In this document: positions 1-64,000 of the stretch, one piece after another
How positions within the stretch are numbered: position 1 is the first letter of the stretch
Layout of the letters: each line of letters begins with the position of its first letter
Origin: Stenotrophomonas lactitubi
Lineage (GTDB): Bacteria; Pseudomonadota; Gammaproteobacteria; Xanthomonadales; Xanthomonadaceae
Length of the DNA stretch: 64,000 nt
NCBI RefSeq assembly: GCF_002803515.1
Contig: NZ_PHQX01000001.1
Coordinates: 1,302,001-1,366,000 of the forward strand
Direction: 5' to 3'
Made by a program: the position numbers and the translations under genes
The notes under the pieces: generated by a model
The model's input: only the letters and a program-made list of their open reading frames with translations
What the model was told of the DNA's origin: nothing
Databases searched by the model: none

Positions 1-2
1 AC

Positions 3-143
3 CTGATCGGTCAGGGCGTGCAGAGCGTGCGCATCGAGACCCTGGGCGCCGGCAAGTCCTATCCGATTGCCGACAACAGCACCGATGCCGGCCGTGCCAA
101 GAACCGCCGTGTCGAGATTCGAGTGATTCCCCTCAAACAATAA
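3..143 (+). CDS. OmpA-family C-terminal domain protein (3' end only)
   Basis: Only the last 46 codons are in the window. The reading frame shows the end of an OmpA/MotB-like peptidoglycan-binding domain, including the family signature GRAKNRRVEIRV close to the C-terminus. Proteins with this domain tether the outer membrane or an envelope machine to peptidoglycan. The N-terminal part is missing, so it cannot be told whether this is a porin, a Pal-like lipoprotein or another envelope protein. A terminator hairpin follows 47 bases downstream. Confidence 0.75.
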   Translation: MIGQGVQSVRIETLGAGKSYPIADNSTDAGRAKNRRVEIRVIPLKQ

Positions 144-189
144 TGCCTAGCGTTGTTGCTTGAGCCGGTCAGGCCATCGGCCGGAACGA

Positions 190-217
190 AAATGCCGCCC
201 TTGAAGGCGGCATTTTT
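190..217 (+). terminator. Rho-independent terminator after the OmpA-like gene
   Basis: A 10-bp perfect stem (AAATGCCGCC / GGCGGCATTT) with a 6-base loop runs into a T-rich tract. It lies just downstream of the OmpA-like stop codon. Confidence 0.85.
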
Positions 218-258
218 GTGGGTGCCGGTCTTGCCCGGCACGCCGATAGCGCATGTGG

Positions 259-332
259 AGAGCCGTGCCGACCGAGGTCGGCACCTACCAGGATGGGCAG
301 GTAGACCCATGCCGACCAAGGTCGGCGACTAC
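259..332. repeat. Inverted pair of GTAG-type REP (SMAG-like) repeats
   Basis: Two short imperfect palindromes built on GCCGACC..GGTCGGC face each other. The right one begins GGTAGACCCATGCCGACC; the left one reads GGTAGGTGCCGACC on the minus strand. The terminal GTAG and GC-rich hairpin match the intergenic SMAG elements described in S. maltophilia. They lie in the convergent gap between the OmpA-like gene and smeRv, a usual REP location, and support the species assignment. Confidence 0.75.
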
Positions 333-361
333 CAGGAGATTGCGGGCGGTATTGTTGGGGA

Positions 362-1393
362 TTACGCCGCCGACGCAGCCACCTTCTCCAGAATCCGCTT
401 GCCGCTGCTCGCCAGCGCTGCCTCTTCCTGTTCCTGCTGCTGCCGCGCCAGCTTCGCACCGGGGCACTGCGCCAGCATGTAGTTGGCGTCGAAGTTGAGC
501 TTCTCCACCAGGAAATCGACGAACGCGCGCACCTTCGGCGAGACCAGGCGGCCACCGGCGAACACCGCATTGAAATCCACTTCCGGCCCGGTCCAGCCGG
601 CCAGCACGCGGCGCACCATGCCCGACTCGACGAACGGCTTGGCCATCACGTCGCCGGTCAGCAGCAGGCCTTCGCCACACACCAGTGCGCCATTCAACGC
701 AGACATGTCGTTGGCCGTCATCAGCGGCGTTACCGGGAAGTCGCGCAGTTCGCCACCGTTCTCGCCCAGCTGCCAGGTAAAGCGTGGCGAATTGCCCGTG
801 TGGTACGGCTTGCGCATGGCCAGGATGCGGTGGAACTGCAGCTCTTCCGGATGCAGCGGCTCGCCGTAGCGCTCGATGTAGGCCGGGCTGGCGAACACCT
901 GCGTGCGCAGGCTGCCAAGCTTGCGCGCCACCAGGTTGGAATCGGGCAGGGCACCCACGCGCAGGGCGAGATCGGCCTCGCCGGCGATCAGGTCCAGCTT
1001 CTCGTTGCCCATGTGCATGTCCAGGCGGATCTCCGGGTACTGCGCATGGAACTGGCCCAGCAGCGGCGCGATCCAGGTGATGCCGATCGAATAGGGCACG
1101 GTGAAGCGCAACCAGCCGCGTGGGCCGGACTGCAGCTGGCTGACCGCGCTTTCGGCTTCTTCAAGCTCGCGCGCGATGCGCTGGCAATGCTCGTGATAGA
1201 TCGAGCCGGCCTCGGTGAGGCCGAGGCGGCGCGTGGTCCGGTGCAGCAGGCGCGCACCGAGGCGCGTTTCCAGTTCCTGCACCTTGCGGCTGACCGTGGT
1301 CTTGGGCAGGCCGAGCGATTTGGCAGCCGCGATGAAGCTGCCTTGCTCGACCACTTTGACGAAGATCAGCGTCTCGTTGAGATCGTGGGACAT
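362..1393 (-). CDS. smeRv: SmeRv, LysR-type regulator of the SmeVWX efflux operon
   Basis: A 343-residue LysR-type regulator. The N-terminal winged helix is at residues 5-65 (core TTVSRKVQELETRLGARLLH), followed by the linker helix and a two-lobed effector domain. A Gln/Glu-rich tail of about 30 residues makes it longer than the usual 300. It is divergent from a five-gene RND operon in the order known for smeU1VWU2X, where SmeRv is reported as the local regulator. The start at 1393 is chosen because HTH homology begins there and because residue 266 is then Gly, as in published SmeRv numbering. Gly266, a site reported to be mutated in SmeVWX-overproducing strains, is intact (VLAG ending at 266). 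An in-frame ATG at 1426 is the alternative start. Confidence 0.9.
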   Translation of the reverse strand: MSHDLNETLIFVKVVEQGSFIAAAKSLGLPKTTVSRKVQELETRLGARLLHRTTRRLGLTEAGSIYHEHCQRIARELEEAESAVSQLQSGPRGWLRFTVPYSIGITWIAPLLGQFHAQYPEIRLDMHMGNEKLDLIAGEADLALRVGALPDSNLVARKLGSLRTQVFASPAYIERYGEPLHPEELQFHRILAMRKPYHTGNSPRFTWQLGENGGELRDFPVTPLMTANDMSALNGALVCGEGLLLTGDVMAKPFVESGMVRRVLAGWTGPEVDFNAVFAGGRLVSPKVRAFVDFLVEKLNFDANYMLAQCPGAKLARQQQEQEEAALASSGKRILEKVAASAA

Positions 1394-1764
1394 GGTCAGG
1401 AATCCTGGACGTCGGGGATGGGGCAATCGTGACAGAACGATTGGACCGGGGACGGGATGATTATTCCCCTTAATCAGGACTAATCAAGTAGGGGTTTGAG
1501 GTCTATCGTGGCGCCATTCGCTAATTGGAGCCCGTCCGCCATGAGCCTGCGCAACATTCTTGCCCGCTTCCGGATCGCCGGCCAGAACGCCCTGGACCTG
1601 GCGATGACCGTCGAATCCCGCCCTAGTTCCTTGGTACACAAGGACTTTCGTGAGTTTACCGCACCCATGCGTCAGCAGCGTGGCGGTGCCTTGCGCCTTG
1701 CTTCGCAGAAGGGTGACCGACTGCGTCGAATCGGGACTATCCCGGATTTGGGAGGAAATGTCCC
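1394..1764. promoter_or_regulatory. Divergent smeRv/smeU1 regulatory region
   Basis: This 371-bp gap must contain the promoters of both smeRv and the pump operon. The hexamer TAATCA occurs twice exactly 10 bp apart (1471-1476 and 1481-1486), flanked by CCCCT (1467-1471) and AGGGG (1490-1494), giving a partly palindromic block. This is a plausible LysR operator, although no binding data can be read from sequence. The ribosome-binding site GGAGG (1751-1755) precedes smeU1. A possible 76-codon frame (1541-1768) reads through the leader but has no recognisable features. Confidence 0.55.
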
Positions 1765-2535
1765 GTGAATGGGATTCTGACCCCCGAAGTCCTGGTTCTC
1801 GGCGGCACCGGTGCCGTCGGCCAGGGTGTGGTCGGCGCCCTGCTGGAGGCCGGCAGCCCCGTGCTGGTGGTCGGTCGCGATCCGCGCCGCCTGGCGGCAT
1901 TGCACGAGCAGTTCGCCGATGAGCCGGGCCTGCAGACGATGCTGGGTTCGCTCAGCGATGACAGCTCTGCGCGTGTGGTGGCCGAACGCGTGGCGCAGCG
2001 TCCGCGTCCGCTTGCGGCAGTGATCGCGGCAATGGGGGGGCCGTACAACCGCGGTCGTGTGGTCGAGCGCGGCGGTGACGCACTGGCGGCGGCATTGCAG
2101 GCTGACCTGATGCCGCATGTGCACGCGGTGCGGCATCTGTTGCCGCTGCTGCAGGACAACGTGCACGCCCGTCGCTACGTGATGATCGGCAGCCCGGCCG
2201 GGCTGAAGCCCTGGGCCGGTTATGGCGAGACCTCGATCACCACGGCCGCGCTGCGCATGTATGCGCAGGTGGTGCACCAGGAAGCGCAGGCCGTGGGCGT
2301 TCGCGCGCAGATGCTGGAAGTGTGCAGCCCGGTATGCACCCCGGCCAACGCCGCCAACGCCTGCATCGAATGGCCCAGTTCGCTGCTGGTCGGTCGCCGC
2401 GTGGTGTCCCTGCTCGATGGTTGCCGCGACAACCGCGCGATCGTCCGTTGCGACAGCAGTGATGCCGAACTGCCGCGCGGGCTGCTGCACCTGGAAATAC
2501 CGCCGCTGTGGCGCGACACCGCAGGCGTTGCTTGA
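1765..2535 (+). CDS. smeU1: SmeU1, divergent short-chain dehydrogenase-like protein
   Basis: A 256-residue SDR-fold protein that opens the SmeVWX operon. The start is GTG at 1765, nine bases after GGAGG. The N-terminus has a clear dinucleotide-binding Rossmann motif (GGTGAVGQG). The rest is degenerate: the NNAG strand is replaced by AAMG, and the catalytic YxxxK reads Y153-GET-S157, so the active-site Lys is missing. It may bind NAD(P)H without being a normal oxidoreductase. SDR genes accompany the pump genes in the smeU1VWU2X locus; their role in efflux is not established by sequence. smeV follows after 82 bases. Confidence 0.87.
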   Translation: MNGILTPEVLVLGGTGAVGQGVVGALLEAGSPVLVVGRDPRRLAALHEQFADEPGLQTMLGSLSDDSSARVVAERVAQRPRPLAAVIAAMGGPYNRGRVVERGGDALAAALQADLMPHVHAVRHLLPLLQDNVHARRYVMIGSPAGLKPWAGYGETSITTAALRMYAQVVHQEAQAVGVRAQMLEVCSPVCTPANAANACIEWPSSLLVGRRVVSLLDGCRDNRAIVRCDSSDAELPRGLLHLEIPPLWRDTAGVA

Positions 2536-2617
2536 CCTCAGCCTTGGTTGAGGTCGCAGGATACGCCGCCAAAAGTTGATAGCAATTCTCAAATAGCTGT
2601 ACCACCCCTCCGTACGG

Positions 2618-3850
2618 ATGCATGCCATGACTTCCCCCAACACCACTCCACATCGTTTCCGTCATCGCCTGGCGATGGCTGGCGTGTCGATCCTCGCTGC
2701 CGCCGTTCTGGCTGCCTGCAGCGGTGGCCATGCCGAAGAAGCTGGCGCATCGCCCCCGCCGCAGGTCTCAGCTGCCCCCGTACTGCTCAAGCAGGTCAGC
2801 CAGTGGGACGAATTCAGCGGTCGTGTCGAGGCCGTGCAGAGCGTCGAGCTGCGCCCGCGCGTGTCCGGCTACATCGACAAGGTCAACTACGTTGAAGGCG
2901 AAGAAGTGAAGAAGGGCGCCGTCCTGTTCACCATCGATGCCCGCAGCTACCAGGCCGAGTACGATCGCGCCAACGCCGAACTGGCCCGTGCGCGCACCCA
3001 GGCGGTGCTTGCCCGCAGTGAGTCCGAGCGTGCCAAGCGCCTGGCCGAGCAGCAGGCGATCTCCACCGAGACGGCTGAACAGCGTCGCGCAGCCGCCGAC
3101 CAGTCCGGTGCGGCAGTGCAGGCTGCGCAGGCCGCGCTGGATGCAGCCCGCCTCAACCTTGAGTTCACCAAGGTGCGTGCGCCGATCGACGGCCGTGCCG
3201 GTCGCGCGATGGTCACCGCCGGCAACCTGGTCACCGCCGGCGACAGTGCCAGCGTGCTGACCACGCTGGTCTCGCTGGATACGGTGTTCGTCTATTTCGA
3301 TGCCGACGAAAGCACCTTCCTGCGGTACGCGCAGATGGCACGCAAGGGCGAGCGCCCGAGCGAGCGCGACAGCGAGCTGCCGGTGAAGGTCGGCCTGTCC
3401 GGTGAAGATGGCTACCCGCACACGGGCAAGGTCGACTTCCTCGACAACCAGGTGACCCGCAGCACCGGCACCATCCGCGTCCGCGCGCTGCTGGACAACG
3501 CCGATCGCCAGTTCACCCCGGGCCTGTTCGCCCGCGTGCAGCTGCTCGGCAGCGGCCAGTTCCAGGCGATGCTGATCGACGACAAGGCCGTGCTGACCGA
3601 CCAGGACCGCAAGTACGTCTACGTGGTCGACAAGGATGGCAAGGCCCAGCGCCGCGACATCCAGCTTGGCCGCACCGCCGAAGGCCTGCGCATTGTCGAG
3701 AAGGGTCTGGCCGCCGGTGACAAGGTGATCATCGATGGCGTGCAGAAGGTCTTCATGCCCGGTATGCCGGTGCAGGCGAAGGCGGTGGCGATGCAGCCCA
3801 CCGCTGCGCCGGCGCCGGGTCGCGATGCAACTGCCGCACTGAACCACTGA
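2618..3850 (+). CDS. smeV: SmeV, RND efflux membrane fusion protein
   Basis: A 410-residue periplasmic adaptor linking the inner-membrane pump SmeW to the outer-membrane channel SmeX. It has a lipoprotein signal with lipobox LAAC (acylated Cys34). Then come the biotinyl-lipoyl half (SGYIDKVNYVEGEEVKKG), an alpha-hairpin at about residues 100-185, the second lipoyl half (KVRAPIDGRAG), a beta-barrel and a membrane-proximal domain, all in the order of the AcrA/HlyD family. ATG codons at 2618 and 2627 are both possible starts; neither has a strong ribosome-binding site. Confidence 0.93.
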   Translation: MHAMTSPNTTPHRFRHRLAMAGVSILAAAVLAACSGGHAEEAGASPPPQVSAAPVLLKQVSQWDEFSGRVEAVQSVELRPRVSGYIDKVNYVEGEEVKKGAVLFTIDARSYQAEYDRANAELARARTQAVLARSESERAKRLAEQQAISTETAEQRRAAADQSGAAVQAAQAALDAARLNLEFTKVRAPIDGRAGRAMVTAGNLVTAGDSASVLTTLVSLDTVFVYFDADESTFLRYAQMARKGERPSERDSELPVKVGLSGEDGYPHTGKVDFLDNQVTRSTGTIRVRALLDNADRQFTPGLFARVQLLGSGQFQAMLIDDKAVLTDQDRKYVYVVDKDGKAQRRDIQLGRTAEGLRIVEKGLAAGDKVIIDGVQKVFMPGMPVQAKAVAMQPTAAPAPGRDATAALNH

Positions 3851-3977
3851 TCCGCCGGCTCCTGATCCGCGTCCCCGCTTAGCTGCCGGTGCCAGCGGCA
3901 GACGTCACTGCCTTCACCAGATTGGTGAGGGGCAGGGCGGCTGTTGCCCGCCGACGGCCTTTTCCAGGAATTCTTCC

Positions 3978-6900
3978 ATGGACTTTTCCCGTTTCTTCAT
4001 CGACAGGCCGATCTTCGCGGCGGTGCTGTCGATCGTGATCTTCGCCGCCGGCCTGATCTCGATTCCGATGCTGCCCATCGGCGAGTACCCCGAAGTGGTG
4101 CCGCCGTCGGTCGTGGTGCGTACCGTGTATCCCGGCGCCAACCCCAAGGTGATCGCCGAAACCGTGGCCACCCCGCTGGAGGAGGCCATCAACGGCGTTG
4201 AGGGCATGATCTACCTCAAGTCGGTGGCCGGCTCTGACGGCGTGCTGCAGATGACCATCACCTTCCGCCCGGGCACCGACCCGGACGAAGCGGCGGTGAA
4301 GGTGCAGAACCGTGTCGCCCAGGCCCAGGCGCGACTGCCCGAGGACGTACGCCGGCAAGGCGTGACCACCCAGAAGCAGTCGCCCACCTTCCTGATGGTG
4401 GTGCACCTGACCTCCCCCAACGGCAAGTACGACACCCTGTACCTGCGCAACTATGCCCGCCTGCACGTCAAGGACGCGCTGGCACGTATCCAGGGCGTGG
4501 GCGACGCGCAGATCTTCGGTGGTGGTGACTACGCCATGCGCGCCTGGCTGGACCCGGACAAGGTTGCCTCGCGCGGCCTGACCGCCAGCGACGTGGTGCG
4601 CGCCATGCGCGAGCAGAACGTGCAGGTCTCGGCCGGCCAGCTCGGCGCCGAGCCGATGCCCAACAGCCAGTTCCTGACCCTGATCAACGCCCAGGGCCGC
4701 CTGCGCAGCGAGCAGGAGTTCGGCGACATCGTGCTCAAGAGCGGCGCCGACGGTGAAGTGGTGCGGCTGTCGGACGTGGCCCGGGTCGAACTGGGTGCCG
4801 GCGACTACACGCTGCGCTCGCAGCTGGACGGCAAGAACGCGGTGGGTATCGGCATCTTCCAGGCCCCCGGCGCCAACGCGCTGGAGATCCGCGATGCGGT
4901 GATGGCCAGCATGGACGAGATGCAGAAGACCATGCCTGCCGACGTGAAGTACGAGGCGGTGTATGACACCACCATCTTCGTGCGTGACTCGATCAAGGCC
5001 GTGGTCTCCACCCTGCTGGAAGCCATCGCGCTGGTGGTGCTGGTGGTGATCCTGTTCCTGCAGACCTGGCGTGCCTCGATCATCCCGCTCATCGCGGTGC
5101 CGGTGTCGATCGTCGGTACGTTCGGCGCGCTGTACCTGCTGGGCTTCTCGATCAACACGCTGAGCCTGTTCGGCCTGGTGCTGGCGATCGGCATCGTGGT
5201 CGATGACGCGATCGTGGTGGTGGAAAACGTTGAACGCAACATCGAAGAAGGCCTGACCCCGCTGGCCGCTGCGCATCAGGCGATGCGCGAAGTGTCCGGG
5301 CCGATCATCGCCATCGCGCTGGTGCTGTGTGCGGTGTTCGTGCCGATGGCGTTCCTGTCGGGCGTCACCGGTCAGTTCTACAAGCAGTTCGCGGTCACCA
5401 TCGCCATTTCCACGGTGATCTCGGCGATCAACTCGCTGACCCTGTCGCCGGCCCTGGCTGCCCGCCTGCTGAAGCCGCATGGCGCGCCGAAGGATGCCCC
5501 GACCCGCATCATCGACCGTCTGTTCGGCTGGGTGTTCCGTCCGTTCAACCGCTTCTTCAAGTCCAGCTCGGAAAAGTACGAGCGTGGCGTGTCGAAGATC
5601 CTCGGTCGTCGTGGCGCGGTGTTCGTGGTGTACGCGGTGCTGCTGGTGGGTACCGGCTTCATCTTCAAGCTGGTGCCGCCGGGTTTCATTCCGACCCAGG
5701 ACAAGCTGTACCTGATCGCGGGTGTGAAGCTGCCGGAGGGCTCGTCGATCGCGCGTACCGATGAAATGCTGCGCAAGGTCGCCAAGATCGCCCAGGAAAC
5801 CGACGGTGTGGCGCACACCATCTCGTTCCCGGGCCTGAATGCCCTGCAGTTCACCAACACCCCCAACACCGGTGTCGCGTTCATTCCGCTCAAGCCGTTC
5901 AGCGAGCGCCATGGCCGCACCGCCGCGCAGATCAATGCGGAGATCAACCAGAAGATCGCCGGCCTGCAGGAAGGGTTTGCCTTCGCCATGATGCCGCCGC
6001 CGATCCTTGGCCTCGGTAACGGCAACGGCTACCAGATGTTCATCCAGGACCGTGGCAACCTCGGCTATGGCGCGTTGCAGAACGCGGTGCAGTCGATGCA
6101 GGGTGCGGTTGCGCAGACCCCGGGCATGGCCTTCCCGATCACCAGCTACCAGGCCAACGTGCCGCAGCTGGATGCCGAGGTGGATCGTGTCAAGGCCAAG
6201 GCGCAGGGCGTACAGCTGACCGAGTTGTTCGACACGCTGCAGACCTATCTGGGTTCGGCCTACGTCAACGACTTCAACCAGTTCGGGCGTACCTGGCAGG
6301 TGATCGCACAGGCAGATGGCCAGTTCCGTGACAGCGTCGAGGACATCGGCAAGCTGCGGACCCGCAACGATCGTGGCGAGATGGTGCCGATCGGCTCGAT
6401 GGTCACCGTCAAGGAAACCTACGGTCCGGACCCGGTGCTGCGCTTCAACGGCTACCCGGCCGCTGACCTGGCCGGTGAAGCCGACCCGCGTGTGCTGTCC
6501 TCGGCCGAAGCGATGAACAACCTCACCGCCATCGCCGCCAAGGTGCTGCCGGTCGGCATGGCCACCGAATGGACCGACCTGAGCTACCAGCAGGCGACCC
6601 AGGGCAAGGCTGCCTTCATCGTGTTCCCGGTGGCGATCATGCTGGCGTTCCTGGTGCTGGCCGCGCTGTACGAAAGCTGGTCGCTGCCGTTGGCGGTGAT
6701 CCTGATCGTGCCGATGACCCTGCTGTCCGCGCTGTTCGGCGTGTGGATGACCGGCGGCGACAACAACGTGTTCGTGCAGGTCGGCCTGGTGGTGCTGATG
6801 GGCCTGGCGTGCAAGAACGCGATCCTGATCGTCGAGTTCGCCAGAGAGCTGGAGATGGGCGGCAAGGGCATCGTCGAAGCGGCACTGGAAGCCTGCCGCC

Positions 6901-7148
6901 TGCGTCTGCGCCCGATCGTGATGACCTCCATCGCCTTCATCGCCGGCACCGTGCCGCTGGTGCTGTCGCATGGTGCTGGCGCCGAAGTGCGCTCGGTGAC
7001 CGGTATCACCGTGTTCGCCGGCATGCTGGGCGTCACCCTGTTCGGCCTGTTCCTGACCCCGGTGTTCTACGTGGCACTGCGCAAGTTCGTCACCCGCAAC
7101 GGTGGTGGCCAGCTGGTGCAGCACGGCGAGCCGACCATCCACCACTGA
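3978..7148 (+). CDS. smeW: SmeW, RND multidrug efflux transporter (HAE1 family)
   Basis: A 1056-residue inner-membrane proton/drug antiporter with the AcrB layout: a first transmembrane helix (after MDFSRFFIDRPIFA), a large porter/docking domain, the helix bundle, and a repeat of both. The proton-relay residues are present as D409/D410 in GIVVDDAIVVVEN and K946 in GLACKNAILIVEF. SmeVWX is reported to export chloramphenicol, quinolones and tetracyclines. The start is the HAE1-typical N-terminus, preceded by AGGAA. A 127-bp gap with GC-rich dyads separates it from smeV, leaving room for RNA processing or partial attenuation. Confidence 0.95.
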   Translation: MDFSRFFIDRPIFAAVLSIVIFAAGLISIPMLPIGEYPEVVPPSVVVRTVYPGANPKVIAETVATPLEEAINGVEGMIYLKSVAGSDGVLQMTITFRPGTDPDEAAVKVQNRVAQAQARLPEDVRRQGVTTQKQSPTFLMVVHLTSPNGKYDTLYLRNYARLHVKDALARIQGVGDAQIFGGGDYAMRAWLDPDKVASRGLTASDVVRAMREQNVQVSAGQLGAEPMPNSQFLTLINAQGRLRSEQEFGDIVLKSGADGEVVRLSDVARVELGAGDYTLRSQLDGKNAVGIGIFQAPGANALEIRDAVMASMDEMQKTMPADVKYEAVYDTTIFVRDSIKAVVSTLLEAIALVVLVVILFLQTWRASIIPLIAVPVSIVGTFGALYLLGFSINTLSLFGLVLAIGIVVDDAIVVVENVERNIEEGLTPLAAAHQAMREVSGPIIAIALVLCAVFVPMAFLSGVTGQFYKQFAVTIAISTVISAINSLTLSPALAARLLKPHGAPKDAPTRIIDRLFGWVFRPFNRFFKSSSEKYERGVSKILGRRGAVFVVYAVLLVGTGFIFKLVPPGFIPTQDKLYLIAGVKLPEGSSIARTDEMLRKVAKIAQETDGVAHTISFPGLNALQFTNTPNTGVAFIPLKPFSERHGRTAAQINAEINQKIAGLQEGFAFAMMPPPILGLGNGNGYQMFIQDRGNLGYGALQNAVQSMQGAVAQTPGMAFPITSYQANVPQLDAEVDRVKAKAQGVQLTELFDTLQTYLGSAYVNDFNQFGRTWQVIAQADGQFRDSVEDIGKLRTRNDRGEMVPIGSMVTVKETYGPDPVLRFNGYPAADLAGEADPRVLSSAEAMNNLTAIAAKVLPVGMATEWTDLSYQQATQGKAAFIVFPVAIMLAFLVLAALYESWSLPLAVILIVPMTLLSALFGVWMTGGDNNVFVQVGLVVLMGLACKNAILIVEFARELEMGGKGIVEAALEACRLRLRPIVMTSIAFIAGTVPLVLSHGAGAEVRSVTGITVFAGMLGVTLFGLFLTPVFYVALRKFVTRNGGGQLVQHGEPTIHH

Positions 7149-7211
7149 CATGGAAAACAGCGGCGCCGGCAACCACCGGCGCCCGCTTCCCCCTACCAAG
7201 GCAATGAATCC

Positions 7212-7949
7212 ATGAACACCCATCAGAACAAGATCGCGCTGGTCACCGGCGCAACCCGCGGCATCGGCCTGGAAACCGTGCGCCAGCTGGCGCAGGCCGG
7301 CGTGCACACGCTGCTGGCCGGGCGCAAGCGCGAGACCGCCGTCGAACTGGCACTGAAGCTGCAGGCCGAGGGCTTGCCGGTGGAGGCGCTGCAGCTGGAC
7401 GTCAATGATGGCGCCAGCATCGCCGAGGCGGTCGAGCAGGTGCGCCAGCGCCATGGCCGTCTGGACATCCTGGTCAACAACGCCGGCATCATGATCGAGA
7501 ACCCCGCACAGCTGCCGTCGGAGCAGTCGCTGGATACCTGGCGTCGCACCTTCGACACCAACGTGTACGCGCTGGTGGCGGTGACCCAGGCCTTCCTGCC
7601 GCTGATCAAGCAGGCCAAGTCCGGCCGCATCGTCAACGTCTCCAGCATGCTCGGCTCGCAGACGCTGCATGCCGATCCGACCTCGGGCATCTACGACTTC
7701 AAGATCCCGGCGTACAACGCGTCCAAGGCCGCAGTGAACAGCTGGACCCTGGCCCTGGCCCATGAGCTTCGCAGCACGCCGATCAAGGTCAACACCGTGC
7801 ACCCCGGCTACGTGAAAACCGATATGAACGGTGGCAACGGCGAGATCGAAATCGCCGAGGGCGCACGCTCCAGCGTGCAGATGTCGCTGATCGGCGAATC
7901 CGGCGCCAGCGGCAGCTTCACCTACCTGGGCGAGGTGCTGCCATGGTGA
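7212..7949 (+). CDS. smeU2: SmeU2, short-chain dehydrogenase/reductase
   Basis: A 245-residue classical SDR with an intact signature: TGATRGIG cofactor loop at the N-terminus, NNAG in strand 4, a catalytic Ser in VSSML and the catalytic pair Y168/K172 in AYNASKAAV. It should therefore be an active NAD(P)H-dependent cytosolic oxidoreductase, unlike SmeU1. Its 3' end overlaps the start of smeX by seven bases, so the two are probably translationally coupled. The substrate is unknown. Confidence 0.93.
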   Translation: MNTHQNKIALVTGATRGIGLETVRQLAQAGVHTLLAGRKRETAVELALKLQAEGLPVEALQLDVNDGASIAEAVEQVRQRHGRLDILVNNAGIMIENPAQLPSEQSLDTWRRTFDTNVYALVAVTQAFLPLIKQAKSGRIVNVSSMLGSQTLHADPTSGIYDFKIPAYNASKAAVNSWTLALAHELRSTPIKVNTVHPGYVKTDMNGGNGEIEIAEGARSSVQMSLIGESGASGSFTYLGEVLPW

Positions 7950-9364
7950 TCCGCACCCTGGCGATGGCCGTCTCCAGCCTGGTGCTGGCGGGCTGTGTCA
8001 GCGTCGGCCCCAATTACAAAGCACCGGTGCAGGAGCCCGTCGTCCTGCAGGGCGCGCAGCAGCCGGTCTTCAGCACCACCTCACCGGTGGCCAGCTGGTG
8101 GGCGCAGTTCGATGATCCGGTGCTTGAAGAACTGGTGCATGGCGCGCTGTCGGACAACCTGGACCTGCGCGTGGCTGTCGCCCGTGTCAGCCAGGCCCGT
8201 GCAGTGTTCGTCGAGAGCCGCTTCGACCAGGCGCCACACGTTACCGCTGGCGGCAGCTACGATCGCCGCAAGCAACCCGATCCGCAGCTGGGTGGGCAGC
8301 GGGTGTTCAGTGAAAGCTACCAGCTCGGCTTCGATGCGGGCTGGGAGCTGGATCTGTTCGGCCGCAAGCGCCGTGCTGCAGAGGCGGCGCGTGCCGACCT
8401 GGACGCCGAGCAGGCCAACCTCGCCGACGCACAGGTGCTGATCGCTGCCGAAGTGGCACGCAACTACTTCGAGTTGCGTGGCACCCAGAAGCGCATCGCG
8501 GTGGCCCAGCGCACCCTGGTCAACCTGCGCGATACGCAGCGGCTGACCGAGGCGCGTTGGGAACTGGGTGCCGGCAGCGAGCTGGACGTGCAGAGCAGCC
8601 GCGCACGGTTGAAGGCCATCGAGGCCGACATCCCGCTGCTGGAAGTGGCCGAGACGCAGTCGCGCAACCGGCTTGCCGTCCTGCTTGGGCAGCGCCCGGA
8701 AGTGCTGACGGCCATGCTTGCGCCGCACGAAGTACCGGCGTTTGCCAAGGCATTGCCGCTGGGCGATACCCGCGAACTGCTGCGTCAGCGTGCCGACGTG
8801 CGGGTCGCCGAGCGTCGCCTGGCTGCCGCCACCGCACGTGTCGGCGTTGCCACCGCCGATCTGTTCCCGCGGCTGTCGCTGTCTGGTTTCGTCGGCTTCC
8901 TCGGTGGCGATGCCAGTGGTCTGGTCAACGGCAACAACAAGGCCTGGTCGCTGACTCCGTCGCTGAGCTGGGCGGCATTCGACTTCGGTACGGTCAAGGC
9001 ACGCCTGCGTGCCAGCAAGGCCGAGGCCGAGGGCGTAGCCGCGCAGTACGAACAGGCGGTGCTGCTGGCGCTGGAAGACACCGAAAACGCGTTGACCCGC
9101 TATTCCAAGCAGCAGGCGCGGCTGGCCATCGTGGTCGAGCAGGCGCAGGCGGCGCGACGTGCCGAATCGCTGGCGCAGATCCGCTACCGCGAGGGCTCGG
9201 AAGACTTCCTGACCCTGCTTGACGCGCAGCGCACGCAACTGGTGGCCGACGATGCACTGGCGGCCGCCGAATCGGAGGTCAACGTCAGCGTGGTGGGCGT
9301 GTACAAGGCACTCGGTGGCTGGGGCCAGTCACCACAGGCGCCGAGCGTCGCCCAGGCGCGCTGA
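7943..9364 (+). CDS. smeX: SmeX, outer-membrane efflux channel lipoprotein
   Basis: A 473-residue TolC/OprM-family outer-membrane factor. The signal peptide ends in lipobox LAGC (Cys18), followed by the family motif SVGPNYKAP. Two internally duplicated alpha-barrel repeats follow, with the typical FDAGWELDLFGR and LSWAAFDFGTVKARL segments. It completes the tripartite pump with SmeV and SmeW. The gene is last in the operon and is followed at once by a strong terminator. Confidence 0.94.
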   Translation: MVIRTLAMAVSSLVLAGCVSVGPNYKAPVQEPVVLQGAQQPVFSTTSPVASWWAQFDDPVLEELVHGALSDNLDLRVAVARVSQARAVFVESRFDQAPHVTAGGSYDRRKQPDPQLGGQRVFSESYQLGFDAGWELDLFGRKRRAAEAARADLDAEQANLADAQVLIAAEVARNYFELRGTQKRIAVAQRTLVNLRDTQRLTEARWELGAGSELDVQSSRARLKAIEADIPLLEVAETQSRNRLAVLLGQRPEVLTAMLAPHEVPAFAKALPLGDTRELLRQRADVRVAERRLAAATARVGVATADLFPRLSLSGFVGFLGGDASGLVNGNNKAWSLTPSLSWAAFDFGTVKARLRASKAEAEGVAAQYEQAVLLALEDTENALTRYSKQQARLAIVVEQAQAARRAESLAQIRYREGSEDFLTLLDAQRTQLVADDALAAAESEVNVSVVGVYKALGGWGQSPQAPSVAQAR

Positions 9365-9370
9365 TCGGCA

Positions 9371-9404
9371 GGGGACGGGAGCATCTGCTTCCGTCCCCTT
9401 TTTT
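9371..9404 (+). terminator. Terminator of the smeU1VWU2X operon
   Basis: Stem GGGGACGG / CCGTCCCC with a 12-base loop, followed by six T residues, starting seven bases after the smeX stop codon. Confidence 0.9.
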
Positions 9405-9406
9405 CG

Positions 9407-9784
9407 CTATGGCCAGAGGTTGGCCGGGGCATCGTGGTCGCGCATGCGCACGATGCAGAAACGATGGCCGGTGGGCGCTTCCATCACCCACCAGCGTTTG
9501 ACGAAACCGACCCGGCGCGCACCGAGTTTTTCCAGCCGTTCGGCTTCGGCGTCGATGTCGTCGCTTTCGATATCCAGATGCACCCGCGACGGGTGATCGA
9601 CCCGCTGCACCTCTACGTTCAAGCCTGCCGGCGCACCTGTCAGGTCGGCGTACTCTGCGTCGCCTTCGCCACGGGCGGGCTCAGCCTGCAGGCCCAGCGC
9701 TGCGGCCCAGAAGCGGGCGCTGTCTGCGGCAGGCGTGTCCTGGCAATCGATGATGAATCCGGCCAGTCGGCTGCGATGGGTCAT
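9407..9784 (-). CDS. VOC-superfamily (glyoxalase/bleomycin-resistance-like) protein
   Basis: A 125-residue single-unit vicinal-oxygen-chelate protein. The N-terminal strand-helix (FIIDCQDTPAADSARFWAAA), the central HLDIESDDIDAEAERLEKLG and the closing APTGHRFCIVR are family hallmarks. In this family, metal-binding or ligand-binding pockets form at the dimer interface. The closest general group is the small glyoxalase-like proteins often annotated as VOC family protein, and the substrate cannot be told from sequence. It converges on smeX and may share the bidirectional terminator. Confidence 0.88.
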   Translation of the reverse strand: MTHRSRLAGFIIDCQDTPAADSARFWAAALGLQAEPARGEGDAEYADLTGAPAGLNVEVQRVDHPSRVHLDIESDDIDAEAERLEKLGARRVGFVKRWWVMEAPTGHRFCIVRMRDHDAPANLWP

Positions 9785-9923
9785 GTGCCGTCTCTGCTCA
9801 CTGAGGGTGCCGGCAGGGTAGCGCGTGCGCCGCCGCGCGCGTTGTCGCGGTCATGACGTTTCTGACTCTGCCGGAACTGCGGCCCACCGTGTAACTAGTG
9901 GGGAAACCAAGGGAGGACGGGAC

Positions 9924-10187
9924 ATGAGCGAACAGAAGCAATCGACCCAACGGACGCTGCTGGGCGATCCCGGCCTGCCGGGGGCCGGCCTGTCGGTGGC
10001 CGTGGTGATGCTGCTGGTACTGGCGGCAATGGCTGCGGTGATCGGCTTCCTGCGCCTGCCCGATTCAATGCTGGGTATTGGCCTTGTCGGCATTGCGGTG
10101 TTCCTCGCCGTCGGCGCACGCATCTGCCAGGCGCGCGACCAGCACCAGGCGCTGTACCGCCTGCTGGGCAAGCGACCCCCGCCGTAG
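9924..10187 (+). CDS. Small membrane protein with two predicted helices
   Basis: An 87-residue protein with a charged N-terminus and two hydrophobic segments (about residues 29-48, VAVVMLLVLAAMAAVIGFL, and 55-70, GIGLVGIAVFLAVGARI). The start at 9924 is chosen for its GGGAGG ribosome-binding site; an upstream in-frame start at 9825 would add a basic stretch with no good site. I do not recognise a family. It stands alone between two divergent or convergent neighbours. Confidence 0.7.
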   Translation: MSEQKQSTQRTLLGDPGLPGAGLSVAVVMLLVLAAMAAVIGFLRLPDSMLGIGLVGIAVFLAVGARICQARDQHQALYRLLGKRPPP

Positions 10188-10205
10188 CGAGGGTCGCTGC
10201 AGTGC

Positions 10206-11060
10206 TCAGTGCTTCGGCCAGTCCAATTCAACGACCAGCGGGAAGTGGTCGGAGGGCAGCACGCCGTCGATGCGGCGGTCGTCAGTCAGGAAGCTGCGTG
10301 CGTGGAAGCCGCGTACCAGCACCCAGTCCAGCTGCGAAGTCGCCGTGCCGGTGAAGTCGTGGAAGGTCAGGCGCGGACCCTGCGGTGTTTTGACCTGGGG
10401 CCGGGTGTCCTGAAGCACGCGAGTGAAGGCTTGGTAGGTGCCGCCGCCGGGCTCGCTGTTGAAATCACCGGTCAGCACCACCGGCAGATCGGAAGGCAGC
10501 GCGGCCACGCGCGTGGCGATCAGTTCTGCACCCTTGATCCGTCGCGGTTCGTCCTCGTCGCGGTAGGGCAGGTGGGTGTTCATGAAGTAAAAGCGACGGC
10601 CATCATCCAGGCGGCGGAACACTGCCCAGGTGACCATGCGCGGGAACAGGTTGCCCCAGCTGATGCTGCCTGCGACCCCGGGTGTATCGGACAGCCAGAA
10701 GTTGCCGGATTCTTCCACCGCCAGCACCTTGCTGTCGTAGAACACGCCCATGTGTTCGTCGCCACTTCCACCGCGCCGGCCTTCGCCGAACCAGCGATAG
10801 TCGGGCAGGTGCTCGGCCAGGTAGTTGGCCTGCTCCAGCACCAGTTCCTGGGTGCCTATCACCGCCGGGTGCGCCTGCTGGATCACCTTGACCATGGCAT
10901 CGCGGCGGTCTTGCCAGCGCTTGCCAGGGTCGGTGTCGGCGGGGGTGCGTACGTTGAAGGACATCACCTTCAACGGGGCGGGCGAGGCTGCCCAGGTGAC
11001 GGCGGGCAGAGCAAGGACCAGCAGTGCGCAGAGCGCGGATCTGCGGAAACGTGACAGCAT
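10206..11060 (-). CDS. Secreted endonuclease/exonuclease/phosphatase-family hydrolase
   Basis: A 284-residue protein with a signal peptide (basic start, hydrophobic core, cleavage near TWAAS). The EEP fold then follows in full: MSFNVRT with the metal-binding Asn, the catalytic Glu in GTQEL, FMNTHL, the Asp/Asn pair in TGDFNSEPG, and the final SDHFPLVVEL with the catalytic Asp-His. The family includes nucleases, sphingomyelinases and sugar-phosphate phosphatases; a secreted phosphodiesterase is the safest call. The start at 11060 is preceded by GGAGGGA. Confidence 0.9.
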   Translation of the reverse strand: MLSRFRRSALCALLVLALPAVTWAASPAPLKVMSFNVRTPADTDPGKRWQDRRDAMVKVIQQAHPAVIGTQELVLEQANYLAEHLPDYRWFGEGRRGGSGDEHMGVFYDSKVLAVEESGNFWLSDTPGVAGSISWGNLFPRMVTWAVFRRLDDGRRFYFMNTHLPYRDEDEPRRIKGAELIATRVAALPSDLPVVLTGDFNSEPGGGTYQAFTRVLQDTRPQVKTPQGPRLTFHDFTGTATSQLDWVLVRGFHARSFLTDDRRIDGVLPSDHFPLVVELDWPKH

Positions 11061-11205
11061 CGTGGAATCCCTCCATTCCGTGAAAACGATTTCACGGAGG
11101 ATGCCACGGAAAGAGAGGGTGGAGGTATGCCGGAGCGGGCGATTTCCGTGCGCCCGCCCCGGCGTGACCGTCGGCTGCAGCAACGTTGCCGTTAGGGTTC
11201 GTTGC

Positions 11206-11445
11206 TCAGATCAGGTAGGGATTGCCGTACTCGTCGATCCAGTATTCAGAAACGAAGACGCTGCCCGTTTCATCGACGAAGGTCACCGTGCAGTGCTGGT
11301 GGATGCGGTAGCGCTCCACTTCCACCGGTACGCATTCGGTGGTGCTGCCGGGTGGCGATGGCACACCGGCGACGGCACTTCCGGCCGATGCCATGCTGCC
11401 AATCGCCAACATCAATGCGGCCATCGAGGCCAGTTGCAGTTTCAT
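11206..11445 (-). CDS. Small secreted protein, unknown function
   Basis: A 79-residue protein with a signal peptide (MKLQLASMAALMLAIGSMAS) and a short mature part rich in acidic and aromatic residues, with two Cys (in TECVPVE and HQHCTVT) that could form a disulfide. AAGG lies about ten bases before the chosen ATG; ATG codons at 11451 and 11454 are alternatives. No family recognised. Confidence 0.6.
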   Translation of the reverse strand: MKLQLASMAALMLAIGSMASAGSAVAGVPSPPGSTTECVPVEVERYRIHQHCTVTFVDETGSVFVSEYWIDEYGNPYLI

Positions 11446-11531
11446 CAGCATCATCCTTGCTTCTGCAATCGCGCACATGCGCCTGGCCTGTTTAGCATGC
11501 GACCGCAGCAGCCGGAAGTGTCGCGCCTCGT

Positions 11532-12236
11532 TCAGTCGCCGATCTCACCGCGCCGGCTGGCCGCGCGCACTGCCTGCGCCGTGGTCGCCACGCCCAGCCG
11601 CTGGCGTGCCCTGCGCAGGTGGTTTTCCACCGTGCGTGTGGACAGCCCCAGGGTGGCAGCAATATCGGCCTGGCGACGACCGGCCGCAACCCAGCGCAGG
11701 ACCTCACGCTCGCGCGCGCTGAGTGTGCCGGCAGGCACAACCGCCGGGGCGACAGAGAGCCGATGCGCCGCACGGAAGGCGGCGGTGCCGATCAGCTCCA
11801 GCAGCAACCGTGCCGATGGAGATGCGTCGATCGTGCGCCCGCCCCAGCTGACCGCCCCTTCCAGGCCGGTTGCACCGAACACCGGCACCTGCAGGCCGTG
11901 CAGTCCTTCGCCCCGCGGTTGCCGCACGACCCGGTAGCGCTCGCCGCGCACGCCTTGCTGCTTGCTCCAGAAGAAGGGCGCATCGCTGTCCAGCACATGG
12001 CGATTGACCGGGCACGCATGCAGGTAGTGCGCCACGTCAGTGCTGGCACCCTCACCGAACCAGTCGCCATCGATCCAGTACAGGCGCTGCGCGCCGCGTT
12101 CCAGATCGGTGCCGGTGGCGAACATCAACGTGCGGTCATAGCCCAGTGGCGCGCCGGTGCTGCGCAGCAACGCGCCGATCGCCGCCAACGAAGGTGCGCG
12201 TTCCAGCACCAGCAATGACTGCACGGTGGTGTCCAT
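11532..12236 (-). CDS. LuxR-type transcriptional regulator
   Basis: A 234-residue regulator. The C-terminal 60 residues are a GerE/LuxR helix-turn-helix (SAREREVLRWVAAGRRQADI, then LSTRTVENHLRRARQRLGV). The N-terminal 160 residues resemble the autoinducer-binding domain of LuxR solos (central Trp/Tyr-rich segment). No luxI-like synthase is visible nearby, so it would act as a solo. It starts five bases after the hchA stop and so is probably cotranscribed with it. Confidence 0.87.
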   Translation of the reverse strand: MDTTVQSLLVLERAPSLAAIGALLRSTGAPLGYDRTLMFATGTDLERGAQRLYWIDGDWFGEGASTDVAHYLHACPVNRHVLDSDAPFFWSKQQGVRGERYRVVRQPRGEGLHGLQVPVFGATGLEGAVSWGGRTIDASPSARLLLELIGTAAFRAAHRLSVAPAVVPAGTLSAREREVLRWVAAGRRQADIAATLGLSTRTVENHLRRARQRLGVATTAQAVRAASRRGEIGD

Positions 12237-12241
12237 GCCGG

Positions 12242-13114
12242 TCAGCGCGTTGCCAACGCATCCAGCAGGGTGCGTGCGGCCAGCTTGCCCAGCGCATTGC
12301 CCGCCAGCGGGCTGTCGCCGGTCAACAGCAGGCGGTCCTGCATCACGCTGCCATCGATGCCTTCGTTGACGATCTGCACGCCCTGCTGGGCCAGGCGTTC
12401 ACCGAAGAACCACGGCAGTTGACCAGGCATGTAGCCGATATCCGGTGTCTGCCGGTCCATCGCATCGGGGAACGCGCAGATCCGATGGCCGCGGAACAAT
12501 GAGCCGCCATCGGCTTCATCCACGCCGGCCGCCAGCAGCGCGGCAGGGCCGTGGCAGAGGGTGATGATGTGGCGCTGATTGTCCATCGCCCACTGCAGGG
12601 TGGCCTTCACTGCGCGACTTTCCGGCAGGCCGATCAACGCACCGTGACCACCGGGAATGAACACTGCGGCATAGTCCGAACCGGCGTCGAGCGCGGCCGC
12701 TACGTCGTCCAGACGCAGGGGCTGGCGGAGGCGGGGCTCGTAGCGTTCGTACAGGCCACCGATCTCGCGGTCCTCGCGCGGGAACGCCCACCATTCAAAC
12801 TTCACCGGATTGCCCGACAGCGTTGCCACGTCGATCTCGAAACCGGCCTTGTGCAGGTGATACATCGGCAGCAGCGTCTCCACCGGATGGTTGCCGGTCG
12901 AGAACAGATGGCCGTTGGCGGTCGGCAGATAACGTTCGTCGGCGGCGATCATCAGCACCTTCCAGCGTCCGTCACGGCGGGCATCGGGATAGTCCGCGCC
13001 GGACAGATCGGTGGTTGCCGAAGTGAACTGGGACAGCGAGTACGGCGACGGGAAAAACGCATCGCGCTCGGCCGGATCGGGGCTGGGCTGGCGGCTGGGC
13101 TCTGACGTGTTCAT
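12242..13114 (-). CDS. hchA: HchA/Hsp31-type DJ-1/PfpI superfamily protein
   Basis: A 290-residue Hsp31-class protein, reported in this family as a holding chaperone, glyoxalase III and deglycase. Catalytic features are present: nucleophile Cys187 with His188 in TLCHGPA, and Glu79 in HPVETLLP. The length and the N-terminal extension ([12 protein letters not shown]) are typical of HchA rather than of the shorter PfpI group. It has a strong AGGAGG ribosome-binding site and leads an operon with the LuxR-type regulator. Confidence 0.92.
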
Positions 13115-13284
13115 GTGGACCTCCTGCGGAAGAGAGTGGCCAGCTTAGCCAGAGCGATGCGCAGGAACGATGAGGGTTTTCCCTCAATAGGGCCGCCAGT
13201 TGGCAGATGCCAGTCCCATCAGCGTGGGACTGGCGGTGCCGATCCGTCGTTTCACCGGGATACTGGATCGACCGGAGTGCGCAG

Positions 13285-13491
13285 TCAGTAGGGTGTGTTA
13301 CATCCGCTGGAATTTTTCAGGCACCGGGATAGTGCGCCGTAACACCAGATCTCGCTTTTGCCTTGCGACAGGCAGATCTGGTAACCGCGGTAGCACTCAT
13401 CGCAGGGGGTCGGCTCGGCCGCGACAGCGTTCAATCCGAACACCAGCGCCACGGCACCGATAGCAACAGACAGCCTGAACATCCTCTTCAT
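13285..13491 (-). CDS. Small Cys-rich secreted protein
   Basis: A 68-residue protein with a signal peptide cleaved near AVAA-EP. The roughly 43-residue mature part has six Cys in three pairs (CDEC, C...C around QICLSQGKSEIWC, and RCLKNSSGC), suggesting a disulfide-stabilised periplasmic or secreted mini-protein. I do not recognise the family. A 9-bp perfect hairpin (13210-13233) lies downstream of its stop but lacks a U-run. Confidence 0.62.
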   Translation of the reverse strand: MKRMFRLSVAIGAVALVFGLNAVAAEPTPCDECYRGYQICLSQGKSEIWCYGALSRCLKNSSGCNTPY

Positions 13492-13641
13492 GCGTGTTCT
13501 CCGTTGTAGCCCGAATGGGCAGCTGCAACGCTACAGACCCCAGTCCGTTCATTCAATGCGGCGTTGCCGCCATGGGGACGAACTCCACTTCCCGCACCCG
13601 AAGATGGGCAAGCGCGGGCCACGGTTGCTGGACTTCGTGCA

Positions 13642-15648
13642 CTACTTCGCCGGCAGCGGATGCGCCTCCATGTCCTCATGCAGGATACGGCGAAGCTCGA
13701 CGATGGCCGGTGTAGCTTCCTGCACGCTGTGACCGGACACGATCACCTTTTCCGAGACGGCATTGGGCAGGTGCGAGCTCCAGTACGGGACCAGTCCATC
13801 GTCGGTCTTTTCCAGCGGACCTTCAGCCTGGGTACGGGCGATGATCGAGTGGTAACGCACCTTCGGCGATATCGGCAGATCGGCCACGGCCTTGACGAAG
13901 GCATCGTCCTTGTCCAGGTTCTGGATGCTGTTCATCTGGTAGCCGTGCTTGTCATCGTTGCGCTCGACCTTGCCGTCGTTTGCCAACGTTGCGACATCCT
14001 CCAGCACGGTCAGCGGCAGGCGCACGAAGCGGCCCAGCCAGCGTCCCAGCCGCGTGCCGGCGACATCGGTGCCGCGATGCGGGGTAGCGATGAACACCAC
14101 CCGTGAAACTTCCGGTTCCGGCTGGAATGTCAGCACCGGCGCGCCCTTCGTGCGCAGCAGTTCGCGCTGCGCCGGGGTCATCTGCGCGGTCGCCAACAGG
14201 GTGTCGACCAGATGATCACCAGAGGAGGACACCATCAACCGCGAAATCACCCCGCCCATGCTGTGCGCGACCACCACCATGTCGTGCGATGCGAGCGCCT
14301 GGCCGCTCGGGTCGTAGTGCTGCAGCGTGGCGTGCAGGATCCGCCGGATCTCATCGTGGCTGAGTGCGATCGGCATGTTGGTCGGGTAATAGAACTGCCA
14401 GATCTGGAAATCACCGCGGATCTCATCGTCGCGCATCAGCTCGTTGGCCACGTTGACCCACGCTTCCGGGCTGCTGGCCAGGCCATGGATCATCAGCAAC
14501 ACGCGGCGGTTCGGATCGTACGGCTGCATCATGAACAGATGCGGCTTTTCGATGCCACCCTTGCCACCGAACAACGAACGCAGCGATTGCCGGCTGAAGT
14601 TGGAGCGGGCCAGCCACAGCGCATAGCCCGCGGTGAAGTTCGCCGCCAGCGGTACCTGCTCGCCGTGCAGTTCCACCACCGCCACCTGGTAGGGGTCGTG
14701 GATCTCCAGTTCCGGTTCGTCGTCGTGCAGCACCTCCCACAGGTTTTTGCCCGAGAAGCGCAGCAGTACGGTCATCGACGGCGACGGCATCTCGCTCCAG
14801 TCGCGCTCGGCCGCGGGTGCGGTGCCTGCAGCGGCCGCTGCCAGCCCGGTGCTGGCCGGGTCGGCCATCACTGCCACCAGTTCGGCACCGAAGCCATCGC
14901 GGCGATGCACGCTGCGCAGGGTGCCGGTGAAGGACATCGATGCCGCCGGTACCAGTTCGATCGGTTCGCGCGTGTCCGCGGCCGCGCCATCGTCGGCAGG
15001 CGCCAGCACGAAGGTCCACCGACCCAACTGGAATCGCCCGTTGTCGTTGCGCACCTGCTTGCTCGAATAGGCCTCGAACAGCAGCACGGCGGATTCCTGC
15101 ACGGCCAGGTTGTAGTAGTCGCGAACCTGGGTCTGGCGGTCTTCGAAGCCACGCTGGTTGGCGGTGCGTTCGGTGAAGAACAGATACGCATAGGACTGCC
15201 GTGCGATCTGCATCCACGCATCCAGGCGCGGTTGCAAGGTCGGGTCGGGCTGGGCAGCCGCGGCCTTGCTGCGCGCCACCGACGCTGACTCGCGCTTCGG
15301 CGCCGGCATCGTCATCGCGTACTGCACCCACAGCTCGGCCAGCGACGAGCGCTTGTCCTCCTCGCGGACGACGATGCTGGCCTCCATTGCTTCGATGCAC
15401 TGCGGGCCCGGCTTGGCGCAGGCGCCTTCGTCCAGGCCTGCCACGCGCAGGGTCTCCATCGTGGCCGCGCTGAGCTTGCCACTGGTGAGGATGTCACCGC
15501 GCTTGAGTGCGATGTACTGGCCCGGCGTGACCGTGCCCACCTGCACCGATGGGCCGAACTGGCGCAGCGTCGCGCACCCGCTGAGGGTCAGCAGGGCAAT
15601 GAGGACGAAGGTGGTGTGGCCGATGAAGCCGATGCCTGTTCTTGCCAT
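13642..15648 (-). CDS. Lipoprotein alpha/beta hydrolase (lipase-like)
   Basis: A 668-residue lipoprotein. The signal ends in lipobox LSGC (Cys25). The N-terminal 300 residues are of unknown fold. The C-terminal half is an alpha/beta hydrolase with the oxyanion segment LLMIHGLASSPEAW and the nucleophile elbow AHSMGG (Ser463), plus a late His in SGHSVQEA. It is probably an envelope-attached esterase or lipase. The start at 15648 is preceded by AGGGAG. It is divergent from the ICMT-like gene. Confidence 0.85.
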   Translation of the reverse strand: MARTGIGFIGHTTFVLIALLTLSGCATLRQFGPSVQVGTVTPGQYIALKRGDILTSGKLSAATMETLRVAGLDEGACAKPGPQCIEAMEASIVVREEDKRSSLAELWVQYAMTMPAPKRESASVARSKAAAAQPDPTLQPRLDAWMQIARQSYAYLFFTERTANQRGFEDRQTQVRDYYNLAVQESAVLLFEAYSSKQVRNDNGRFQLGRWTFVLAPADDGAAADTREPIELVPAASMSFTGTLRSVHRRDGFGAELVAVMADPASTGLAAAAAGTAPAAERDWSEMPSPSMTVLLRFSGKNLWEVLHDDEPELEIHDPYQVAVVELHGEQVPLAANFTAGYALWLARSNFSRQSLRSLFGGKGGIEKPHLFMMQPYDPNRRVLLMIHGLASSPEAWVNVANELMRDDEIRGDFQIWQFYYPTNMPIALSHDEIRRILHATLQHYDPSGQALASHDMVVVAHSMGGVISRLMVSSSGDHLVDTLLATAQMTPAQRELLRTKGAPVLTFQPEPEVSRVVFIATPHRGTDVAGTRLGRWLGRFVRLPLTVLEDVATLANDGKVERNDDKHGYQMNSIQNLDKDDAFVKAVADLPISPKVRYHSIIARTQAEGPLEKTDDGLVPYWSSHLPNAVSEKVIVSGHSVQEATPAIVELRRILHEDMEAHPLPAK

Positions 15649-15788
15649 GTGGACTCCCTGCGCTGGCGCCACTCTAGCGGCAGGCGTGTCAACGCGGAAG
15701 CAGGGCGCAGCTCGGTCATTGCTGGCCGATGTGCGACTCCAGCATCCGCGTGTGACACTGGTTCGGACATCCGATGCCGGGACGGCCG

Positions 15789-16244
15789 ATGCGATTGCTG
15801 GAAACCCGTATTCCTCCACCTCTTGTAATGCTGCTGTGCGGTCTGCTCGGTCTCGGCATCAGCCGCTGGCTGCCCGCAACGGAACTGCCCACGCCATGGT
15901 GGGCTGCGGTGGCGGTGATGGCCGCGGGTCTAGTGATGAACCTGTTGCCCAAGTTGGCATTCCAGCGTGCGGGTACCACGGTCAATCCGATGCGGCCGGC
16001 GTCATCCACGGCTCTGATCACCAGAGGGGTCTATCGCTATACGCGCAACCCCATGTATCTGGGGCAAGCCGCGTTCCTGCTCGGAGGCATGCTGTATCTG
16101 CAGAACCTCCTGGCACTCGCAGTGGTGCCGTTGTTTGTCCTGTACATCACGCGCTTTCAGATCCATCCGGAAGAGCGCGTTCTTGGCGAGCGTTTCGGCG
16201 CCCAGTACAAAGCGTTCCGGCAGCAGGTCCGGCGCTGGCTGTAG
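15789..16244 (+). CDS. Isoprenylcysteine carboxylmethyltransferase-family membrane protein
   Basis: A 151-residue integral membrane protein with about four helices and the ICMT/PEMT signature GVYRYTRNPMYLG plus HPEERVLGERFGAQYKAF near the end. In this family the conserved C-terminal part binds S-adenosylmethionine at the membrane surface. Bacterial members methylate small lipophilic acceptors, mostly undefined. An ATG at 15774 is an alternative start; 15789 is chosen because the hydrophobic N-terminus begins there. Confidence 0.85.
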   Translation: MRLLETRIPPPLVMLLCGLLGLGISRWLPATELPTPWWAAVAVMAAGLVMNLLPKLAFQRAGTTVNPMRPASSTALITRGVYRYTRNPMYLGQAAFLLGGMLYLQNLLALAVVPLFVLYITRFQIHPEERVLGERFGAQYKAFRQQVRRWL

Positions 16245-16278
16245 CGCCGGCAGGCGCTTAAGTCGATAGCCGATCCGG

Positions 16279-16746
16279 TCACGAATGGATCTGGCAGGTC
16301 ACCGAGGCCGAATAGCCTTCGTAGTCGTCAGCGGCGCCGACATGCAGGGTGTGCCTGGCATCAACCTTCTTGAGGTAGGAGGGCGCTTCGGTCTCGGCCT
16401 CCTCGTTGACCGTCGTCACTCCCCAGGATCGGGCCAAACGCTGGTGATCGACACCCTTCAGATACACATGCAGGCTCTTGTAGGGATTGGAAATGCTCAC
16501 ATCCGCGCTGGCCACGGTTCCACCGAACAGCGCCACGGGCTTGTCCTTCGGCTCGAACACGCTACCGGGGTCGCGGCTCAGGCCGGCGGCATGGAATGCC
16601 TGGTCCACCTGCGCTTCAGTGAAGTCGGAGCCGGCCTTGCAGGCCAGCAGGGCTTCCAGTGCAGCGGTGCTGGAAGCAGGAGGTGCGGCAACAGCGGCGG
16701 TCGATACGGTCACACCCAGCAGCAGGGCGAGTAGCGGCGTGTTCAT
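16279..16746 (-). CDS. Secreted protein, unknown function
   Basis: A 155-residue protein with a signal peptide (MNTPLLALLLGVTVSTAAVA) and a mature domain of about 130 residues with two Cys near its ends (LLACKAG and SVTCQIH). I do not recognise a family. It is the last host protein-coding gene before ssrA. Confidence 0.7.
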   Translation of the reverse strand: MNTPLLALLLGVTVSTAAVAAPPASSTAALEALLACKAGSDFTEAQVDQAFHAAGLSRDPGSVFEPKDKPVALFGGTVASADVSISNPYKSLHVYLKGVDHQRLARSWGVTTVNEEAETEAPSYLKKVDARHTLHVGAADDYEGYSASVTCQIHS

Positions 16747-16871
16747 GGCAGATCCTTCTTGATGTCGTGGACGACGGGAGATATGGCCCTAGTGTGGGGT
16801 AGGGCGGGGCTGCCGGCCAAGAGCATGGTGAACTGCAACAATCCCTGCCGTTGTGCTCAAAAACGGACAAC

Positions 16872-16910
16872 AAAAAAGCCAGATCCCAATCGACGGGAGA
16901 TCTGGCTTTT
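16872..16910 (-). terminator. ssrA terminator
   Basis: Read on the minus strand, a 12-bp stem (arms at 16899-16910 and 16874-16885, core AGCCAGATC / GATCTGGCT) with a 13-base loop is followed by a run of six T, about 25 bases beyond the tmRNA 3' end. Confidence 0.9.
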
Positions 16911-16933
16911 CGTGCCCCGAAGGGCGGTACAAA

Positions 16934-17326
16934 TGGTGGAGGTGGGCGGAATTGAACCGCCGTCCGAAGGCACTCCATCCCCAGCACTACATGCTTAGCT
17001 CACCGTTGAATCTCATCCCGGGACAGCACGGCGTGCAAAGCGCATCCAAGGACCAGCCTGTTGTGTTCTTGTGCCGGACTGACAGGCAGCCGCCCAGCGC
17101 GATTCCATGATAATGACTCTACGCTGCGAGCATGGACACAAGCAGTTTCGAGGCTCCGCCTAAGTCGGCAGAAGGTCACGCACCGCAGTTTTTAGGCTGC
17201 GAGGGCGACCGGAGCGTAGTTGTCGTCGTTGGCAACTAGAGTTTTGCAGCTGGATTTACGAGGAAAGCTACCCCCTCGGCATGCGCCAGGCGACTTCACA
17301 ACCCCCGTCGAAACCAATGCACCCCC
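16934..17326 (-). ncRNA. ssrA: tmRNA (SsrA), trans-translation RNA
   Basis: A 393-nt gene. The 5' end GGGGGTG pairs with CACCTCC just before the 3' ACCA, forming the tRNA-like acceptor; the 3' part has a T-arm (GGCGGTTCAATTCCGCC). The 5' region GGTTTCGACGGGGGTTGTGA is a tmRNA hallmark. The tag frame is resumed at the GCC codon 17233-17231 and encodes ANDDNYAPVALAA with stop at 17194-17192. It rescues stalled ribosomes together with SmpB. ssrA is a frequent integration site for phages and islands, but the phage here lies on its 5' side. Confidence 0.95.
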
Positions 17327-17525
17327 GGTTTCTTCAAGTATTGCAAGGCTTTCAGGCCCTTGGTTGACCAAATGTTGACCAAGAACCCGCCTAACGGTCC
17401 GGATTCTACTCGAAATTTGCTGAACAGTCATCCTTCCTGCACTATTCGTTCAGCAAGCGGCGAAAGGCCACTCTCGCACTGGCCGCGCTGTGCGTGCATG
17501 GATCGCAACCTGAAAAGGGGGGGGT
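17327..17525. promoter_or_regulatory. ssrA / DUF262 divergent intergenic region
   Basis: This 199-bp gap holds the ssrA promoter (minus strand) and the promoter of the DUF262 gene (plus strand). Visible structure: TTGACCAA twice (in GGTTGACCAAATGTTGACCA), and an inverted repeat TTGCTGAAC (17417-17425) / GTTCAGCAA (17448-17456) enclosing 22 bases. GGGGGGG directly precedes the DUF262 start. If the foreign block starts at this gene, the island boundary lies here. Confidence 0.45.
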
Positions 17526-19190
17526 ATGTCTCAAGTGCAGGAAATTAGCATCCAGCTGGATGGGATCAGCAACGTTTTAAAGACACGTCGATTTCACGTT
17601 CCGGCCTACCAGCGATCCTATGCTTGGGAAGCTGAGCATGTGGGCGCCTTGCTGTCGGACATCGGGGATGCGATCAAGAACAGCGAGAAGGAGTACTTCC
17701 TGGGCTCGGTGGTCATCACAGGGCCAGTTGATCGTCGCTTCGACGTCGTTGACGGTCAGCAGAGACTGACCACAGTCAGTCTGCTAATCGCGACGATTCG
17801 AAACAAGTTTGTCTCCGAAGGAGATCTGGAGGCGGGGACTTCCATTAGGAATGACTTCCTGGCGAGCGTTGATCGCAAAACGAAAGAGCGCGAGCCGAAG
17901 CTCACGCTAAACGAAGTGGACAACGAGCTCTATCAAGAGTTGATTGAAGGGCAAGGACTGATCGATGAGGCTAGGTATCCCCGCCAGTCTCACAAGAGGT
18001 TGCTGTCCGCGTCCGCTGTCATGCGAGACTTCATCGATAACCTTTACGCGCTCTCGCATGAGCCGGACGATGAGCTACATGAGTGGCTGGACTACTTGGA
18101 GTCAAATCTCAAGGTGATTCTGGTAATTGCTCCGGATGACAGCAACGCGTTTGTTATTTTTGAGACTCTCAATGACCGTGGTCTGGAGCTCGCGATTTCT
18201 GACCTTCTGAAGAACTACCTGTTTCATAGGTCGGCCGATAAGATTGAAGAGTCCAAGAATCGATGGTTGACGATGGTGACGATCTTGGAGAGCGTCTCTG
18301 ACGACCCCTTGGTGGTTACATATCTTCGACACTTCGCGATGTCGCGGTATGGCCTTGTCAGAGAGAAAGAGCTGTTCGGGCTAATCAAGCGAAAGGTGAC
18401 GACCAAGAAGGCCGCTCTCCAGTTTGCATCCGATTTGAGCATGACCGCGCGCACGTATGCTGCCTTGATCAATACCGAGCACGAGCTTTGGCTTAAGTAC
18501 GACTCAGGAATCAGAGATGCAGTCGCTACGTTCAACCTGCTTGGTATGGTCCAAGTTCGTCCGCTCTTGCTCGCGATCGTTGACAAGTTCTCAGTGTCCG
18601 CCGCAGCTAGAGCTTTCAAAACCTTGGTGGCTGTCGCCGTGCGCTTCCAGATAGTCGGAGGTGCAGGTGGCGGTACGTTGGAGAGGATCTATGCGGATGC
18701 GGCCAAGGGTGTGACGGAAGGGCGGCTGAAAAACATTGATGAGATTCTCAAGGAATTCTCTGTTTTGCCGAATGATTCCTCGTTCATGTCAGCATTCGCC
18801 GTCGCAACGATCTCCAAGCAGTCGCTGGCGCGCTACTACCTTCGGATGCTTGAGGGTGCATCTAATTCAGAGCTGGTCCCAAATCCTGATGTTACGAAAG
18901 TGAACCTTGAACACGTTCTTCCTCAGACTCCTGCAGATAAGTGGTCTGGCTGGAGTCAGGAGGATGCGCGTGCATACGTAAAACGGCTCGGGAATCTTGC
19001 AATTGTCTCGCAGAAGATTAATAGCACCATAGGAAACGAGGGGTTCGACAAGAAGCGTAAAGAGCTCGAAAAGTCGAGCTTTGCTTTCACCAAGATGATC
19101 TCAAACTACTCGCAGTGGACTCCAAAAGACGTGGAAGACCGGCAGTTTAAGATGGCGGAGGCCGCTGTGAAGGTGTGGTCCATCAAGTAA
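17526..19190 (+). CDS. DUF262 / DUF1524 protein (GmrSD-like nuclease), putative defence gene
   Basis: A 554-residue protein. The N-terminal DUF262 (ParB/sulfiredoxin-like) domain has VPAYQRSYAW (25-34) and DGQQR (76-80), the NTP-dependent motif of GmrS. The C-terminal DUF1524 His-Me-type nuclease domain has LEHVLPQ (His463) and the following RLGNLAIVSQ...KINST block, as in GmrD. Fused GmrSD-type proteins are Type IV restriction enzymes that cut modified phage DNA, and others occur in BREX islands as BrxU. Composition is visibly less GC-rich than its neighbours, so it was probably acquired by transfer. It lies alone between ssrA and the integrase, so it could be phage cargo or a separate island gene. 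Confidence 0.87.
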   Translation: MSQVQEISIQLDGISNVLKTRRFHVPAYQRSYAWEAEHVGALLSDIGDAIKNSEKEYFLGSVVITGPVDRRFDVVDGQQRLTTVSLLIATIRNKFVSEGDLEAGTSIRNDFLASVDRKTKEREPKLTLNEVDNELYQELIEGQGLIDEARYPRQSHKRLLSASAVMRDFIDNLYALSHEPDDELHEWLDYLESNLKVILVIAPDDSNAFVIFETLNDRGLELAISDLLKNYLFHRSADKIEESKNRWLTMVTILESVSDDPLVVTYLRHFAMSRYGLVREKELFGLIKRKVTTKKAALQFASDLSMTARTYAALINTEHELWLKYDSGIRDAVATFNLLGMVQVRPLLLAIVDKFSVSAAARAFKTLVAVAVRFQIVGGAGGGTLERIYADAAKGVTEGRLKNIDEILKEFSVLPNDSSFMSAFAVATISKQSLARYYLRMLEGASNSELVPNPDVTKVNLEHVLPQTPADKWSGWSQEDARAYVKRLGNLAIVSQKINSTIGNEGFDKKRKELEKSSFAFTKMISNYSQWTPKDVEDRQFKMAEAAVKVWSIK

Positions 19191-19203
19191 CAGGGGATCG
19201 CAT

Positions 19204-19225
19204 GGCACGCCCTCACGGGCGTGCC
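19204..19225. terminator. Hairpin between the convergent DUF262 and integrase genes
   Basis: A perfect 9-bp stem (GGCACGCCC / GGGCGTGCC) with loop TCAC lies in the 83-bp gap between two convergent genes. There is no T-run, so it may be a weak or Rho-assisted bidirectional terminator. The prophage left attachment site could also lie in this gap. Confidence 0.5.
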
Positions 19226-19273
19226 AGCGGCTAACCGGTAAGGCGGGCGCTTCATCCATATTGCTATGCAGCT

Positions 19274-20428
19274 CTAGGCGGCGACCCACAACGCAGCAGC
19301 CTTGGCGCCGGCATCGGGCACTATTGACGGGATCCACCGGCCGTACTTCTTGGCGGTGATCGTCCAGTCCCGGTGCCCCATCTGCCGCGCCACCCACATC
19401 ACGTTCTCACCGGCGCTGAGCGCCTGGGAGGCGAAGGTGTGGCGCATCTGATACGGGTACCGATACCGCACCCCTGCCTTGCGCAGCGCGCGCTGCCATT
19501 CGCCGGCGCGGATGCTCTGATCCGACCCCCACCGCGAGTTGGTCCTGGGATCGTGGAAGACGAACTCGCCGGCGGTGGCGGTGTGGGCCCGCTGAGCCTT
19601 CAGGGCATCGATCGCCGGCTGCAGCAGCTGCACCTCGCGCACGCCGGACTCGGTCTTGGGGGCTTTCATCTTGCCCATGACCCATGCGCGCCGGATCTTG
19701 ACGGTGCCCTTGCGCCAATCGATGTCCGACCAGCAGAGACCAATCATTTCCGAGGTCCGCAGGCCCGTGGCGAAGTTGAACTGGCAGTAATTGCGGACCT
19801 GGTCCTCGCGGCAGGCGGCAAGGATCGCCTGGACTTCCTCCGGTGTGAAGGGATCGACCTCTTCCCGCGCGTTGGCCTTGGCACGCCGCTTCACCCTGAA
19901 GCCGTCCAGAGGGTTGCTCGGGATCAAGTCATCGGCCACGGCCTCATCGAGGGCACCGCGGAGCGGGCCCAGGACGTTGTTGATGCGCTTGGCCGAGGTC
20001 GACTCGTCGAATGTGGCCACCAGTTCCTTCAGCGCGATACGATCGAAGTCACGCAGCGCGATCGTTCCGCATCGCGGCACCAGGATGTTGTCGACGATGC
20101 GGCGGTACCCAATCAGGCTGCTGTGCTCGAGCTCAGGCTCCTTCTGTGCCAGCCACCGTGTCAGCACCTGCTCCAAGGTATCCAGAGCCGCCGGCTTCGC
20201 CGCCACCTGCACCGCGCGCTTGCTGCCGGGGAAGTGGGCGGCATAGTCGAACGTGCCCTTCTCGATCTCGACCTTGATCTGACCCAGCAGGTTCTCGCAG
20301 TACCGAAGGTTCCGTGCGGTCGGAGGGAGTTTGATCCGCTCACGGCACCGCTTGCCCCGGTAGTAGAAGTCTATTGCGATGCTGCTCTGTGTAGCTGGCC
20401 TGACGCCGCCTTGCCGTGCATTACCCAC
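19274..20428 (-). CDS. int: Tyrosine-recombinase integrase
   Basis: A 384-residue phage integrase. Near the N-terminus is a DUF3596-type arm-binding region (IAIDFYYRGKRCRERIKLPP), then a SAM-like core-binding domain and the catalytic domain. Catalytic residues with this start: Arg224 (GLRTSEM), Lys258, Arg329 (YQMRHTFAS), His352 (GHRD) and nucleophile Tyr362 (KYGRW). The usual His of HxxR is Tyr326. The start is the GTG at 20428, inside the excisionase gene, eight bases after GGAGGGG; this is much better than the upstream ATG-type start at 20500. The 57-bp overlap implies coupled translation with excisionase. Confidence 0.92.
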   Translation of the reverse strand: MGNARQGGVRPATQSSIAIDFYYRGKRCRERIKLPPTARNLRYCENLLGQIKVEIEKGTFDYAAHFPGSKRAVQVAAKPAALDTLEQVLTRWLAQKEPELEHSSLIGYRRIVDNILVPRCGTIALRDFDRIALKELVATFDESTSAKRINNVLGPLRGALDEAVADDLIPSNPLDGFRVKRRAKANAREEVDPFTPEEVQAILAACREDQVRNYCQFNFATGLRTSEMIGLCWSDIDWRKGTVKIRRAWVMGKMKAPKTESGVREVQLLQPAIDALKAQRAHTATAGEFVFHDPRTNSRWGSDQSIRAGEWQRALRKAGVRYRYPYQMRHTFASQALSAGENVMWVARQMGHRDWTITAKKYGRWIPSIVPDAGAKAAALWVAA

Positions 20429-20649
20429 TCTTCGTACCCCTCCAGGTCGATCAGGTTTCTTCCATCTGGCGCCTTGAAGAACACGGCGCCCTCCAGCCAA
20501 TCGCCACGCTTGATCTTCGAGTTGATGGCATCGACCGTGTAGCCGGTCAGTGCCTCGAACTGCTTCAGCGTGACGAATCGGACCGGCCGCAGGTTCGCGG
20601 GGGATCCGGTCCTCGACAATCCTCGTGACGAGGGTCCGTGGTTACTCAT
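20371..20649 (-). CDS. xis: Excisionase-like DNA-binding protein
   Basis: A 92-residue basic protein. Residues 26-75 form a MerR-like winged helix typical of phage excisionases (VTLKQFEALTGYTVDAINSK, then DGRNLIDLEGYEEWV). It should bend attachment-site DNA and direct the integrase towards excision. The gene overlaps both the integrase downstream and the small wHTH gene upstream. Confidence 0.8.
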   Translation of the reverse strand: MSNHGPSSRGLSRTGSPANLRPVRFVTLKQFEALTGYTVDAINSKIKRGDWLEGAVFFKAPDGRNLIDLEGYEEWVMHGKAASGQLHRAASQ

Positions 20650-20872
20650 GGGGCGACACCTGCAGGCTCCAGAGGACCGATGGGCGCTCGTCAGGGCCAT
20701 GGAAGGGCGCGCGCTGCACCCGGCCGGTCTTGGCCAGCTGGTGCAGGTAGCTGCTGACGCGGTTCGAAGGCAGCTGCAGTTCGGCGGCGAGCTCGCCGGC
20801 CAGGCCCGGCCCCTCCTGCAGCAGCTGCAGAATCCGGGTGGCAGTGCCATCGGCAATGCCTGCATCAGCCAT
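20642..20872 (-). CDS. Small winged-helix-like phage protein
   Basis: A 76-residue protein whose central part (ATRILQLLQEGPGLAGELAA then LPSNRVSSYLHQLAKTGRVQ) reads as a MarR/IclR-like helix-turn-helix with a wing. It is probably a regulator of the leftward operon or of excision. It overlaps its neighbours on both sides by eight bases. Confidence 0.65.
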   Translation of the reverse strand: MADAGIADGTATRILQLLQEGPGLAGELAAELQLPSNRVSSYLHQLAKTGRVQRAPFHGPDERPSVLWSLQVSPHE

Positions 20873-21134
20873 GGTGTGCCTCAGCTGCTGCCAGATGGCC
20901 CGGGCAACCGGTGCCGGTGTAGTCGAAGCCCTCACAGGGAGCGAGCGGGATGACCCTGCGGCCATTGGCCAGGTGGTCGGTCAGCACCCGGCGAGCTTCG
21001 GCTGCAGTTACCGGCTCACCGGGGGGATTCCGCTGGAAGAGCCCGTCCAGATCCTGATCGGTCATGTTCGACAGTGCGCCGGCGACGTCCAGGTGCACGT
21101 GGTAGTGCACGGGGAGGCGGTCAGAAGTACTCAT
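20865..21134 (-). CDS. Hypothetical phage protein
   Basis: An 89-residue acidic protein starting MSTSDRLPVHYHVHLDVAGA. No domain is recognised. It sits in a tightly overlapping early operon (overlap of eight bases downstream and four upstream), which supports it as a real gene. Confidence 0.6.
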   Translation of the reverse strand: MSTSDRLPVHYHVHLDVAGALSNMTDQDLDGLFQRNPPGEPVTAAEARRVLTDHLANGRRVIPLAPCEGFDYTGTGCPGHLAAAEAHHG

Positions 21135-21694
21135 GCGGTGGGCTCCTGGTCTTCGGTGTTGCGCTCGGCAGCATTCAAGGCGGCGCGCCGCTGGGCGAAG
21201 CCGCGGCAGGCGCTGATGGTGTTGCCGTGCTCGTCGACGGCTTCGTGGCAGAAGAAGGGGCACTCACCCGGGGTGGAGCAGTAGTCGGCGTCTTCCGTGG
21301 TCGGGAGGCACTGGTTGGCCACGGTGCCGGCGCGGAACGCACAGCCGCCGCAGAGCGGGCCAGGGTCGATGCCGGCGGCCAGCACGATGCCGTTGAGGGC
21401 ACCCAAGATGCAGGGCATGTTGACGCGCTCGGCCTCGTGCGGCCACACGTGGCCGTGCAGCACCAGCAGATCCTTGGCCTGCTCGCTGGCGTTGAAGGCG
21501 ACCTGGTTGGCCAGGCCAATGAACTCGCCGAACAGATCGATCATGGCGACGTTGCCGATCTGCTCGGCTAAACGCCGGAGCGCCGGCCGGCGCAGATCCA
21601 TTGGAACCGCCGCGATCGTGCGCAGCTCCTTGGCCAGGTCAGGATGGATGTTATGGTCGGCGGCGGCGCCGGCGTGCGTTGCGGTGTCAGCCAT
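21131..21694 (-). CDS. Hypothetical phage protein with Cys-rich C-terminal part
   Basis: A 187-residue protein. The N-terminal two thirds look helical. From about residue 100 there are eight Cys (CGGC, QCLP, YCSTPGECPFFC, ACRG), an arrangement suggesting metal binding. No family recognised. It has four-base and eight-base overlaps with its neighbours. Confidence 0.62.
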   Translation of the reverse strand: MADTATHAGAAADHNIHPDLAKELRTIAAVPMDLRRPALRRLAEQIGNVAMIDLFGEFIGLANQVAFNASEQAKDLLVLHGHVWPHEAERVNMPCILGALNGIVLAAGIDPGPLCGGCAFRAGTVANQCLPTTEDADYCSTPGECPFFCHEAVDEHGNTISACRGFAQRRAALNAAERNTEDQEPTA

Positions 21695-21863
21695 TGGGCT
21701 TCTCCTTCGCAATGGCGATCATGTGCGTGGATCCCATGATCTGAACGCTCTTGACGTACCGATCGCCGGCGCAGACCACCGCATAGTCGTTCATGAGGAT
21801 CCGCTTCTGCAGGACTTCACCCGTACTGGGGTTGGTGACGGTCACCTTGATTGGCTCAGCCAT
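21687..21863 (-). CDS. Small hypothetical phage protein
   Basis: A 58-residue, probably all-beta protein starting MAEPIKVTVTNPSTGEVLQK. The start at 21863 is chosen by overlap with the neighbouring stop codon. No function recognised. Confidence 0.55.
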   Translation of the reverse strand: MAEPIKVTVTNPSTGEVLQKRILMNDYAVVCAGDRYVKSVQIMGSTHMIAIAKEKPNG

Positions 21864-22596
21864 GCTCGGCCTCCGCCAGCGGCGCAGGCGCGGCAATGTC
21901 GCAGGGCAGGCCCGTCGGCTCGGCAGCGTCGGCGGCATCGTCGTATGCCCGGACCGCTCCGGCGATCGCGTACAGGCGCCAGAGGAAGTGGAACGTGTAC
22001 TGCTGCAGGGACGATGCGTATTCCCAGGCGTCGGTGATCCGGAAGTCGCTGTAGTCCGGGTCGGTTGGCTCGAAGTCCGACATGGCCCTGATCGCGTTTC
22101 TCAGGGCATCGTGATCTTCCGAGTCGCTCAGCACTTCGCGCTCAAGCTCCTGCCACAGCCGGGCCACCCATTCCGGGGTCGACTCGTCCGGATCCGCCAG
22201 ATCGTCTGGGTCCACGCGTTCCTCGACGTATTCCTTGAACAGGCGCGTCACCAGGTCACGGAAGAGGCGCGCGCTGAACTCCTTCTTCTCGCCGTCGTTG
22301 GCCACGCACTTCTCGGCCCAGTAGCCATCGTTCACGAACAGGCCGCCGGCCTTTTCGTGCTCCGCGGGCTTGGCACGGAAGTACTCGAACATGTCGCGCA
22401 GGCGGTTGAAGACTGCGGTGCCCATGTCGCCGGAGATCGCCAGGTGCCCGGGCCAGGTCACGATGTCGAAGCCGTAGCAGTAGGTGCCAGGGCGCCGGAA
22501 CTGCAGGTGGCGGTGCACGCCGTCATTGACCACAACGCGCAGCTCGTGCGTGGCCGTATCAGCGAGAAAGCGGGGGAGGACGTCACTGCGGTTCAT
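21856..22596 (-). CDS. Hypothetical phage protein, acidic
   Basis: A 246-residue soluble, strongly acidic protein with several helices rich in aromatic residues (WEYASSLQQYTFHFLWRLYA near the C-terminus). I do not recognise a domain. It overlaps the PP-loop gene upstream by 14 bases and the small gene downstream by eight. Confidence 0.65.
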   Translation of the reverse strand: MNRSDVLPRFLADTATHELRVVVNDGVHRHLQFRRPGTYCYGFDIVTWPGHLAISGDMGTAVFNRLRDMFEYFRAKPAEHEKAGGLFVNDGYWAEKCVANDGEKKEFSARLFRDLVTRLFKEYVEERVDPDDLADPDESTPEWVARLWQELEREVLSDSEDHDALRNAIRAMSDFEPTDPDYSDFRITDAWEYASSLQQYTFHFLWRLYAIAGAVRAYDDAADAAEPTGLPCDIAAPAPLAEAEHG

Positions 22597-23737
22597 GGGT
22601 ATCTCCGGACTTTGCGGGTGAGGGCTGGGCAGCCTTCAGGGCGGTTTGCCAGGCAGGCACTGGGCTGTCATCGGCGTCGAGCAGCTGCAACAAGCCCGGG
22701 CGGTGCCCCGCGACGATGCGGCCGCCGGCGTGCATCACCTGCAGAACCTGCGACTTCTTGGTGAGCGGCGGCCGATGGGCTTGGGCCTGTTCCATGGTTG
22801 CCTCCGTTTCGCAGAGGCCAAGGTCGGACGAACAGCCGCCTCCGCCCTGCTGTTGAAAGAAGATGTCGTACTGCCTTCCACCCCGGCTGGTGCGGCTCCA
22901 CTCCACGAGGGTGTCGATCCGCGAATAGGTGCCAGGGCGATCCACGTCGGTTGGATCTGTCACCGCTGGGAAAAAGGTGGCACTGCCCCGCTTGTTGGCC
23001 GCGGCGACCACGGCCTCCCAGTCGCGGATCCTGTCGATGTGGTGAGGGAAGAGGTCAGCGATGTTGCGGAGCTCCGATTTCCGGCAGTTGATGCAAGGCA
23101 TGCAGCCGACGCGCCCCATCCCGAGGGCATAGAGTGGGTTGGGCTCGATGCCATGCCGGCGGTGCTGGTCCCACACCTGCTGGACAGTCCAGTCGAAGAT
23201 CGGACGCCACACGTGACAGCCGGACTCATGGCGATTGAAGCGGGGTTGCTTGGCGCGGTGGGCTGATTCCTCAGCGCGAATCCCGAGCCATTGCAGAACT
23301 GGCCCAGCCTTCAGCATGGGACCGACTACCTGTGTCGTAATCGGAAGGGTCTTCAGTTCCTCGGTGCAGAACTGGGCCATGCGGGACGGGAATCGGCCTT
23401 TGCTGATGCACAGATCGAGAAACGGATTGCCGGTAGGCTCGTGTAGCGCCGCAGCCTGGCGCACCACGTCGCCGGGGATTCCTTGCGTTGGCCATTTCTC
23501 CAGGATGTATTCGCGGTGCTGGGCTAGCTGTCGTGTGAAGTCAGCACGGACGGTTTCGACTTCCGGGCCCCCCGTCTTGTGAGCCAGCTCTGCCACGTAG
23601 TCGTAGACGCGCTGGTCTTCGTTGCCGGTGTCGGCAAACACGGCGCGGAACGGCCTGCCCAGCTCCAAGGCACGCAGATACACGGCGGTGCTGTCCTTTC
23701 CGCCGGATACGTTCACCAAGTGCTGTATGCCCGCCAT
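22583..23737 (-). CDS. PP-loop ATPase, phosphoadenosine-phosphosulfate-reductase family
   Basis: A 384-residue member of the PAPS reductase / adenine-nucleotide alpha-hydrolase superfamily. The PP-loop SGGKDS is at residues 10-15, with DTGNED in strand 2. A zinc- or cluster-type motif GCMPCINC follows in the second half, with more Cys near the C-terminus (GGGGCSSDLGLCE). Phage members are not thought to serve sulfate assimilation. Relatives such as DndC/SspD modify DNA with sulfur, and others modify tRNA bases. No dnd/ssp partners are visible, so the substrate is open. Confidence 0.82.
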   Translation of the reverse strand: MAGIQHLVNVSGGKDSTAVYLRALELGRPFRAVFADTGNEDQRVYDYVAELAHKTGGPEVETVRADFTRQLAQHREYILEKWPTQGIPGDVVRQAAALHEPTGNPFLDLCISKGRFPSRMAQFCTEELKTLPITTQVVGPMLKAGPVLQWLGIRAEESAHRAKQPRFNRHESGCHVWRPIFDWTVQQVWDQHRRHGIEPNPLYALGMGRVGCMPCINCRKSELRNIADLFPHHIDRIRDWEAVVAAANKRGSATFFPAVTDPTDVDRPGTYSRIDTLVEWSRTSRGGRQYDIFFQQQGGGGCSSDLGLCETEATMEQAQAHRPPLTKKSQVLQVMHAGGRIVAGHRPGLLQLLDADDSPVPAWQTALKAAQPSPAKSGDTHEPQ

Positions 23738-23741
23738 GCCG

Positions 23742-24002
23742 TCAGCGCCTCGGGCCTGCGGGCAGCGTGGGCAGCTGTTGGGGCTCGGCCACCGCTGCGG
23801 TCAGATTTCCGGTTTCATGGGCCAACCGGATTGCGTCGAGCTCGACCTTTACCGCGCCGATGTAGGTGGTGGCCACGATGGTTGTAGCCTTGGCGCGCTC
23901 GATGACCTGTCCCATCTGCTCGGCGCTCAGGTCGTCATCGCCCAGGCGTTCGAGCATGGCAACCAGGTGGTCGCGGACATCACTGACCTTGTTCTTCATC
24001 AT
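23742..24002 (-). CDS. Hypothetical helical phage protein
   Basis: An 86-residue protein starting MMKNKVSDVRDHLVAMLERL, largely helical in its first 65 residues, with a Pro-rich tail. It lies between the HNH protein (23-base overlap) and the PP-loop gene (four-base gap). Function unknown. Confidence 0.6.
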   Translation of the reverse strand: MMKNKVSDVRDHLVAMLERLGDDDLSAEQMGQVIERAKATTIVATTYIGAVKVELDAIRLAHETGNLTAAVAEPQQLPTLPAGPRR

Positions 24003-24702
24003 CTTGCTCCTTGATTCGCCTCCTGACTCGGCGGGTGATTCGCGCCTTCAGGTGGACAAGTTCTTTCAGTTCCGGCGGGAACCGGTTGTGGTAGCTGTTG
24101 CGCCGCATGTTCTCGGCGAGGGTTACGGTCTCGAGGCGATCAGCAGTGATCTCTGCGGCGACCAGCGTCTTCAGGCCCGGCCGGAACACCACGATGTGTC
24201 CCTCCGGTACCGGGCCGTTCGCTGCCTGCCAGACCATCACGTGCACTGGGCGCCAGCGATTGACCGGGAACAGGGCTGGGTCGTCTGTGACCTTGCGCAT
24301 CAGCACCTTCCGTTTCGGATCGACCTTCTCGGTCCCGATCGGCACGTAGTTGCGCGCCTCGCTGGCTGGCCGACCCTTCTTGAATTGGGTGTCGCGCATG
24401 CGGCCTGCGTACCAGCCAGGACGGCGCAGCCCCTTGTTCGGCGGGGTGCTGCCGGGCTTGATTCGCGAAGCGATCGATCCCGGTTCCTGCGTACCGTTCC
24501 AGAGCGCGGCCAGCGGCTGGGTGTGGAAGTCCTCGGCCTTCTGCAGCCCCAGCGCTGCGGCGCGTCGATACACCGCTGCCTTGGGCCTCTCCAGGACGTG
24601 CGCGATCAGGAAGGCGGGGAACCGCGGCCAGTTCAGCCGCAGGGTCTCGTCCTCGTCCGCCGTCCAGCGCCGGCGCGCGTTGGGGTGTGACGTGCGCGCC
24701 AT
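23980..24702 (-). CDS. HNH-motif endonuclease-like protein
   Basis: A 240-residue basic protein. Residues 8-55 form a SANT/Myb-like helix-turn-helix (RRWTADEDETLRLNWPRFPA). The C-terminal half resembles HNH_3-type homing nucleases (WRPVHVMVWQAANGPVPEGH followed by VVFRPG). The region where the second HNH His is usually found reads VVFRP, so activity may be altered. It could be a free-standing homing-type enzyme or a phage nuclease with a recruiting DNA-binding domain. Confidence 0.75.
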   Translation of the reverse strand: MARTSHPNARRRWTADEDETLRLNWPRFPAFLIAHVLERPKAAVYRRAAALGLQKAEDFHTQPLAALWNGTQEPGSIASRIKPGSTPPNKGLRRPGWYAGRMRDTQFKKGRPASEARNYVPIGTEKVDPKRKVLMRKVTDDPALFPVNRWRPVHVMVWQAANGPVPEGHIVVFRPGLKTLVAAEITADRLETVTLAENMRRNSYHNRFPPELKELVHLKARITRRVRRRIKEQDDEEQGQ

Positions 24703-24705
24703 GGG

Positions 24706-25422
24706 TCACGGGTTCCACCCGGAACGCCCTGAAACGTGGGTCTGCTGCCGCGCGCGCTGCCGAACGGCTTCCTTCCGGAAGTACGCGCGGTGCTCGATCT
24801 TGTGGCCGCGGATGCGGAAGCCCCAGCTGCAGGCGCGCGGCGGCAGGGTCAGCACCAGCGTCCAGGTGCCTTCAGCCTGCAGGTCCTCGGCCAGCGCGAT
24901 GCGATGCCAGCCCTCAGCACGGCGGAACAACAGCTGGCCAGCGCCGTACCAGGTCGACGAATACGGTTCCTCGGCGATCGCGGACGGCACCGCGTCAGGT
25001 ACTGCCGGCAGCGGCCCGTCGTAGGGCCGGTGCTCGAAGTATCCGCCGCGCAGGATCAGGCTGAAGAACGACCAGGGGTGATCATGGAAGACGCCGCCGT
25101 GGTCACTGCTGCGGATGTGGTGCAGGCGCAAGGCCAACCAGGGCCGGGGCTGGCCACGGTCGTCGACGCCGGCGCGGCAGATGCGCAGCAGCCAGAAGCG
25201 ATCCATGTACGGCGTGCCGTCGGCGTTGACCAGGTGGAAGTAGGGCGTGCGGGCGCCGCGTCGAATCAGTGCGGTGGCAAGGCGGTCCAGCACGCGGCGG
25301 CCCATCGTGCGCGGCGGCGCCTGCAGATCCAGGTAACTACCGCAGCGGCCGCACGACTCCATATCCGGCCAGTCGCGCGCGCAGCCGAACAGGGCACACA
25401 GGAAGGCGCGAACGCGGTTCAT
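24706..25422 (-). CDS. Cupin-like phage protein with N-terminal zinc ribbon
   Basis: A 238-residue protein. Cys-Gly-Arg-Cys-Gly (CGRCG) near residue 24 suggests half of a zinc ribbon. The central part (SDHGGVFHDHPWSFFSLILR, then GGYFEHRPYDG) is a cupin metal-binding motif with paired His, followed later by RRAEGWHRI. Cupin-fold phage proteins may be sugar epimerases, dioxygenases or binding proteins; which one applies is not clear. Confidence 0.62.
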   Translation of the reverse strand: MNRVRAFLCALFGCARDWPDMESCGRCGSYLDLQAPPRTMGRRVLDRLATALIRRGARTPYFHLVNADGTPYMDRFWLLRICRAGVDDRGQPRPWLALRLHHIRSSDHGGVFHDHPWSFFSLILRGGYFEHRPYDGPLPAVPDAVPSAIAEEPYSSTWYGAGQLLFRRAEGWHRIALAEDLQAEGTWTLVLTLPPRACSWGFRIRGHKIEHRAYFRKEAVRQRARQQTHVSGRSGWNP

Positions 25423-25670
25423 GAGTGATCCCCCGTGTATGTGGGGATCAGGCCATTGGCCGCAGTCAGCGAGCCGGCCTGGATCTGGCGTACGCGGCGC
25501 GCGCGCTCGGCGTGGCCACCACCGGCCGGCGCCCAGGTTGTGCGGTGGCGTGGCGCAATGCGGCGCAGGTGCCTTGCCAGTTCCGGGCTGGCCACGCGTG
25601 CCTGAGCCAGCGCATGAGCCAGCAACATGTTGAGAGGGAAACGGCCGGTGATCAGGGAAGTCGGGTGCAT
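25419..25670 (-). CDS. Hypothetical basic phage protein
   Basis: An 83-residue Arg/Ala-rich protein, with GAGG seven bases before its ATG and a four-base overlap with the cupin-like gene. No domain recognised. Confidence 0.55.
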   Translation of the reverse strand: MHPTSLITGRFPLNMLLAHALAQARVASPELARHLRRIAPRHRTTWAPAGGGHAERARRVRQIQAGSLTAANGLIPTYTGDHS

Positions 25671-25677
25671 GGCAACC

Positions 25678-26580
25678 TCATGCGTAGGTGGTGAGGCGGA
25701 ACTGCTCGCGGATCAGGTCGTACAGCCGGCCGACCTCGGCGATCTGCAGAGCGAAGCGGGCGTCGAGCTCGGCGCGCCGGCCTTCTTCGTCCCCGTGCTG
25801 CAGCTGCTCGACGGCGCCGTCCAGGAAGCGGAGCTTTCGAACGATCAGGTCGTCGCCGAGGACGAAGGACAGGTGGTCCTCCAGCACCAGGGCGAGCTTG
25901 GTGACCTGCTTGCCCGTCTCCAGGTGCAGGTCGACCTCGTCGCATCGCAGTTCGTGGTGCTGGCAGCGAACGATTGCGCCGCCTTCGACCGGGTCGCGCA
26001 GTTCGCATTCCTCGCCCAGGGTCAGGCCATCCGGAAGGGGCTCACCGGCAACCCAACTGGTCAGGATCGCCCTCGGCGACACCTCTGCGTTCAAGGGCAG
26101 GGCAGGGAAGCTGCCGACCACGTTGCGCAGTTGGCTGATGGCGTTCTCGCCCGTCCTGCGGCTGCTGGTGTCGACGAGCACAACGCCACGCTGGTGGTCC
26201 AGATAGAGGTCGGTGCGAGTGGGGCGAACGAAGGCGCGGGGCAGCAGCTCGTGCAGCAGGTCGTCCTTGATGCGTTTCCGCTCGCGACCGCCGGGACGGC
26301 GTCCCTCCTGTTCCTCGATGTCCTGCAGCTTGAGCTCGAGCAGGTTGTTCACCACCGCGGGCGGCAGGATCTTCTCTTCGGTGCCGATGGTCATCCACAT
26401 GCAGCGGCCGATCTCGTGCGACAGCTGCTCCTTCTCTTCGCGGCCGAACGGCGAAATGAAGCCGGCCGAGCACATTTCCAGCGGACCAACCGGTTTCAGC
26501 GCGCGCGCCTGCAGGCCGTCCTGCCAGTCGAACATCTGCAGCTGCGGATAGGTGAACATCGTGAGGTTGCGGAAGAACAT
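25678..26580 (-). CDS. rdgC: RdgC-like recombination-associated protein
   Basis: A 300-residue protein spanning the whole RdgC family: N-terminal MFFRNLTMFTYPQL, GFISPFG, then a basic helical region (RRPGGRERKRIKDDLLHELL) and a long C-terminal domain. RdgC forms a ring around double-stranded DNA and modulates RecA-mediated recombination; it is normally chromosomal. A phage copy may protect or steer recombination of phage DNA. The start overlaps the preceding stop (TGATG) and follows GGAGA. Confidence 0.87.
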   Translation of the reverse strand: MFFRNLTMFTYPQLQMFDWQDGLQARALKPVGPLEMCSAGFISPFGREEKEQLSHEIGRCMWMTIGTEEKILPPAVVNNLLELKLQDIEEQEGRRPGGRERKRIKDDLLHELLPRAFVRPTRTDLYLDHQRGVVLVDTSSRRTGENAISQLRNVVGSFPALPLNAEVSPRAILTSWVAGEPLPDGLTLGEECELRDPVEGGAIVRCQHHELRCDEVDLHLETGKQVTKLALVLEDHLSFVLGDDLIVRKLRFLDGAVEQLQHGDEEGRRAELDARFALQIAEVGRLYDLIREQFRLTTYA

Positions 26581-26738
26581 CAGGTGTCTCCGGTCTGTTC
26601 AGAAGTGACGCTGCTGCCTTCGGGCAGCTCGGAAAGCCCCAGGGTGTAGAGCGCGTCGTCGATCGCGGCCTGTTCGGCTTCTGCGATGACGCTGTGCGGT
26701 CCAGCCACGCCCGGGATGTGGACGTGGAAGAGCCTCAT
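26580..26738 (-). CDS. Small hypothetical phage protein
   Basis: A 52-residue acidic protein (MRLFHVHIPGVAGPHSVIAE...). It was placed by its four-base overlap with the upstream gene and the TGATG junction with rdgC. No function recognised. Confidence 0.5.
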   Translation of the reverse strand: MRLFHVHIPGVAGPHSVIAEAEQAAIDDALYTLGLSELPEGSSVTSEQTGDT

Positions 26739-26998
26739 GGTTGGCAGGCCTCGGCGATGCGCTTGAACTTCCTTGCCCAGGTGGCCAGGTCCGGCTTCAA
26801 CCCCGCGCCCCAGGCGATCTTGAAGATCGAGCCGAAGCGGATCCGCAGCGCGCGCCACTGGTCCGGCGGCGCGACGCACACCGCGCGCTGGTAGCGCTGC
26901 ACGCGCGCTGCAGGGGTGATCGCCGGCGGCATGCGGTCCAGGTCGTGCTGCACAATGGCGTCGACGCCATGGCCAAGCAGGTGCAGGTCGGCGGTCAT
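26735..26998 (-). CDS. Small hypothetical phage protein
   Basis: An 87-residue basic protein starting MTADLHLLGHGVDAIVQHDL, with a Trp-rich C-terminal half (QWRALRI, KIAWGAG, TWARKFKRI). ATGA overlaps at both ends fit the operon pattern. No domain recognised. Confidence 0.55.
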   Translation of the reverse strand: MTADLHLLGHGVDAIVQHDLDRMPPAITPAARVQRYQRAVCVAPPDQWRALRIRFGSIFKIAWGAGLKPDLATWARKFKRIAEACQP

Positions 26999-27243
26999 GA
27001 CATGGCCCTCCCGTGCACCATCCAGAACAGGTCGGCCAGTGCCGGCGGCACGGTGGACATCGCGCGCAGCTCGTTGAACGCGGCTTCGATGATCTGCTCG
27101 AACGTGCGGCCATCTGGCGCGCGCGCGGCTTCGCCTTCGACCTTCAGGAGGCCGGCGAGGTAATCCTTGCTGGCGGAGCCTAGATTGCCAATCAGGTCAT
27201 CGAGGTCGATCTCTGCATCGACGGTCATGGTTACCGAGCTCAT
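26995..27243 (-). CDS. Small hypothetical phage protein
   Basis: An 82-residue acidic protein starting MSSVTMTVDAEIDLDDLIGN. The start at 27243 gives a four-base overlap with the upstream gene. No function recognised. Confidence 0.55.
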   Translation of the reverse strand: MSSVTMTVDAEIDLDDLIGNLGSASKDYLAGLLKVEGEAARAPDGRTFEQIIEAAFNELRAMSTVPPALADLFWMVHGRAMS

Positions 27244-27368
27244 GACAGCACCGCCCGAGATCCAAGGGTTGCCAACACGCCCAGCACGAAGCCGGCGGCG
27301 GTGCCGATGGCCAGCACGCGCCGGAACAGCGCACCGGTGGCCTCGGCGATCATCTCTTCCGTCTTCAT
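27240..27368 (-). CDS. Single-span membrane mini-protein
   Basis: A 42-residue protein with a charged start (MKTEEMIAEATGALFRR) and one hydrophobic helix (VLAIGTAAGFVLGVLATLG). Overlaps of four bases on both sides support it. It might be an early membrane-active or anti-host factor; this is only a guess from its shape. Confidence 0.5.
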   Translation of the reverse strand: MKTEEMIAEATGALFRRVLAIGTAAGFVLGVLATLGSRAVLS

Positions 27369-27595
27369 GCTGCACCTCCGGTGTGTGGGAGGCAGACGGG
27401 GACGGGGGCCTCCAGAAACGCTGCGCAATCCGGACAGCTGTAGACCGGCGCACCGCCTGAATCGAGGTCGAGACCGATGACCCAACCAGCTTGTCCAGCC
27501 TTGCTCACGCAGAGACTGCTGTTCGCCGCCCCTGGGCTCTGTTCACCGCAGTTGAAGCAGTCGAGGCTGCAGTCCTGGTCCTGAAGCGCGCTCAC
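27365..27595 (-). CDS. Small Cys-rich protein (zinc-ribbon-like)
   Basis: A 76-residue protein with CFNCG and SCPDC pairs spaced about 40 residues apart, consistent with a zinc ribbon, plus further Cys at both ends. Four-base overlaps with both neighbours. Function unknown. Confidence 0.55.
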   Translation of the reverse strand: MSALQDQDCSLDCFNCGEQSPGAANSSLCVSKAGQAGWVIGLDLDSGGAPVYSCPDCAAFLEAPVPVCLPHTGGAA

Positions 27596-27813
27596 GCGGC
27601 ACCGCCTTTGACGCGGGCGAGGGCGGCGCGGAGGTCAGACAGATCGCCGGTGCCAGCACAGCATCGGCGCGCTTCGTCCATCAGCTCGTTGATGGCTGCA
27701 CCGGCCTCCTGCAGAGCATCGGCGTAACGACGAGTGTCTGCACCGTCGTCAGCGGCGCCGTGCAGCGCGCTGACTGCGTGGCGGATTGCCGCGATGTTGG
27801 AGGGGGCGCTCAT
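27592..27813 (-). CDS. Small helical phage protein
   Basis: A 73-residue Ala-rich helical protein starting MSAPSNIAAIRHAVSALHGA, with an adjacent Cys pair (RRCCAGTG). ATGA-type overlaps with both neighbours. No function recognised. Confidence 0.55.
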   Translation of the reverse strand: MSAPSNIAAIRHAVSALHGAADDGADTRRYADALQEAGAAINELMDEARRCCAGTGDLSDLRAALARVKGGAA

Positions 27814-28241
27814 GCGACACCGCCTTGGGGCATCACGAAGCGGTAGCCGCGCAGGCGGATGGTCTCGATGGCGTGCTTATGGCCAGCGGCAGCGAGCTTG
27901 CGGCGCAGGCGCGACACCAGCACCTGCAAGACGTTGGACTCCCGCGACGGCGGCTTGCTGCCCGGGTACATCGCGGCATGCAGCGCGTCGACTTCCACCA
28001 GGCAATCCGGGGCCGCGACCAGGACCTGCATCACCACGGCCTCGGTGCGGCTGAGCTTGATGCTGCTGCCGGCGATCAGCAGGCGCTGGCGCACGACGAC
28101 GGCCATGGCGCTTTCGGCGCCCGGGCCAGCGGCCGCCGCGCAGCTGCTGCACAGGTCGGCGTCCACCCAGGAGCAACCACCGGGGCAGGCCCGCAGGTCG
28201 GTGCAGCCGCAGTCGCGGCAGCGACGTTCGGTGGCGGCCAT
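27810..28241 (-). CDS. Zinc-motif plus OmpR-type winged-helix regulator
   Basis: A 143-residue protein. The first 35 residues carry a Cys cluster (CRDCGC, CPGGC, CSSC). Residues 50-138 are an OmpR/PhoB-type DNA-binding domain: ESNVLQVLVSRLRRKL is the recognition region and IRLRGYRF the wing. There is no receiver domain, so phosphorylation cannot control it; the metal-binding head may take that place. It is the second gene of the leftward operon, so it may regulate early transcription. Confidence 0.72.
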   Translation of the reverse strand: MAATERRCRDCGCTDLRACPGGCSWVDADLCSSCAAAAGPGAESAMAVVVRQRLLIAGSSIKLSRTEAVVMQVLVAAPDCLVEVDALHAAMYPGSKPPSRESNVLQVLVSRLRRKLAAAGHKHAIETIRLRGYRFVMPQGGVA

Positions 28242-28741
28242 CAGTGCACCTCCACGAAAGCCAGGTCATAGATGACGCACCGCGCCCGGGCCACCACAGG
28301 GAAGGTGGCTTCCGTCGACAGGGGGACGACGGTATTGGCCCGGGCGCAGGCGTCAGGGGAAACGGAATAGCTGCCGCTGGCCACGGCGTCGACGGCGTCG
28401 AGCGCAAGCTGCCAGCGGTAAGAGGAGAAGTCCTTGGCCAGCGCCGCAGAGACGCCGGCGGCGCAGTCCGGCACGCGGCCGGTCTCGTTGAAGCCGTTGA
28501 GCACTGCCTGAGCGATCGTGGCCCGCAGGCCCCAGTCGTTCTCGTTGGCCAGGGTGTAGACCTCCAGCGCCGCGCAGATGCGCGGGCTGGTGATCACCAG
28601 CGCAGCTGGTGCCCGGACGGTCTGGCCGGGTTCGTCTGTGGAAGGGGACGATGGGGAGAAGAACGCGCCAAGGCCGGTGGCTCCGAGAGCCCCCAGTGCC
28701 AGGTACAGCGACGAAGACAGTGCAGACATGTGCTCAACCAT
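28241..28741 (-). CDS. Membrane-anchored or secreted phage protein
   Basis: A 166-residue protein. The N-terminal hydrophobic segment (SSLYLALGALGATGLGAFF) is a membrane anchor or uncleaved signal. The rest (ICAALEVYTLANENDWGLRA onwards) has four Cys and a general resemblance to cell-wall hydrolase-like helices, but no sure family. It is the first gene after the leftward promoter. ATG 28741 or 28729 could be the start. Confidence 0.6.
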   Translation of the reverse strand: MVEHMSALSSSLYLALGALGATGLGAFFSPSSPSTDEPGQTVRAPAALVITSPRICAALEVYTLANENDWGLRATIAQAVLNGFNETGRVPDCAAGVSAALAKDFSSYRWQLALDAVDAVASGSYSVSPDACARANTVVPLSTEATFPVVARARCVIYDLAFVEVH

Positions 28742-28758
28742 CCGTGCTTGGGATGTTG

Positions 28759-28803
28759 AGCAAAGTATTGCGCAAAAATTAACGTGTCAAGCAAAAGTTT
28801 GCT
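28759..28803 (-). promoter_or_regulatory. Leftward early promoter PL with two repressor operators
   Basis: On the minus strand, -35 TTGACA (28790-28785) and -10 TACTTT (28767-28762) are separated by exactly 17 bases. A perfect palindrome AGCAAAAGTTTGCT (28790-28803) abuts the -35, and a related imperfect site AGCAAAGTATTGCG (28759-28772) covers the -10. The same pair of sites recurs beside the divergent repressor/Cro genes, so these are very likely operators of the phage repressor. Confidence 0.8.
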
Positions 28804-29260
28804 ACAGATATAGTTTAAGAACTATCTTGCCCGCCTGGCGGCCTGCGCGGCCCAACAGGGCATAGAGAATCCAGCCGGTGCTGACCGCTTCCGGCGTGAA
28901 GCCCGCCACGCGCTCCAAGGCGTCGAATGGCAGGGGCCAAGTCAGCGCTTGGTTGCCGGCCTCACGGGCCAGTGCACTCTCCCAAACGCTGAGATCCGCG
29001 TGGCGAATGACATCGACGGTTGGCACGGAGAATGCGGGTGCAGGGCCTCGGTCCACCGTGAACTGAGCGAAATCGTCAGTGCCGATCCACCATTCCCGTC
29101 GGTCGTAGATCACCGAACCGTGCTGGTGCCGGGCGCGTCGAAAGGCTTGCTCGACACCGGCGCGCATTGCTTCCGTTGTTCGCTCGCCCCCGAACAGGAA
29201 CTGGACCAGGCTCTCGACGAGCTCACCGGCTTCCGTATCAGTGTTGGGGGTGAAGGCCAA
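28802..29260 (-). CDS. Hypothetical protein cotranscribed with the repressor
   Basis: A protein of about 152 residues with no recognised domain; the C-terminal part is rich in hydrophobic and Arg/Lys residues (AGRQAGKIVLKLYL). No ATG is available near the 5' end. A TTG at 29260 directly follows the repressor stop (TAAATTG), which suggests coupled translation; another TTG at 29335 is possible. Its place in the lysogeny operon suggests a role in immunity or superinfection exclusion. Confidence 0.5.
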   Translation of the reverse strand: MAFTPNTDTEAGELVESLVQFLFGGERTTEAMRAGVEQAFRRARHQHGSVIYDRREWWIGTDDFAQFTVDRGPAPAFSVPTVDVIRHADLSVWESALAREAGNQALTWPLPFDALERVAGFTPEAVSTGWILYALLGRAGRQAGKIVLKLYL

Positions 29261-29261
29261 T

Positions 29262-29645
29262 TTAGCCGGCCTTCGTCGAAAGCGCCCCGGTCGGCAGACC
29301 CGCGTACCGCACCTCGGCGTTTGCAACGCGCTCAATGTTGGTTCGGCCCGGCTCAGGTGCTGCTATGTAGTCCTGGATGACCTGGTTGAGCCGTTGCGCG
29401 GTGAGGACTTCGAGCGGGACATCCTGAATAAACAGCATCCATGCTGGTACTCCGAACGCCGCCGCTAGGCCGTCCACCGTGCGGACGGTAGGGGAGGTCT
29501 CGTGGGTCTTTCCGTAAGTGACGACGTTGCCAACGTTGCGCTGGGATAGTCCCGCGCGCTTGGCGACCTTCGCCTGAGTCTCGCCGCCCGCTTCCATAAG
29601 CCGGCGGACGTTGTCGGCGAGGACCAGGTTCGAATCAATGTTCAT
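29262..29645 (-). CDS. XRE-family phage repressor (CI-like, small)
   Basis: A 127-residue protein. Residues 10-65 form an XRE helix-turn-helix (NVRRLMEAGGETQAKVAKRA then GLSQRNVGNVV). The C-terminal 60 residues are too short for a LexA/CI-type autoprotease, so induction would not be by RecA-aided self-cleavage; an antirepressor or degradation is more likely. It is divergent from the Cro-like gene and flanked by matching operators. The start at 29645 avoids reading through the operators. Confidence 0.82.
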   Translation of the reverse strand: MNIDSNLVLADNVRRLMEAGGETQAKVAKRAGLSQRNVGNVVTYGKTHETSPTVRTVDGLAAAFGVPAWMLFIQDVPLEVLTAQRLNQVIQDYIAAPEPGRTNIERVANAEVRYAGLPTGALSTKAG

Positions 29646-29670
29646 GTAAGCAGAATATTGATCGGCCTCG

Positions 29671-29711
29671 GCAAAGTACTGCTTTCCACCTGAGCAAACT
29701 TTTGCTATATC
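29671..29711 (+). promoter_or_regulatory. Right operator region OR and candidate PR
   Basis: GCAAAGTACTGC (29671-29682) and the perfect palindrome AGCAAACTTTTGCT (29693-29706) repeat the PL operators in the same two classes. A plausible plus-strand promoter is TTTCCA (29683-29688) - 17 bases - TATATC (29706-29711), overlapped by both sites. The Cro-like ATG is at 29719, only seven bases after the -10, so this mRNA may be leaderless. Confidence 0.7.
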
Positions 29712-29718
29712 TAGGGGC

Positions 29719-30039
29719 ATGGACGCCGATACCCTCTTGCATCAAACCGTGGTGCGCCTGCGTGCGCATGAAGGGAAGTACGCCGAGATCGCCCGGCAGA
29801 ACCCGGACATCGGCTATTCGTGGCTGACAAAGCTGGCGCACGGGCAGATCACCAACCCGACGATCGCCAGCCTGCAGCAGCTGATCGAGGCGCTGAACGC
29901 CTTCGAAGGCCTGGAGCGGGGCGGCCTGGCCGAAGTGGCCGCGCAGGCGGATCCGGTTATGGATCCGGTTATGGAACTGCGCGCCGAGCCGAGCGGTGAC
30001 GTGGACGCCGGCCGCATCGTGCCGCTGGAGACAGCCTGA
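29719..30039 (+). CDS. Cro-like helix-turn-helix regulator
   Basis: A 106-residue protein, first gene of the rightward early operon. The N-terminal 60 residues form a helix-turn-helix (RQNPDIGYSWLTKLAHGQIT) of the YdaS/XRE kind. The C-terminal part is acidic and contains a short duplicated DPVMDPVM coded by a 12-bp tandem repeat near 29950. It probably competes with the repressor at the shared operators. Confidence 0.75.
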   Translation: MDADTLLHQTVVRLRAHEGKYAEIARQNPDIGYSWLTKLAHGQITNPTIASLQQLIEALNAFEGLERGGLAEVAAQADPVMDPVMELRAEPSGDVDAGRIVPLETA

Positions 30040-30428
30040 TGGCCCGTCGACACCTCAGCAACCCTCGCGAAGGGGAGGGCAAAGGCCACGGGCGGGATCG
30101 CAGGGAACTGCGCGCGCTGCGTCAAAGGGTGCGCGACCTGGAAGCCCAGGTCGCGACGTACCAGTTGCCTGGCAACGAGTTGATCCAGAAAGCGCAGGCA
30201 GAGTCCAATGCCAGCATCGCCCTGCTTGAGCAGCAGGCCGCGCGCTTGATCACTCCGCGGCAGGCGCTAGCTCAATGCCAGGAAAAACTGAGCGCGCAGC
30301 GATCAAAAATTGTTCAAGAAACGCTGGATCGGAGCCCTGCGCGGCGAACGCTTCGTACGCGACTTGCAGACCTGCTTCGACGTTTCGTCGGGTGGCTTGA
30401 TCAGCATTCGCAAGGAGGCCATCCGTGA
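30039..30428 (+). CDS. Coiled-coil phage protein (overlaps a minus-strand gene)
   Basis: A 129-residue basic protein, TGATG-coupled to the Cro-like gene. Residues 20-70 form a coiled coil (RRELRALRQRVRDLEAQVAT). The last 60 residues are Arg-rich and overlap, tail to tail, the minus-strand frame 30250-30609, so either the overlap is real or this C-terminal part is under little constraint. Function unknown. Confidence 0.5.
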   Translation: MARRHLSNPREGEGKGHGRDRRELRALRQRVRDLEAQVATYQLPGNELIQKAQAESNASIALLEQQAARLITPRQALAQCQEKLSAQRSKIVQETLDRSPARRTLRTRLADLLRRFVGWLDQHSQGGHP

Positions 30429-30609
30429 TGGTGCGTTGGGCTGCTTGCATCCCGCCGGACATGTGCTCCTTCAGGAGGAGCTGTTGGAATGAGCTGTGGT
30501 TGGCATTGGCGAAATTGCCGATGACACCAGCTATTCGTGCGTTCTGCTCATTCAGCTGGACGACGGCAGCCTCGAGCCCTGCGAGTCGCTGGGCAATCTC
30601 TTGGTCCAT
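30250..30609 (-). CDS. Small coiled-coil protein on the opposite strand
   Basis: A 119-residue protein with natural composition (MDQEIAQRLAGLEAAVVQLN, then a helical middle and an aromatic C-terminal part) and a good ribosome-binding site (GGAGATCACC directly before ATG). It lies against the flow of the rightward operon and overlaps 30039-30428 by 179 bases. It may be expressed from its own promoter in the lysogen. Confidence 0.6.
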   Translation of the reverse strand: MDQEIAQRLAGLEAAVVQLNEQNARIAGVIGNFANANHSSFQQLLLKEHMSGGMQAAQRTITDGLLANADQATRRNVEAGLQVAYEAFAAQGSDPAFLEQFLIAARSVFPGIELAPAAE

Positions 30610-30635
30610 GGTGATCTCCGTGGTACGTGTGGTTG

Positions 30636-30647
30636 GGTGGTACCACC
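30636..30647. promoter_or_regulatory. 12-bp perfect palindrome GGTGGTACCACC
   Basis: It lies in the 78-bp gap between two divergent small genes (start 30609 on minus, start 30688 on plus), where a shared operator would be expected. Confidence 0.4.
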
Positions 30648-30687
30648 AAGCCTACCCGGAGATCGCCGCCAATTCGGTGGTGCTGCC

Positions 30688-31062
30688 ATGACCGGCGAGC
30701 GCCGCGGCCCCAAGGTGGCCAGGGAAATGGCCCTGCCACCCAACACCCCGACAGTCATGCTCGCGGTGCTGCAACGAGTCGGTGCGCTCGAACGCAAAGT
30801 GCGCGCGCTGGAGAAGCAGCAGGCGGCTGCTACCGCTCCCGCTCCGGTTCGGGCTCCTGCGCCTGCTCCGCCTTCTTACGACCCAGGACCCGTTCACGCG
30901 CCACCATCGCCTGAAGAACCGTCGATTCGGCTTCAAGCAGCTGCTGCAGGATCCGCTCGCACGAAGGGTCGTGGGCTGCGCTGGCGCTTCTGTCGCGCAT
31001 TCCTTGGATGGCGCGGCGAATCATTCCGAGCAACAGCTTCAAGTTGGGATGACTGCCAATGA
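30688..31062 (+). CDS. Small coiled-coil protein (overlaps a minus-strand gene)
   Basis: A 124-residue protein starting MTGERRGPKVAREMALPPNT, with a coiled coil (QRVGALERKVRALEKQQAAA) and then a Pro/Ala-rich stretch. The last third overlaps the minus-strand frame 30830-31162 and looks poorly constrained. The first 60 residues look genuine. Confidence 0.45.
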   Translation: MTGERRGPKVAREMALPPNTPTVMLAVLQRVGALERKVRALEKQQAAATAPAPVRAPAPAPPSYDPGPVHAPPSPEEPSIRLQAAAAGSARTKGRGLRWRFCRAFLGWRGESFRATASSWDDCQ

Positions 31063-31162
31063 GCGCCGTGATCGTCCACTTCTGCGCTTCGTGGGCATCT
31101 TCCAAGGCTGCGATGCGTTCGTCGTACTTGGCGAAGCGATCTTCGATTTCAGCGGGGGTCAT
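30830..31162 (-). CDS. Small coiled-coil protein on the opposite strand
   Basis: A 110-residue protein starting MTPAEIEDRFAKYDERIAAL, helical throughout, with a charged tail (EPEPERER). GGAAG precedes its ATG. It repeats the arrangement of 30250-30609: minus strand, tail to tail with a plus-strand gene, and about 230 bases of overlap. Confidence 0.58.
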   Translation of the reverse strand: MTPAEIEDRFAKYDERIAALEDAHEAQKWTITALIGSHPNLKLLLGMIRRAIQGMRDRSASAAHDPSCERILQQLLEAESTVLQAMVARERVLGRKKAEQAQEPEPERER

Positions 31163-31254
31163 ACGGTCTTCCAGGGGAGGCTGAGAGCTCCCGATTCTGC
31201 CATCCGTTCAGAAGTTTGTCTGCGCGTAAATTGCACCCCTTTTGCGCGCATTTT

Positions 31255-31282
31255 GCACATATCTCGCACATATCTCGCACAC
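31255..31282. repeat. 11-bp tandem repeat in front of the replication genes
   Basis: GCACATATCTC occurs twice head to tail (31255-31265, 31266-31276) and starts a third time. Just upstream are related blocks (TTGCACC, TTTTGCGCGCA). One repeat per helical turn, 55 bases before the next start codon, suggests binding sites for an activator or repressor. Confidence 0.55.
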
Positions 31283-31336
31283 GGCGCGCGCTGCATCTAC
31301 CTGTATCGCGCGGCTATCAAAACCCCGAGGACTCCC

Positions 31337-31861
31337 ATGCCCTGGATTGAAGAAACCTGGTTGCAGGACGCTCTGGCCGCTCTGAAGGCGACCTGTGACG
31401 TCGACGCCCACACCCGCAACGAAATGATCCAGTTCCTCCTGGACAACGGCTTCTGGGACAAGGAGAAGCTGAAGGACTGGGCCAGCGCGGTTGCCAAGTT
31501 CAACAGCTGCCTCAACCCGAACAAGGCCGAGTTCTTCAAGATCGGCGAGCTGTGGGCACTCATGCGTCGATTTGATCGCCACCAGCTCTTCCTGGCCATG
31601 GCCGCCGACCTCGGCTACGAGGTGCGCGCCATTCCGACGGAGCAACGCCGGCAGCAGCTGCTGCAGCAGCTGCTCGATGCACAGCTGCAGTGCGCGGTGA
31701 CGGCGGAGCGTGTCTCCAGCCAGTTGGAACGCCTCAATACGCCAGCGCCGGAGCCGCGCCAAGGTGCCATCCATGGACAGGTTCGTGCGCAGTTCAGCAG
31801 CCCCAACGAATGGACCGCGCCTAGCAGGGCAAACGCCGTCGTCATGGTGGGCTGCCCGTAA
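31337..31861 (+). CDS. Hypothetical early phage protein
   Basis: A 174-residue protein starting MPWIEETWLQDALAALKATC, with GAGG upstream. The first 110 residues look like a compact helical domain with several Trp. A Gln/Leu-rich coiled-coil segment follows (RRQQLLQQLLDAQLQ) and then a disordered tail. It precedes the O-like gene by 17 bases; a regulatory (CII-like) or replication accessory role is possible but unproven. Confidence 0.62.
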   Translation: MPWIEETWLQDALAALKATCDVDAHTRNEMIQFLLDNGFWDKEKLKDWASAVAKFNSCLNPNKAEFFKIGELWALMRRFDRHQLFLAMAADLGYEVRAIPTEQRRQQLLQQLLDAQLQCAVTAERVSSQLERLNTPAPEPRQGAIHGQVRAQFSSPNEWTAPSRANAVVMVGCP

Positions 31862-31878
31862 CGGGATAGGCCTGCGCA

Positions 31879-32925
31879 ATGAGCAACGAAATCACGAAGC
31901 TCTGCTGGCCACTGCAGATGCCACCGCCCGCAAAGGCGGTGCTGATGGCGATTGCGTGGCATGCAGATGACTTCGGCATGGCCTTTCCGGGCCTCACCAC
32001 GCTGATCGAGAAGACCTGCCTGAGCAAGACAGCACTGCTCAGCGCGATCGCGTGGCTGGAAGACAACCAGGTGCTGACCATTCGCCGCGGCGGCAGTGAT
32101 GCCGGCGGCACCAAGTACAGCAACCGGTACAGCCTCAACCTTGGCCGTCTGGACAAGAACGCGTTCGCGTCGAAGCCGCGGCGCGCATCTAAACCGGTTC
32201 GCCAGACGGACCGGTCCGAGAACGTCGAAGGTGCTGACCGGTCCGCCACACACACCGGTACGGATGCCGAACCGGTCCGCGACACGGACTGGTCGGATGA
32301 GACTGAAGACGCCGACCGGTACGCGGGAAACACCGGTACGCAAGAACGACCGGTACGTCTCGCGAACTCGACCGGTACGTCTGACGGACCTGACCGGTCC
32401 GTCTCACGTACTCAACCGGTACGCGAGACGGACCCTAAAGGTCATGAAAGATCAGTAAAGGTCATTGAATCGTCAAACGCGCAAGCACGCGACGACGAAG
32501 CGGTGATGCCGCAGCTCAGCGCCGACGAGGTCGATCGCGAGCTGATGGGCATCCCCCGTTTGCCGCCGGGTCTGGACCCGCAAGTCCTGGCCAGGTTCGT
32601 GCGGCACCGCCGCGTGCTGGGCAAGCCGATGACGATCAGCAGCTGGTTGGAGCTGCAGCCGCGGTTCCGCCAGCTCACGGCCGACGGCCACGACCTCAAC
32701 CGTTCCCTGCGCCAGACGATGGCTGCAGGCCTGGCACTGCCCGTAACACCGAAACCCGAGGGGACCGATCATGCCAACAATTCAGGCTCTGCTGCCGAAC
32801 GAGTCCGACGTCGAGCAGAAAAGGACGAGCTCCGTGACGCCGCTGCAGAGGCAGACGCAGCCGCCGGCGCAGCAGGCGCCCTTGACGGCCCGGGCTACGC
32901 GAACGCTGTGGGTGCGCATGGCTGA
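31879..32925 (+). CDS. O-like phage replication initiator with internal iterons
   Basis: A 348-residue protein. The N-terminal 90 residues form a winged helix of the phage-replication O type (PPAKAVLMAIAWHADDFGMA, LTTLIEKTCLSKTALLSAI). A repetitive hydrophilic linker (about 105-195) is encoded by the iteron array. A C-terminal domain (IPRLPPGLDPQVLARFVRHR, SSWLELQPRFRQL) and an acidic Ala-rich tail follow. By analogy with lambda O, the N-terminus would bind the iterons in its own gene and the C-terminus would recruit the P-like loader encoded next. Its last 155 bases overlap the P-like gene in another frame. Confidence 0.78.
   Translation: MSNEITKLCWPLQMPPPAKAVLMAIAWHADDFGMAFPGLTTLIEKTCLSKTALLSAIAWLEDNQVLTIRRGGSDAGGTKYSNRYSLNLGRLDKNAFASKPRRASKPVRQTDRSENVEGADRSATHTGTDAEPVRDTDWSDETEDADRYAGNTGTQERPVRLANSTGTSDGPDRSVSRTQPVRETDPKGHERSVKVIESSNAQARDDEAVMPQLSADEVDRELMGIPRLPPGLDPQVLARFVRHRRVLGKPMTISSWLELQPRFRQLTADGHDLNRSLRQTMAAGLALPVTPKPEGTDHANNSGSAAERVRRRAEKDELRDAAAEADAAAGAAGALDGPGYANAVGAHG
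32193..32420. repeat. Array of 12 ACCGGT-centred iterons (candidate phage origin)
   Basis: ACCGGT starts at 32193, 32210, 32237, 32254, 32271, 32315, 32332, 32349, 32371, 32393 and 32415, and a variant ACTGGT at 32288. Spacings are 17, 27, 17, 17, 17, 27, 17, 17, 22, 22, 22. Most copies continue as ACCGGTMCG, and the last four are near-identical 22-mers (ACCGGTACGTCTSRCG...). The fixed spacing inside an O-like gene closely parallels lambda ori. Confidence 0.8.
32436..32465. repeat. Direct repeat TAAAGGTCAT in AT-richer segment beside the iterons
   Basis: TAAAGGTCAT at 32436-32445 and 32456-32465, exactly 20 bp apart, in a stretch clearly richer in A/T than its surroundings. This is where lambda has its AT-rich unwinding region. 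Confidence 0.55.
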
Positions 32926-33472
32926 GATCTACGGGTACCGCTGGACCAGCGCCTACGGTGAGGATCCCAGTGGCGGCGCGGCCGCGACGTGGGCGAAGGG
33001 GCTTGCCGGGCTCACCGGTGAGCAGCTGGCCGCTGGCCTGGGGTCGAGCATCGCCTCGGCTGACCCATGGCCACCAACCCTGCCGGAATTCCGCCTGCGC
33101 TGCCTCGGTGTGCCGAGCTTCGCCGCGGTTCGCAACGACACCGGCCGCCGGGATGGCTTCACGCGCCTGGTGTGGCAGTACCTGGACGGTCACCGGTACC
33201 GCACCTCGAGCGCGGACAAGAGCGACCGCCTGCTGCGCGAGGCCTACGACCAGGCACGCGAGTACGTGATGCGCGGCGGGAGGCTGCCGGAAGAGCCAGT
33301 AGCGGTGCTCGGCCAGGCCGCAGCGTCGCCGCCGGTACCGGCCAGTCCTGAAGCCCTGCGTCGTGCTGAGCGGGAGATCGCGGAGATCTTCGGCAAGGGA
33401 TCCGCAGAGCCTGGCAACGACGACCATCCGCCGGCGACGGGCAAGATGGCTGCTGCAGGGCTGGACCGATGA
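32771..33472 (+). CDS. P-like phage replication protein (helicase loader type)
   Basis: A 233-residue protein with the lambda-P-family core (WVRMAEIYGYRWTSAYGEDP, LAGLTGEQLAAGL, WPPTLPEFRLRC), which is thought to deliver the host DnaB helicase to the O-bound origin. The ATG at 32771 follows GAGGGGA and lies inside the O-like gene; a later ATG at 32918 would remove the overlap and still keep the conserved part. Confidence 0.78.
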   Translation: MPTIQALLPNESDVEQKRTSSVTPLQRQTQPPAQQAPLTARATRTLWVRMAEIYGYRWTSAYGEDPSGGAAATWAKGLAGLTGEQLAAGLGSSIASADPWPPTLPEFRLRCLGVPSFAAVRNDTGRRDGFTRLVWQYLDGHRYRTSSADKSDRLLREAYDQAREYVMRGGRLPEEPVAVLGQAAASPPVPASPEALRRAEREIAEIFGKGSAEPGNDDHPPATGKMAAAGLDR

Positions 33473-34014
33473 TCGACCCGGACCAGCTGCGCAACTACCA
33501 CCGCCAGCAGGTGCTGTACGCCCTGCAACAAGGCGGTGAGCCGATGACTGCCTCGGAAGTGCATGAAGGCATGACCACCCTGGCCCTGGCCATGGGCCAT
33601 CCCAGGGAGTGTGCAGCGATCACACCGGCGGCGGTGGCCGGCATCCTGCGCGGCATGCTCGGCGAGGTCCTTGTCGTCCAGGGCGAGGATAGACAGAACC
33701 CGAGGTACGGCCGTGGGGAACCGACGTGGACTGCTGTCGCGGGCCTGGCGCGCGTGGAGCGACCACTGGCACCTGGCACGCGAGCCGTTGGAGCTGGCGA
33801 TTCTGTCGCGGCGCAGCCCCTGCCGGCGCAACACCAGTTCCGTCAGATCACCGTGGACCAGCGGCTGGCATTCCTGCAGGCCGAGTGCAAAATCCTGCTC
33901 GCCGATATCGCACGCGACTACACCGCGTTCGAGCAGCGTGTCCGCGTTCAGATCTCCGCGTTCGAGCAGCGTGCCGCGCGACTGTTGAACCAGGGCGAGG
34001 ACGCTGGCGCATGA
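33469..34014 (+). CDS. Hypothetical early phage protein
   Basis: A 181-residue protein starting MIDPDQLRNYHRQQVLYALQ. The first 90 residues suggest a winged helix (EPMTASEVHEGMTT, AAVAGILRGMLG). The C-terminus is a coiled coil with the near repeat AFEQRVRVQIS / AFEQRAARLL. ATGA overlaps at both ends. Confidence 0.62.
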   Translation: MIDPDQLRNYHRQQVLYALQQGGEPMTASEVHEGMTTLALAMGHPRECAAITPAAVAGILRGMLGEVLVVQGEDRQNPRYGRGEPTWTAVAGLARVERPLAPGTRAVGAGDSVAAQPLPAQHQFRQITVDQRLAFLQAECKILLADIARDYTAFEQRVRVQISAFEQRAARLLNQGEDAGA

Positions 34015-34445
34015 GCAACCGCGGGTTGAGATATAGCCGTGTCGAGGACATGCCTGCAGGAATGCAGCAGCTGCTGCAGAAGGCGCGCGCTGTCGAGAGC
34101 AAACCGGCGCCGGCGCTGCGCCCGGAAGAAGTGGCTGCGGCACCGAAGCGATCGAAGTACGGCAACGTGGTCACGATGGTCGATGGGATTCGGTTCGACT
34201 CCAAGCGGGAGGCGCGCTACTTCGAACAGCTGAAACTGCGGCAGCAGGCCGGCGAGGTGCACTACTGGTTGCGTCAGGTGCCGATGCACCTTCCCGGCGG
34301 CACGAAGTACGTCTTGGATTTCCTGGTGTTCTTGCGGACCGGTGATGTCGAGTTTGTCGACGTGAAAGGCAAGCAGACCAAGGAATTCCGGATCAAGAAG
34401 CGCGAGGTCGAGCACCACTACCCGATCAAGGTGCTCCTGGCATGA
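34011..34445 (+). CDS. DUF1064 nuclease-fold protein (resolvase-like)
   Basis: A 144-residue member of the DUF1064 phage family, a PD-(D/E)XK-type fold: GIRFDSKREARYFEQLKLRQ, the metal-binding pair in YVLDFLVF and VEFVDVKGK, and the closing KKREVEHHYPIK. These proteins are thought to process recombination or replication intermediates. The start overlaps the preceding stop (ATGA). Confidence 0.82.
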   Translation: MSNRGLRYSRVEDMPAGMQQLLQKARAVESKPAPALRPEEVAAAPKRSKYGNVVTMVDGIRFDSKREARYFEQLKLRQQAGEVHYWLRQVPMHLPGGTKYVLDFLVFLRTGDVEFVDVKGKQTKEFRIKKREVEHHYPIKVLLA

Positions 34446-34780
34446 GCGGCTGGAGATCGAGCGGCAGCGCAGCCGGCACCCGCGTCGACCTCAGCGCGGT
34501 GTCCACCACGGCCCTGCTGCAGGAGATCGAGCGCAGGTGTTCGGCTGGCGGACTGCCGAACGTTGATCGGGCGGCCAAGGAACGGCCGCTCGCGACAAAG
34601 GCGCTCTGGGCCCAGGACAAGGCCAACCAGGCACGCGCCAGGCTCGAAGAGCTCCGAGCGCAGCCGCTACCGGCGTGCGAGGCAGAGCTCGCCGCCCGTG
34701 CTGCTCAGGACTCGCAACTGGTCGCCGATGTCGTGAAGTACGACGGCATGGCCAAGGCATTCAAGAGGAAGGGCCAATGA
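34442..34780 (+). CDS. Hypothetical phage protein
   Basis: A 112-residue protein, helical and charged, starting MSGWRSSGSAAGTRVDLSAV, with four-base overlaps on both sides. No domain recognised. Confidence 0.58.
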   Translation: MSGWRSSGSAAGTRVDLSAVSTTALLQEIERRCSAGGLPNVDRAAKERPLATKALWAQDKANQARARLEELRAQPLPACEAELAARAAQDSQLVADVVKYDGMAKAFKRKGQ

Positions 34781-35604
34781 AACCTGCAGAGCTGAAGGCG
34801 CAGTTCCCGACCGAGGCTGCCCTGTGCAGGTGCCTGATCGACTCCCTGACCGCGGCTGGCGGCTGGGAGATATACCCCGAGACGGCCGGCTTCGACATCC
34901 TCGCTGTCTGGAAGACGACCGGGCACCAGCTCGGCATCGAGGCCAAGCTGCAGCTCAACTCCAAGGTGGCCGATCAGATCCTACCGGTGCACTGGAGCAA
35001 CGCCGACCAGCGGGGCCCGGACTTCAGGGCGGTGCTGGTTCCCTGTACGACGGCAGCAAACTACGGCATTGCACGCATGCTCGATGCGCTGGGCGTTCAG
35101 GTCCTGGTCCCGGACAGCTGCACCGCCCGGTGGAAGACGGAGCCCGGGCAGCAGATCCAGCGCGAGGTGCAGCGGCATGGCCTGCACCAGCCCGCCCCGT
35201 GGGACCGCGCATCCGGTGATCTCCGCGAGTGGGGACCCACAGCATGGTTCGATTGGAACCCCACCGAGCGCTGTGAGCTGCCTGAGTTCGTGCCGCGGGT
35301 TGCCGCGGGTGTGCCGGCGCCGATCCAGCTGACACCCTGGAAGGTTGGCGCGCTGAAGGTGCTGGCCGACCTCGAACTCGATGGCTTCACGACTGCGAAG
35401 GGCGTCCGGGCCCATGGCGTGGATCCGCGCCGCTTCTGTGCGACCGACGGGTGGCTGAAGCAACTGGGCGAGGGGAGGTGGGCCCGCGGGACTCTCCCTG
35501 CATTCGATGAGCAGCACCCCGAGGCCTATTCGCAGGTGCTGGCCAAGGCGCGCGCCGCGCGCGCTGCAGCGGTGGCAAAGAAGATCCAGGAACAGGCGCC
35601 ATGA
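34777..35604 (+). CDS. Nuclease-fold phage protein (PD-(D/E)XK-like)
   Basis: A 275-residue protein. The N-terminal 130 residues look like a VRR-NUC/PD-(D/E)XK domain: WEIYPETAGFDILAVWKTTG supplies the Asp and QLGIEAKLQL the E-x-K. The C-terminal half is a separate domain of unknown function ending in an Ala/Lys-rich helix. It is probably a DNA-repair or restriction-type enzyme of the early operon. ATGA coupling at both ends. Confidence 0.65.
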   Translation: MKPAELKAQFPTEAALCRCLIDSLTAAGGWEIYPETAGFDILAVWKTTGHQLGIEAKLQLNSKVADQILPVHWSNADQRGPDFRAVLVPCTTAANYGIARMLDALGVQVLVPDSCTARWKTEPGQQIQREVQRHGLHQPAPWDRASGDLREWGPTAWFDWNPTERCELPEFVPRVAAGVPAPIQLTPWKVGALKVLADLELDGFTTAKGVRAHGVDPRRFCATDGWLKQLGEGRWARGTLPAFDEQHPEAYSQVLAKARAARAAAVAKKIQEQAP

Positions 35605-36515
35605 ACGAAGCTGCAGTCGGCACCAACGCACTCGCCGTCGCGCGCGAGCTCGAGGCGACGCTACTCAAGGGGACGAAGATCCCCTCCTGTGCCAACTGCA
35701 ACGGCAGGGCGAGGGTGTGCTGGCCTGGCCGCGAGTCGCAGCCAGTGCAGTTCCAGTGCCGGCACTGCGGGCCGCGGAGCGCAGTGTTCGACAGCGCCGC
35801 GCCTCTCGAGTGTGGTCGGTGCGGCACCGTCCCGGCCAGCCTGTTTCCCCGCGGTGCACAGATCCAGTGCTGCAGCTGCGGGGCATCCTCAGCCGTGTTC
35901 GTCGGCCCCGATCCCGCCGGTGCTCTGGCCGCTGCGTTGGACGCCTGGTGCCGGCGCGCACCCATCCTGCCGGTTCTGGACGATGGCACAGCACAGCGGC
36001 GCCGGGGCGCAGCGCCGGATGGATTCGATGACGACGGCAAGGGCGACGTCCTGGAGATGCTGTCTCGCCTGCTGGTTGGCGGGAGCTACCGCATGCCCGT
36101 GGAGGGGCGCAGCACGTTGGCGCCACTGGGCAGCAGCGACATCGCCGGCGCGGTCGGCTACATGCGAAACCCCCTTGAGAAGCACACCGCGCTGGCTGTC
36201 GCGACTCGGATGGGGCCATCGGCGTTCGCCAGGCTGTCCCTTGCTGCATACCGACAGGTGGCCAAGGACATCCGCGCTATGCGACCGCGGCCGCTGGATC
36301 TTGGCAAGCCGGCTGATCGCTGGCGCCTGCGTCTGGTGATCTACGACGCAGCCCACGAACTGGTGTGGCCCGAGCGGCGGCAGCCGTTCGCCGGGCTGGC
36401 CAAGTCAGCGAAGATGCGCAAGGGCAACTACATCAAGGCACACAAGTGCGCCAGCGCCGTATTACAGGAGGCGCTTCACGGAGGCCGACGGGGGTTCCGG
36501 CAAGCGATGTGGTGA
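35601..36515 (+). CDS. Zinc-ribbon protein at the antiterminator position
   Basis: A 304-residue protein and the last gene of the rightward early operon. Residues 28-95 carry four Cys pairs (CANCNG, CRHCG, CGRCG, CCSCG), forming two zinc ribbons related to those of Lar-type restriction-alleviation proteins. The C-terminal 150 residues form a helical domain with Arg/Lys-rich ends (KMRKGNYIKAHKCASAVLQE). The place just before the late region is where lambdoid phages keep Q, so a late-gene regulator is possible, but homology to Q is not evident. Confidence 0.6.
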   Translation: MNEAAVGTNALAVARELEATLLKGTKIPSCANCNGRARVCWPGRESQPVQFQCRHCGPRSAVFDSAAPLECGRCGTVPASLFPRGAQIQCCSCGASSAVFVGPDPAGALAAALDAWCRRAPILPVLDDGTAQRRRGAAPDGFDDDGKGDVLEMLSRLLVGGSYRMPVEGRSTLAPLGSSDIAGAVGYMRNPLEKHTALAVATRMGPSAFARLSLAAYRQVAKDIRAMRPRPLDLGKPADRWRLRLVIYDAAHELVWPERRQPFAGLAKSAKMRKGNYIKAHKCASAVLQEALHGGRRGFRQAMW

Positions 36516-36535
36516 CCAGAGCAGCTTTGGCGCCC

Positions 36536-37030
36536 TTATTCGGATAGGGTCAATTCAGCAGTGCAAAAGTCGTGAAGCACTGACAGCTTGGGGTCGAGAA
36601 GCGCGCTGAAGAGCTGGTACTTCCTGGCCATCTCCTGTCGCTTGTACGGGTCTACATGGGGCAAGTTGAGGTCATTCCGGAGATTGGCCAGGTCCGTGGC
36701 CATTTCGCCGAGTTCCACGGCGGCCATGTACGCGTCGTTTCCGAAGAGGTAACGGAATCGCCGCGCACCGGTTCGCACTCTGACTGCTCTGGTGTGGTCT
36801 GGCACATCCTTCAGGATCTCGATAATGGGGCTTTCCACCTCGTTTAGCGCAGCCATGCGCTTATCGAAGAGGTCCGCCTTCAGCTTCTTCTTCGCCGTAG
36901 CGGCCTGCTCACGGGCAGTCAGCCATTGCCGCAGGGCGACGTAGAAGACGCCGCCGGCCAAGCTAAGTTGACCTATCGCGGTGAACAGTCGTAGCTGCAG
37001 GTCCGTCATTCCCCAAACCGTCTCAACCAT
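36536..37030 (-). CDS. Single-span membrane protein, probable lysogenic-conversion (moron) gene
   Basis: A 164-residue protein: short N-terminus, one transmembrane helix (LFTAIGQLSLAGGVFYVALR) and a charged cytosolic helical domain. GGAGGAT precedes the ATG at 37030. It lies on the strand opposite to the surrounding late genes and is less GC-rich, as usual for genes expressed in the lysogen. Superinfection exclusion is a natural hypothesis; nothing in the sequence proves it. Confidence 0.62.
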   Translation of the reverse strand: MVETVWGMTDLQLRLFTAIGQLSLAGGVFYVALRQWLTAREQAATAKKKLKADLFDKRMAALNEVESPIIEILKDVPDHTRAVRVRTGARRFRYLFGNDAYMAAVELGEMATDLANLRNDLNLPHVDPYKRQEMARKYQLFSALLDPKLSVLHDFCTAELTLSE

Positions 37031-37113
37031 TGCGACATCCTCCCTGTATTGGCCGGGATTATCACATTTGTTAAGGTTTGTTAGGGCCATGTTGGCCAGA
37101 ACAGGGAGCAGCA
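37031..37113. promoter_or_regulatory. Divergent promoter region of the accessory gene pair
   Basis: An AT-rich 83-bp gap between divergent starts, with ATTATCACATTTGTTAAGGT and the near repeat TTGTTAAGG / TTGTTAGGG. Promoters for both accessory genes must lie here; exact boxes are not clear. Confidence 0.4.
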
Positions 37114-37545
37114 ATGTCGGGACAGTTCTTCAACCTGCAGGGGCAAATCGTTACAGCGGAGGAGGCCTTGCGTGCAGCCGCGAGCTTCATCGGAACAGAT
37201 CTCAAGACGCGTGGCGACGTCCTTGATGGTCGGGTCGCTTGGGAGTACGTGCTCCGGATGGATACGGGTCACGGCCGACAGTTCGATCTGCGGGTGAAAA
37301 TCTGGTGGTCGGACATCGCCGCAAGCCCATACCATTTCGCTCGCAGTGTCCATGTCAAAGCCCCGCATATGTTGAGTCCCTATGTAGGGAATGGTTTGGC
37401 GGATACGGTAGTGGAGGCCTTACTTACGGCTATCCGTGACACGATGTACCCGATCGAGGAAGGGCGGAAACAGGGATTGCAGTTCGACATCACTTGGCTC
37501 CACCCAAACCATGATTACGCCACAACACCCGGTTACAAAGACTGA
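37114..37545 (+). CDS. Hypothetical accessory phage protein
   Basis: A 143-residue soluble protein starting MSGQFFNLQGQIVTAEEALR; GGGAG lies upstream of the ATG. Mixed alpha/beta with a Trp-rich centre (RVAWEYVLR, VKIWWSD). No family recognised. It is divergent from the membrane protein gene and may work with it. Confidence 0.58.
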   Translation: MSGQFFNLQGQIVTAEEALRAAASFIGTDLKTRGDVLDGRVAWEYVLRMDTGHGRQFDLRVKIWWSDIAASPYHFARSVHVKAPHMLSPYVGNGLADTVVEALLTAIRDTMYPIEEGRKQGLQFDITWLHPNHDYATTPGYKD

Positions 37546-37585
37546 TCGGCGGCAGAGGAAACGTTTATCTAGATGACCTCAGTCG

Positions 37586-37619
37586 TTCCTCATGAGGAAG
37601 ATTTCTTCCTCATGAGGAA
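37586..37619. repeat. Two tandem 14-bp perfect palindromes TTCCTCATGAGGAA
   Basis: Copies at 37586-37599 and 37606-37619, exactly 20 bp (two helical turns) apart, in a 204-bp non-coding stretch before the late genes. The layout suits a dimeric regulator binding on one face of the DNA, for example at the late promoter. Confidence 0.6.
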
Positions 37620-37694
37620 CCGCAGTTGCCTCGGGAACCGAAAGTAGGGTTGAATTCCTACAGTGGGCGTTCTTATGGGCGCCTCAATTCAAAG

Positions 37695-37747
37695 GCCGTT
37701 GATTGACCAGGACGTGGGAGTCCACTGGTTGATCAGCGGCTTTCTTG
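37695..37747 (+). terminator. Terminator-like hairpin before the phage tRNA
   Basis: An imperfect 16-bp stem (37695-37710 with 37725-37740; arms GCCGTTGATTGACCAG and CTGGTTGATCAGCGGC) is followed by TTTCTTGTTT. It may be the target of a late antiterminator or simply end early transcription. Confidence 0.6.
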
Positions 37748-37749
37748 TT

Positions 37750-37826
37750 TGCGGGGTAGAGCAGTCCGGCAGCTCGCGTGGCTCATAACCACGAGGTCGG
37801 TGGTTCGAATCCACCTCCCGCTACCA
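37750..37826 (+). tRNA. tRNA-Met(CAT), initiator-like, phage-encoded
   Basis: 77 nt with CCA encoded at 37824-37826 and anticodon CAT at 37784-37786 (loop CTCATAA). Initiator-like marks: no Watson-Crick pair at 1:72 (T1, T72), and a purine-pyrimidine A11:T24 in the D-stem (GAGC/GCTC). The anticodon stem ends in two G:C pairs above T29:A41, one short of the usual three. The acceptor GCGGGG pairs with CCCGC plus one G:T. The overall sequence resembles bacterial tRNA-fMet. It may supply formyl-methionyl initiation capacity during lytic growth. Confidence 0.85.
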
Positions 37827-37829
37827 AAC

Positions 37830-37936
37830 GGCCGGTAGTCATGGCCACCACTCAAGCCAGCACATAGGCCGTCGTGAGACGCGCCGCTGGTGTCCGCGCG
37901 ACCTTGCAACCGCGGTAGTGGTGGGCCATGCCGGCC
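37830..37936. other. Long imperfect inverted repeat between tRNA and holin
   Basis: Arms at 37830-37852 (GGCCGG, ATGGCC, ACCACT) and 37917-37936 (AGTGGT, GGCCAT, CCGGCC) can pair over about 18 bp with small bulges and enclose 64 bases. It may be a structured RNA or a processing signal separating the tRNA from the lysis mRNA. Confidence 0.45.
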
Positions 37937-37958
37937 TCCTTTCATTGGGGGAACCGCG

Positions 37959-38213
37959 GTGGGCATCAAAGAGCAGATCACTACGGACCTGGCGGTCGCG
38001 GGTTCGAAGATCGGGGCGGCAGCCAGCGTCACCGCAGCGACCTACTCGCCGGGCTACACGTTGAGCGACTGGGCGCTGATCGGCACGATCGTGTTCACCG
38101 TCGTCCAGACGTTCACCGTCATGGTGAAGAACTGGGGCGACTGGTCCGCCTGGTGGTCCGCGCGCATGGGCAATGCCAGGCGCTTCTGGGCATGGATCCG
38201 CCGCCGTGGCTGA
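37959..38213 (+). CDS. Holin
   Basis: An 84-residue protein with two hydrophobic segments (about residues 11-28 and 32-54, the latter WALIGTIVFTVVQTFTVMV) and a basic C-terminus (ARRFWAWIRRRG), directly before the endolysin gene. It should form the inner-membrane lesion, or depolarise the membrane to release the SAR endolysin. The start is GTG 37959, preceded by GGGGG. Confidence 0.75.
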   Translation: MGIKEQITTDLAVAGSKIGAAASVTAATYSPGYTLSDWALIGTIVFTVVQTFTVMVKNWGDWSAWWSARMGNARRFWAWIRRRG

Positions 38214-38748
38214 CACCACGCTCAGTACCAAGCAGCGGATCGGCTTCGCCGCTGCACCACTGGCGCTGATTGGCGCGCTGGTAGCTGCCCTGGGAACGAA
38301 CGATTCGGCCCACGAAGGGCGGCGCTACACGCCGTACGACGACTCGGCCGGCATTCTGACCGTCTGCGCCGGTATCACCGGCCCGGCAGTGGTGAAGGGC
38401 AAGCGCTACACCGACGAAGACTGCACCAGGCTCGAGACGGCCTACGTGCGGACGATGCTGGGCCACATGGGGCGGTGCGTTCGCGGTGATTTCGAATTCC
38501 ACGAGATCAAGGCCTGGGGCCACTTCGCCTACAACATCGGGACACCGGCCTTCTGCGCCAGCACCGCGGCGAAGCGGCTCAACGCCGGCGAGCGCCAGCC
38601 TGCCTGCACCGAAATGTGGAAGTGGCGGTACGTCACCATCGGTGGCGCAAAGCGTGACTGCGCTCTGCCTCAGTGGAGCTCGAAGTGCGGCGGAATCATC
38701 GATCGCCGGCAGTGGGAAATGGCCACCTGCCAGGGCCGCCTGCAGTGA
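38206..38748 (+). CDS. SAR-type endolysin, GH24 lysozyme family
   Basis: A 180-residue muramidase. Catalytic triad Glu37, Asp46 and Thr52 (HEGRRYTPYDD, then GILTVCAG) with the same 9- and 6-residue spacing as phage P21 endolysin. The N-terminal segment (IGFAAAPLALIGALVAALG) is a weakly hydrophobic Ala/Gly-rich signal-arrest-release helix, so the enzyme is probably exported by Sec and freed by the holin. The start is GTG 38206, overlapping the holin stop. Confidence 0.85.
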   Translation: MADTTLSTKQRIGFAAAPLALIGALVAALGTNDSAHEGRRYTPYDDSAGILTVCAGITGPAVVKGKRYTDEDCTRLETAYVRTMLGHMGRCVRGDFEFHEIKAWGHFAYNIGTPAFCASTAAKRLNAGERQPACTEMWKWRYVTIGGAKRDCALPQWSSKCGGIIDRRQWEMATCQGRLQ

Positions 38749-39119
38749 TCACCAGGGCGGCGGTCAGTGCCTGGTGGGCAGCCTGGAAGTGGGTGGCCAT
38801 CTTGGCCGGCCTACTGGCCCTGTCGCTGTGGCTCAACGTCAGGCAGTACGGCGATCGCCGCGCGACTGCAGCTGCAGCGCGCGCCGCCACCCTCGAAGAC
38901 ACGCTCGGGGTGACGGCGGAGATCGCGCGCCAGGCTCAGACCGACAACGCCCAGCTGCTGCAGCGGCTCGAGACGATCGCCGCACGCGGCGAGCGAACCA
39001 GAACCATCTACCGAGCAGCAGCTGCAGCGCAGCCGCTGCCAGCCAACTGCGCCCCGGGCCAGGCCCGGGTCGATGCCATCAACCAGGCCCTCGGGCCGAC
39101 CAGCAGGACCGCGAAGTGA
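38745..39119 (+). CDS. Rz-like inner-membrane spanin
   Basis: A 124-residue type II membrane protein: N-terminal helix (WWAAWKWVAILAGLLALSLW) and a periplasmic Ala/Arg/Glu-rich coiled coil with one Cys near the C-terminus. Position and topology fit an i-spanin, which fuses inner and outer membranes in the last step of lysis. GTG start within the GTGA overlap. Confidence 0.72.
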   Translation: MITRAAVSAWWAAWKWVAILAGLLALSLWLNVRQYGDRRATAAAARAATLEDTLGVTAEIARQAQTDNAQLLQRLETIAARGERTRTIYRAAAAAQPLPANCAPGQARVDAINQALGPTSRTAK

Positions 39120-39445
39120 CCCAGAAACCAGCGATCGGGCGGATCGTCCACTACACCCTGAGCAATACCGACGCGCTCCGCATCAATGCGCGCCGTACCG
39201 ATGGCCCGGCCATCCAGGAGCGCCTGCTCGACAACACCTGGCCAGTCGGTGCCCAGGCGCACATTGGTAACAAGGCCGCCGCCGGCGACGTGCTGCCCGC
39301 GATGGTTGTGGCGGTCCAGCCGAACGGCCAGATCAACGCTCAGGTGTTCCTGGATGGCAATGACGTGCTGTGGGTCACCAGCCGGGACGAGGCCAGCGAG
39401 GAATCCGGCAGCCACCCCGGTCGCTGGCACTGGCCGCAGCGCTGA
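39116..39445 (+). CDS. Hypothetical phage protein inserted between spanin-like genes
   Basis: A 109-residue soluble protein starting MTQKPAIGRIVHYTLSNTDA, mostly beta (GDVLPAMVVAVQPNGQINAQ), with a GTG start in a GTGA overlap. No function recognised. Confidence 0.62.
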   Translation: MTQKPAIGRIVHYTLSNTDALRINARRTDGPAIQERLLDNTWPVGAQAHIGNKAAAGDVLPAMVVAVQPNGQINAQVFLDGNDVLWVTSRDEASEESGSHPGRWHWPQR

Positions 39446-39449
39446 CGTC

Positions 39450-39746
39450 ATGCAGCTGCGCCACGCTCTCGCGATCGCGGCACTGATGGTGCTGGCCGGC
39501 TGCGCGCAGCACCTGCAGCGCGTGCCGGCCCAGTGCGACGCGATGTGCTTCCGCCCGTGTGTCGATGCAGGTGAGGACACCGGCGTGCGTGTGACTGCAG
39601 ATCCTGCCGCCGGTGACGCCTGGGACAACATCGGTGGTGACGTGGTCGGCCAACTGGCCGACAAGCTCCGTACCTGCGACGTGCGGCGAAAGGCCTGCGA
39701 ACAGTGCCTGCGTCGGCTCGACGCCAAGAACGTAATCCAGCTTTGA
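39450..39746 (+). CDS. Outer-membrane lipoprotein, candidate Rz1-like spanin
   Basis: A 98-residue lipoprotein with lipobox LAGC (Cys18) and six further Cys (CDAMCFRPC, TCDVRRKACEQC). Its place in the lysis module suggests an o-spanin, but it is longer and less Pro-rich than classical Rz1, and one gene separates it from the Rz-like gene. Confidence 0.6.
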   Translation: MQLRHALAIAALMVLAGCAQHLQRVPAQCDAMCFRPCVDAGEDTGVRVTADPAAGDAWDNIGGDVVGQLADKLRTCDVRRKACEQCLRRLDAKNVIQL

Positions 39747-39775
39747 GCGCCATCCCGGCGCCATAGGAGAGCAGC

Positions 39776-40060
39776 ATGTTGAACCAGCAAGCCGGTGCCA
39801 CCCCACTGGCGGATCCGCAGACTCCGATCGAAGCCGCCGTGAAGGACCTGGCGCGCAATCAGCGGGATCTGCACATCGCTATCGAGCAGCTGGCGCGTCG
39901 CCTCGCGCCGGTGTTGGCAGATGCGAAGCCGGACGCCCCCCCATCGACGGGGCGCGCCATCGGTGCCTCGCCGCTGCTCGAGGACCTGTTCCAGCAGCGG
40001 GACGCAGCGGCGGTGACCCTTGACCTCATCAACGCGCTGCACGCCCATCTGACCCTGTGA
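39776..40060 (+). CDS. Hypothetical phage protein
   Basis: A 94-residue helical protein starting MLNQQAGATPLADPQTPIEA, preceded by GGAGAGCAGC. No domain recognised. GTGA coupling to the next gene. Confidence 0.58.
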   Translation: MLNQQAGATPLADPQTPIEAAVKDLARNQRDLHIAIEQLARRLAPVLADAKPDAPPSTGRAIGASPLLEDLFQQRDAAAVTLDLINALHAHLTL

Positions 40061-40461
40061 GCAGGACGCCCGCCAGCTTCAGCCTCACGGTCGTGCGCGG
40101 CGCGACCTGGGAGGACGACTTCACCTACACCAACCCGGATGGGAGCCCGTTCGACCTGACCGGCTACCAGGCGCGAATGCAGGTGCGGACGCTGGCGGGC
40201 CAGTTCGGGCTGACACAGGCGGACACCCTGGTGATGGAGCTCAGCACCGCGAGTGGGTCGCTGGTCATCGCTGATCCAGTGGATGGCGTGGTTTCGATCA
40301 CCGTGTCCGCCGTGGCCACCGAGGTCCTGAATCCAGCCAACGAGCGCAAGGTGAAGCATTGCTACAGCCTGGAGCTGTTCAAGCCTGAAGGTGCGGATCC
40401 GGAGTACGTGATCCCGCTGGTGGCCGGCAAGGTCACAGTCCAAGGCGAGACCACCCGCTGA
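40057..40461 (+). CDS. Small tail or baseplate-type beta protein
   Basis: A 134-residue protein with an N-terminal pattern (VRGATWEDDFTYTNPDGSPF, DLTGYQARMQVR) shared with small BppU-like N-terminal or tail-attached domains of many phages. It starts the tail-fibre cluster. GTG start. Confidence 0.65.
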   Translation: MSRTPASFSLTVVRGATWEDDFTYTNPDGSPFDLTGYQARMQVRTLAGQFGLTQADTLVMELSTASGSLVIADPVDGVVSITVSAVATEVLNPANERKVKHCYSLELFKPEGADPEYVIPLVAGKVTVQGETTR

Positions 40462-41009
40462 TGCCTGTTATCCGAGCCACTGAAGGGGCGGCGCGCGTGA
40501 TCGTGGTTGAGCGCCGCGGCGCCGTCGCCATCCGGGATCCTCGCACCCCGGTCGTCGCAGCAGCAAAGCCCACCCAGGTCGAGGCGATCCAGGCCGACAC
40601 ACGAACGGTCGAGGTCGCAGCACGCGGTGGGCAGGGCCCAGCTGGCCCGGCCGGCCGTGATGGAACCTCACCGGAAGCGACGTATCCGGTAGGTCAGCAG
40701 ATCCATGGCCACCGCGTGGTCCGTCTGGACAGCGGCATGGCCTACCACCCGGACACGGCAGTGCTGGAGCACGCCCAGGCATGCGTCGGCATCGCCTTGC
40801 AGTCAGTGAACACCGGTGACGTCACGGTGCGCCTGGCCGGCACGATCGAGGAAGCCAGCTGGGCCTGGCACGACGGCGCGGTGTGGTGCGGCGCCGACGG
40901 CACGCTGACGCAGAACCCAGGCACAACCGGATGGCTTCTGTGCGTTGGCCGCGCGCTCAACTCCACCACCCTGATGATCGACTTCGACTCACCTATCGCG
41001 CGGATCTGA
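40461..41009 (+). CDS. Tail-fibre-associated protein with short collagen-like segment
   Basis: A 182-residue protein. The middle contains a brief collagen-like stretch (GGQGPAGPAGRDG); the C-terminal 110 residues form a beta-rich head (GDVTVRLAGTIEEASWAWHD). This arrangement is common in phage fibre and capsid-fibre proteins. Confidence 0.65.
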   Translation: MPVIRATEGAARVIVVERRGAVAIRDPRTPVVAAAKPTQVEAIQADTRTVEVAARGGQGPAGPAGRDGTSPEATYPVGQQIHGHRVVRLDSGMAYHPDTAVLEHAQACVGIALQSVNTGDVTVRLAGTIEEASWAWHDGAVWCGADGTLTQNPGTTGWLLCVGRALNSTTLMIDFDSPIARI

Positions 41010-41013
41010 ACCC

Positions 41014-41541
41014 ATGGCCGACAAGACCCTGCAGCTCAAGAACAACATCACCACCGAGGTCGAAGGCGTCACCGCGTCAGCTGGCGCCGCCGACGCCGGC
41101 AAGATTGCGGCCCTCGGCCCGGACGGCCGCTTCGACGACTCGCTGCTGCCGGCCGGCATTGGCGCGGACACCAAGATCTACCCGGCCAGCGAGGTGCTGG
41201 CCGCCGGCGACTACGTGAACATTTGGGACGACGCCGGCACCGCCAAGGTGCGCAAGGCCGATGCCAGCGCCGCCAATGCCGGCAAGCGCGCCCATGGATT
41301 CGTGCGCGCCGGCGTCGGCGCCATCGGCAGCGACGCTACCGTGTACTTCGAAGGGCCGAACAGCTCGCTTTCGGGGCTGACCCCGGGCGCGACCTACGTG
41401 CTGAGTCACACCACCCCCGGCGGTGTAGTGCCGCTGGCATCGGGTACCACCACGGCGGGCCACATCCTGCAGATCCTGGGCGTGGCCACCGACGTGGGCG
41501 AGATCAACGCCGAGATCGGTAATCCGGTCGTCCGGGCCTGA
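41014..41541 (+). CDS. Structural protein, probable fibre component
   Basis: A 175-residue protein with an N-terminal segment typical of fibre-attached proteins (KIAALGPDGRFDDSLLPAGI) and a beta-rich C-terminal half similar in style to the preceding protein (GLTPGATYVLSHTTPGGVVP). Probably part of the receptor-binding apparatus. Confidence 0.62.
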   Translation: MADKTLQLKNNITTEVEGVTASAGAADAGKIAALGPDGRFDDSLLPAGIGADTKIYPASEVLAAGDYVNIWDDAGTAKVRKADASAANAGKRAHGFVRAGVGAIGSDATVYFEGPNSSLSGLTPGATYVLSHTTPGGVVPLASGTTTAGHILQILGVATDVGEINAEIGNPVVRA

Positions 41542-41542
41542 T

Positions 41543-41746
41543 ATGGCAGCACGGCGTCCGCTCGTCCTCGATGCGAGCAACCGCACCAGGGAGCTGCCCG
41601 CCGGTGACATCTTGGTCGGTGTTCCGCTGCAGCTCGCGATTGGGCTCCGGGCTGGCGGGGTGTTCAACGTCGCCCTGACCTCGACCTACGAGATGGCGAT
41701 TGGCCTGCGGGCTGGCGGCACGTTCAACGTACAGGCGACGACCTGA
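41543..41746 (+). CDS. Small protein with internal repeat
   Basis: A 67-residue protein. The unit AIGLRAGG-x-FNV occurs twice in the second half (residues about 32-43 and 52-63). The N-terminus (RRPLVLDASNRTRELPAGD) resembles that of the following fibre protein (IPLILNQATARIEELAAAD), suggesting a shared attachment module. Confidence 0.6.
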   Translation: MAARRPLVLDASNRTRELPAGDILVGVPLQLAIGLRAGGVFNVALTSTYEMAIGLRAGGTFNVQATT

Positions 41747-42831
41747 TGGCTACTCGAATTCCACTGATCCTCAACCAAGCTACGGCCCGTATCGAGGAAC
41801 TCGCTGCGGCGGATACGTTGCCCGGATCGGCAGTTTCCGGGTTTCTTGGAAAAAATCGGCTCATCAACGGGAACATTGCATTCACTCAGCGTGGCAATAG
41901 CGGCACCGTGCAAAACGCAGCGGTATACACCGCCGACCGTTGGCGATGCTCTGCTGTTGGCGGCTCCGCAAGTAATTGGGGGGTCGGTGGGCATGCAGTC
42001 GGCGAAGTTCCTGACGCTACCCGATACCTCGGCTTCAATGTTGTTTCTGGAACTACTTCGGCATGGATCGGTCAGCACATCGAAGGTGTCGAAACCCTCG
42101 CAGGCCGAGAAGTTACGATTTCTTTCTACATGCGAAGCAACGTGGCTGGGAAAAGAGTAGGCGTTACCTGCCAGCAGATTTTCGGAACCGCAGGCTCTTC
42201 GCTTACGAATGTGGATGGAGGGATTGTCACGCTCGGCACCGCGTTCCAAAAGTTCTCAGTAACGCTCACCCTCCCATCTATCGCGGGCAAGACTATTGGA
42301 ACCAACAGCAACGTATTGCTGGTGTTTTGGCTTTGCGATACCACTGCCCACGGCGGGCAGTTGGCGGGCCAAATTGGACTGTTTGAGATTTCAAGCATGC
42401 AGCTTGAAGAAGGCGCGACGGCTACTGCCTTCGAGATGCGCTCTCAGGCTTTGGAACTTCTCCTGTGCCAGCGCTACTACCAAAAGTCGTTCCCTGTAGC
42501 AGAAGCCCCGGCCAACAATAGCTTGACTTGCCTTCACCGCCCCGCTGTCAGTTTCGCAACAACTGCTATGCGCGCCAGTATTTGTTTCCCGACAACTATG
42601 CGCGCGCCCCCAACTTTGCGCTTCTTCATGGGTGCGGAAGTTTCAGGTGGTCTTGCAGGCCGCTGGGGGTACTACAACCCGGCCGCAAGTAGTTGGCTCT
42701 CTTCTACAAATGCACCAAGTGTCGTACAAGTCACCGACAGTGGTTTTATTGTGGATATTGAAGGTAGTGGATTGGCGAATCCATCCTCTTACATCATTAC
42801 CGGCCAGTACACAGCAGATGCAGAGATTTAA
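41746..42831 (+). CDS. Tail fibre / receptor-binding protein
   Basis: A 361-residue protein. A short N-terminal anchor is followed by KNRLINGNIAFTQRG and YTADRWRC, a motif common at the start of phage fibre lectin-like domains, then a jelly-roll-like region (REVTISFYMRSNVAGKR, IGLFEISSMQLEEGATATAF) and a variable tip. The gene is visibly less GC-rich than its neighbours, as expected for a recently exchanged host-range determinant. Confidence 0.72.
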   Translation: MATRIPLILNQATARIEELAAADTLPGSAVSGFLGKNRLINGNIAFTQRGNSGTVQNAAVYTADRWRCSAVGGSASNWGVGGHAVGEVPDATRYLGFNVVSGTTSAWIGQHIEGVETLAGREVTISFYMRSNVAGKRVGVTCQQIFGTAGSSLTNVDGGIVTLGTAFQKFSVTLTLPSIAGKTIGTNSNVLLVFWLCDTTAHGGQLAGQIGLFEISSMQLEEGATATAFEMRSQALELLLCQRYYQKSFPVAEAPANNSLTCLHRPAVSFATTAMRASICFPTTMRAPPTLRFFMGAEVSGGLAGRWGYYNPAASSWLSSTNAPSVVQVTDSGFIVDIEGSGLANPSSYIITGQYTADAEI

Positions 42832-43297
42832 TGTGTACCAGCTGACTAAAAATCCTGATGTTCTCTACTGTGTGGAAACTGACACTTTCATTTCGCGCGG
42901 CCATTACTTGTGGCCGACCGAATGGCTGGAGTCGAACACACCGCTGCCGGTTCTTCCACCCTATGAGCCGAACACACCAGCCCACCATCGCGCCATCCGC
43001 GACGCAGCATGGGCGTGGATGACAGGCGTGGTTGTTGAGCGCGGTTACGACAGCATCGAGAGCTGCGTTGGCTACTTCAACAGCGGCGTGGAGCGGTACC
43101 GGCTGGAGGCGCGGGCCATGGTGGCATGGCGCGACGCGGTCAACGAGAAACTGGTGGCGCTGGTGCTAGATCCGCCAGCCGGGGTCGTGACCTGGGATCA
43201 GGTGCGCCCGTTGCTGCCGCAACCGTCCCAGTTCAATTGGCCGTCCAGCGTAGAGCTCCCGCTCGGGGTAGATGACGGCCCTGCAGTTCAGCTTTGA
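42818..43297 (+). CDS. Tail-fibre assembly (chaperone-like) protein
   Basis: A 159-residue protein, start overlapping the fibre gene by 14 bases. The C-terminal half (EARAMVAWRDAVNEKLVALV, then TWDQVRPLLPQPSQFNWP) has the pattern of fibre-assembly proteins encoded directly after fibre genes. The N-terminal part (VYQLTKNPDVLYCVETDTF) may bind the variable tip. Confidence 0.65.
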   Translation: MQRFNVYQLTKNPDVLYCVETDTFISRGHYLWPTEWLESNTPLPVLPPYEPNTPAHHRAIRDAAWAWMTGVVVERGYDSIESCVGYFNSGVERYRLEARAMVAWRDAVNEKLVALVLDPPAGVVTWDQVRPLLPQPSQFNWPSSVELPLGVDDGPAVQL

Positions 43298-43321
43298 TCC
43301 AACCTGAGAGGAACCCAGCCA

Positions 43322-43930
43322 GTGGCCGGAAAGATTGACCCGGCGACGGGGCTGCAGGACCAGCAACGGCGGTTCGCGGACGAGTACCTGGTCGACTTCA
43401 ATGGCACCGCGGCCTACATGCGCGCCGGTTACAAGGCCACCGGCGCCGCGGCCAGCGCCGCCGCCGCGAGGCTGTTGGCCAACGCCAAGGTGCAGGCCTA
43501 TCTGGCCAGCAGGAAGGAAGAGTTGCTGCTGTCGCAGCGGGTCGACCAGGAAGCGGTGCTGGCTCGCTTGGCATTCATGGCTCTGGGCGACATCCGGACC
43601 CTCTTCGACCAGCACGGCAACCTGAAGCCAATGAGCGAGCTCACGGTCGAAGAGGCCAGCCTGGTCCAGGGCGTGGAGGTGTTCGAAGAGTGGGAGGGAC
43701 GGGGCGACGAGCGCCGCGCAGTCGGGCTGACCAAGAAGATCAAGCTGGTCAGCCGCCTCGATGCGGTGAAGACCCTGGGCACGCATTTCGGCATGTTTGC
43801 CAAGAAAGTCGAGCACACCGGCAAGAACGGCGGCCCGATCGAGAGCCAGACGCGGATCCTGGGCGATGTGATGGATCTCATCGATGGATCCGACACCGGC
43901 CCCGGGCCTTCGAGCTCGCGGAGCAAGTAA
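43322..43930 (+). CDS. terS: Terminase small subunit
   Basis: A 202-residue protein of the terminase_2 family: LQDQQRRFADEYLVDFNGTA, the helix-turn-helix KATGAAASAAAARLLANAKV and the central RLAFMALGDIRTLF. It selects phage DNA and presents it to the large subunit. GTG start; three bases separate it from terL. Confidence 0.88.
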   Translation: MAGKIDPATGLQDQQRRFADEYLVDFNGTAAYMRAGYKATGAAASAAAARLLANAKVQAYLASRKEELLLSQRVDQEAVLARLAFMALGDIRTLFDQHGNLKPMSELTVEEASLVQGVEVFEEWEGRGDERRAVGLTKKIKLVSRLDAVKTLGTHFGMFAKKVEHTGKNGGPIESQTRILGDVMDLIDGSDTGPGPSSSRSK

Positions 43931-43933
43931 GCC

Positions 43934-45487
43934 GTGGAGGAACTGAGCGACCAGGACGCCAGCCGAATCATTGAGAAGCTGGGTGATCGGTGGTGGCGGC
44001 TGAACAACCTGTACTACATCACCGACAAGTTCGGTCGACGGGTGCAGTTCAAGCTGAACGAGGTGCAGGCCGATCTCGACGACAACCTGCACACGTTGAA
44101 CCTGGCGCTGAAGTCGCGCCAGCACGGCATCACGACCTGGGCCTGCATCCGTGCCCTGGACATGGCGCTGTTCAAGAAGAACACGAAGGCCGGTGTGGTC
44201 GCACACACCGCCGGCGATGCCGCCAAGTTCTTCCGTAGCAAGGTGCTGTACGCCTATGACAACCTGCCGGACTGGCTGAAGAAGATCCGGCCGGCAGTCA
44301 GGCGCGACATGCGCGATGGCGTCCTGGAGCTGGCGAACGGCTCCAGCATCGAGGTCTCCGTGTCCCATCGCGGTGGCACGCTGACCTTCCTGCACATCTC
44401 CGAGTACGGGCCGATGTGCGCCATGTATCCGGAGCGGGCAGGGGAGGTGGCATCAGGTGCACTGAATGCGATCGCCTCCGGCAACATCGTGGTGATCGAG
44501 TCGACCGCCTATGGCGCCGCCGGCGACTTCTACGAGCGCTGCCAGACGGCGATCGAGCTGGACCGACAGATCCGGGCCGGCACCGCCAAGCTGACCACGA
44601 TGGACTACCGCTTCCACTTCTATCCGTGGTTCCGGGATCCCATCAACGAGCTCGACCCGGACGGTGTCACGCTCACGGCCGAAGACGAGGCCTACTTCGC
44701 CAAGGTCGAGGCGGAGATGAACTACACGCTGCGGCCTGAGCAGAAGGCCTGGTACGTCAAGAAGGCGGCCGAGCAGCGCGACAAGATGAAGCGGGAGCAC
44801 CCCAGCACGCCGGAAGAGGCCTTCCAGGCGAGCACTGAGGGTGCGTACTACGGCAAGGAGATGGCCGCCGCCGACAGCAGCGGGCGGATCACCGATCTCC
44901 CGATAAACCCGCAGGTGCCCATCCACACCTTCTGGGACATCGGGCGCAGCGATGCGACGAGCATCTGGTTCATGCAGGAGAACGGGCCCTGGCTGGACTT
45001 CGTCGACTTCTACGAAAACTCGGGCTTCGGCGTGGCGCACTACGCAAAGGTGCTGAAGGAGCGCGGCTACCTATACGGCAAGCACTACTGGCCGCATGAC
45101 GGCGCCAACGAGGACTGGTCGGCCAACGAGAACCGCGTGCAGGTGGCCGGCAAGCTGGGGGTCAAGCCAGTTGTCGTCGTGCCTCGGATCAACGACATCA
45201 CCGAGGGCATCGACATGGTCCGCAACATGTTGCCGCGCTGCAGGTTCGACAGGGTTCGCTGCGGTCCGCCCAAGGCGGGCGAGGGCCGAGGCGGGCTGGA
45301 AGCCCTGCGCCGTTACACCAAGGTCTGGAACGACAAGACGGAAACGTACTCCGACCTCCCATTCCACAACTGGGCCAGCAATCCCGCCGACGCGATCCGG
45401 CAGGCGGCTCAGGGCTACGTCAGCAGCAGCGGCCGTCGCGTCGGCGAGTCGCGCGGCACGGCCAACGACAACTGGAGAACTGCATGA
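43934..45487 (+). CDS. terL: Terminase large subunit
   Basis: A 517-residue packaging motor. ATPase: atypical Walker A LALKSRQHGITT (57-68) and Walker B with catalytic Glu (FLHISEYG, Glu157). The nuclease domain starts with HTFWDIGRSDATS (Asp335). The packaging type (cos or headful) cannot be judged from this alone. GTG start after GCC; the 3' end overlaps the next ATG. Confidence 0.9.
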   Translation: MEELSDQDASRIIEKLGDRWWRLNNLYYITDKFGRRVQFKLNEVQADLDDNLHTLNLALKSRQHGITTWACIRALDMALFKKNTKAGVVAHTAGDAAKFFRSKVLYAYDNLPDWLKKIRPAVRRDMRDGVLELANGSSIEVSVSHRGGTLTFLHISEYGPMCAMYPERAGEVASGALNAIASGNIVVIESTAYGAAGDFYERCQTAIELDRQIRAGTAKLTTMDYRFHFYPWFRDPINELDPDGVTLTAEDEAYFAKVEAEMNYTLRPEQKAWYVKKAAEQRDKMKREHPSTPEEAFQASTEGAYYGKEMAAADSSGRITDLPINPQVPIHTFWDIGRSDATSIWFMQENGPWLDFVDFYENSGFGVAHYAKVLKERGYLYGKHYWPHDGANEDWSANENRVQVAGKLGVKPVVVVPRINDITEGIDMVRNMLPRCRFDRVRCGPPKAGEGRGGLEALRRYTKVWNDKTETYSDLPFHNWASNPADAIRQAAQGYVSSSGRRVGESRGTANDNWRTA

Positions 45488-45762
45488 ACGTTTCCCCGCG
45501 CGAGCGGAACACCCCCACGGCGGTCGAGCTGGTCGACCTGCTGTCATTGCTGGTCGCTGCCGCAGACGAGGGGCAGCTGGTCAGCATTGCATTCATGCTG
45601 CGCTCGCCGTCCGGCGACACGATGGTCGACTACCGGGGCAGCCACGAGATGAGCGAGCTGACGGCCCGAACGGTCCTGCAGCGCATTGCCCAGGACGTAG
45701 CGGGCACCCATCCGGCGATCGCCGCCCAGATTCACTCCGATCTCGGTAGGAAGGCGAACTGA
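45484..45762 (+). CDS. Hypothetical protein between terminase and portal
   Basis: A 92-residue protein (MNVSPRERNTPTAVELVDLL...), mixed alpha/beta, ATGA-coupled to terL. No domain recognised. Confidence 0.58.
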   Translation: MNVSPRERNTPTAVELVDLLSLLVAAADEGQLVSIAFMLRSPSGDTMVDYRGSHEMSELTARTVLQRIAQDVAGTHPAIAAQIHSDLGRKAN

Positions 45763-45763
45763 C

Positions 45764-45952
45764 GTGAAGAATCGCACGGTCGAGCAGCTGGCCATCCACC
45801 TGCAGCAGGCCCGCAGCTACGCGCGCTACCTGCCAGGTGGCGAGAACCACGGCACCGTTGTCGAGGACCATGTCCTGTCGCCCGACCAGGCCGTCGCGGC
45901 GGTAGTGGAAGAACTCGACGCCGCGCTGGCGCTGCTGGGAGCGGAAGCATGA
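45764..45952 (+). CDS. Small helical protein between terminase and portal
   Basis: A 62-residue helical protein starting MKNRTVEQLAIHLQQARSYA, GTG start, coupled by ATGA to the next gene. Function unknown. Confidence 0.55.
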   Translation: MKNRTVEQLAIHLQQARSYARYLPGGENHGTVVEDHVLSPDQAVAAVVEELDAALALLGAEA

Positions 45953-46422
45953 GCGTCGAGGTCGAGCTCGCACCGGATGGCTTCGTGTGGTGCGGCAAGA
46001 AGGGGGATCTCACCCTCTACCTGACCCACATCGTGCGCGACGGCGACGACGATGCCGCCCTCTACATCCGCAACGAGAACCGCCGGGTCGAGGGCGTGAA
46101 CCCGGTGACCGGGGCGATCGCCTACGGCAGCCCGGCCTACCTGGTGCCGTTCCGCGACTTCTGGATCTTCCGGCCGGAAGACAAGGACCGTGGCCGGCAT
46201 CACCACATCGGCGACATGGTTGCCCGCCTGCAGAACGCCTCGGTCGCGCTCTATGGCCTGGACGTTCCTGCATACCGGCACCGCATCCACGACGCCATCC
46301 TCGAATTCTGCGACGACGTAAAGAACCTTCGCCCGCCGGCGGAGCAAAGCCGCGAGCAGTGGCTTGGCGGGATGGCCAGCATGGGGATCCAGATCAAGAT
46401 CAACGGGCAGAAGGTGAACTGA
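45949..46422 (+). CDS. Hypothetical protein upstream of portal
   Basis: A 157-residue protein starting MSVEVELAPDGFVWCGKKGD, with a beta-rich front and helical back. No domain recognised; conserved position before the portal suggests a packaging or head role. Confidence 0.6.
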   Translation: MSVEVELAPDGFVWCGKKGDLTLYLTHIVRDGDDDAALYIRNENRRVEGVNPVTGAIAYGSPAYLVPFRDFWIFRPEDKDRGRHHHIGDMVARLQNASVALYGLDVPAYRHRIHDAILEFCDDVKNLRPPAEQSREQWLGGMASMGIQIKINGQKVN

Positions 46423-48593
46423 TGCAGACGATCGAGAACTTGCGCAGCGAGCCGGCCTACGACCCTGGTGCTGCAGACGTGGCCACCGCGGCTCCGCCCG
46501 ACGTGGAAGGCCACTCGCTCGACAGCCTGGAGAACCGCCGTCTCCACGCGAAGGTGCTGGACTACTGGTACACCGCCCTCGATGCGTTCTACGACAACCG
46601 CATCGAGCAGATGCTCGACTATGACTTCTACGACCACATCCAGTGGTCGGAAGAAGACCGGGCGGTGCTGGCAGCCCGGCACCAGGCGCCGCTGACCTAC
46701 AACAAGATCAAGATGGCCATTGACTGGGTCATTGGCACCGAGCGTCGCACCAGGATCGACGGGGTGGTGCATCCGCGAGCCGAGGACGATGTCGATATCG
46801 CCGCGGTCAAGTCGGAGCTGATGAAGTACCTCAGCGACACCAACCGCGTGCCCTGGGCGCGCAGCCAGGCTTTCAAGGACGCCGCGATCGCCGGCTGCGG
46901 GTGGACCGAGGAATCGATCCGGACGGACCGCGCTGAAGAGCCGGTGATGATCGGGCATATTCCCTGGCGGCAGATGCGTCGCGACCCGGTAAGCCGCGCC
47001 CTCGATCTGAGCGATTGCCGCTTCCTGCTGCGGGAGAAGTTCGCAGATCTGGACTATGCGGAGGCCATGTTCCCCGACCGGGTCGAGCTGGTGAATCGAG
47101 CGGCCCAAGACCACTACGACGGCGACAATGGTGCGTTCGACGAGGAACTGGACCTGCCGCAGGTGTTCCGCCGCTACGACAGTCGCGGTCACACGGTCAC
47201 CGGCCGACGCATCACGGGCCGTGCGTCCCTGGACAGCCGTTGCCGGCTGCGGGTACGCCTGATTGAGTGCTGGTTCAAACGCCCCGTAGCGCATAAGCGG
47301 CTGTGGGGTGGCGAGTACCGCGGCGATCGCTTCGACCCTAGCAACGCCCAGCACCAGCAGGCGCTGGCGGCGATGAAGAGCGAAGCTGCGCCGGTCTACT
47401 CCCTGTCCGACGCCGTGGTCGAGGAAATGTGGTGCGCGATCTTCACCGAGGGCGGACTGCTGCAGCTCAAGCGCAGCCCGTTCCGACATGGGAAGTTCCC
47501 CTACACCCCGTACTGGTGCTATCGCCGCAACCGGGACGGCATGGAGTACGGCCTGGTCCGCGGTGTGCGCGACTCGCAGGAAGATCTGAACAAGCGGATG
47601 AGCAAGCTGTTGTGGGCCCTGAGCACTAACCAGCTGTTCTATGAGGATGGCGCCATCGATGAGGACCGCATCGAGGAAGTGAAGCGCGAGATCGCCAAGC
47701 CCAACGGTGTGATTGCACTGAACAATGGCGGTCTGAAAAAAATCAAGGTGGAGCGAAACCTCGATGTGGCAGAGGCGCAGATCCAGCTGCTCGAGTTGGA
47801 CGCCGCTCACATCCACGACGGTACCGGCGTGAACCGCGAGCTGTTGGGCCGCGAGACCAACGCGGCCAGCGGCCGGGCGATCCTTGCCAAGCAGCAGGAA
47901 GGTGCGGTGGGAACAGCAGAGCTGTTCGACAATTACCGCTTGGGGATCCAGCTCAGCGGTGAAAAGCAGCTGTCGCTGACCGAGCAGTTCATGACCGAGG
48001 AACGGCAGTTCCGGATCGTCGGCGAACGCAAGGGTCTGGACTGGCGTGTGATCAACCAGCTGCGCCTGGACACGCTCAACAACGTCTGGGTGGTCGACAA
48101 CGACATCAGCCGCAACCAGGCCGACTTCATCGTGGACCAGCAGGACTTCCGCGAATCCATGCGCCAGGCTTTCGCCGAGCAGTTCTTCGACATGCTGGGC
48201 AAGCTGCCCCCGGATATGTCCATCCAGCTGCTGGACCTCGCTTTCGACATGATCGACATGCCCGGCAAGGACGAGGTCGTGCAACGAATCCGGAAGATCA
48301 CCGGCCAGTCGGACAACGACCAGGATGTCGACAGTCCCGAGGCGCAGGCCCGCCAACAGCAGGAATCGCAGGAGCGAGACGTGACCCTGCGCGAGCGCAT
48401 GGCGAAAGTGGGCCTGGATGAAGCCAAACGCGAAGAGGTCATGGCCAAGGCCAAGGCCCTTCAGATCAAGACCAAGGGCGACGCGCTGAACGTTGCCGAG
48501 CTGATCGAGCTCCTGCTCCCCCTCGCTCCGGCGGCAGACCGCCTCCTGAGCACCCAACAGCCCCCAGAGGAAACCGCTCATGCAGCAGCCTGA
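46422..48593 (+). CDS. Portal protein, P22-like
   Basis: A 723-residue protein, the right size for P22-type portals. Recognisable parts: NKIKMAIDWVIGTERRTRID (wing/stem region), AGCGWTEESIRTD, FRHGKFPYTPYWCYRRNRDG, and a long helical C-terminal barrel (LRERMAKVGLDEAKREEVMA). Twelve copies form the DNA entry ring at the head vertex and dock the terminase. Start at 46422 in a TGATG junction. Confidence 0.87.
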   Translation: MQTIENLRSEPAYDPGAADVATAAPPDVEGHSLDSLENRRLHAKVLDYWYTALDAFYDNRIEQMLDYDFYDHIQWSEEDRAVLAARHQAPLTYNKIKMAIDWVIGTERRTRIDGVVHPRAEDDVDIAAVKSELMKYLSDTNRVPWARSQAFKDAAIAGCGWTEESIRTDRAEEPVMIGHIPWRQMRRDPVSRALDLSDCRFLLREKFADLDYAEAMFPDRVELVNRAAQDHYDGDNGAFDEELDLPQVFRRYDSRGHTVTGRRITGRASLDSRCRLRVRLIECWFKRPVAHKRLWGGEYRGDRFDPSNAQHQQALAAMKSEAAPVYSLSDAVVEEMWCAIFTEGGLLQLKRSPFRHGKFPYTPYWCYRRNRDGMEYGLVRGVRDSQEDLNKRMSKLLWALSTNQLFYEDGAIDEDRIEEVKREIAKPNGVIALNNGGLKKIKVERNLDVAEAQIQLLELDAAHIHDGTGVNRELLGRETNAASGRAILAKQQEGAVGTAELFDNYRLGIQLSGEKQLSLTEQFMTEERQFRIVGERKGLDWRVINQLRLDTLNNVWVVDNDISRNQADFIVDQQDFRESMRQAFAEQFFDMLGKLPPDMSIQLLDLAFDMIDMPGKDEVVQRIRKITGQSDNDQDVDSPEAQARQQQESQERDVTLRERMAKVGLDEAKREEVMAKAKALQIKTKGDALNVAELIELLLPLAPAADRLLSTQQPPEETAHAAA

Positions 48594-49548
48594 CAACGCG
48601 GGCCAGCAGTCGCTGGCAGCGAACGAACTGGAAATGACCGAGGGCGAGCGCGCGGCGCTTGCCAGCGCTGACGAGACCACCCCCGGCGCCGCAGCCGCGG
48701 CAACCGGCGCGGCCGAGCCGGCCGCCGCCGCTGGCGGTGCAGCGACGCCGGCAGCTGACGCCTCAGCTGCTGCCGCTCCCGTTGAAGGAGCGACCCCGCC
48801 TGATGCGGCAGCCGCTGCAGAAGGTGCGCCTGCAGCACCGGCTGCAGTATCCGAGCCGGCGCCTGCGACGCCGTTCGTTCCCACGTACGCGGCCGACGAG
48901 CGCGACTACGGCAAGGAAATCGGGGACATCAACGGCAAGCTGCAGGCCCTGAAGGAGAAGTACAAGGCCGGCGACGTCGAGGACGAAGCCTACGAGCAGC
49001 AGTACGAGGATCTGCGAGACGAGCGCAGCCGCGTCGAGCGTGCCCAGGACATGGCCACCCTGCAGCAGCAGATGAGCCAGCAGAACGCCGACCAGTCCTG
49101 GGCGTACCTGCAGCGCCAGTTCCTCTCCCGCCCGGAGAACGCCGGCATTGCCGCCAGCCCGATGCGCTTCGCCGCGTGGGAGCAGGCCATGCAGAGCGTG
49201 GTAAACGAAGCCGCCGCTGCAGGGCGGCAGGTCACCGACTGGGACATCCTGGCTGGCGCGCGGGATCTGCTGGTGAGCGAGGGCCTGCTGCAGGCCTCGA
49301 CCGCCGCGACCGCGCCGCCCGTGGCGCAGCCGCCGGCGAAGCCGGATCGTGCCGCACCGCTGGGCGCTGTCCCGGCTACCCTGAGTACCGTGCCCGCCGC
49401 TGCCGACCCGACCTCCCGATCGACGGCTGACGCCGCTGCCGGCATGGACAACATCGAGGACATCGAGTCGTTCCTGGCCGGCAAGTCGGAGAGCGAACGC
49501 GATCGCATCCTGCGTGACGTGCCCGGTTCCTTCGTGGCGGACAACTGA
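48580..49548 (+). CDS. Scaffolding protein
   Basis: A 322-residue protein with an Ala/Pro-rich disordered N-terminal 95 residues, a charged coiled coil (GDINGKLQALKEKYKAGDVE, DLRDERSRVERAQDM), and another disordered stretch before a short acidic end. Composition and position between portal and capsid fit an internal scaffold. Confidence 0.75.
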   Translation: MQQPDNAGQQSLAANELEMTEGERAALASADETTPGAAAAATGAAEPAAAAGGAATPAADASAAAAPVEGATPPDAAAAAEGAPAAPAAVSEPAPATPFVPTYAADERDYGKEIGDINGKLQALKEKYKAGDVEDEAYEQQYEDLRDERSRVERAQDMATLQQQMSQQNADQSWAYLQRQFLSRPENAGIAASPMRFAAWEQAMQSVVNEAAAAGRQVTDWDILAGARDLLVSEGLLQASTAATAPPVAQPPAKPDRAAPLGAVPATLSTVPAAADPTSRSTADAAAGMDNIEDIESFLAGKSESERDRILRDVPGSFVADN

Positions 49549-49553
49549 GCCCC

Positions 49554-49769
49554 ATGCCCAAGCTGCACACCACCTTGGAGCCCGGCGACGTGGTCCTGAT
49601 CCCCTCCGGGTCGGGTGCGTCGATCACCTTCACCGAGAAGAGCGGCAAACGCTCGCGGGTGATCATCGAATCCAACACGCCGGTGACCATCACCCGAGCC
49701 GGTGAGCAGCAACCAACTGGCGGCGCGCTGCAGCGAGTAGCGCGTCGGCCAACGCCCACAACGGGCTGA
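49554..49769 (+). CDS. Small beta protein next to capsid gene
   Basis: A 71-residue, probably beta-rich protein (MPKLHTTLEPGDVVLIPSGS...) with a disordered tail. It may be a minor head component. No family recognised. Confidence 0.55.
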   Translation: MPKLHTTLEPGDVVLIPSGSGASITFTEKSGKRSRVIIESNTPVTITRAGEQQPTGGALQRVARRPTPTTG

Positions 49770-49847
49770 ACATCCTCAAAAACCTGCGCAGTAGTGCGGG
49801 TCAACGACAGAGGCGCAGAAGTGCCGTGATCTCCCTGGAGAAGCAAC

Positions 49848-50957
49848 ATGGCACAGACGATCGTGGGTCTGAACGACCCGAAGGCCCGGAAGCTGTGGTC
49901 CGCGGACCTCATGGTTTCGGTATCCAAACAGTCCTACTGGACGCGCAAGATGATGGGCAAGGGGTCGGAGACCTCGATGCCGGTGATGCTGCAGACCGAC
50001 CTGGAGCAGGAAGCCGGCGACACCATCAGCTACGACCTTTCCGTGCAGCTGACCGGTGGCGTCATCGAAGGCGACCAGAAGGCCGAGGGCAGGGGCGAGA
50101 AGCTCGACTTCTTCACCGACAAGGTCTTCATCGACCAGGCCCGCAAGCCGGTCAGCTGCGGTGGCCGTATGAGCCGCAAGCGCACCGTTCACGACCTGCG
50201 CAAGGTCGGCCGCAACCGCCTGACCGAGTTCTGGGCGCGCTTCTACGACGAGCTCTTCTTCATGTACGGCTCGGGCGCCCGCGGCATCAATGAGGACTAC
50301 AACGTCCCGCTGAACTACACCGGTCGTGCGGGCAACGCGTTCGAGGCACCGGACAGCTCGCACATCCTGTTCGGTGATGGCGCCAGCAAGGCTTCGCTGA
50401 CCTCGGCCGGCAAGATGAGCCGTGTCCTGATCGAGCGCGCCAATACCAAGGCGGCATCGCAGGGTGGCGGTTCGACCCAGGTGGCGGAGATCCAGCCGAT
50501 CACCATCGCCGGCGGCGAGCACTTCGTCACCGTCATGCACCCCTTCCAGGCGCATGACCTGAAGACCTCCACGGATCCGGGCAACTGGTTGGACATCCAG
50601 AAGGCTGCTGCAGCCTCCGAAGGTGCCAGCAACCCGATCTTCAAGGACAACCTGGGCATGATCGGCAACACGATCCTGCACAAGCACAAGTCCGTGGTGC
50701 GCTTCGGGGACTATGGTGCCGGCGGCAACGTCGCAGCGGCCCGCGCGCTGTTCCTTGGCCGCCAGGCCCTGGTGCTGGCCTTCGGTTCGCCGGGCAATGG
50801 ACTGCGCTTCGACTGGTCCGAGGTTCCGCTCGATCACGGCAACGACATCGAGATCTGCGCCGGCGCGATCTTCGGCATCAAGAAGACCCGCTTCAACGGT
50901 AAGGACTTCGGCACGATCGCCCTGGATACCGCCGCGGCCGATCCGAACCCGCAGTAA
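49848..50957 (+). CDS. Major capsid protein, N4-gp56 family
   Basis: A 369-residue HK97-fold capsid protein of the N4-gp56/DUF4043 type: KARKLWSADLMVSVSKQSYW, LTGGVIEGDQKAEGRGEKLD, FWARFYDELFFMYGSGARG, and the late HPFQAHDLKTSTDPGNWLDI. Its own ribosome-binding site GGAGAAGCAAC and the strong hairpin after the stop suit high expression. Confidence 0.9.
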   Translation: MAQTIVGLNDPKARKLWSADLMVSVSKQSYWTRKMMGKGSETSMPVMLQTDLEQEAGDTISYDLSVQLTGGVIEGDQKAEGRGEKLDFFTDKVFIDQARKPVSCGGRMSRKRTVHDLRKVGRNRLTEFWARFYDELFFMYGSGARGINEDYNVPLNYTGRAGNAFEAPDSSHILFGDGASKASLTSAGKMSRVLIERANTKAASQGGGSTQVAEIQPITIAGGEHFVTVMHPFQAHDLKTSTDPGNWLDIQKAAAASEGASNPIFKDNLGMIGNTILHKHKSVVRFGDYGAGGNVAAARALFLGRQALVLAFGSPGNGLRFDWSEVPLDHGNDIEICAGAIFGIKKTRFNGKDFGTIALDTAAADPNPQ

Positions 50958-50965
50958 ACGTCACT

Positions 50966-50995
50966 GCAGGAGCCCCGGCATGTCGGGGCTCCTGC
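50966..50995 (+). terminator. Strong hairpin after the capsid gene
   Basis: A stem of about 12 bp (GCAGGAGCCCCG / CGGGGCTCCTGC) with a six-base loop, nine bases after the capsid stop. It has no T-run, so it may stabilise capsid mRNA or cause partial attenuation. Confidence 0.55.
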
Positions 50996-51028
50996 GTTCA
51001 GAACCCACATCCTTCGCAGGAGAAATCC

Positions 51029-51475
51029 ATGTCCACGAAACTCGCAACTGGCCGCAACAGCGGCGCATCGTCGCCGGCCGCCGGCCTGGTGGTGGTCAAC
51101 GACTACAGCTGGCCCGTCGAGGCCGCCGCGGATGGCGACCTGGTGCTGATCGGTGAGCTGCCGGCCAACCACAAGCTGCACAGCCAGGGCTCGGGCCTGT
51201 TCGCCAAGCTGGACGCCGCCGACAAGCTGGCGGCCCAGAACGTCACCGTTTTCATTCCCGACGCAATCGACGGCGCATCGGCGGCCGGCAACACCGTCAT
51301 CGCCCCGACCGCGGTGGTTGCGGACACCGCGGCATTCACCCCGGTGGCCCTGCACCTGATCGCGGAGGCCCTGGGCTCCAAGCCGGTGAATCGTCCGGTT
51401 TACGTGAAGCTCAATACCGCCCCGGGTGCCCAGCAGGGCGAGCTGATCCTGCGCCTGGCCAGCTTCCCGGCCTGA
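51029..51475 (+). CDS. Head-associated (decoration-like) protein
   Basis: A 148-residue beta-rich protein directly after the capsid gene, starting MSTKLATGRNSGASSPAAGL, flanked by hairpins on both sides. Size, place and its own AGGAG site suggest a capsid decoration protein. Confidence 0.6.
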   Translation: MSTKLATGRNSGASSPAAGLVVVNDYSWPVEAAADGDLVLIGELPANHKLHSQGSGLFAKLDAADKLAAQNVTVFIPDAIDGASAAGNTVIAPTAVVADTAAFTPVALHLIAEALGSKPVNRPVYVKLNTAPGAQQGELILRLASFPA

Positions 51476-51488
51476 GCCCCCAACCGTA

Positions 51489-51512
51489 GCGGGGCTGCGG
51501 CTGCAGCCCCGC
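51489..51512 (+). terminator. Strong hairpin after the decoration-like gene
   Basis: A 10-bp perfect stem (GCGGGGCTGC / GCAGCCCCGC) with a four-base loop, just before the ribosome-binding site of the next gene; no T-run. Confidence 0.55.
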
Positions 51513-51528
51513 CTACCAGGAGCATCCA

Positions 51529-52083
51529 ATGCTGATTGCATGCAAATTCAAGCGTCCGAAGGCGCCTGTTGAGCTGGAAGGCACCGTGTATTTCTTCGTG
51601 CCGATTGATCCCGCCAATGCCGACTCGGAGCACGTCGCCGACATCGAAGACTCTGACCACATCCAGCGCCTGCTGGGCATTCCCGAGGCGTACTACATCG
51701 CCCGGGCACAGAGCCTGCAGACCGTCGCCAAGCCAGCACCGCCGACCGGCCAGGCCGCAGACCAGCTTCCGCCGCCGCCGGCAGGCGGCAGCATCGGTAC
51801 CGATGCCGGTGGCTCGGGCACTGATACCAGCACCAGCAGCACCAGCAGCAGCAGCGAGCCGCCGGCGGGCGCGAACGTCGCAGCTGCTCTGCCGCCGGAG
51901 ATCGTTGAAGCCGCGGCCCATCTGAACGGGTTGACCTGGCAGAAGCTGAAGGCCGAACTGGCCAAGGGTGGTATCGACAAGGTCGTCATCAAGGCCGCCC
52001 TCGACCTGGAACTGGCCAAGCCGGAACCCGACCAGCGCGGCACCACCCTGAAGGTGCTTGGCCAGGCGCTCGAGGAAGCCTGA
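51529..52083 (+). CDS. Head or connector protein with Ser/Thr-rich linker
   Basis: A 184-residue protein: a folded N-terminal domain (MLIACKFKRPKAPVELEGTV...), a low-complexity Pro/Gly/Ser/Thr linker (about 72-112, SGTDTSTSSTSSSSE), and a C-terminal helical part (LNGLTWQKLKAELAKGG) of the HeH/LEM-like type seen in some phage head proteins. Confidence 0.62.
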   Translation: MLIACKFKRPKAPVELEGTVYFFVPIDPANADSEHVADIEDSDHIQRLLGIPEAYYIARAQSLQTVAKPAPPTGQAADQLPPPPAGGSIGTDAGGSGTDTSTSSTSSSSEPPAGANVAAALPPEIVEAAAHLNGLTWQKLKAELAKGGIDKVVIKAALDLELAKPEPDQRGTTLKVLGQALEEA

Positions 52084-52084
52084 C

Positions 52085-52765
52085 GTGGAGGCGCGCACCC
52101 TCAGCCAATTGATCGAGGAATGCCGGGAAGAGCTCGACGACGACCGCGCTCCATATCTGTGGAGCAACGACGCGTTGACCCGGCACCTCAACGAAGCTGT
52201 GGAAGAGGCGTGCATTCGGGCGCGGTTGCTCGTGGAGAGTGGCCGCCCCGAAATCTGTCACATCAACCTGGAGCCCGGCCGGGCCGACTATCCGCTTCAT
52301 CCGACCGTTTACGTGATCCGACGTGCGGTGTTGGCCAGCAACCTGTCCGACCCACTCTGCAGGACCACCAGCGCCGCCCTGGATGGAAGGCATCACCACT
52401 GGCGCACTGAGGCAGGGTGCCCCGCGTACCTGGTGCGCGATCGACAGGCCCGCGAGGTGTCGGTGAGCCCGGTACCTACAGAGGTCGACGTCCTGCAGCT
52501 CACGCTGTGGCGCGTGCCGCAGGCAGCCGAGGCGATGGAGGACGGCGAGGACGAGCCGGTGATCGACGCCATCCATCACCGGAAGTTGGTGCACTGGGCC
52601 TGCTGGCGTGCCCTGAACAAGCGCGATTCCGAGCAACGGAGCACTGCGGACGCCGACCGCCACCTTGCACTGTTTGAGAGCTACTTCGGCGAGCGCCCGA
52701 CCGCGCGCGCGCTGCAGCAGCTGTCGATCGACCCCACCACCGGCACCCAACCCATGTGGTTCTGA
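52085..52765 (+). CDS. Head-tail adaptor protein (gp6/DUF6682-like)
   Basis: A 226-residue protein with the N-terminal pattern of podovirus adaptors (LSQLIEECREELDDDRAPYL, WSNDALTRHLNEAVEEACIR) and DAIHHRKLVHWACWRALNKR later on. It should form the ring below the portal. GTG start after GAGGAAGC. Confidence 0.7.
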   Translation: MEARTLSQLIEECREELDDDRAPYLWSNDALTRHLNEAVEEACIRARLLVESGRPEICHINLEPGRADYPLHPTVYVIRRAVLASNLSDPLCRTTSAALDGRHHHWRTEAGCPAYLVRDRQAREVSVSPVPTEVDVLQLTLWRVPQAAEAMEDGEDEPVIDAIHHRKLVHWACWRALNKRDSEQRSTADADRHLALFESYFGERPTARALQQLSIDPTTGTQPMWF

Positions 52766-52766
52766 C

Positions 52767-54080
52767 ATGCCCGTTCGCGATGACGACCTTCGCCCGGGTG
52801 GCCCTTGGCCACTGGGCATCAACAACGTCGCCGGGGAAGGGGCGTTGCCGACCGATGATGACGGGATCCCGCGCGCCCTTCGTGAGGCTGACAATGTCGA
52901 CCTCGACGCCGCTGGCAGGCCGCAGCGGCGCCGCGGGCACCAGCGCTTCCGCCCCGGTGCATTGACCCACTCGTTGTGGAGCCATGGGCACCTGCAGTAC
53001 GGGCTCTTCGTCGATGGTGGGCAGCTGCATGCCCTCCACGAGGATGAGCAAGTGGAAGCGCTGGGAATCGACGTTGGCCTGGATCCGCTGAGCTACGCGC
53101 TGATCGGCGATCGCGTCTTCTTCAGCAACAGCACGGCCAGCGGTGTCCTCGACATCGACCTGCAGGGACATCCTTGGTCGCCTGAGCACCCCGCGGGCCA
53201 GCCGGTACTGACACCGTCCGCCGCAAGTGCGCTGGCTCCAGGGCAGTATCAGGTCGCGGTGACGTTCATGGATCGGCTCGGCCGCGAGTCGGGCAGCACC
53301 CTGGCCGCGGCGATCGACATTGCCGAGGGCGGCGGGTTCGAGCTGAGCGATATTCCGCTGCCAGTGGCACCGGATACGGTTTCGGTTGCGGTGTACGTCT
53401 CGGGGCCGAATGATCAGGTACTGCGGCAGTACGCCGTGCTCCCGGCCGGCACCCGCTCGGCACCCGTGCTGTCAGCAGGCGAGGGAAGGGCGCTCACCAC
53501 ACAGTTTCTGCGGCCGCTGCCCTCGGGCCACATCGTGCGCGGCGGCCACGGCCGGCAGTTCGTTGCCTGTGGCCAGGAGGTGCTGTGGTCGGAGGCACTG
53601 CGCTACGGCATGTTCCGGCCAGCGGCCAGCCGCATGCGCTTCAATGCCCCGATCGATCTGATGGAGCCTATCGGCGACGGATTGCCGGACCGTGCTGGCC
53701 TCTACGTTGCAGCAGGTGCGCGTACCTATTGGTACGCCGGCGCCGACCCCAAGGACTTCAGCCAGGCAGTGGCGCGCGGCAGTGGCGCTGTGCCGGGCTC
53801 GGCCATGGTCGTCAACGGTGACGTGCTCGGGCTGCAATCCGCAGCACCGGTGCTGGTCTGGCTCGCCCGTGACGGGTACTTCTGCGTCGGGTTGCCTGGC
53901 GGCCAGGTGCAGGTGCTGAAGAAGGGGGAGGCGGTCGTCGATGATGCCGACCATGCCGCACTGCTGCTGCGCGACCAGGGTGGCCTCAGCCAACTCGTGG
54001 CAGCGCTGCGGGCACCCAAGGGCCAATCGCTGGCCGTCACCGACCGGGCAGTCGCCCACGTCATCCACCGAGACCCCTGA
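52767..54080 (+). CDS. Tail/neck structural protein
   Basis: A 437-residue beta-rich protein. The N-terminus (WPLGINNVAGEGALP, ALREADNVDLDAAGRPQRRR) follows a pattern common to tail-stabilisation or tubular proteins that bind under the adaptor. Repeated beta segments (GQYQVAVTFMDRLGRESGST) suggest a fibronectin-like part. Confidence 0.65.
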   Translation: MPVRDDDLRPGGPWPLGINNVAGEGALPTDDDGIPRALREADNVDLDAAGRPQRRRGHQRFRPGALTHSLWSHGHLQYGLFVDGGQLHALHEDEQVEALGIDVGLDPLSYALIGDRVFFSNSTASGVLDIDLQGHPWSPEHPAGQPVLTPSAASALAPGQYQVAVTFMDRLGRESGSTLAAAIDIAEGGGFELSDIPLPVAPDTVSVAVYVSGPNDQVLRQYAVLPAGTRSAPVLSAGEGRALTTQFLRPLPSGHIVRGGHGRQFVACGQEVLWSEALRYGMFRPAASRMRFNAPIDLMEPIGDGLPDRAGLYVAAGARTYWYAGADPKDFSQAVARGSGAVPGSAMVVNGDVLGLQSAAPVLVWLARDGYFCVGLPGGQVQVLKKGEAVVDDADHAALLLRDQGGLSQLVAALRAPKGQSLAVTDRAVAHVIHRDP

Positions 54081-54083
54081 GCC

Positions 54084-54257
54084 ATGGCTGTGTTGGCCAA
54101 GCCGGACGACGTGAAACGTCGCCTGGAGATCTGCCGTGCCTGTCCGAACGCCGAACGGCTGGGACGTCGCCTTTTCCTGCGCTGCAGTCTCTGCAGCTGT
54201 CCCCTGGCAAGCAAGACCCGATTCCAAGGGGCTTCCTGCCCCGCGGGCAAATGGTAA
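54084..54257 (+). CDS. Zinc-finger mini-protein (DUF6171-like)
   Basis: A 57-residue protein starting MAVLAKPDDVKRRLEICRAC. Cys positions ICRAC, RCSLCSC and the end SCPAGKW match the pattern of small phage zinc-finger proteins (C-x2-C ... C-x2-C-x-C ... CPxGKW). It fits neatly between the neighbouring genes (three bases after one stop, 19 before the next start). Confidence 0.7.
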   Translation: MAVLAKPDDVKRRLEICRACPNAERLGRRLFLRCSLCSCPLASKTRFQGASCPAGKW

Positions 54258-54276
54258 CCACCGAAGGAGAAACCCG

Positions 54277-54909
54277 ATGAACGTCATGAAGGCCCTGCAG
54301 AACCTGGGCACGGTGGGGCGCGACGCCGTTCGCGCCATCCGCCAGCACAGTTACGAAGTTACCGAGGCGGGCATCTACCTTCCCCGCGCGCGCGCGACCA
54401 TCGGCGGTGTCTTCCGACATGCCCATGCGCCGGCCGGCGGTGCGTTCGGGCCGTGGCAAGTCGATCCGAACCGACTGGTCAGCGAAGGCCTGAACTACAT
54501 CCTGAACAGCGCACTCGGCGCTGCCAGCCAGCAGACCGCCTTCTACCTGGCGCCGTTCTCCGGCAACGTGACGCCGGCAGCGGACTGGAAGGGATCCACC
54601 TTCAAGGACGTGGCCACCGAATTCACGGCCTACACCAACGCCAGCCGTCTGCCGTGGACTACCACGCCTTCCACGGCCGAGGCCATCGGCAACAGCGCCG
54701 CCCTGGCTGCGGCGACCCTGATCTATTCGGCTGGTGGACCGTACAACCTCTACGGCATCGGACTGCTGACTGGCTCGGCCAAGGGCGCGACGGCGAACAT
54801 CCTGGTCGCTGCCACCCGCTTCGCCACGCCTCGCACCAACCAGCTCGCTGGCGACAAGCTGGCGCTGGAGTATGTGCTGTCCGCCAAGGACGAGGGCGAC
54901 GTCAGCTGA
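54277..54909 (+). CDS. Hypothetical virion protein
   Basis: A 210-residue protein starting MNVMKALQNLGTVGRDAVRA, GGAGAAA upstream. The central part (LNYILNSALGAASQQTAFYL, APFSGNVTPAADWKGSTFKD) is a pattern found in structural genes of related podoviruses. TGATG coupling to the next gene. Confidence 0.6.
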   Translation: MNVMKALQNLGTVGRDAVRAIRQHSYEVTEAGIYLPRARATIGGVFRHAHAPAGGAFGPWQVDPNRLVSEGLNYILNSALGAASQQTAFYLAPFSGNVTPAADWKGSTFKDVATEFTAYTNASRLPWTTTPSTAEAIGNSAALAAATLIYSAGGPYNLYGIGLLTGSAKGATANILVAATRFATPRTNQLAGDKLALEYVLSAKDEGDVS

Positions 54910-56810
54910 TGAGCGGGTCGCGGTACAGCGGGTGGACGCCAATCGTAGTTGTGGGCGATCGAGAGGTCGCAGCTCAACACGTGCCCGAAGCAAGGAAGCT
55001 GCTGGGCTTCGTGATCGACGAGGCCAAACGGAATGGCCTCGGGATCGCGAACCTGCGGCGGGAGTTGGAGGACGGCACGGTGCTGCTGGCAGAGAAGATC
55101 GGCGAGCTCCCGCGGGTCACGATCATTACTCCGGGCCCGCCACCGGAAGAGGAACCGCCGGAGCCCCGCGGGGGCTTCATTGTTTGGCCACGATGGGATG
55201 TGCCCACGGGCGATCCCGCGCAACGCGGTACGCAGGTGGACCCGACAGGCAATGACCCGACCGCGTGGCTGGAGTTCGCCGGCAGCCGGGTGGTGACCCG
55301 GTACTGGCGCCGATGGGACGTGGTCGACCAGATCCAGGGCGCCCGCTACGAGAGCTACAACCGGCCGGATCTGTATCCCGATGGGTTGTACTTCTTCGGG
55401 AACATCGACTGGAAGGACGGCGAGGATCTGGCGCTTTCGTTCTACGGATTCTGCTCGCGGTACGTGCACGACGTTGCCTTGCTCGACATCGGCGCGCGCT
55501 GGGTGCTGCAGCAGGGCCAGGCCCTGTTCGACCGGATTGCCTACCGCGACGAGCTGCAGCAGGATCCGCCGGAATACCTGTCGTGGCGGATCAACTCCGC
55601 CTGCGTGCGCAAGACGTCGGCTGGCGTTCAGGAGCTGGTGGTGGCATTCACCAACTACGCCCAGGGCCAACCCACCACGGCGCAGTCGGCCTTCGTGGCC
55701 TTCAGGCTCCGTCGGAACGAGGGGACGCCGCAGAAGGGTGACTGGGTCATCGAGCCCGGCAGCCACCGCCTACTGGGCATGACCCCAGGGCAGATCAACC
55801 CAGAAGGCAGCACGTCGGGGAACACTTTCGCCGATGCGGCCATGGCCTGGTTCTTCAATGGCGACGGAACGCGAGCGATTCGCACCGTCAACAGTGAGCA
55901 GACAGCGGGCGTTCCGCTGATCAACACGATGACCCAGGAGGTGGAGATCTCCGACAGCAGCATCACCCACACAGCGGTCCAGGCTGCCTACCTGCAGGGC
56001 AATTACGCAGGGAGCGGCGGCAACTTCGCCTTGGTCGCACCCACACGTGGCCTGGTCGTGTCCGACTTCGCCGGTATGGAGCGGAAGGACGCTTACCTGG
56101 CGCTGCGGCGGAGCGAGGGGCGGTTTGCTGTGGAGGCCAACAACTACCAGGGAATGGTGCGCGTGTCGGTGGTACTGGAGTTCGACGGTGGCGAGATCAC
56201 CCTGATCGATCGGGACTTCGCGGTCGGCAATGATCGCCAGGACTATCACCTGATGGCTTACATGGACGTGCGCCACAACCTGTTTTCAGGGTGGCGGATC
56301 CAGGGATTCAACGGGGCGCACACGATCCAGCCCTTTGCCTACATGGCCGGCCGGATGGTGTATGGCGAAGCAGAGGCGGTGGCATGGGATCCGAGCTCCG
56401 GTACCGCAGCGCCTTTCCCTGGCTTGGACACACGTGCACCTGGCGCGGTCACCGACGGCTTGGTGTTCGGCAGCTACTGGGTCGGCGCCGGCGGGTCTGG
56501 ATGGGGACCGCGCACACCGAACCAGTCCGGCGTCCTCTGGAACAAGCACCCTCGAGAGGGATTGATTGCGTTCGCCGGGTCTTCGCTGCTGGTCCCGCTG
56601 ATGATGGACCAACAGGGCGTCTACGACTTCCTGGGGTTCCCTTGGGCCGGCGGCTGGAACTACAGCAAGGGGCGCTACTGCGTCTCGATACCCGGCGCCT
56701 ACACCGGCGCTCTGAACTACGTGACGGGTCACGACCTGGGGGCCTTGCTCGGCGTTACCGCTGACGACCGGCGCTTCTACCCCCTGACCGTCTTACCCAA
56801 GCCCATTTAG
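54909..56810 (+). CDS. Large virion protein, unknown role
   Basis: A 633-residue protein. The N-terminal 70 residues are helical, followed by a Pro/Glu-rich linker (PGPPPEEEPPEPRGG) and then a large beta-rich domain with many Trp and Tyr, consistent with a tail-surface protein. No enzymatic motif recognised. Confidence 0.65.
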   Translation: MSGSRYSGWTPIVVVGDREVAAQHVPEARKLLGFVIDEAKRNGLGIANLRRELEDGTVLLAEKIGELPRVTIITPGPPPEEEPPEPRGGFIVWPRWDVPTGDPAQRGTQVDPTGNDPTAWLEFAGSRVVTRYWRRWDVVDQIQGARYESYNRPDLYPDGLYFFGNIDWKDGEDLALSFYGFCSRYVHDVALLDIGARWVLQQGQALFDRIAYRDELQQDPPEYLSWRINSACVRKTSAGVQELVVAFTNYAQGQPTTAQSAFVAFRLRRNEGTPQKGDWVIEPGSHRLLGMTPGQINPEGSTSGNTFADAAMAWFFNGDGTRAIRTVNSEQTAGVPLINTMTQEVEISDSSITHTAVQAAYLQGNYAGSGGNFALVAPTRGLVVSDFAGMERKDAYLALRRSEGRFAVEANNYQGMVRVSVVLEFDGGEITLIDRDFAVGNDRQDYHLMAYMDVRHNLFSGWRIQGFNGAHTIQPFAYMAGRMVYGEAEAVAWDPSSGTAAPFPGLDTRAPGAVTDGLVFGSYWVGAGGSGWGPRTPNQSGVLWNKHPREGLIAFAGSSLLVPLMMDQQGVYDFLGFPWAGGWNYSKGRYCVSIPGAYTGALNYVTGHDLGALLGVTADDRRFYPLTVLPKPI

Positions 56811-56818
56811 GAGCCTTC

Positions 56819-57292
56819 ATGGCAGTGAACACTTCCACGGGGTTCGAGGCGTCGATCCTCGGCCCATCGGCATTCGAAGCGATCTTCCGAGGCGGCTGTA
56901 TCGAGATCCGCACCGGGCCCCAACCTGAGACGGCAGATATGCCGGCGACAGGGGCGCTCCTGGCCCGTATCACGCTCGACGGTGGTGCCTGGCAGGCCGG
57001 CGTGTCGACCAATGGCCTGAGCTTCGTGCGCAACGGCCGCTACGTCTACAAGGACGCTGCCCAGCGCTGGGTTCTGCGTGGTCTCGCTGCCGGCACTGCA
57101 GGTTGGTTCCGGCTGGTCGGCAATGCGCCCGATGCCGGCGGAGTCTCCTTCGATTCCCCGCGGATCGACGGCGCGATCGGTCTGGACGACGACAGCCCGG
57201 GCGACTTCCAGATGCGCCTGCCCACTTTGGCCATGGCCACCGACACCGGTATCGAAATCGGTGAATGGTGGTTTGCGATCCCCCCACTCTGA
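56819..57292 (+). CDS. Virion protein, paralogue of the next gene
   Basis: A 157-residue beta-rich protein. The segment GCIEIRTGPQPETADMPATG and the later GAWQAGVSTNGLSFV follow a pattern shared with the next gene, suggesting duplication of a small tail module. Confidence 0.6.
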   Translation: MAVNTSTGFEASILGPSAFEAIFRGGCIEIRTGPQPETADMPATGALLARITLDGGAWQAGVSTNGLSFVRNGRYVYKDAAQRWVLRGLAAGTAGWFRLVGNAPDAGGVSFDSPRIDGAIGLDDDSPGDFQMRLPTLAMATDTGIEIGEWWFAIPPL

Positions 57293-57308
57293 CGAAGGAA
57301 TAAGCACC

Positions 57309-57779
57309 ATGACGATCTCCATCCCGCTCGCGCAGGCCCTCCTGGGTCAGGTCAAAAATGCTCTGGACGAGGGCTTCCTGTACGTGTTCGCCGGCCCGGT
57401 ACCGGCCAGTGCCGATGCTGCCTTGGACATGGTTGGCAGCCACACGCAGCTGGCGAAGCTGTCGGTCGACGGCGACGGCCTCACTTTCTCCGCGCCCGTT
57501 GGCAACGTGCTGCCAAAGGCCCCGAGCGAAGAATGGGAGGGGTTGATCCAGTTCGACGGCGCCAATGCCGGCGCGCCGAGCCTTTCGCCGACGTTCTATC
57601 GCTTCTGCGCCGCAGGTGATGACGGGCGCGGGGCTTCCACCGGTGTTCGCCTGCAGGGCACAGCGGGCGGGCCCGCCTCGAATGCTGCAGTTTTGTTCAG
57701 CAGTGACGTGATGACGGCCAACGGCAGCAACAGCACGGGCGTGAGCATCTTCAACGTGGTTGCCGATCAGGCCAGCTGA
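57309..57779 (+). CDS. Virion protein, paralogue of the previous gene
   Basis: A 156-residue beta-rich protein with GFLYVFAGPVPASADAALDM in the place of the corresponding GPxPxxAD segment of its neighbour. Probably a tail-surface subunit. Confidence 0.6.
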   Translation: MTISIPLAQALLGQVKNALDEGFLYVFAGPVPASADAALDMVGSHTQLAKLSVDGDGLTFSAPVGNVLPKAPSEEWEGLIQFDGANAGAPSLSPTFYRFCAAGDDGRGASTGVRLQGTAGGPASNAAVLFSSDVMTANGSNSTGVSIFNVVADQAS

Positions 57780-57780
57780 C

Positions 57781-58521
57781 ATGTTGTCCAAGCCGCCAGT
57801 CTCCAGGTACGTCCCTCCTCAGCCCGCGAAGCCGGCGGTGCCGTATCGGGCGTCCTACACCATCTGCGGCGCATCGCCGGCCCAGGGCTACTGGCGGCAG
57901 GAATGCAGCGAGGGTCGGATGCCAGCGCCAAAGGACAGCGCCGTGCAGCTGCCGAAGGACGCCACCATTCTCGGCTATGAAGAGCAGAACGGGGTCACCT
58001 ACGTTCGGTACATGATCTGCAGGAGCGTGTTCGTGCAGACCGCGCCACCCGGGCCTGTCACCTGCACGACCTACCCGGAACAGAAGGCAGAGCCGGCGAT
58101 GCCGGCCGTACCTCCGCGCGTGGAATACGACTCAGTCTTCCAGTGGAACGCCGGCGCCGACAGCGCCGACGAGCTCGATGGTGATGTCGCTATGCGGTTG
58201 ACCATGAGTAGGGCAGTGGGGGTCGTCGTAGGGCTTTCCGTCCTGGACGAAGCGGAGGTGTCCGATCCAGCCAGAATCCGCCACGGCTTGTACTTCCATC
58301 AAAGCGAGGGAGGGCGCCTGCAGGCTTGCGTTCTAGAACGCGGGCGTCGCATGACGCCTATCCGCTTCTATGACTCCCAGGACACGTGGGAGGTAAGGCG
58401 CGTCGGTGGCAGCGTCGACTACCTGCACGACGGCCATCGCTTCTACACGTCGCAACAAACCAGCCACGGGCTCGTGGTTGTCGGTTGCGCGATCTATGCG
58501 ACTGGAGATTTCATCGAATGA
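57781..58521 (+). CDS. Hypothetical virion protein
   Basis: A 246-residue protein with a Pro-rich N-terminus (MLSKPPVSRYVPPQPAKPAV), five or more Cys in the first half, and a C-terminal beta domain that resembles a lectin-type fold (YFHQSEGGRLQACVLERGRR). ATGA coupling to the next gene. Confidence 0.58.
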   Translation: MLSKPPVSRYVPPQPAKPAVPYRASYTICGASPAQGYWRQECSEGRMPAPKDSAVQLPKDATILGYEEQNGVTYVRYMICRSVFVQTAPPGPVTCTTYPEQKAEPAMPAVPPRVEYDSVFQWNAGADSADELDGDVAMRLTMSRAVGVVVGLSVLDEAEVSDPARIRHGLYFHQSEGGRLQACVLERGRRMTPIRFYDSQDTWEVRRVGGSVDYLHDGHRFYTSQQTSHGLVVVGCAIYATGDFIE

Positions 58522-59999
58522 CCATCGAGTTCCTGCAGCTGGAGCACACCACCACGGATGGGCGTGCCGCGGCCCTGTTGGCACTGCGGGTCGTAGGGGT
58601 TGGCCAAGGAGTTGGTGCCGCCGGAAGTGTCGTGCTAAGCCTGGGCTCGTCGGGACGTGGTCAGATCTACTTCGGCGGCGGCGTGGACCCGGTTATCCCT
58701 GCCAACGGCGCTGCCGCATTGAACCTGGGCACTTCCGGGCGGGGCTACTACCGGGACGTCGGCGGCGGTGCAGCGGCCATCCGATTGCGTGCCCGAGGCT
58801 TCCAGACTGCGTCGGGGCGCGGCGCCGGCGGGGCGCGCCTGGTCCTTCATGACAGTGGTCGGCAGGTCACCGCGCCGATGGCCTACGCGGGCCTTTCTGC
58901 CCGACCGCGGATGATCTCCGCCTTCGGCGGGCGCTGGTTCGCTTCGCCGCGTTCATCGCTGGCCGTCGGAGAGACCCGGAGCAGCATGCCAACGCACGTG
59001 CTGAACGAAGTGCTCTCCATCGATGAGAGCCGGCGCAGCGCGCTGCTGGCCAGCTGCAGGACGGTGGACACGCTGAGCCTGGAAGACGCAGCGGCAGTGG
59101 TGTTCATGCTGCTGGTCGAGGAGGGAGTCAGCTTCAGCTCCGAGATCCACGCTGATGCGATCAAGCTGGAGCGCGTCATTGATCGCCTGCTGGTGCTGGG
59201 GATCGCCAATTCCTACGCAGACGCGCTCAATGCCCTGGTCGGCGGCCTCTGGTTCGGCGCCCTGACCGAGGCGCTACGCACTGAGACAGTCATCGATGGA
59301 CTTCTGGGCACGGAAGTGGTGGCCAGCCTGCAGCGCGCCGCAGAGCGCGTGGTGGACGGCATGTTGGCAGACACCGCGGCATTCGAGGTCGGTACCGGCG
59401 TGGTCATGGTGGACGAGCAGCTGCTCGTCGGCGCCGCCGGCGGCGCCACGGCCGAGCTGGCCCAACTGCTGAGGGATGGGGTGGGATTCGTGACCCGACT
59501 GGCGCTGGACACTGGCGAGTACGTGGCATGGGTCATGAACACCGAAAGCCGCGCACTGAGTCGTTACACCCAGTATCCATTCAACAGCTTCGCCAAGATC
59601 GGCGGTCGCTACTACGCCGCGGCTGCGGACGGCTTGCATCGGCTTGATGGCGACGACGACGACGGCACACCGATCGCTGCGCGGCTGCGGCTGGGCCTTT
59701 CTGCTCTGGGCACGCGCCGCCTGAAGCGACTGCCCGAGGCATTCGTCGGTTACACCGCTTCGGGGGCTCTGCTGCTGCATGTGATCACGGTCAACGAGCA
59801 GAGCGGTCAGAAGGAAGCGGCCATATACCGAATCCTGGAGCGTCCGGCGTCGAGCGAGCGGGAAACCCGCTGGAAGCTGGGAAAGGGGATCAAGGCCGTC
59901 GACTTCGACTTCGTGATCGAGAACGTTGACGGCGCCGACTTCGAGCTCGCAGCCATCGACTTCAGGCCGATCTATCTTGATCGCCGGACCAGGGGATGA
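58518..59999 (+). CDS. Virion protein with Gly-rich N-terminal region
   Basis: A 493-residue protein: a Gly/Ala-rich beta region (1-130), a long helical middle (VLNEVLSIDESRRSALLASC and following) and a C-terminal beta domain (FVGYTASGALLLHVITVNEQ). Probably a tail or ejection component. ATGA overlap upstream; the next ATG overlaps its stop. Confidence 0.6.
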   Translation: MTIEFLQLEHTTTDGRAAALLALRVVGVGQGVGAAGSVVLSLGSSGRGQIYFGGGVDPVIPANGAAALNLGTSGRGYYRDVGGGAAAIRLRARGFQTASGRGAGGARLVLHDSGRQVTAPMAYAGLSARPRMISAFGGRWFASPRSSLAVGETRSSMPTHVLNEVLSIDESRRSALLASCRTVDTLSLEDAAAVVFMLLVEEGVSFSSEIHADAIKLERVIDRLLVLGIANSYADALNALVGGLWFGALTEALRTETVIDGLLGTEVVASLQRAAERVVDGMLADTAAFEVGTGVVMVDEQLLVGAAGGATAELAQLLRDGVGFVTRLALDTGEYVAWVMNTESRALSRYTQYPFNSFAKIGGRYYAAAADGLHRLDGDDDDGTPIAARLRLGLSALGTRRLKRLPEAFVGYTASGALLLHVITVNEQSGQKEAAIYRILERPASSERETRWKLGKGIKAVDFDFVIENVDGADFELAAIDFRPIYLDRRTRG

Positions 60000-60343
60000 C
60001 CATGGCAGGACCTTGTTTCTGGCGCGAGCCATTCAACCTTGTTCAGGACTGCGGTGAAGACCCTCAGCCCAGCGACTGGATTCTCACCTTCAACAACGGA
60101 TACGTGGACGGCGAAGAGGCGGCCTTGCTTCCAGGCTTCGTCCCAGGTGGCGATTTCATGCTGACGATTGAAGGCGACGTGGACGGTCGCACGCTCGAGA
60201 TGCGCTATCTCAATGCCAGCGACCGCTATGACTCGTACTACATGGGCAACCCGACCAGCTACAACGGCCCCGATGGGGCCGCCGCCGTAGCAACGCAGGG
60301 TTCGAATAGTTGGGACGTATCGATCTACGTCCTGTGGAGCTGA
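59996..60343 (+). CDS. Small hypothetical virion protein
   Basis: A 115-residue acidic, aromatic-rich protein, starting MTMAGPCFWREPFNLVQDCG. Four-base overlap with the preceding gene; ATG at 60002 is an alternative start. No family recognised. Confidence 0.58.
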   Translation: MTMAGPCFWREPFNLVQDCGEDPQPSDWILTFNNGYVDGEEAALLPGFVPGGDFMLTIEGDVDGRTLEMRYLNASDRYDSYYMGNPTSYNGPDGAAAVATQGSNSWDVSIYVLWS

Positions 60344-60357
60344 CCGGAGAAGCATGA

Positions 60358-62247
60358 ATGGCAACTACCTGGTGTCCTGACCTGTCGGCGGATGCCGCAA
60401 TCACGCTGGTCGGTAGCGCGCATGACAAGTTCATGGAGCTGGGCTCGACCACGTACAACATGGCCGTGTCCAACCTGCAGGGCCTCAACAGCGTCCGGCT
60501 GGATCCGATCGACTTCAACGTTGACTTCCGCTTCGCGGATCCGCAGGCCACGTTCCAGCGGCCGCGCCGCCCCGACCTGGATGAAGGGGCCCTGGAATTC
60601 CGCGCCCCGGATGTGCCCCTACCCAGCGCGCCGGGCTTCGTTGCCGCCCCGATCTCGATCAGCGAAGCGCCCGAGCTCGACGCCCAACCACCGACGCTGG
60701 CGTTTGGAGCGAAGCCCACCACGCCGAACGTGGTCGAGCCGACTCTTCCTGTGGACCCGGCGCCGATCGTGCTGCCGATGGAGCCCACCTATGTCCTGCC
60801 GCAGGTGCCGACGTTCGAGGCACTGAACCTGCCCGATGTGCCGAACATTGCCTTGCCGGAGTTCGACGCGGAGAAGCCCATCTTCATCGAGCCGCCGTTC
60901 AACGACACCTGGCAGTTCGAGGCTGCGCCCTACGTCAGCACGCTGGTGGATACGCTCACCGCCACGCTGAAGCCCATGATCGTCGGCAGCCAGGCGCTAC
61001 CAAGGATCATCGAAGACGCGATCTTCCAGCGTGCCCGCAGCCGCATCGAGTTGGACACCCAGCGGAACGTGGATCAGGCCGTATCGGAGTTTGCCGCCCG
61101 TGGCTTTGCCGAGCCCCAGGGCATGCTGGCCGGAAGGATCCTGGAGGTCCGGCAAACCGGGCAGGGCGCCGTGGCCGAGGCCTCTCGTGATGCGGCGATC
61201 AAGCAGTTCGAAGAATCGCTGGCCAACCAACGTATGGCCATAGCTCAGGGCGCGGCGCTGGAAGGGACGCTGGCGCAGCTGCACACCGACGAGCAGAAGC
61301 TGATGCTGCAGGCGGCGACGTTCCAGCGCGAAACCGTCATCGCCGTGCTGAACGCCAGGATCTCGGTCTTCAACGCACGCCTGCAGGCCTACCAAACCGA
61401 CGCCCAGGTGCTGCGCGATCGCATCCAGGCGGAGCTGGCCAAGGTCGAGGTGTTCCGGGCCCAGATCGAAGGTGAGCGAGCACGCGGTGAGATCAATGAG
61501 CAGCGGGTGCGCCTCTACGAATCGCAGCTGCGCGGCGTCACCACCTTGGCCGACTTCTATCGCACCCGCGTCGAGGCGGTGAAGGTGCAGGCCGACATCA
61601 ACCGTTTCGGCATCGACAAGTATCGCGCGCAGGTTGACGCCTATGAGGCGCGCTGGCGTGCCCACGTCGCCGAGTGGCAGGGCTATACGGCGAGCGTGGA
61701 GGGTGAGGGCAAACGGGCGGATCTGTATCGCACGCTGGTCGACGCCAACGCCAAGCGGGTCGATGCCTGGACGGCCAGCAACAACATGCAATTTGAGGCC
61801 GAGCGCCTGCGCATGGCTCAGCACGGGGTTGACCTGGACGTGTGGCGCGCCGGCATCACCCGTTGGGACGCGACGCTGAGCGGCGAGCGCGCTCGACTGG
61901 CAGCTGTCGGCCAGGCCTTCGACGCGAAGGCGCGGATCTACAGCGCCGACGCCGGTGTGGAGCAGACGGCCTCGGCCGCGGCCGATCGCAGTTTCGAGCT
62001 CGGACTGGCGAGGGAACGCGCCGACGTCGACGTTCAGCTGCAGCAGGCCCAGATGCGCGTCCAGCAAATGCTCGGCCTGCTGGCGCAGTCGGCGGAGATC
62101 CAGCGGGCAAAGGCCCAGATCTCCAGCCAGCTCGCCGCAAGCACGATGAGCGCCGTCAACTACGGGGCCAGCGTTTCCAGCGGCCGCAGCAAATCCAACT
62201 CCTGCTCGCAGAACTACAGCTTCCAGGGCGAGATCGCGGACGCCTGA
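60358..62247 (+). CDS. Long coiled-coil virion protein
   Basis: A 629-residue protein. Residues 60-200 are Pro-rich and repetitive in style (PDVPLPSAPG, PTLPVDPAPIVLPMEPTYVL). Residues 215-600 form an almost unbroken helical coiled coil (EVFRAQIEGERARGEINEQR and similar), suggesting a fibre, needle or internal ejection protein. Confidence 0.65.
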   Translation: MATTWCPDLSADAAITLVGSAHDKFMELGSTTYNMAVSNLQGLNSVRLDPIDFNVDFRFADPQATFQRPRRPDLDEGALEFRAPDVPLPSAPGFVAAPISISEAPELDAQPPTLAFGAKPTTPNVVEPTLPVDPAPIVLPMEPTYVLPQVPTFEALNLPDVPNIALPEFDAEKPIFIEPPFNDTWQFEAAPYVSTLVDTLTATLKPMIVGSQALPRIIEDAIFQRARSRIELDTQRNVDQAVSEFAARGFAEPQGMLAGRILEVRQTGQGAVAEASRDAAIKQFEESLANQRMAIAQGAALEGTLAQLHTDEQKLMLQAATFQRETVIAVLNARISVFNARLQAYQTDAQVLRDRIQAELAKVEVFRAQIEGERARGEINEQRVRLYESQLRGVTTLADFYRTRVEAVKVQADINRFGIDKYRAQVDAYEARWRAHVAEWQGYTASVEGEGKRADLYRTLVDANAKRVDAWTASNNMQFEAERLRMAQHGVDLDVWRAGITRWDATLSGERARLAAVGQAFDAKARIYSADAGVEQTASAAADRSFELGLARERADVDVQLQQAQMRVQQMLGLLAQSAEIQRAKAQISSQLAASTMSAVNYGASVSSGRSKSNSCSQNYSFQGEIADA

Positions 62248-62276
62248 TCCGCCTCAACTTTCAAAAGGGGAATCGC

Positions 62277-63773
62277 ATGGCCATCAACGATCGAGACGAA
62301 CTGAACCCCGCCGGCGCCGCGCCCGGGCAGCCACGCATTGCACCCCGCCCGAGCCCAGGCACTGCGTTTGGCTCGGCGTTGCGGAGCGGTGTCGCTGGGA
62401 CCGCCACGATGGCGCGGCAGGCCGCCGGTGCAGGCCTGCGCGCGGCCGGCACCGTCGCCGACGCCGTGACGGCACCAGGTCGCGAAGCTGCAGGGTTCGT
62501 GCGTGATGCAGGCCGCGCCGCCGTCGGCGCTGCGCCGTCGCCACAACAGGGCCAGCCGTTGAGGGCGCCCAGCCAGCTCAATCCGATTGGTGGCGCTGGC
62601 AGCGCGCTGAGCCGCATCGCGCCGGTGGGACTCGGCGGCGCGGCGAAGCCGAAACCGACGTTCGGCGGCGTGACCTCGAGCGTCGACTCGACTGCAGGTC
62701 TCGCTGGTTCGCGCCTGGCTGGGCGTCCGTCGATCGGGGCGAACTTCACCGGTGTCAGTTCCAGCGTGAGTTCCACGGCGCCTCTGGCGGGTGCTGCAGG
62801 TGCTGCAGCTCCCCGGGCGGCCACCGCTCCCGCAGCAGCTGCCCCGAGCACCTACACGACGCAGGACGGCCGCACCGCCACGTTGCCGGCGGGCATCTCC
62901 CGCACCGTGGATGCCAACGGCAATTCGGTGTTCACCGGGTCCGCCGCAACGATCGCAGCCAGCGGCGGTGCTGCTGCCGCGCCGACCAGCGGCACCTTGG
63001 CACCTACGGTGTCACCCCTTGCGGCTGCACCTGCAGCACCGACAGTGGTGGCACCGCGGCCAACCCCGCAGATCGTGCAGCGAGGGCGTCAGGGCGGGAT
63101 CATCGAGAATCCCGCCGACACCACGGTGGACAAGCTCACCCGAGCCATGGGCAGCGCCAGCCTGAAAGGCAGCCCGAGCGGCCGCGCCGCAGTAGCGCAG
63201 GCAATCCTCGGCGAGGCCGGCGCGCGCCAGGGCGAGCGCGCATCTGCACTCCGCACACAGGATGAGGCCGACCTTGCTGCTGGCCAGGTCAACGCGGTCG
63301 CGGCTCAGGGCGACGCCAACCGCGCGCTGCAGAGCGGTCAGTTCAACGCACAGATGCAGGACAACGCTGCCAGCCGGCAAGCGTCGCTGGAAACCGCCCG
63401 CATTGCTCGCCGGCCAGAGATCTCGGTGGCGGCCGACGGCAGCATGGGTGTTGTAGGTGGCGACGGTAGTTGGCGGGCCGTAACGGGCGCCGACGGCCAG
63501 AACGTGCGTGCCGCCCAGGCACCGCGCCAGACCGGCGAGCTCACCGATGCCGACCGCCTGAAGTCCTACACCGATCGATTCAACGCCATTTCCGGGAACG
63601 TCACGATGGACGAAGCCGCGAAGACGGCCGCTCTGTCCCAGCTCGATGCGGATCCACTGTATGCGGGGCTGCGCCCACAAGAAGCCGCGCCCGTGGCTGG
63701 AGCGCGTAAGGCCCCAGACGGGAACTGGTACGTGCAGAACAATGACGGAAGCTACTCGAAGGTGAATCTCTGA
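62277..63773 (+). CDS. Ala/Gly/Pro-rich virion protein
   Basis: A 498-residue protein, mostly low complexity. Two near repeats occur (FGGVTSSVDSTAGLAG and FTGVSSSVSSTAPLAG), and then a helical C-terminal third with a short beta end (KAPDGNWYVQNNDGSYSKVN). Such disordered proteins are often ejected with the DNA in podoviruses. AAAAGGGG precedes the ATG. Confidence 0.6.
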   Translation: MAINDRDELNPAGAAPGQPRIAPRPSPGTAFGSALRSGVAGTATMARQAAGAGLRAAGTVADAVTAPGREAAGFVRDAGRAAVGAAPSPQQGQPLRAPSQLNPIGGAGSALSRIAPVGLGGAAKPKPTFGGVTSSVDSTAGLAGSRLAGRPSIGANFTGVSSSVSSTAPLAGAAGAAAPRAATAPAAAAPSTYTTQDGRTATLPAGISRTVDANGNSVFTGSAATIAASGGAAAAPTSGTLAPTVSPLAAAPAAPTVVAPRPTPQIVQRGRQGGIIENPADTTVDKLTRAMGSASLKGSPSGRAAVAQAILGEAGARQGERASALRTQDEADLAAGQVNAVAAQGDANRALQSGQFNAQMQDNAASRQASLETARIARRPEISVAADGSMGVVGGDGSWRAVTGADGQNVRAAQAPRQTGELTDADRLKSYTDRFNAISGNVTMDEAAKTAALSQLDADPLYAGLRPQEAAPVAGARKAPDGNWYVQNNDGSYSKVNL

Positions 63774-64000
63774 TGGCAACGTTCGAAAAGGTCGATGGGA
63801 ATCCCTTTGGCGCCGGAGCAGCAGCAGCGGCGCCAGCACCCGCCCCCGCAGCCACCGACAAGGTTGCGCGCCGACCGACGCTTTCCCCCGTGCAGGGTGA
63901 CCCGTTCCAGAAGGTTGCCAAGCGTCCGGAGCGCTCTTGGGGCGAGGCCATCAAGGACACCGGCCTGGGGATCGCCGCCGGCGCGGCCAACATCATCGGC
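63773..64000 (+). CDS. Virion protein, 5' part only
   Basis: The first 76 codons of a gene that runs off the window, TGATG-coupled to the previous one. It opens with a Pro/Ala-rich stretch (MATFEKVDGNPFGAGAAAAA) and then EAIKDTGLGIAAGAANIIG, an amphipathic segment typical of large internal virion proteins, often with transglycosylase domains further on. Confidence 0.6.
   Translation, partial: MATFEKVDGNPFGAGAAAAAPAPAPAATDKVARRPTLSPVQGDPFQKVAKRPERSWGEAIKDTGLGIAAGAANIIG

Follow-up and report, generated by a model that had tools for sequence, protein, structure and literature searches.

The question raised by this locus is whether a dense array of the hexamer ACCGGT, lying inside a phage-type replication gene of Stenotrophomonas lactitubi, is a replication origin, a binding array of another kind or a by-product of the encoded protein. 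The window, i.e. the whole 64-kb stretch of DNA that was analysed, belongs to a host assembly of 4.87 Mb, and two overlapping genes are central to the question.

31879..32925, + strand: O-like replication initiator gene, 348 aa (PHROG and Pfam matches, AlphaFold2 model)
32771..33472, + strand: P-like helicase-loader gene (phrog_109), overlapping the end of the O-like gene

The O-like ORF matched PHROGs 391 (E 2e-15) and 678 (E 1.2e-12), 'replication initiation O-like', and its protein matched Pfam HTH_36 with 32.4 bits (cut-off 25). The neighbouring ORF matched phrog_109 (P-like helicase loader, E 2.7e-12) and, with a slightly better score, phrog_1524, which is of unknown function (E 7.6e-13). 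These PHROG matches bear out the O-like initiator and the adjacent P-like gene proposed in the initial annotation. Five of ten further ORFs in the window matched tail fibre, terminase, portal, major head or virion structural PHROG families, and the locus was therefore identified as a prophage; its structural genes of these kinds were located at 41746-59999 of the window. The named close homologues were from Stenotrophomonas, mostly S. maltophilia, and a scan of genome contigs gave one relative that was full-length and two that were N-terminal only. A reading of the region as an RNA element was dropped, as 31000-33600 gave no Rfam match at the gathering score.

Three repeat elements follow one another within the O-like gene.

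32193..32314, + strand: upstream extension, with ACCGGT at 32193, 32210, 32237, 32254 and 32271 and a degenerate copy at 32288 (steps 17, 27, 17, 17, 17)
32315..32429, + strand: core iterons, with ACCGGT at 32315, 32332, 32349, 32371, 32393 and 32415 (steps 17-17-22-22-22)
32437..32475, + strand: four phased 8-mer direct repeats, AAAGGTCA, AAAGATCA, AAAGGTCA and AATCGTCA, at 32437, 32447, 32457 and 32468

The eleven exact copies and the twelfth, ACTGGT at 32288, occupy 32193-32420 with spacings of 17,27,17,17,17,27,17,17,22,22,22, and the twelve-site array described initially was reproduced in position and spacing. As the copy at 32288 was degenerate in all 21 distinct close genes, eleven is nevertheless the safer copy count. 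The conserved context ACCGGTMCG, also claimed at first sight, was present in 10 of the 11 exact copies but not in the first, which reads ACCGGTTCG; NCG follows ACCGGT in all eleven. The last four copies had been called near-identical 22-mers, which was overstated: over 44 nt, the right-hand 22-bp units agree at 77-82% of positions. The 6 bp of ACCGGT are palindromic, and the iteron flanks are only partly symmetric.

An extra ACCGGT is found at 32123, 70 bp upstream of the array, and the 64-kb window has 37 copies compared with 14.0 expected, a number reached in none of 100 shuffles. Codon shuffling of the O-like gene (20,000 shuffles) never gave more than four ACCGGT per 231-bp stretch, against the 11 observed. 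All five matches to ACCGGTMCG-N(2-10)-ACCGGT in the 4.87-Mb assembly were inside the array; the reversed control pattern had eight matches, so the assembly-wide count proves nothing by itself and only the clustering is informative.

The array is wholly within an ORF, and the protein linker that it encodes has recurring PVR, DRS and TGT tripeptides, as would be expected if the array were a by-product of a repetitive linker. Such a coding repeat is scarcely credible here. Neither 17 nor 22 is divisible by three, and the hexamer is therefore translated in each of the three codon phases, giving PVR, DRS or TGT. This pattern refutes the coding repeat as a sole explanation; the right-hand repeats of relatives are likewise read in different codon phases. 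In 20,000 synonymous resamplings with local codon usage, the mean number of ACCGGT was 1.13 and the maximum was 6, so that the observed 11 was never reached. The array is therefore a DNA element and not a coding repeat. Close relatives (21 distinct genes from 23 loci, including the window) gave evidence of the same kind. Variable columns accounted for 10 of 72 in the 6-bp cores of the array copies, 74 of 159 in the rest of the array region and 180 of 816 in the rest of the gene. Within the array region, first and second codon positions were variable at 47 of 106 columns outside the cores, against 8 of 48 inside. Of the fourfold sites with fixed codon starts, 1 of 10 varied in the cores, 8 of 18 elsewhere in the array and 54 of 124 in the remainder of the gene, contrasts that are weak because of the small counts (Fisher p 0.098 and 0.047). 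A conserved protein that had lost its DNA repeat would have argued for a coding repeat; the opposite was observed in the 21 genes, where the DNA sites are retained and the protein sequence of the linker is variable.

The AlphaFold2 model of the O-like protein (18 sequences, mean pLDDT 62, pTM 0.31) gave the following features.

Residues 1-90 (approximately): winged-helix N-terminal domain
32023..32064, + strand: predicted recognition helix, residues 50-62 (stretch of residues 49-62, SKTALLSAIAWLED)
Residues 96-208: predicted disordered linker
Residues 213-290 (approximately): helical C-terminal domain
Residues 305-334: long low-confidence helix

In ten-residue blocks, pLDDT was 73-92 across residues 1-90 (except for 50 at 71-80), 28-44 from residue 101 to 210 and 82-90 from 211 to 290. 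Comparison of the whole-chain fold with the PDB found weak winged-helix-type matches only, none with E ≤ 0.001, and the sequence profile touched the chromosome replication initiation protein 2vn2_A (E 0.00077). The iteron array and the right-hand repeats are both encoded within the predicted disordered linker, in agreement with the initial placement of the repeats in the initiator linker, and predicted disorder is a further argument against a coding repeat.

The step pattern of the core was compared across two sets of O-like genes. Set 1 consisted of 51 clusters from 119 genes (106 loci and 13 named phages, lambda included); one scan behind it kept the best 80 of 85. Set 2, seeded with Pseudomonas-type proteins that are members of set 1, consisted of 37 clusters from 80 loci, the best 80 of at least 580 relatives (at least 600 stretches). 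Duplicates (L006-L026), a gene cut by the record end (L144) and loci without a matching ORF of 150 aa were left out. The template was formed by six 9-mers at the core steps, each step ±1 base, with a maximum score of 54, and the limit for set 1 was a score above 43, the largest of 1,275 codon shuffles.

Thirty-three of the 51 set 1 clusters, i.e. the cluster of the window and 32 further ones, scored above every shuffle. An earlier limit, the gene's own shuffles plus one, had given 39 of 51 with lambda, compared with 33 of 51 without lambda under the common limit; the Mantel test and the set 1 count of right-hand repeats are still based on the 39 clusters. These steps can be put in ten orders, and 17-17-22-22-22 scored at least as well as any other in 30 of the 33 passing clusters, outscoring all the others in 26. 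The iteron word differs among these clusters, as 22 of the 33 do not have ACCNGT in most copies, and in six clusters all six 9-mers are the same (CACCCCCGC in Pseudomonas phages TC7 and PotUPM1, ACCGGTGCA in L101, among others). In set 2, all 37 clusters were above their own 555 shuffles (largest score 42) and 33 were above the set 1 limit of 43; no other step order scored higher in 34, and in 32 of these every other order scored lower, and steps of 18-18-21-21-23 were present in 25. Nine of the 37 share more than 15% of their 12-mers with a set 1 gene, and the other 28, with little DNA in common with set 1, all exceeded 42, with 24 exceeding 43.

Two steps of 16-18 bp and then three of 21-23 bp come to 99-101 bp in 66 of 70 clusters. 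A template-free search also recovered these lengths: 67 of the 235 steps in significant arrays were of 17 bp and 92 were of 21-23 bp, while the distribution in shuffles was roughly flat. The expectation that spacing would be kept in relatives while codons vary was checked across the close genes and the other O-like clusters, and was supported. Site number and a self-complementary core had initially been taken as marks of a distinct architecture. Neither mark was upheld, as some lambdoid phages have six iterons and the lambda iterons are themselves imperfect inverted repeats, according to the available text of two papers (PMC7466680, PMC5043065). Judged by sequence comparison, the distinct feature is the conserved pattern of two short and three long steps.

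Among the 18 set 1 clusters that fail, 11 contain some other repeat chain that exceeds their 6 shuffles, and the remaining 7 lack one; the other chains include steps of 16,16,16,16,23 in L119 and 18,18,21,24 in L130. In the failing cluster L127 (genome G198), the O-like gene carries eleven copies of the GGGGTGA type, with 17-19 bp for six of the ten steps, which makes it another extended array. Thirteen control genes were also searched: seven had a chain longer than those of 10 shuffles, and six, lambda included, did not.

Distances between genes at residues 49-55, the first seven of the recognition helix, were correlated with their iteron-word distances (r 0.65) in 68 of 76 genes, the other 8 being left out because their N-terminal domain was not alignable. 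A partial Mantel test allowing for the rest of the domain gave r 0.47 (p 0.0005), with labels permuted and shared ancestry still included. The best single position was 52 (TC7 numbering), in the helix, followed by 29, 75 and 74, outside it. Among the individual pairings, SERAVQ (15 genes) was found 10 times with ACCCCCGCA and 5 times with ATnGCGCACC words, SERAVR with ACCCCGGCA in L098 and PP9W2, SKRAVI with ACCGGTGCA (2 of 2 genes) and GRTAV with ACCnGTCCG or AGTCCG-like words; the helix of the window, SKTALLS, goes with ACCGGTMCG. A simple Q-to-R helix rule was tried and rejected: it fails in the MS.RAVR group, and SERAVQ itself occurs with two kinds of word, so the rule is only a lead. In these comparisons, changes of iteron word tend to accompany changes in the recognition helix, to a greater extent than the rest of the domain would explain.

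This tendency bears on whether the array is bound by another protein, such as host DnaA, a phage repressor or a partition protein. An ACCGGT palindrome could be read by many regulators, but binding by such a protein is very unlikely, given that the word tends to follow the recognition helix of the initiator itself and that the geometry was absent from 263 other ORFs (200-500 aa) at these loci, none of which reached a score of 44 (highest 42). The DnaA-box consensus is TTWTNCACA. With up to one mismatch, there were 15 such sites in the window compared with 25 expected, the nearest being at 31251 on the left and 33884 on the right, so that no DnaA-box-like site is found within 900 bp of the array. 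An iteron plasmid origin with DnaA boxes was rejected, there being no such site beside the iterons.

The initial account of the array had overlooked the second repeat element, to the right of the iterons. Its four copies start at offsets of +22, +32, +42 and +53 from the start of the last iteron, 10-11 bp apart, and identical offsets were found for the AACCGTCA-type copies of L052. In relatives, AACCGTCA-like 8-mers were found at about +22, +32, +42 to +44 and +53 to +58. At least two such 8-mers were present within 75 bp in 27 of 39 set 1 genes (lambda, among the 39, has none) and within 80 bp in all 37 set 2 genes, compared with a chance level of 0.04-0.66 per whole shuffled gene. The window has a single one-mismatch match to AACCGTCA, as its own repeats read AAAGGTCA and not the commoner AACCGTCA. 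The commonest forms in the 21 close genes were AAAGGTCA at three sites (19, 19 and 20 of 21) and AATCGTCA at the fourth (17 of 21). Three AAAGRTCA were obtained in none of 20,000 synonymous resamplings of the gene, and AAAGRTCA occurs nowhere else in the window. The 45 bp at 32431-32475 are 60% AT, compared with 36% for the whole gene; this AT richness is weaker than that of the corresponding stretch of lambda (70-85% in four 20-bp windows). From its composition and phasing, 32431-32475 is a probable unwinding element adjoining the core. A literature text search with AACCGTCA and two longer strings matched 662 papers and gave, among the matches listed, only matches to AACCGTCA, with unrelated titles. 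By eye, short A-rich direct repeats also adjoin the iterons in other O-like genes, for example ACAAAAGACAA in P22 and RCIP0034 and TAAAGACA in PAJU2 (L153-L155), and their GACA ending resembles the GTCA ending of the window repeats.

The best reading of the sequence is an intragenic lambda-type origin, and the segment 32193-32475 is very probably where the prophage has its replication origin, inside the gene for its own initiator. Intragenic origins in O genes have long been known. The array has two parts, since the upstream six copies are a less conserved extension of the six-copy core: the core copies were ACCGGT in 124 of 126 copy-by-gene cells of the 21 close genes and the extension copies in 91 of 126, with 32288 in none of the 21. 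In a homologue with 60% identity (L050), the core steps are again 17-17-22-22-22, the first core copy reads ACCAGT, and upstream copies are also present. At least nine chained copies were found in only 4 of the 51 set 1 clusters. The weaker conservation of the upstream copies and the rarity of long chains would both suit a control array, in which initiator bound at these sites, and especially at the upstream six, serves mainly to limit initiation (by titration or pairing of origins) or to repress the O-P genes, while replication starts elsewhere. The available text of a study on six-iteron lambdoid phages (PMC7466680) can be cited on both sides, as the outer iterons were bound weakly, but mutation of the weakly bound iteron 1', which is absent from lambda, abolished plasmid transformation. 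Since, in addition, AT-richer phased repeats are found directly at the core, as an unwinding element would be, the control array is considered unlikely.

An intragenic origin invites comparison with known systems. In phage lambda ori, as in the window, the iterons are mid-gene in O, with an AT-rich stretch directly to the right and the P gene next. Lambda has four annotated iterons with another word, and its template score of 43 equals the largest shuffle, so that it does not pass. The O-type initiator, the array between the initiator's domains, the AT-rich flank and the downstream P-type loader would place the array in the broad lambda-type class, whereas the steps of 20, 24 and 23 bp of the lambda subclass proper are not those of its 17-17-22-22-22 core. 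In the available text of PMC7466680, the Shiga-toxin-converting lambdoid phages P27 and 933W have six iterons in O, like the six of the window core; the four next to the AT-rich region were bound best and the two outer ones weakly, although the authors called these necessary, and the four one-face and two outer copies of the window core resemble this arrangement. Compared by description only, their iterons and O proteins are nearly those of lambda, unlike the window (PMC7466680). Gene 18 of P22, whose record marks a rep_origin inside it, and the O-like gene of HK225 have intragenic repeats like the window, but with steps unlike those of its core: 21,21,24,23 in P22 (5 copies compared with 4 in shuffles) and 21,21,21 in HK225 (4 copies, no more than shuffles reach). 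The oriL of SPP1, a phage of a Gram-positive host, has direct repeats and an AT-rich unwinding element inside the gene of the origin-binding protein (gene 38), and a helicase loader, a likeness drawn from description only in the available text (PMC6316719).

For the intragenic origin, the following mechanism can be proposed. The winged-helix domain of the O-like protein would bind the iterons, perhaps as dimers, as the geometry of the palindromic ACCGGT core might suggest. By analogy, the window core would be the O-some site. With 10.5 bp taken as one turn, a single face of the helix is shared to within 3 bp by the last four core copies, while the outer two are at 86 and 137 degrees from the centre of these four and hence not together on an opposite face. 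The four copies on the right, spaced by roughly two helical turns and hence nearly on one face, would build the O-some, and the two outer copies (17-bp steps), pointing to either side of that face, would help to wrap or strain the DNA. This strain would open the stretch of short repeats, and these may retain the initiator or the helicase on the open strand. The P-like protein would bring host DnaB, as P does according to the available text of PMC8508860. The upstream six copies probably add initiator-binding capacity, through strength or titration.

The results may extend beyond this prophage. In the accessible text of the non-subscription literature searched, no description of the step pattern, the phased right-hand repeats or the helix-word covariation was found; the available text of the MD8 paper (PMC8508860) mentions the lambda origin, and the terms 'iteron' and 'direct repeat' are absent from it. 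It seems somewhat more probable than the contrary that there is a large undescribed class of phage origins with a fixed geometry, in which the word has repeatedly been replaced as the recognition helix changed. The geometry, and not the word, would then be the conserved origin code, with two steps of 16-18 bp, three of 21-23 bp and up to four 8-mers about one helical turn apart; the helix-word pairs would be a winged-helix recognition code, and the 12-copy array of the window would be the core plus a lineage-specific doubling. If this is true, spacing could be used to locate origins in numerous temperate phages that infect Stenotrophomonas, Pseudomonas and their relatives, without a common word, dozens of natural variants would be available to test how iteron phasing drives strand opening, and a natural set of helix-to-site pairs would be on offer. 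One DNA stretch would serve two codes, with the disordered protein linker absorbing the constraint.

Some minor observations were made in more distant phages. L143 and L149 (PseuP_224 and PP9W2) have the same origin geometry beside a DnaB-type helicase gene and not a P-type loader. Vibrio D290, BUCT708 and ST64B (L157, L158 and L161) have helix-turn-helix initiators and repeats with steps of mostly 21 and 24 bp, followed by GAACCAGTCA words, with a chain above shuffles only in ST64B (5 compared with 4). Copies of CCCCCGCAA with steps of 17, 17 and 22 are present in a helix-turn-helix gene of Sphingopyxis phage VSN-002 (L159), the host of which belongs to another class, so that part of the geometry reaches a phage of another host class.
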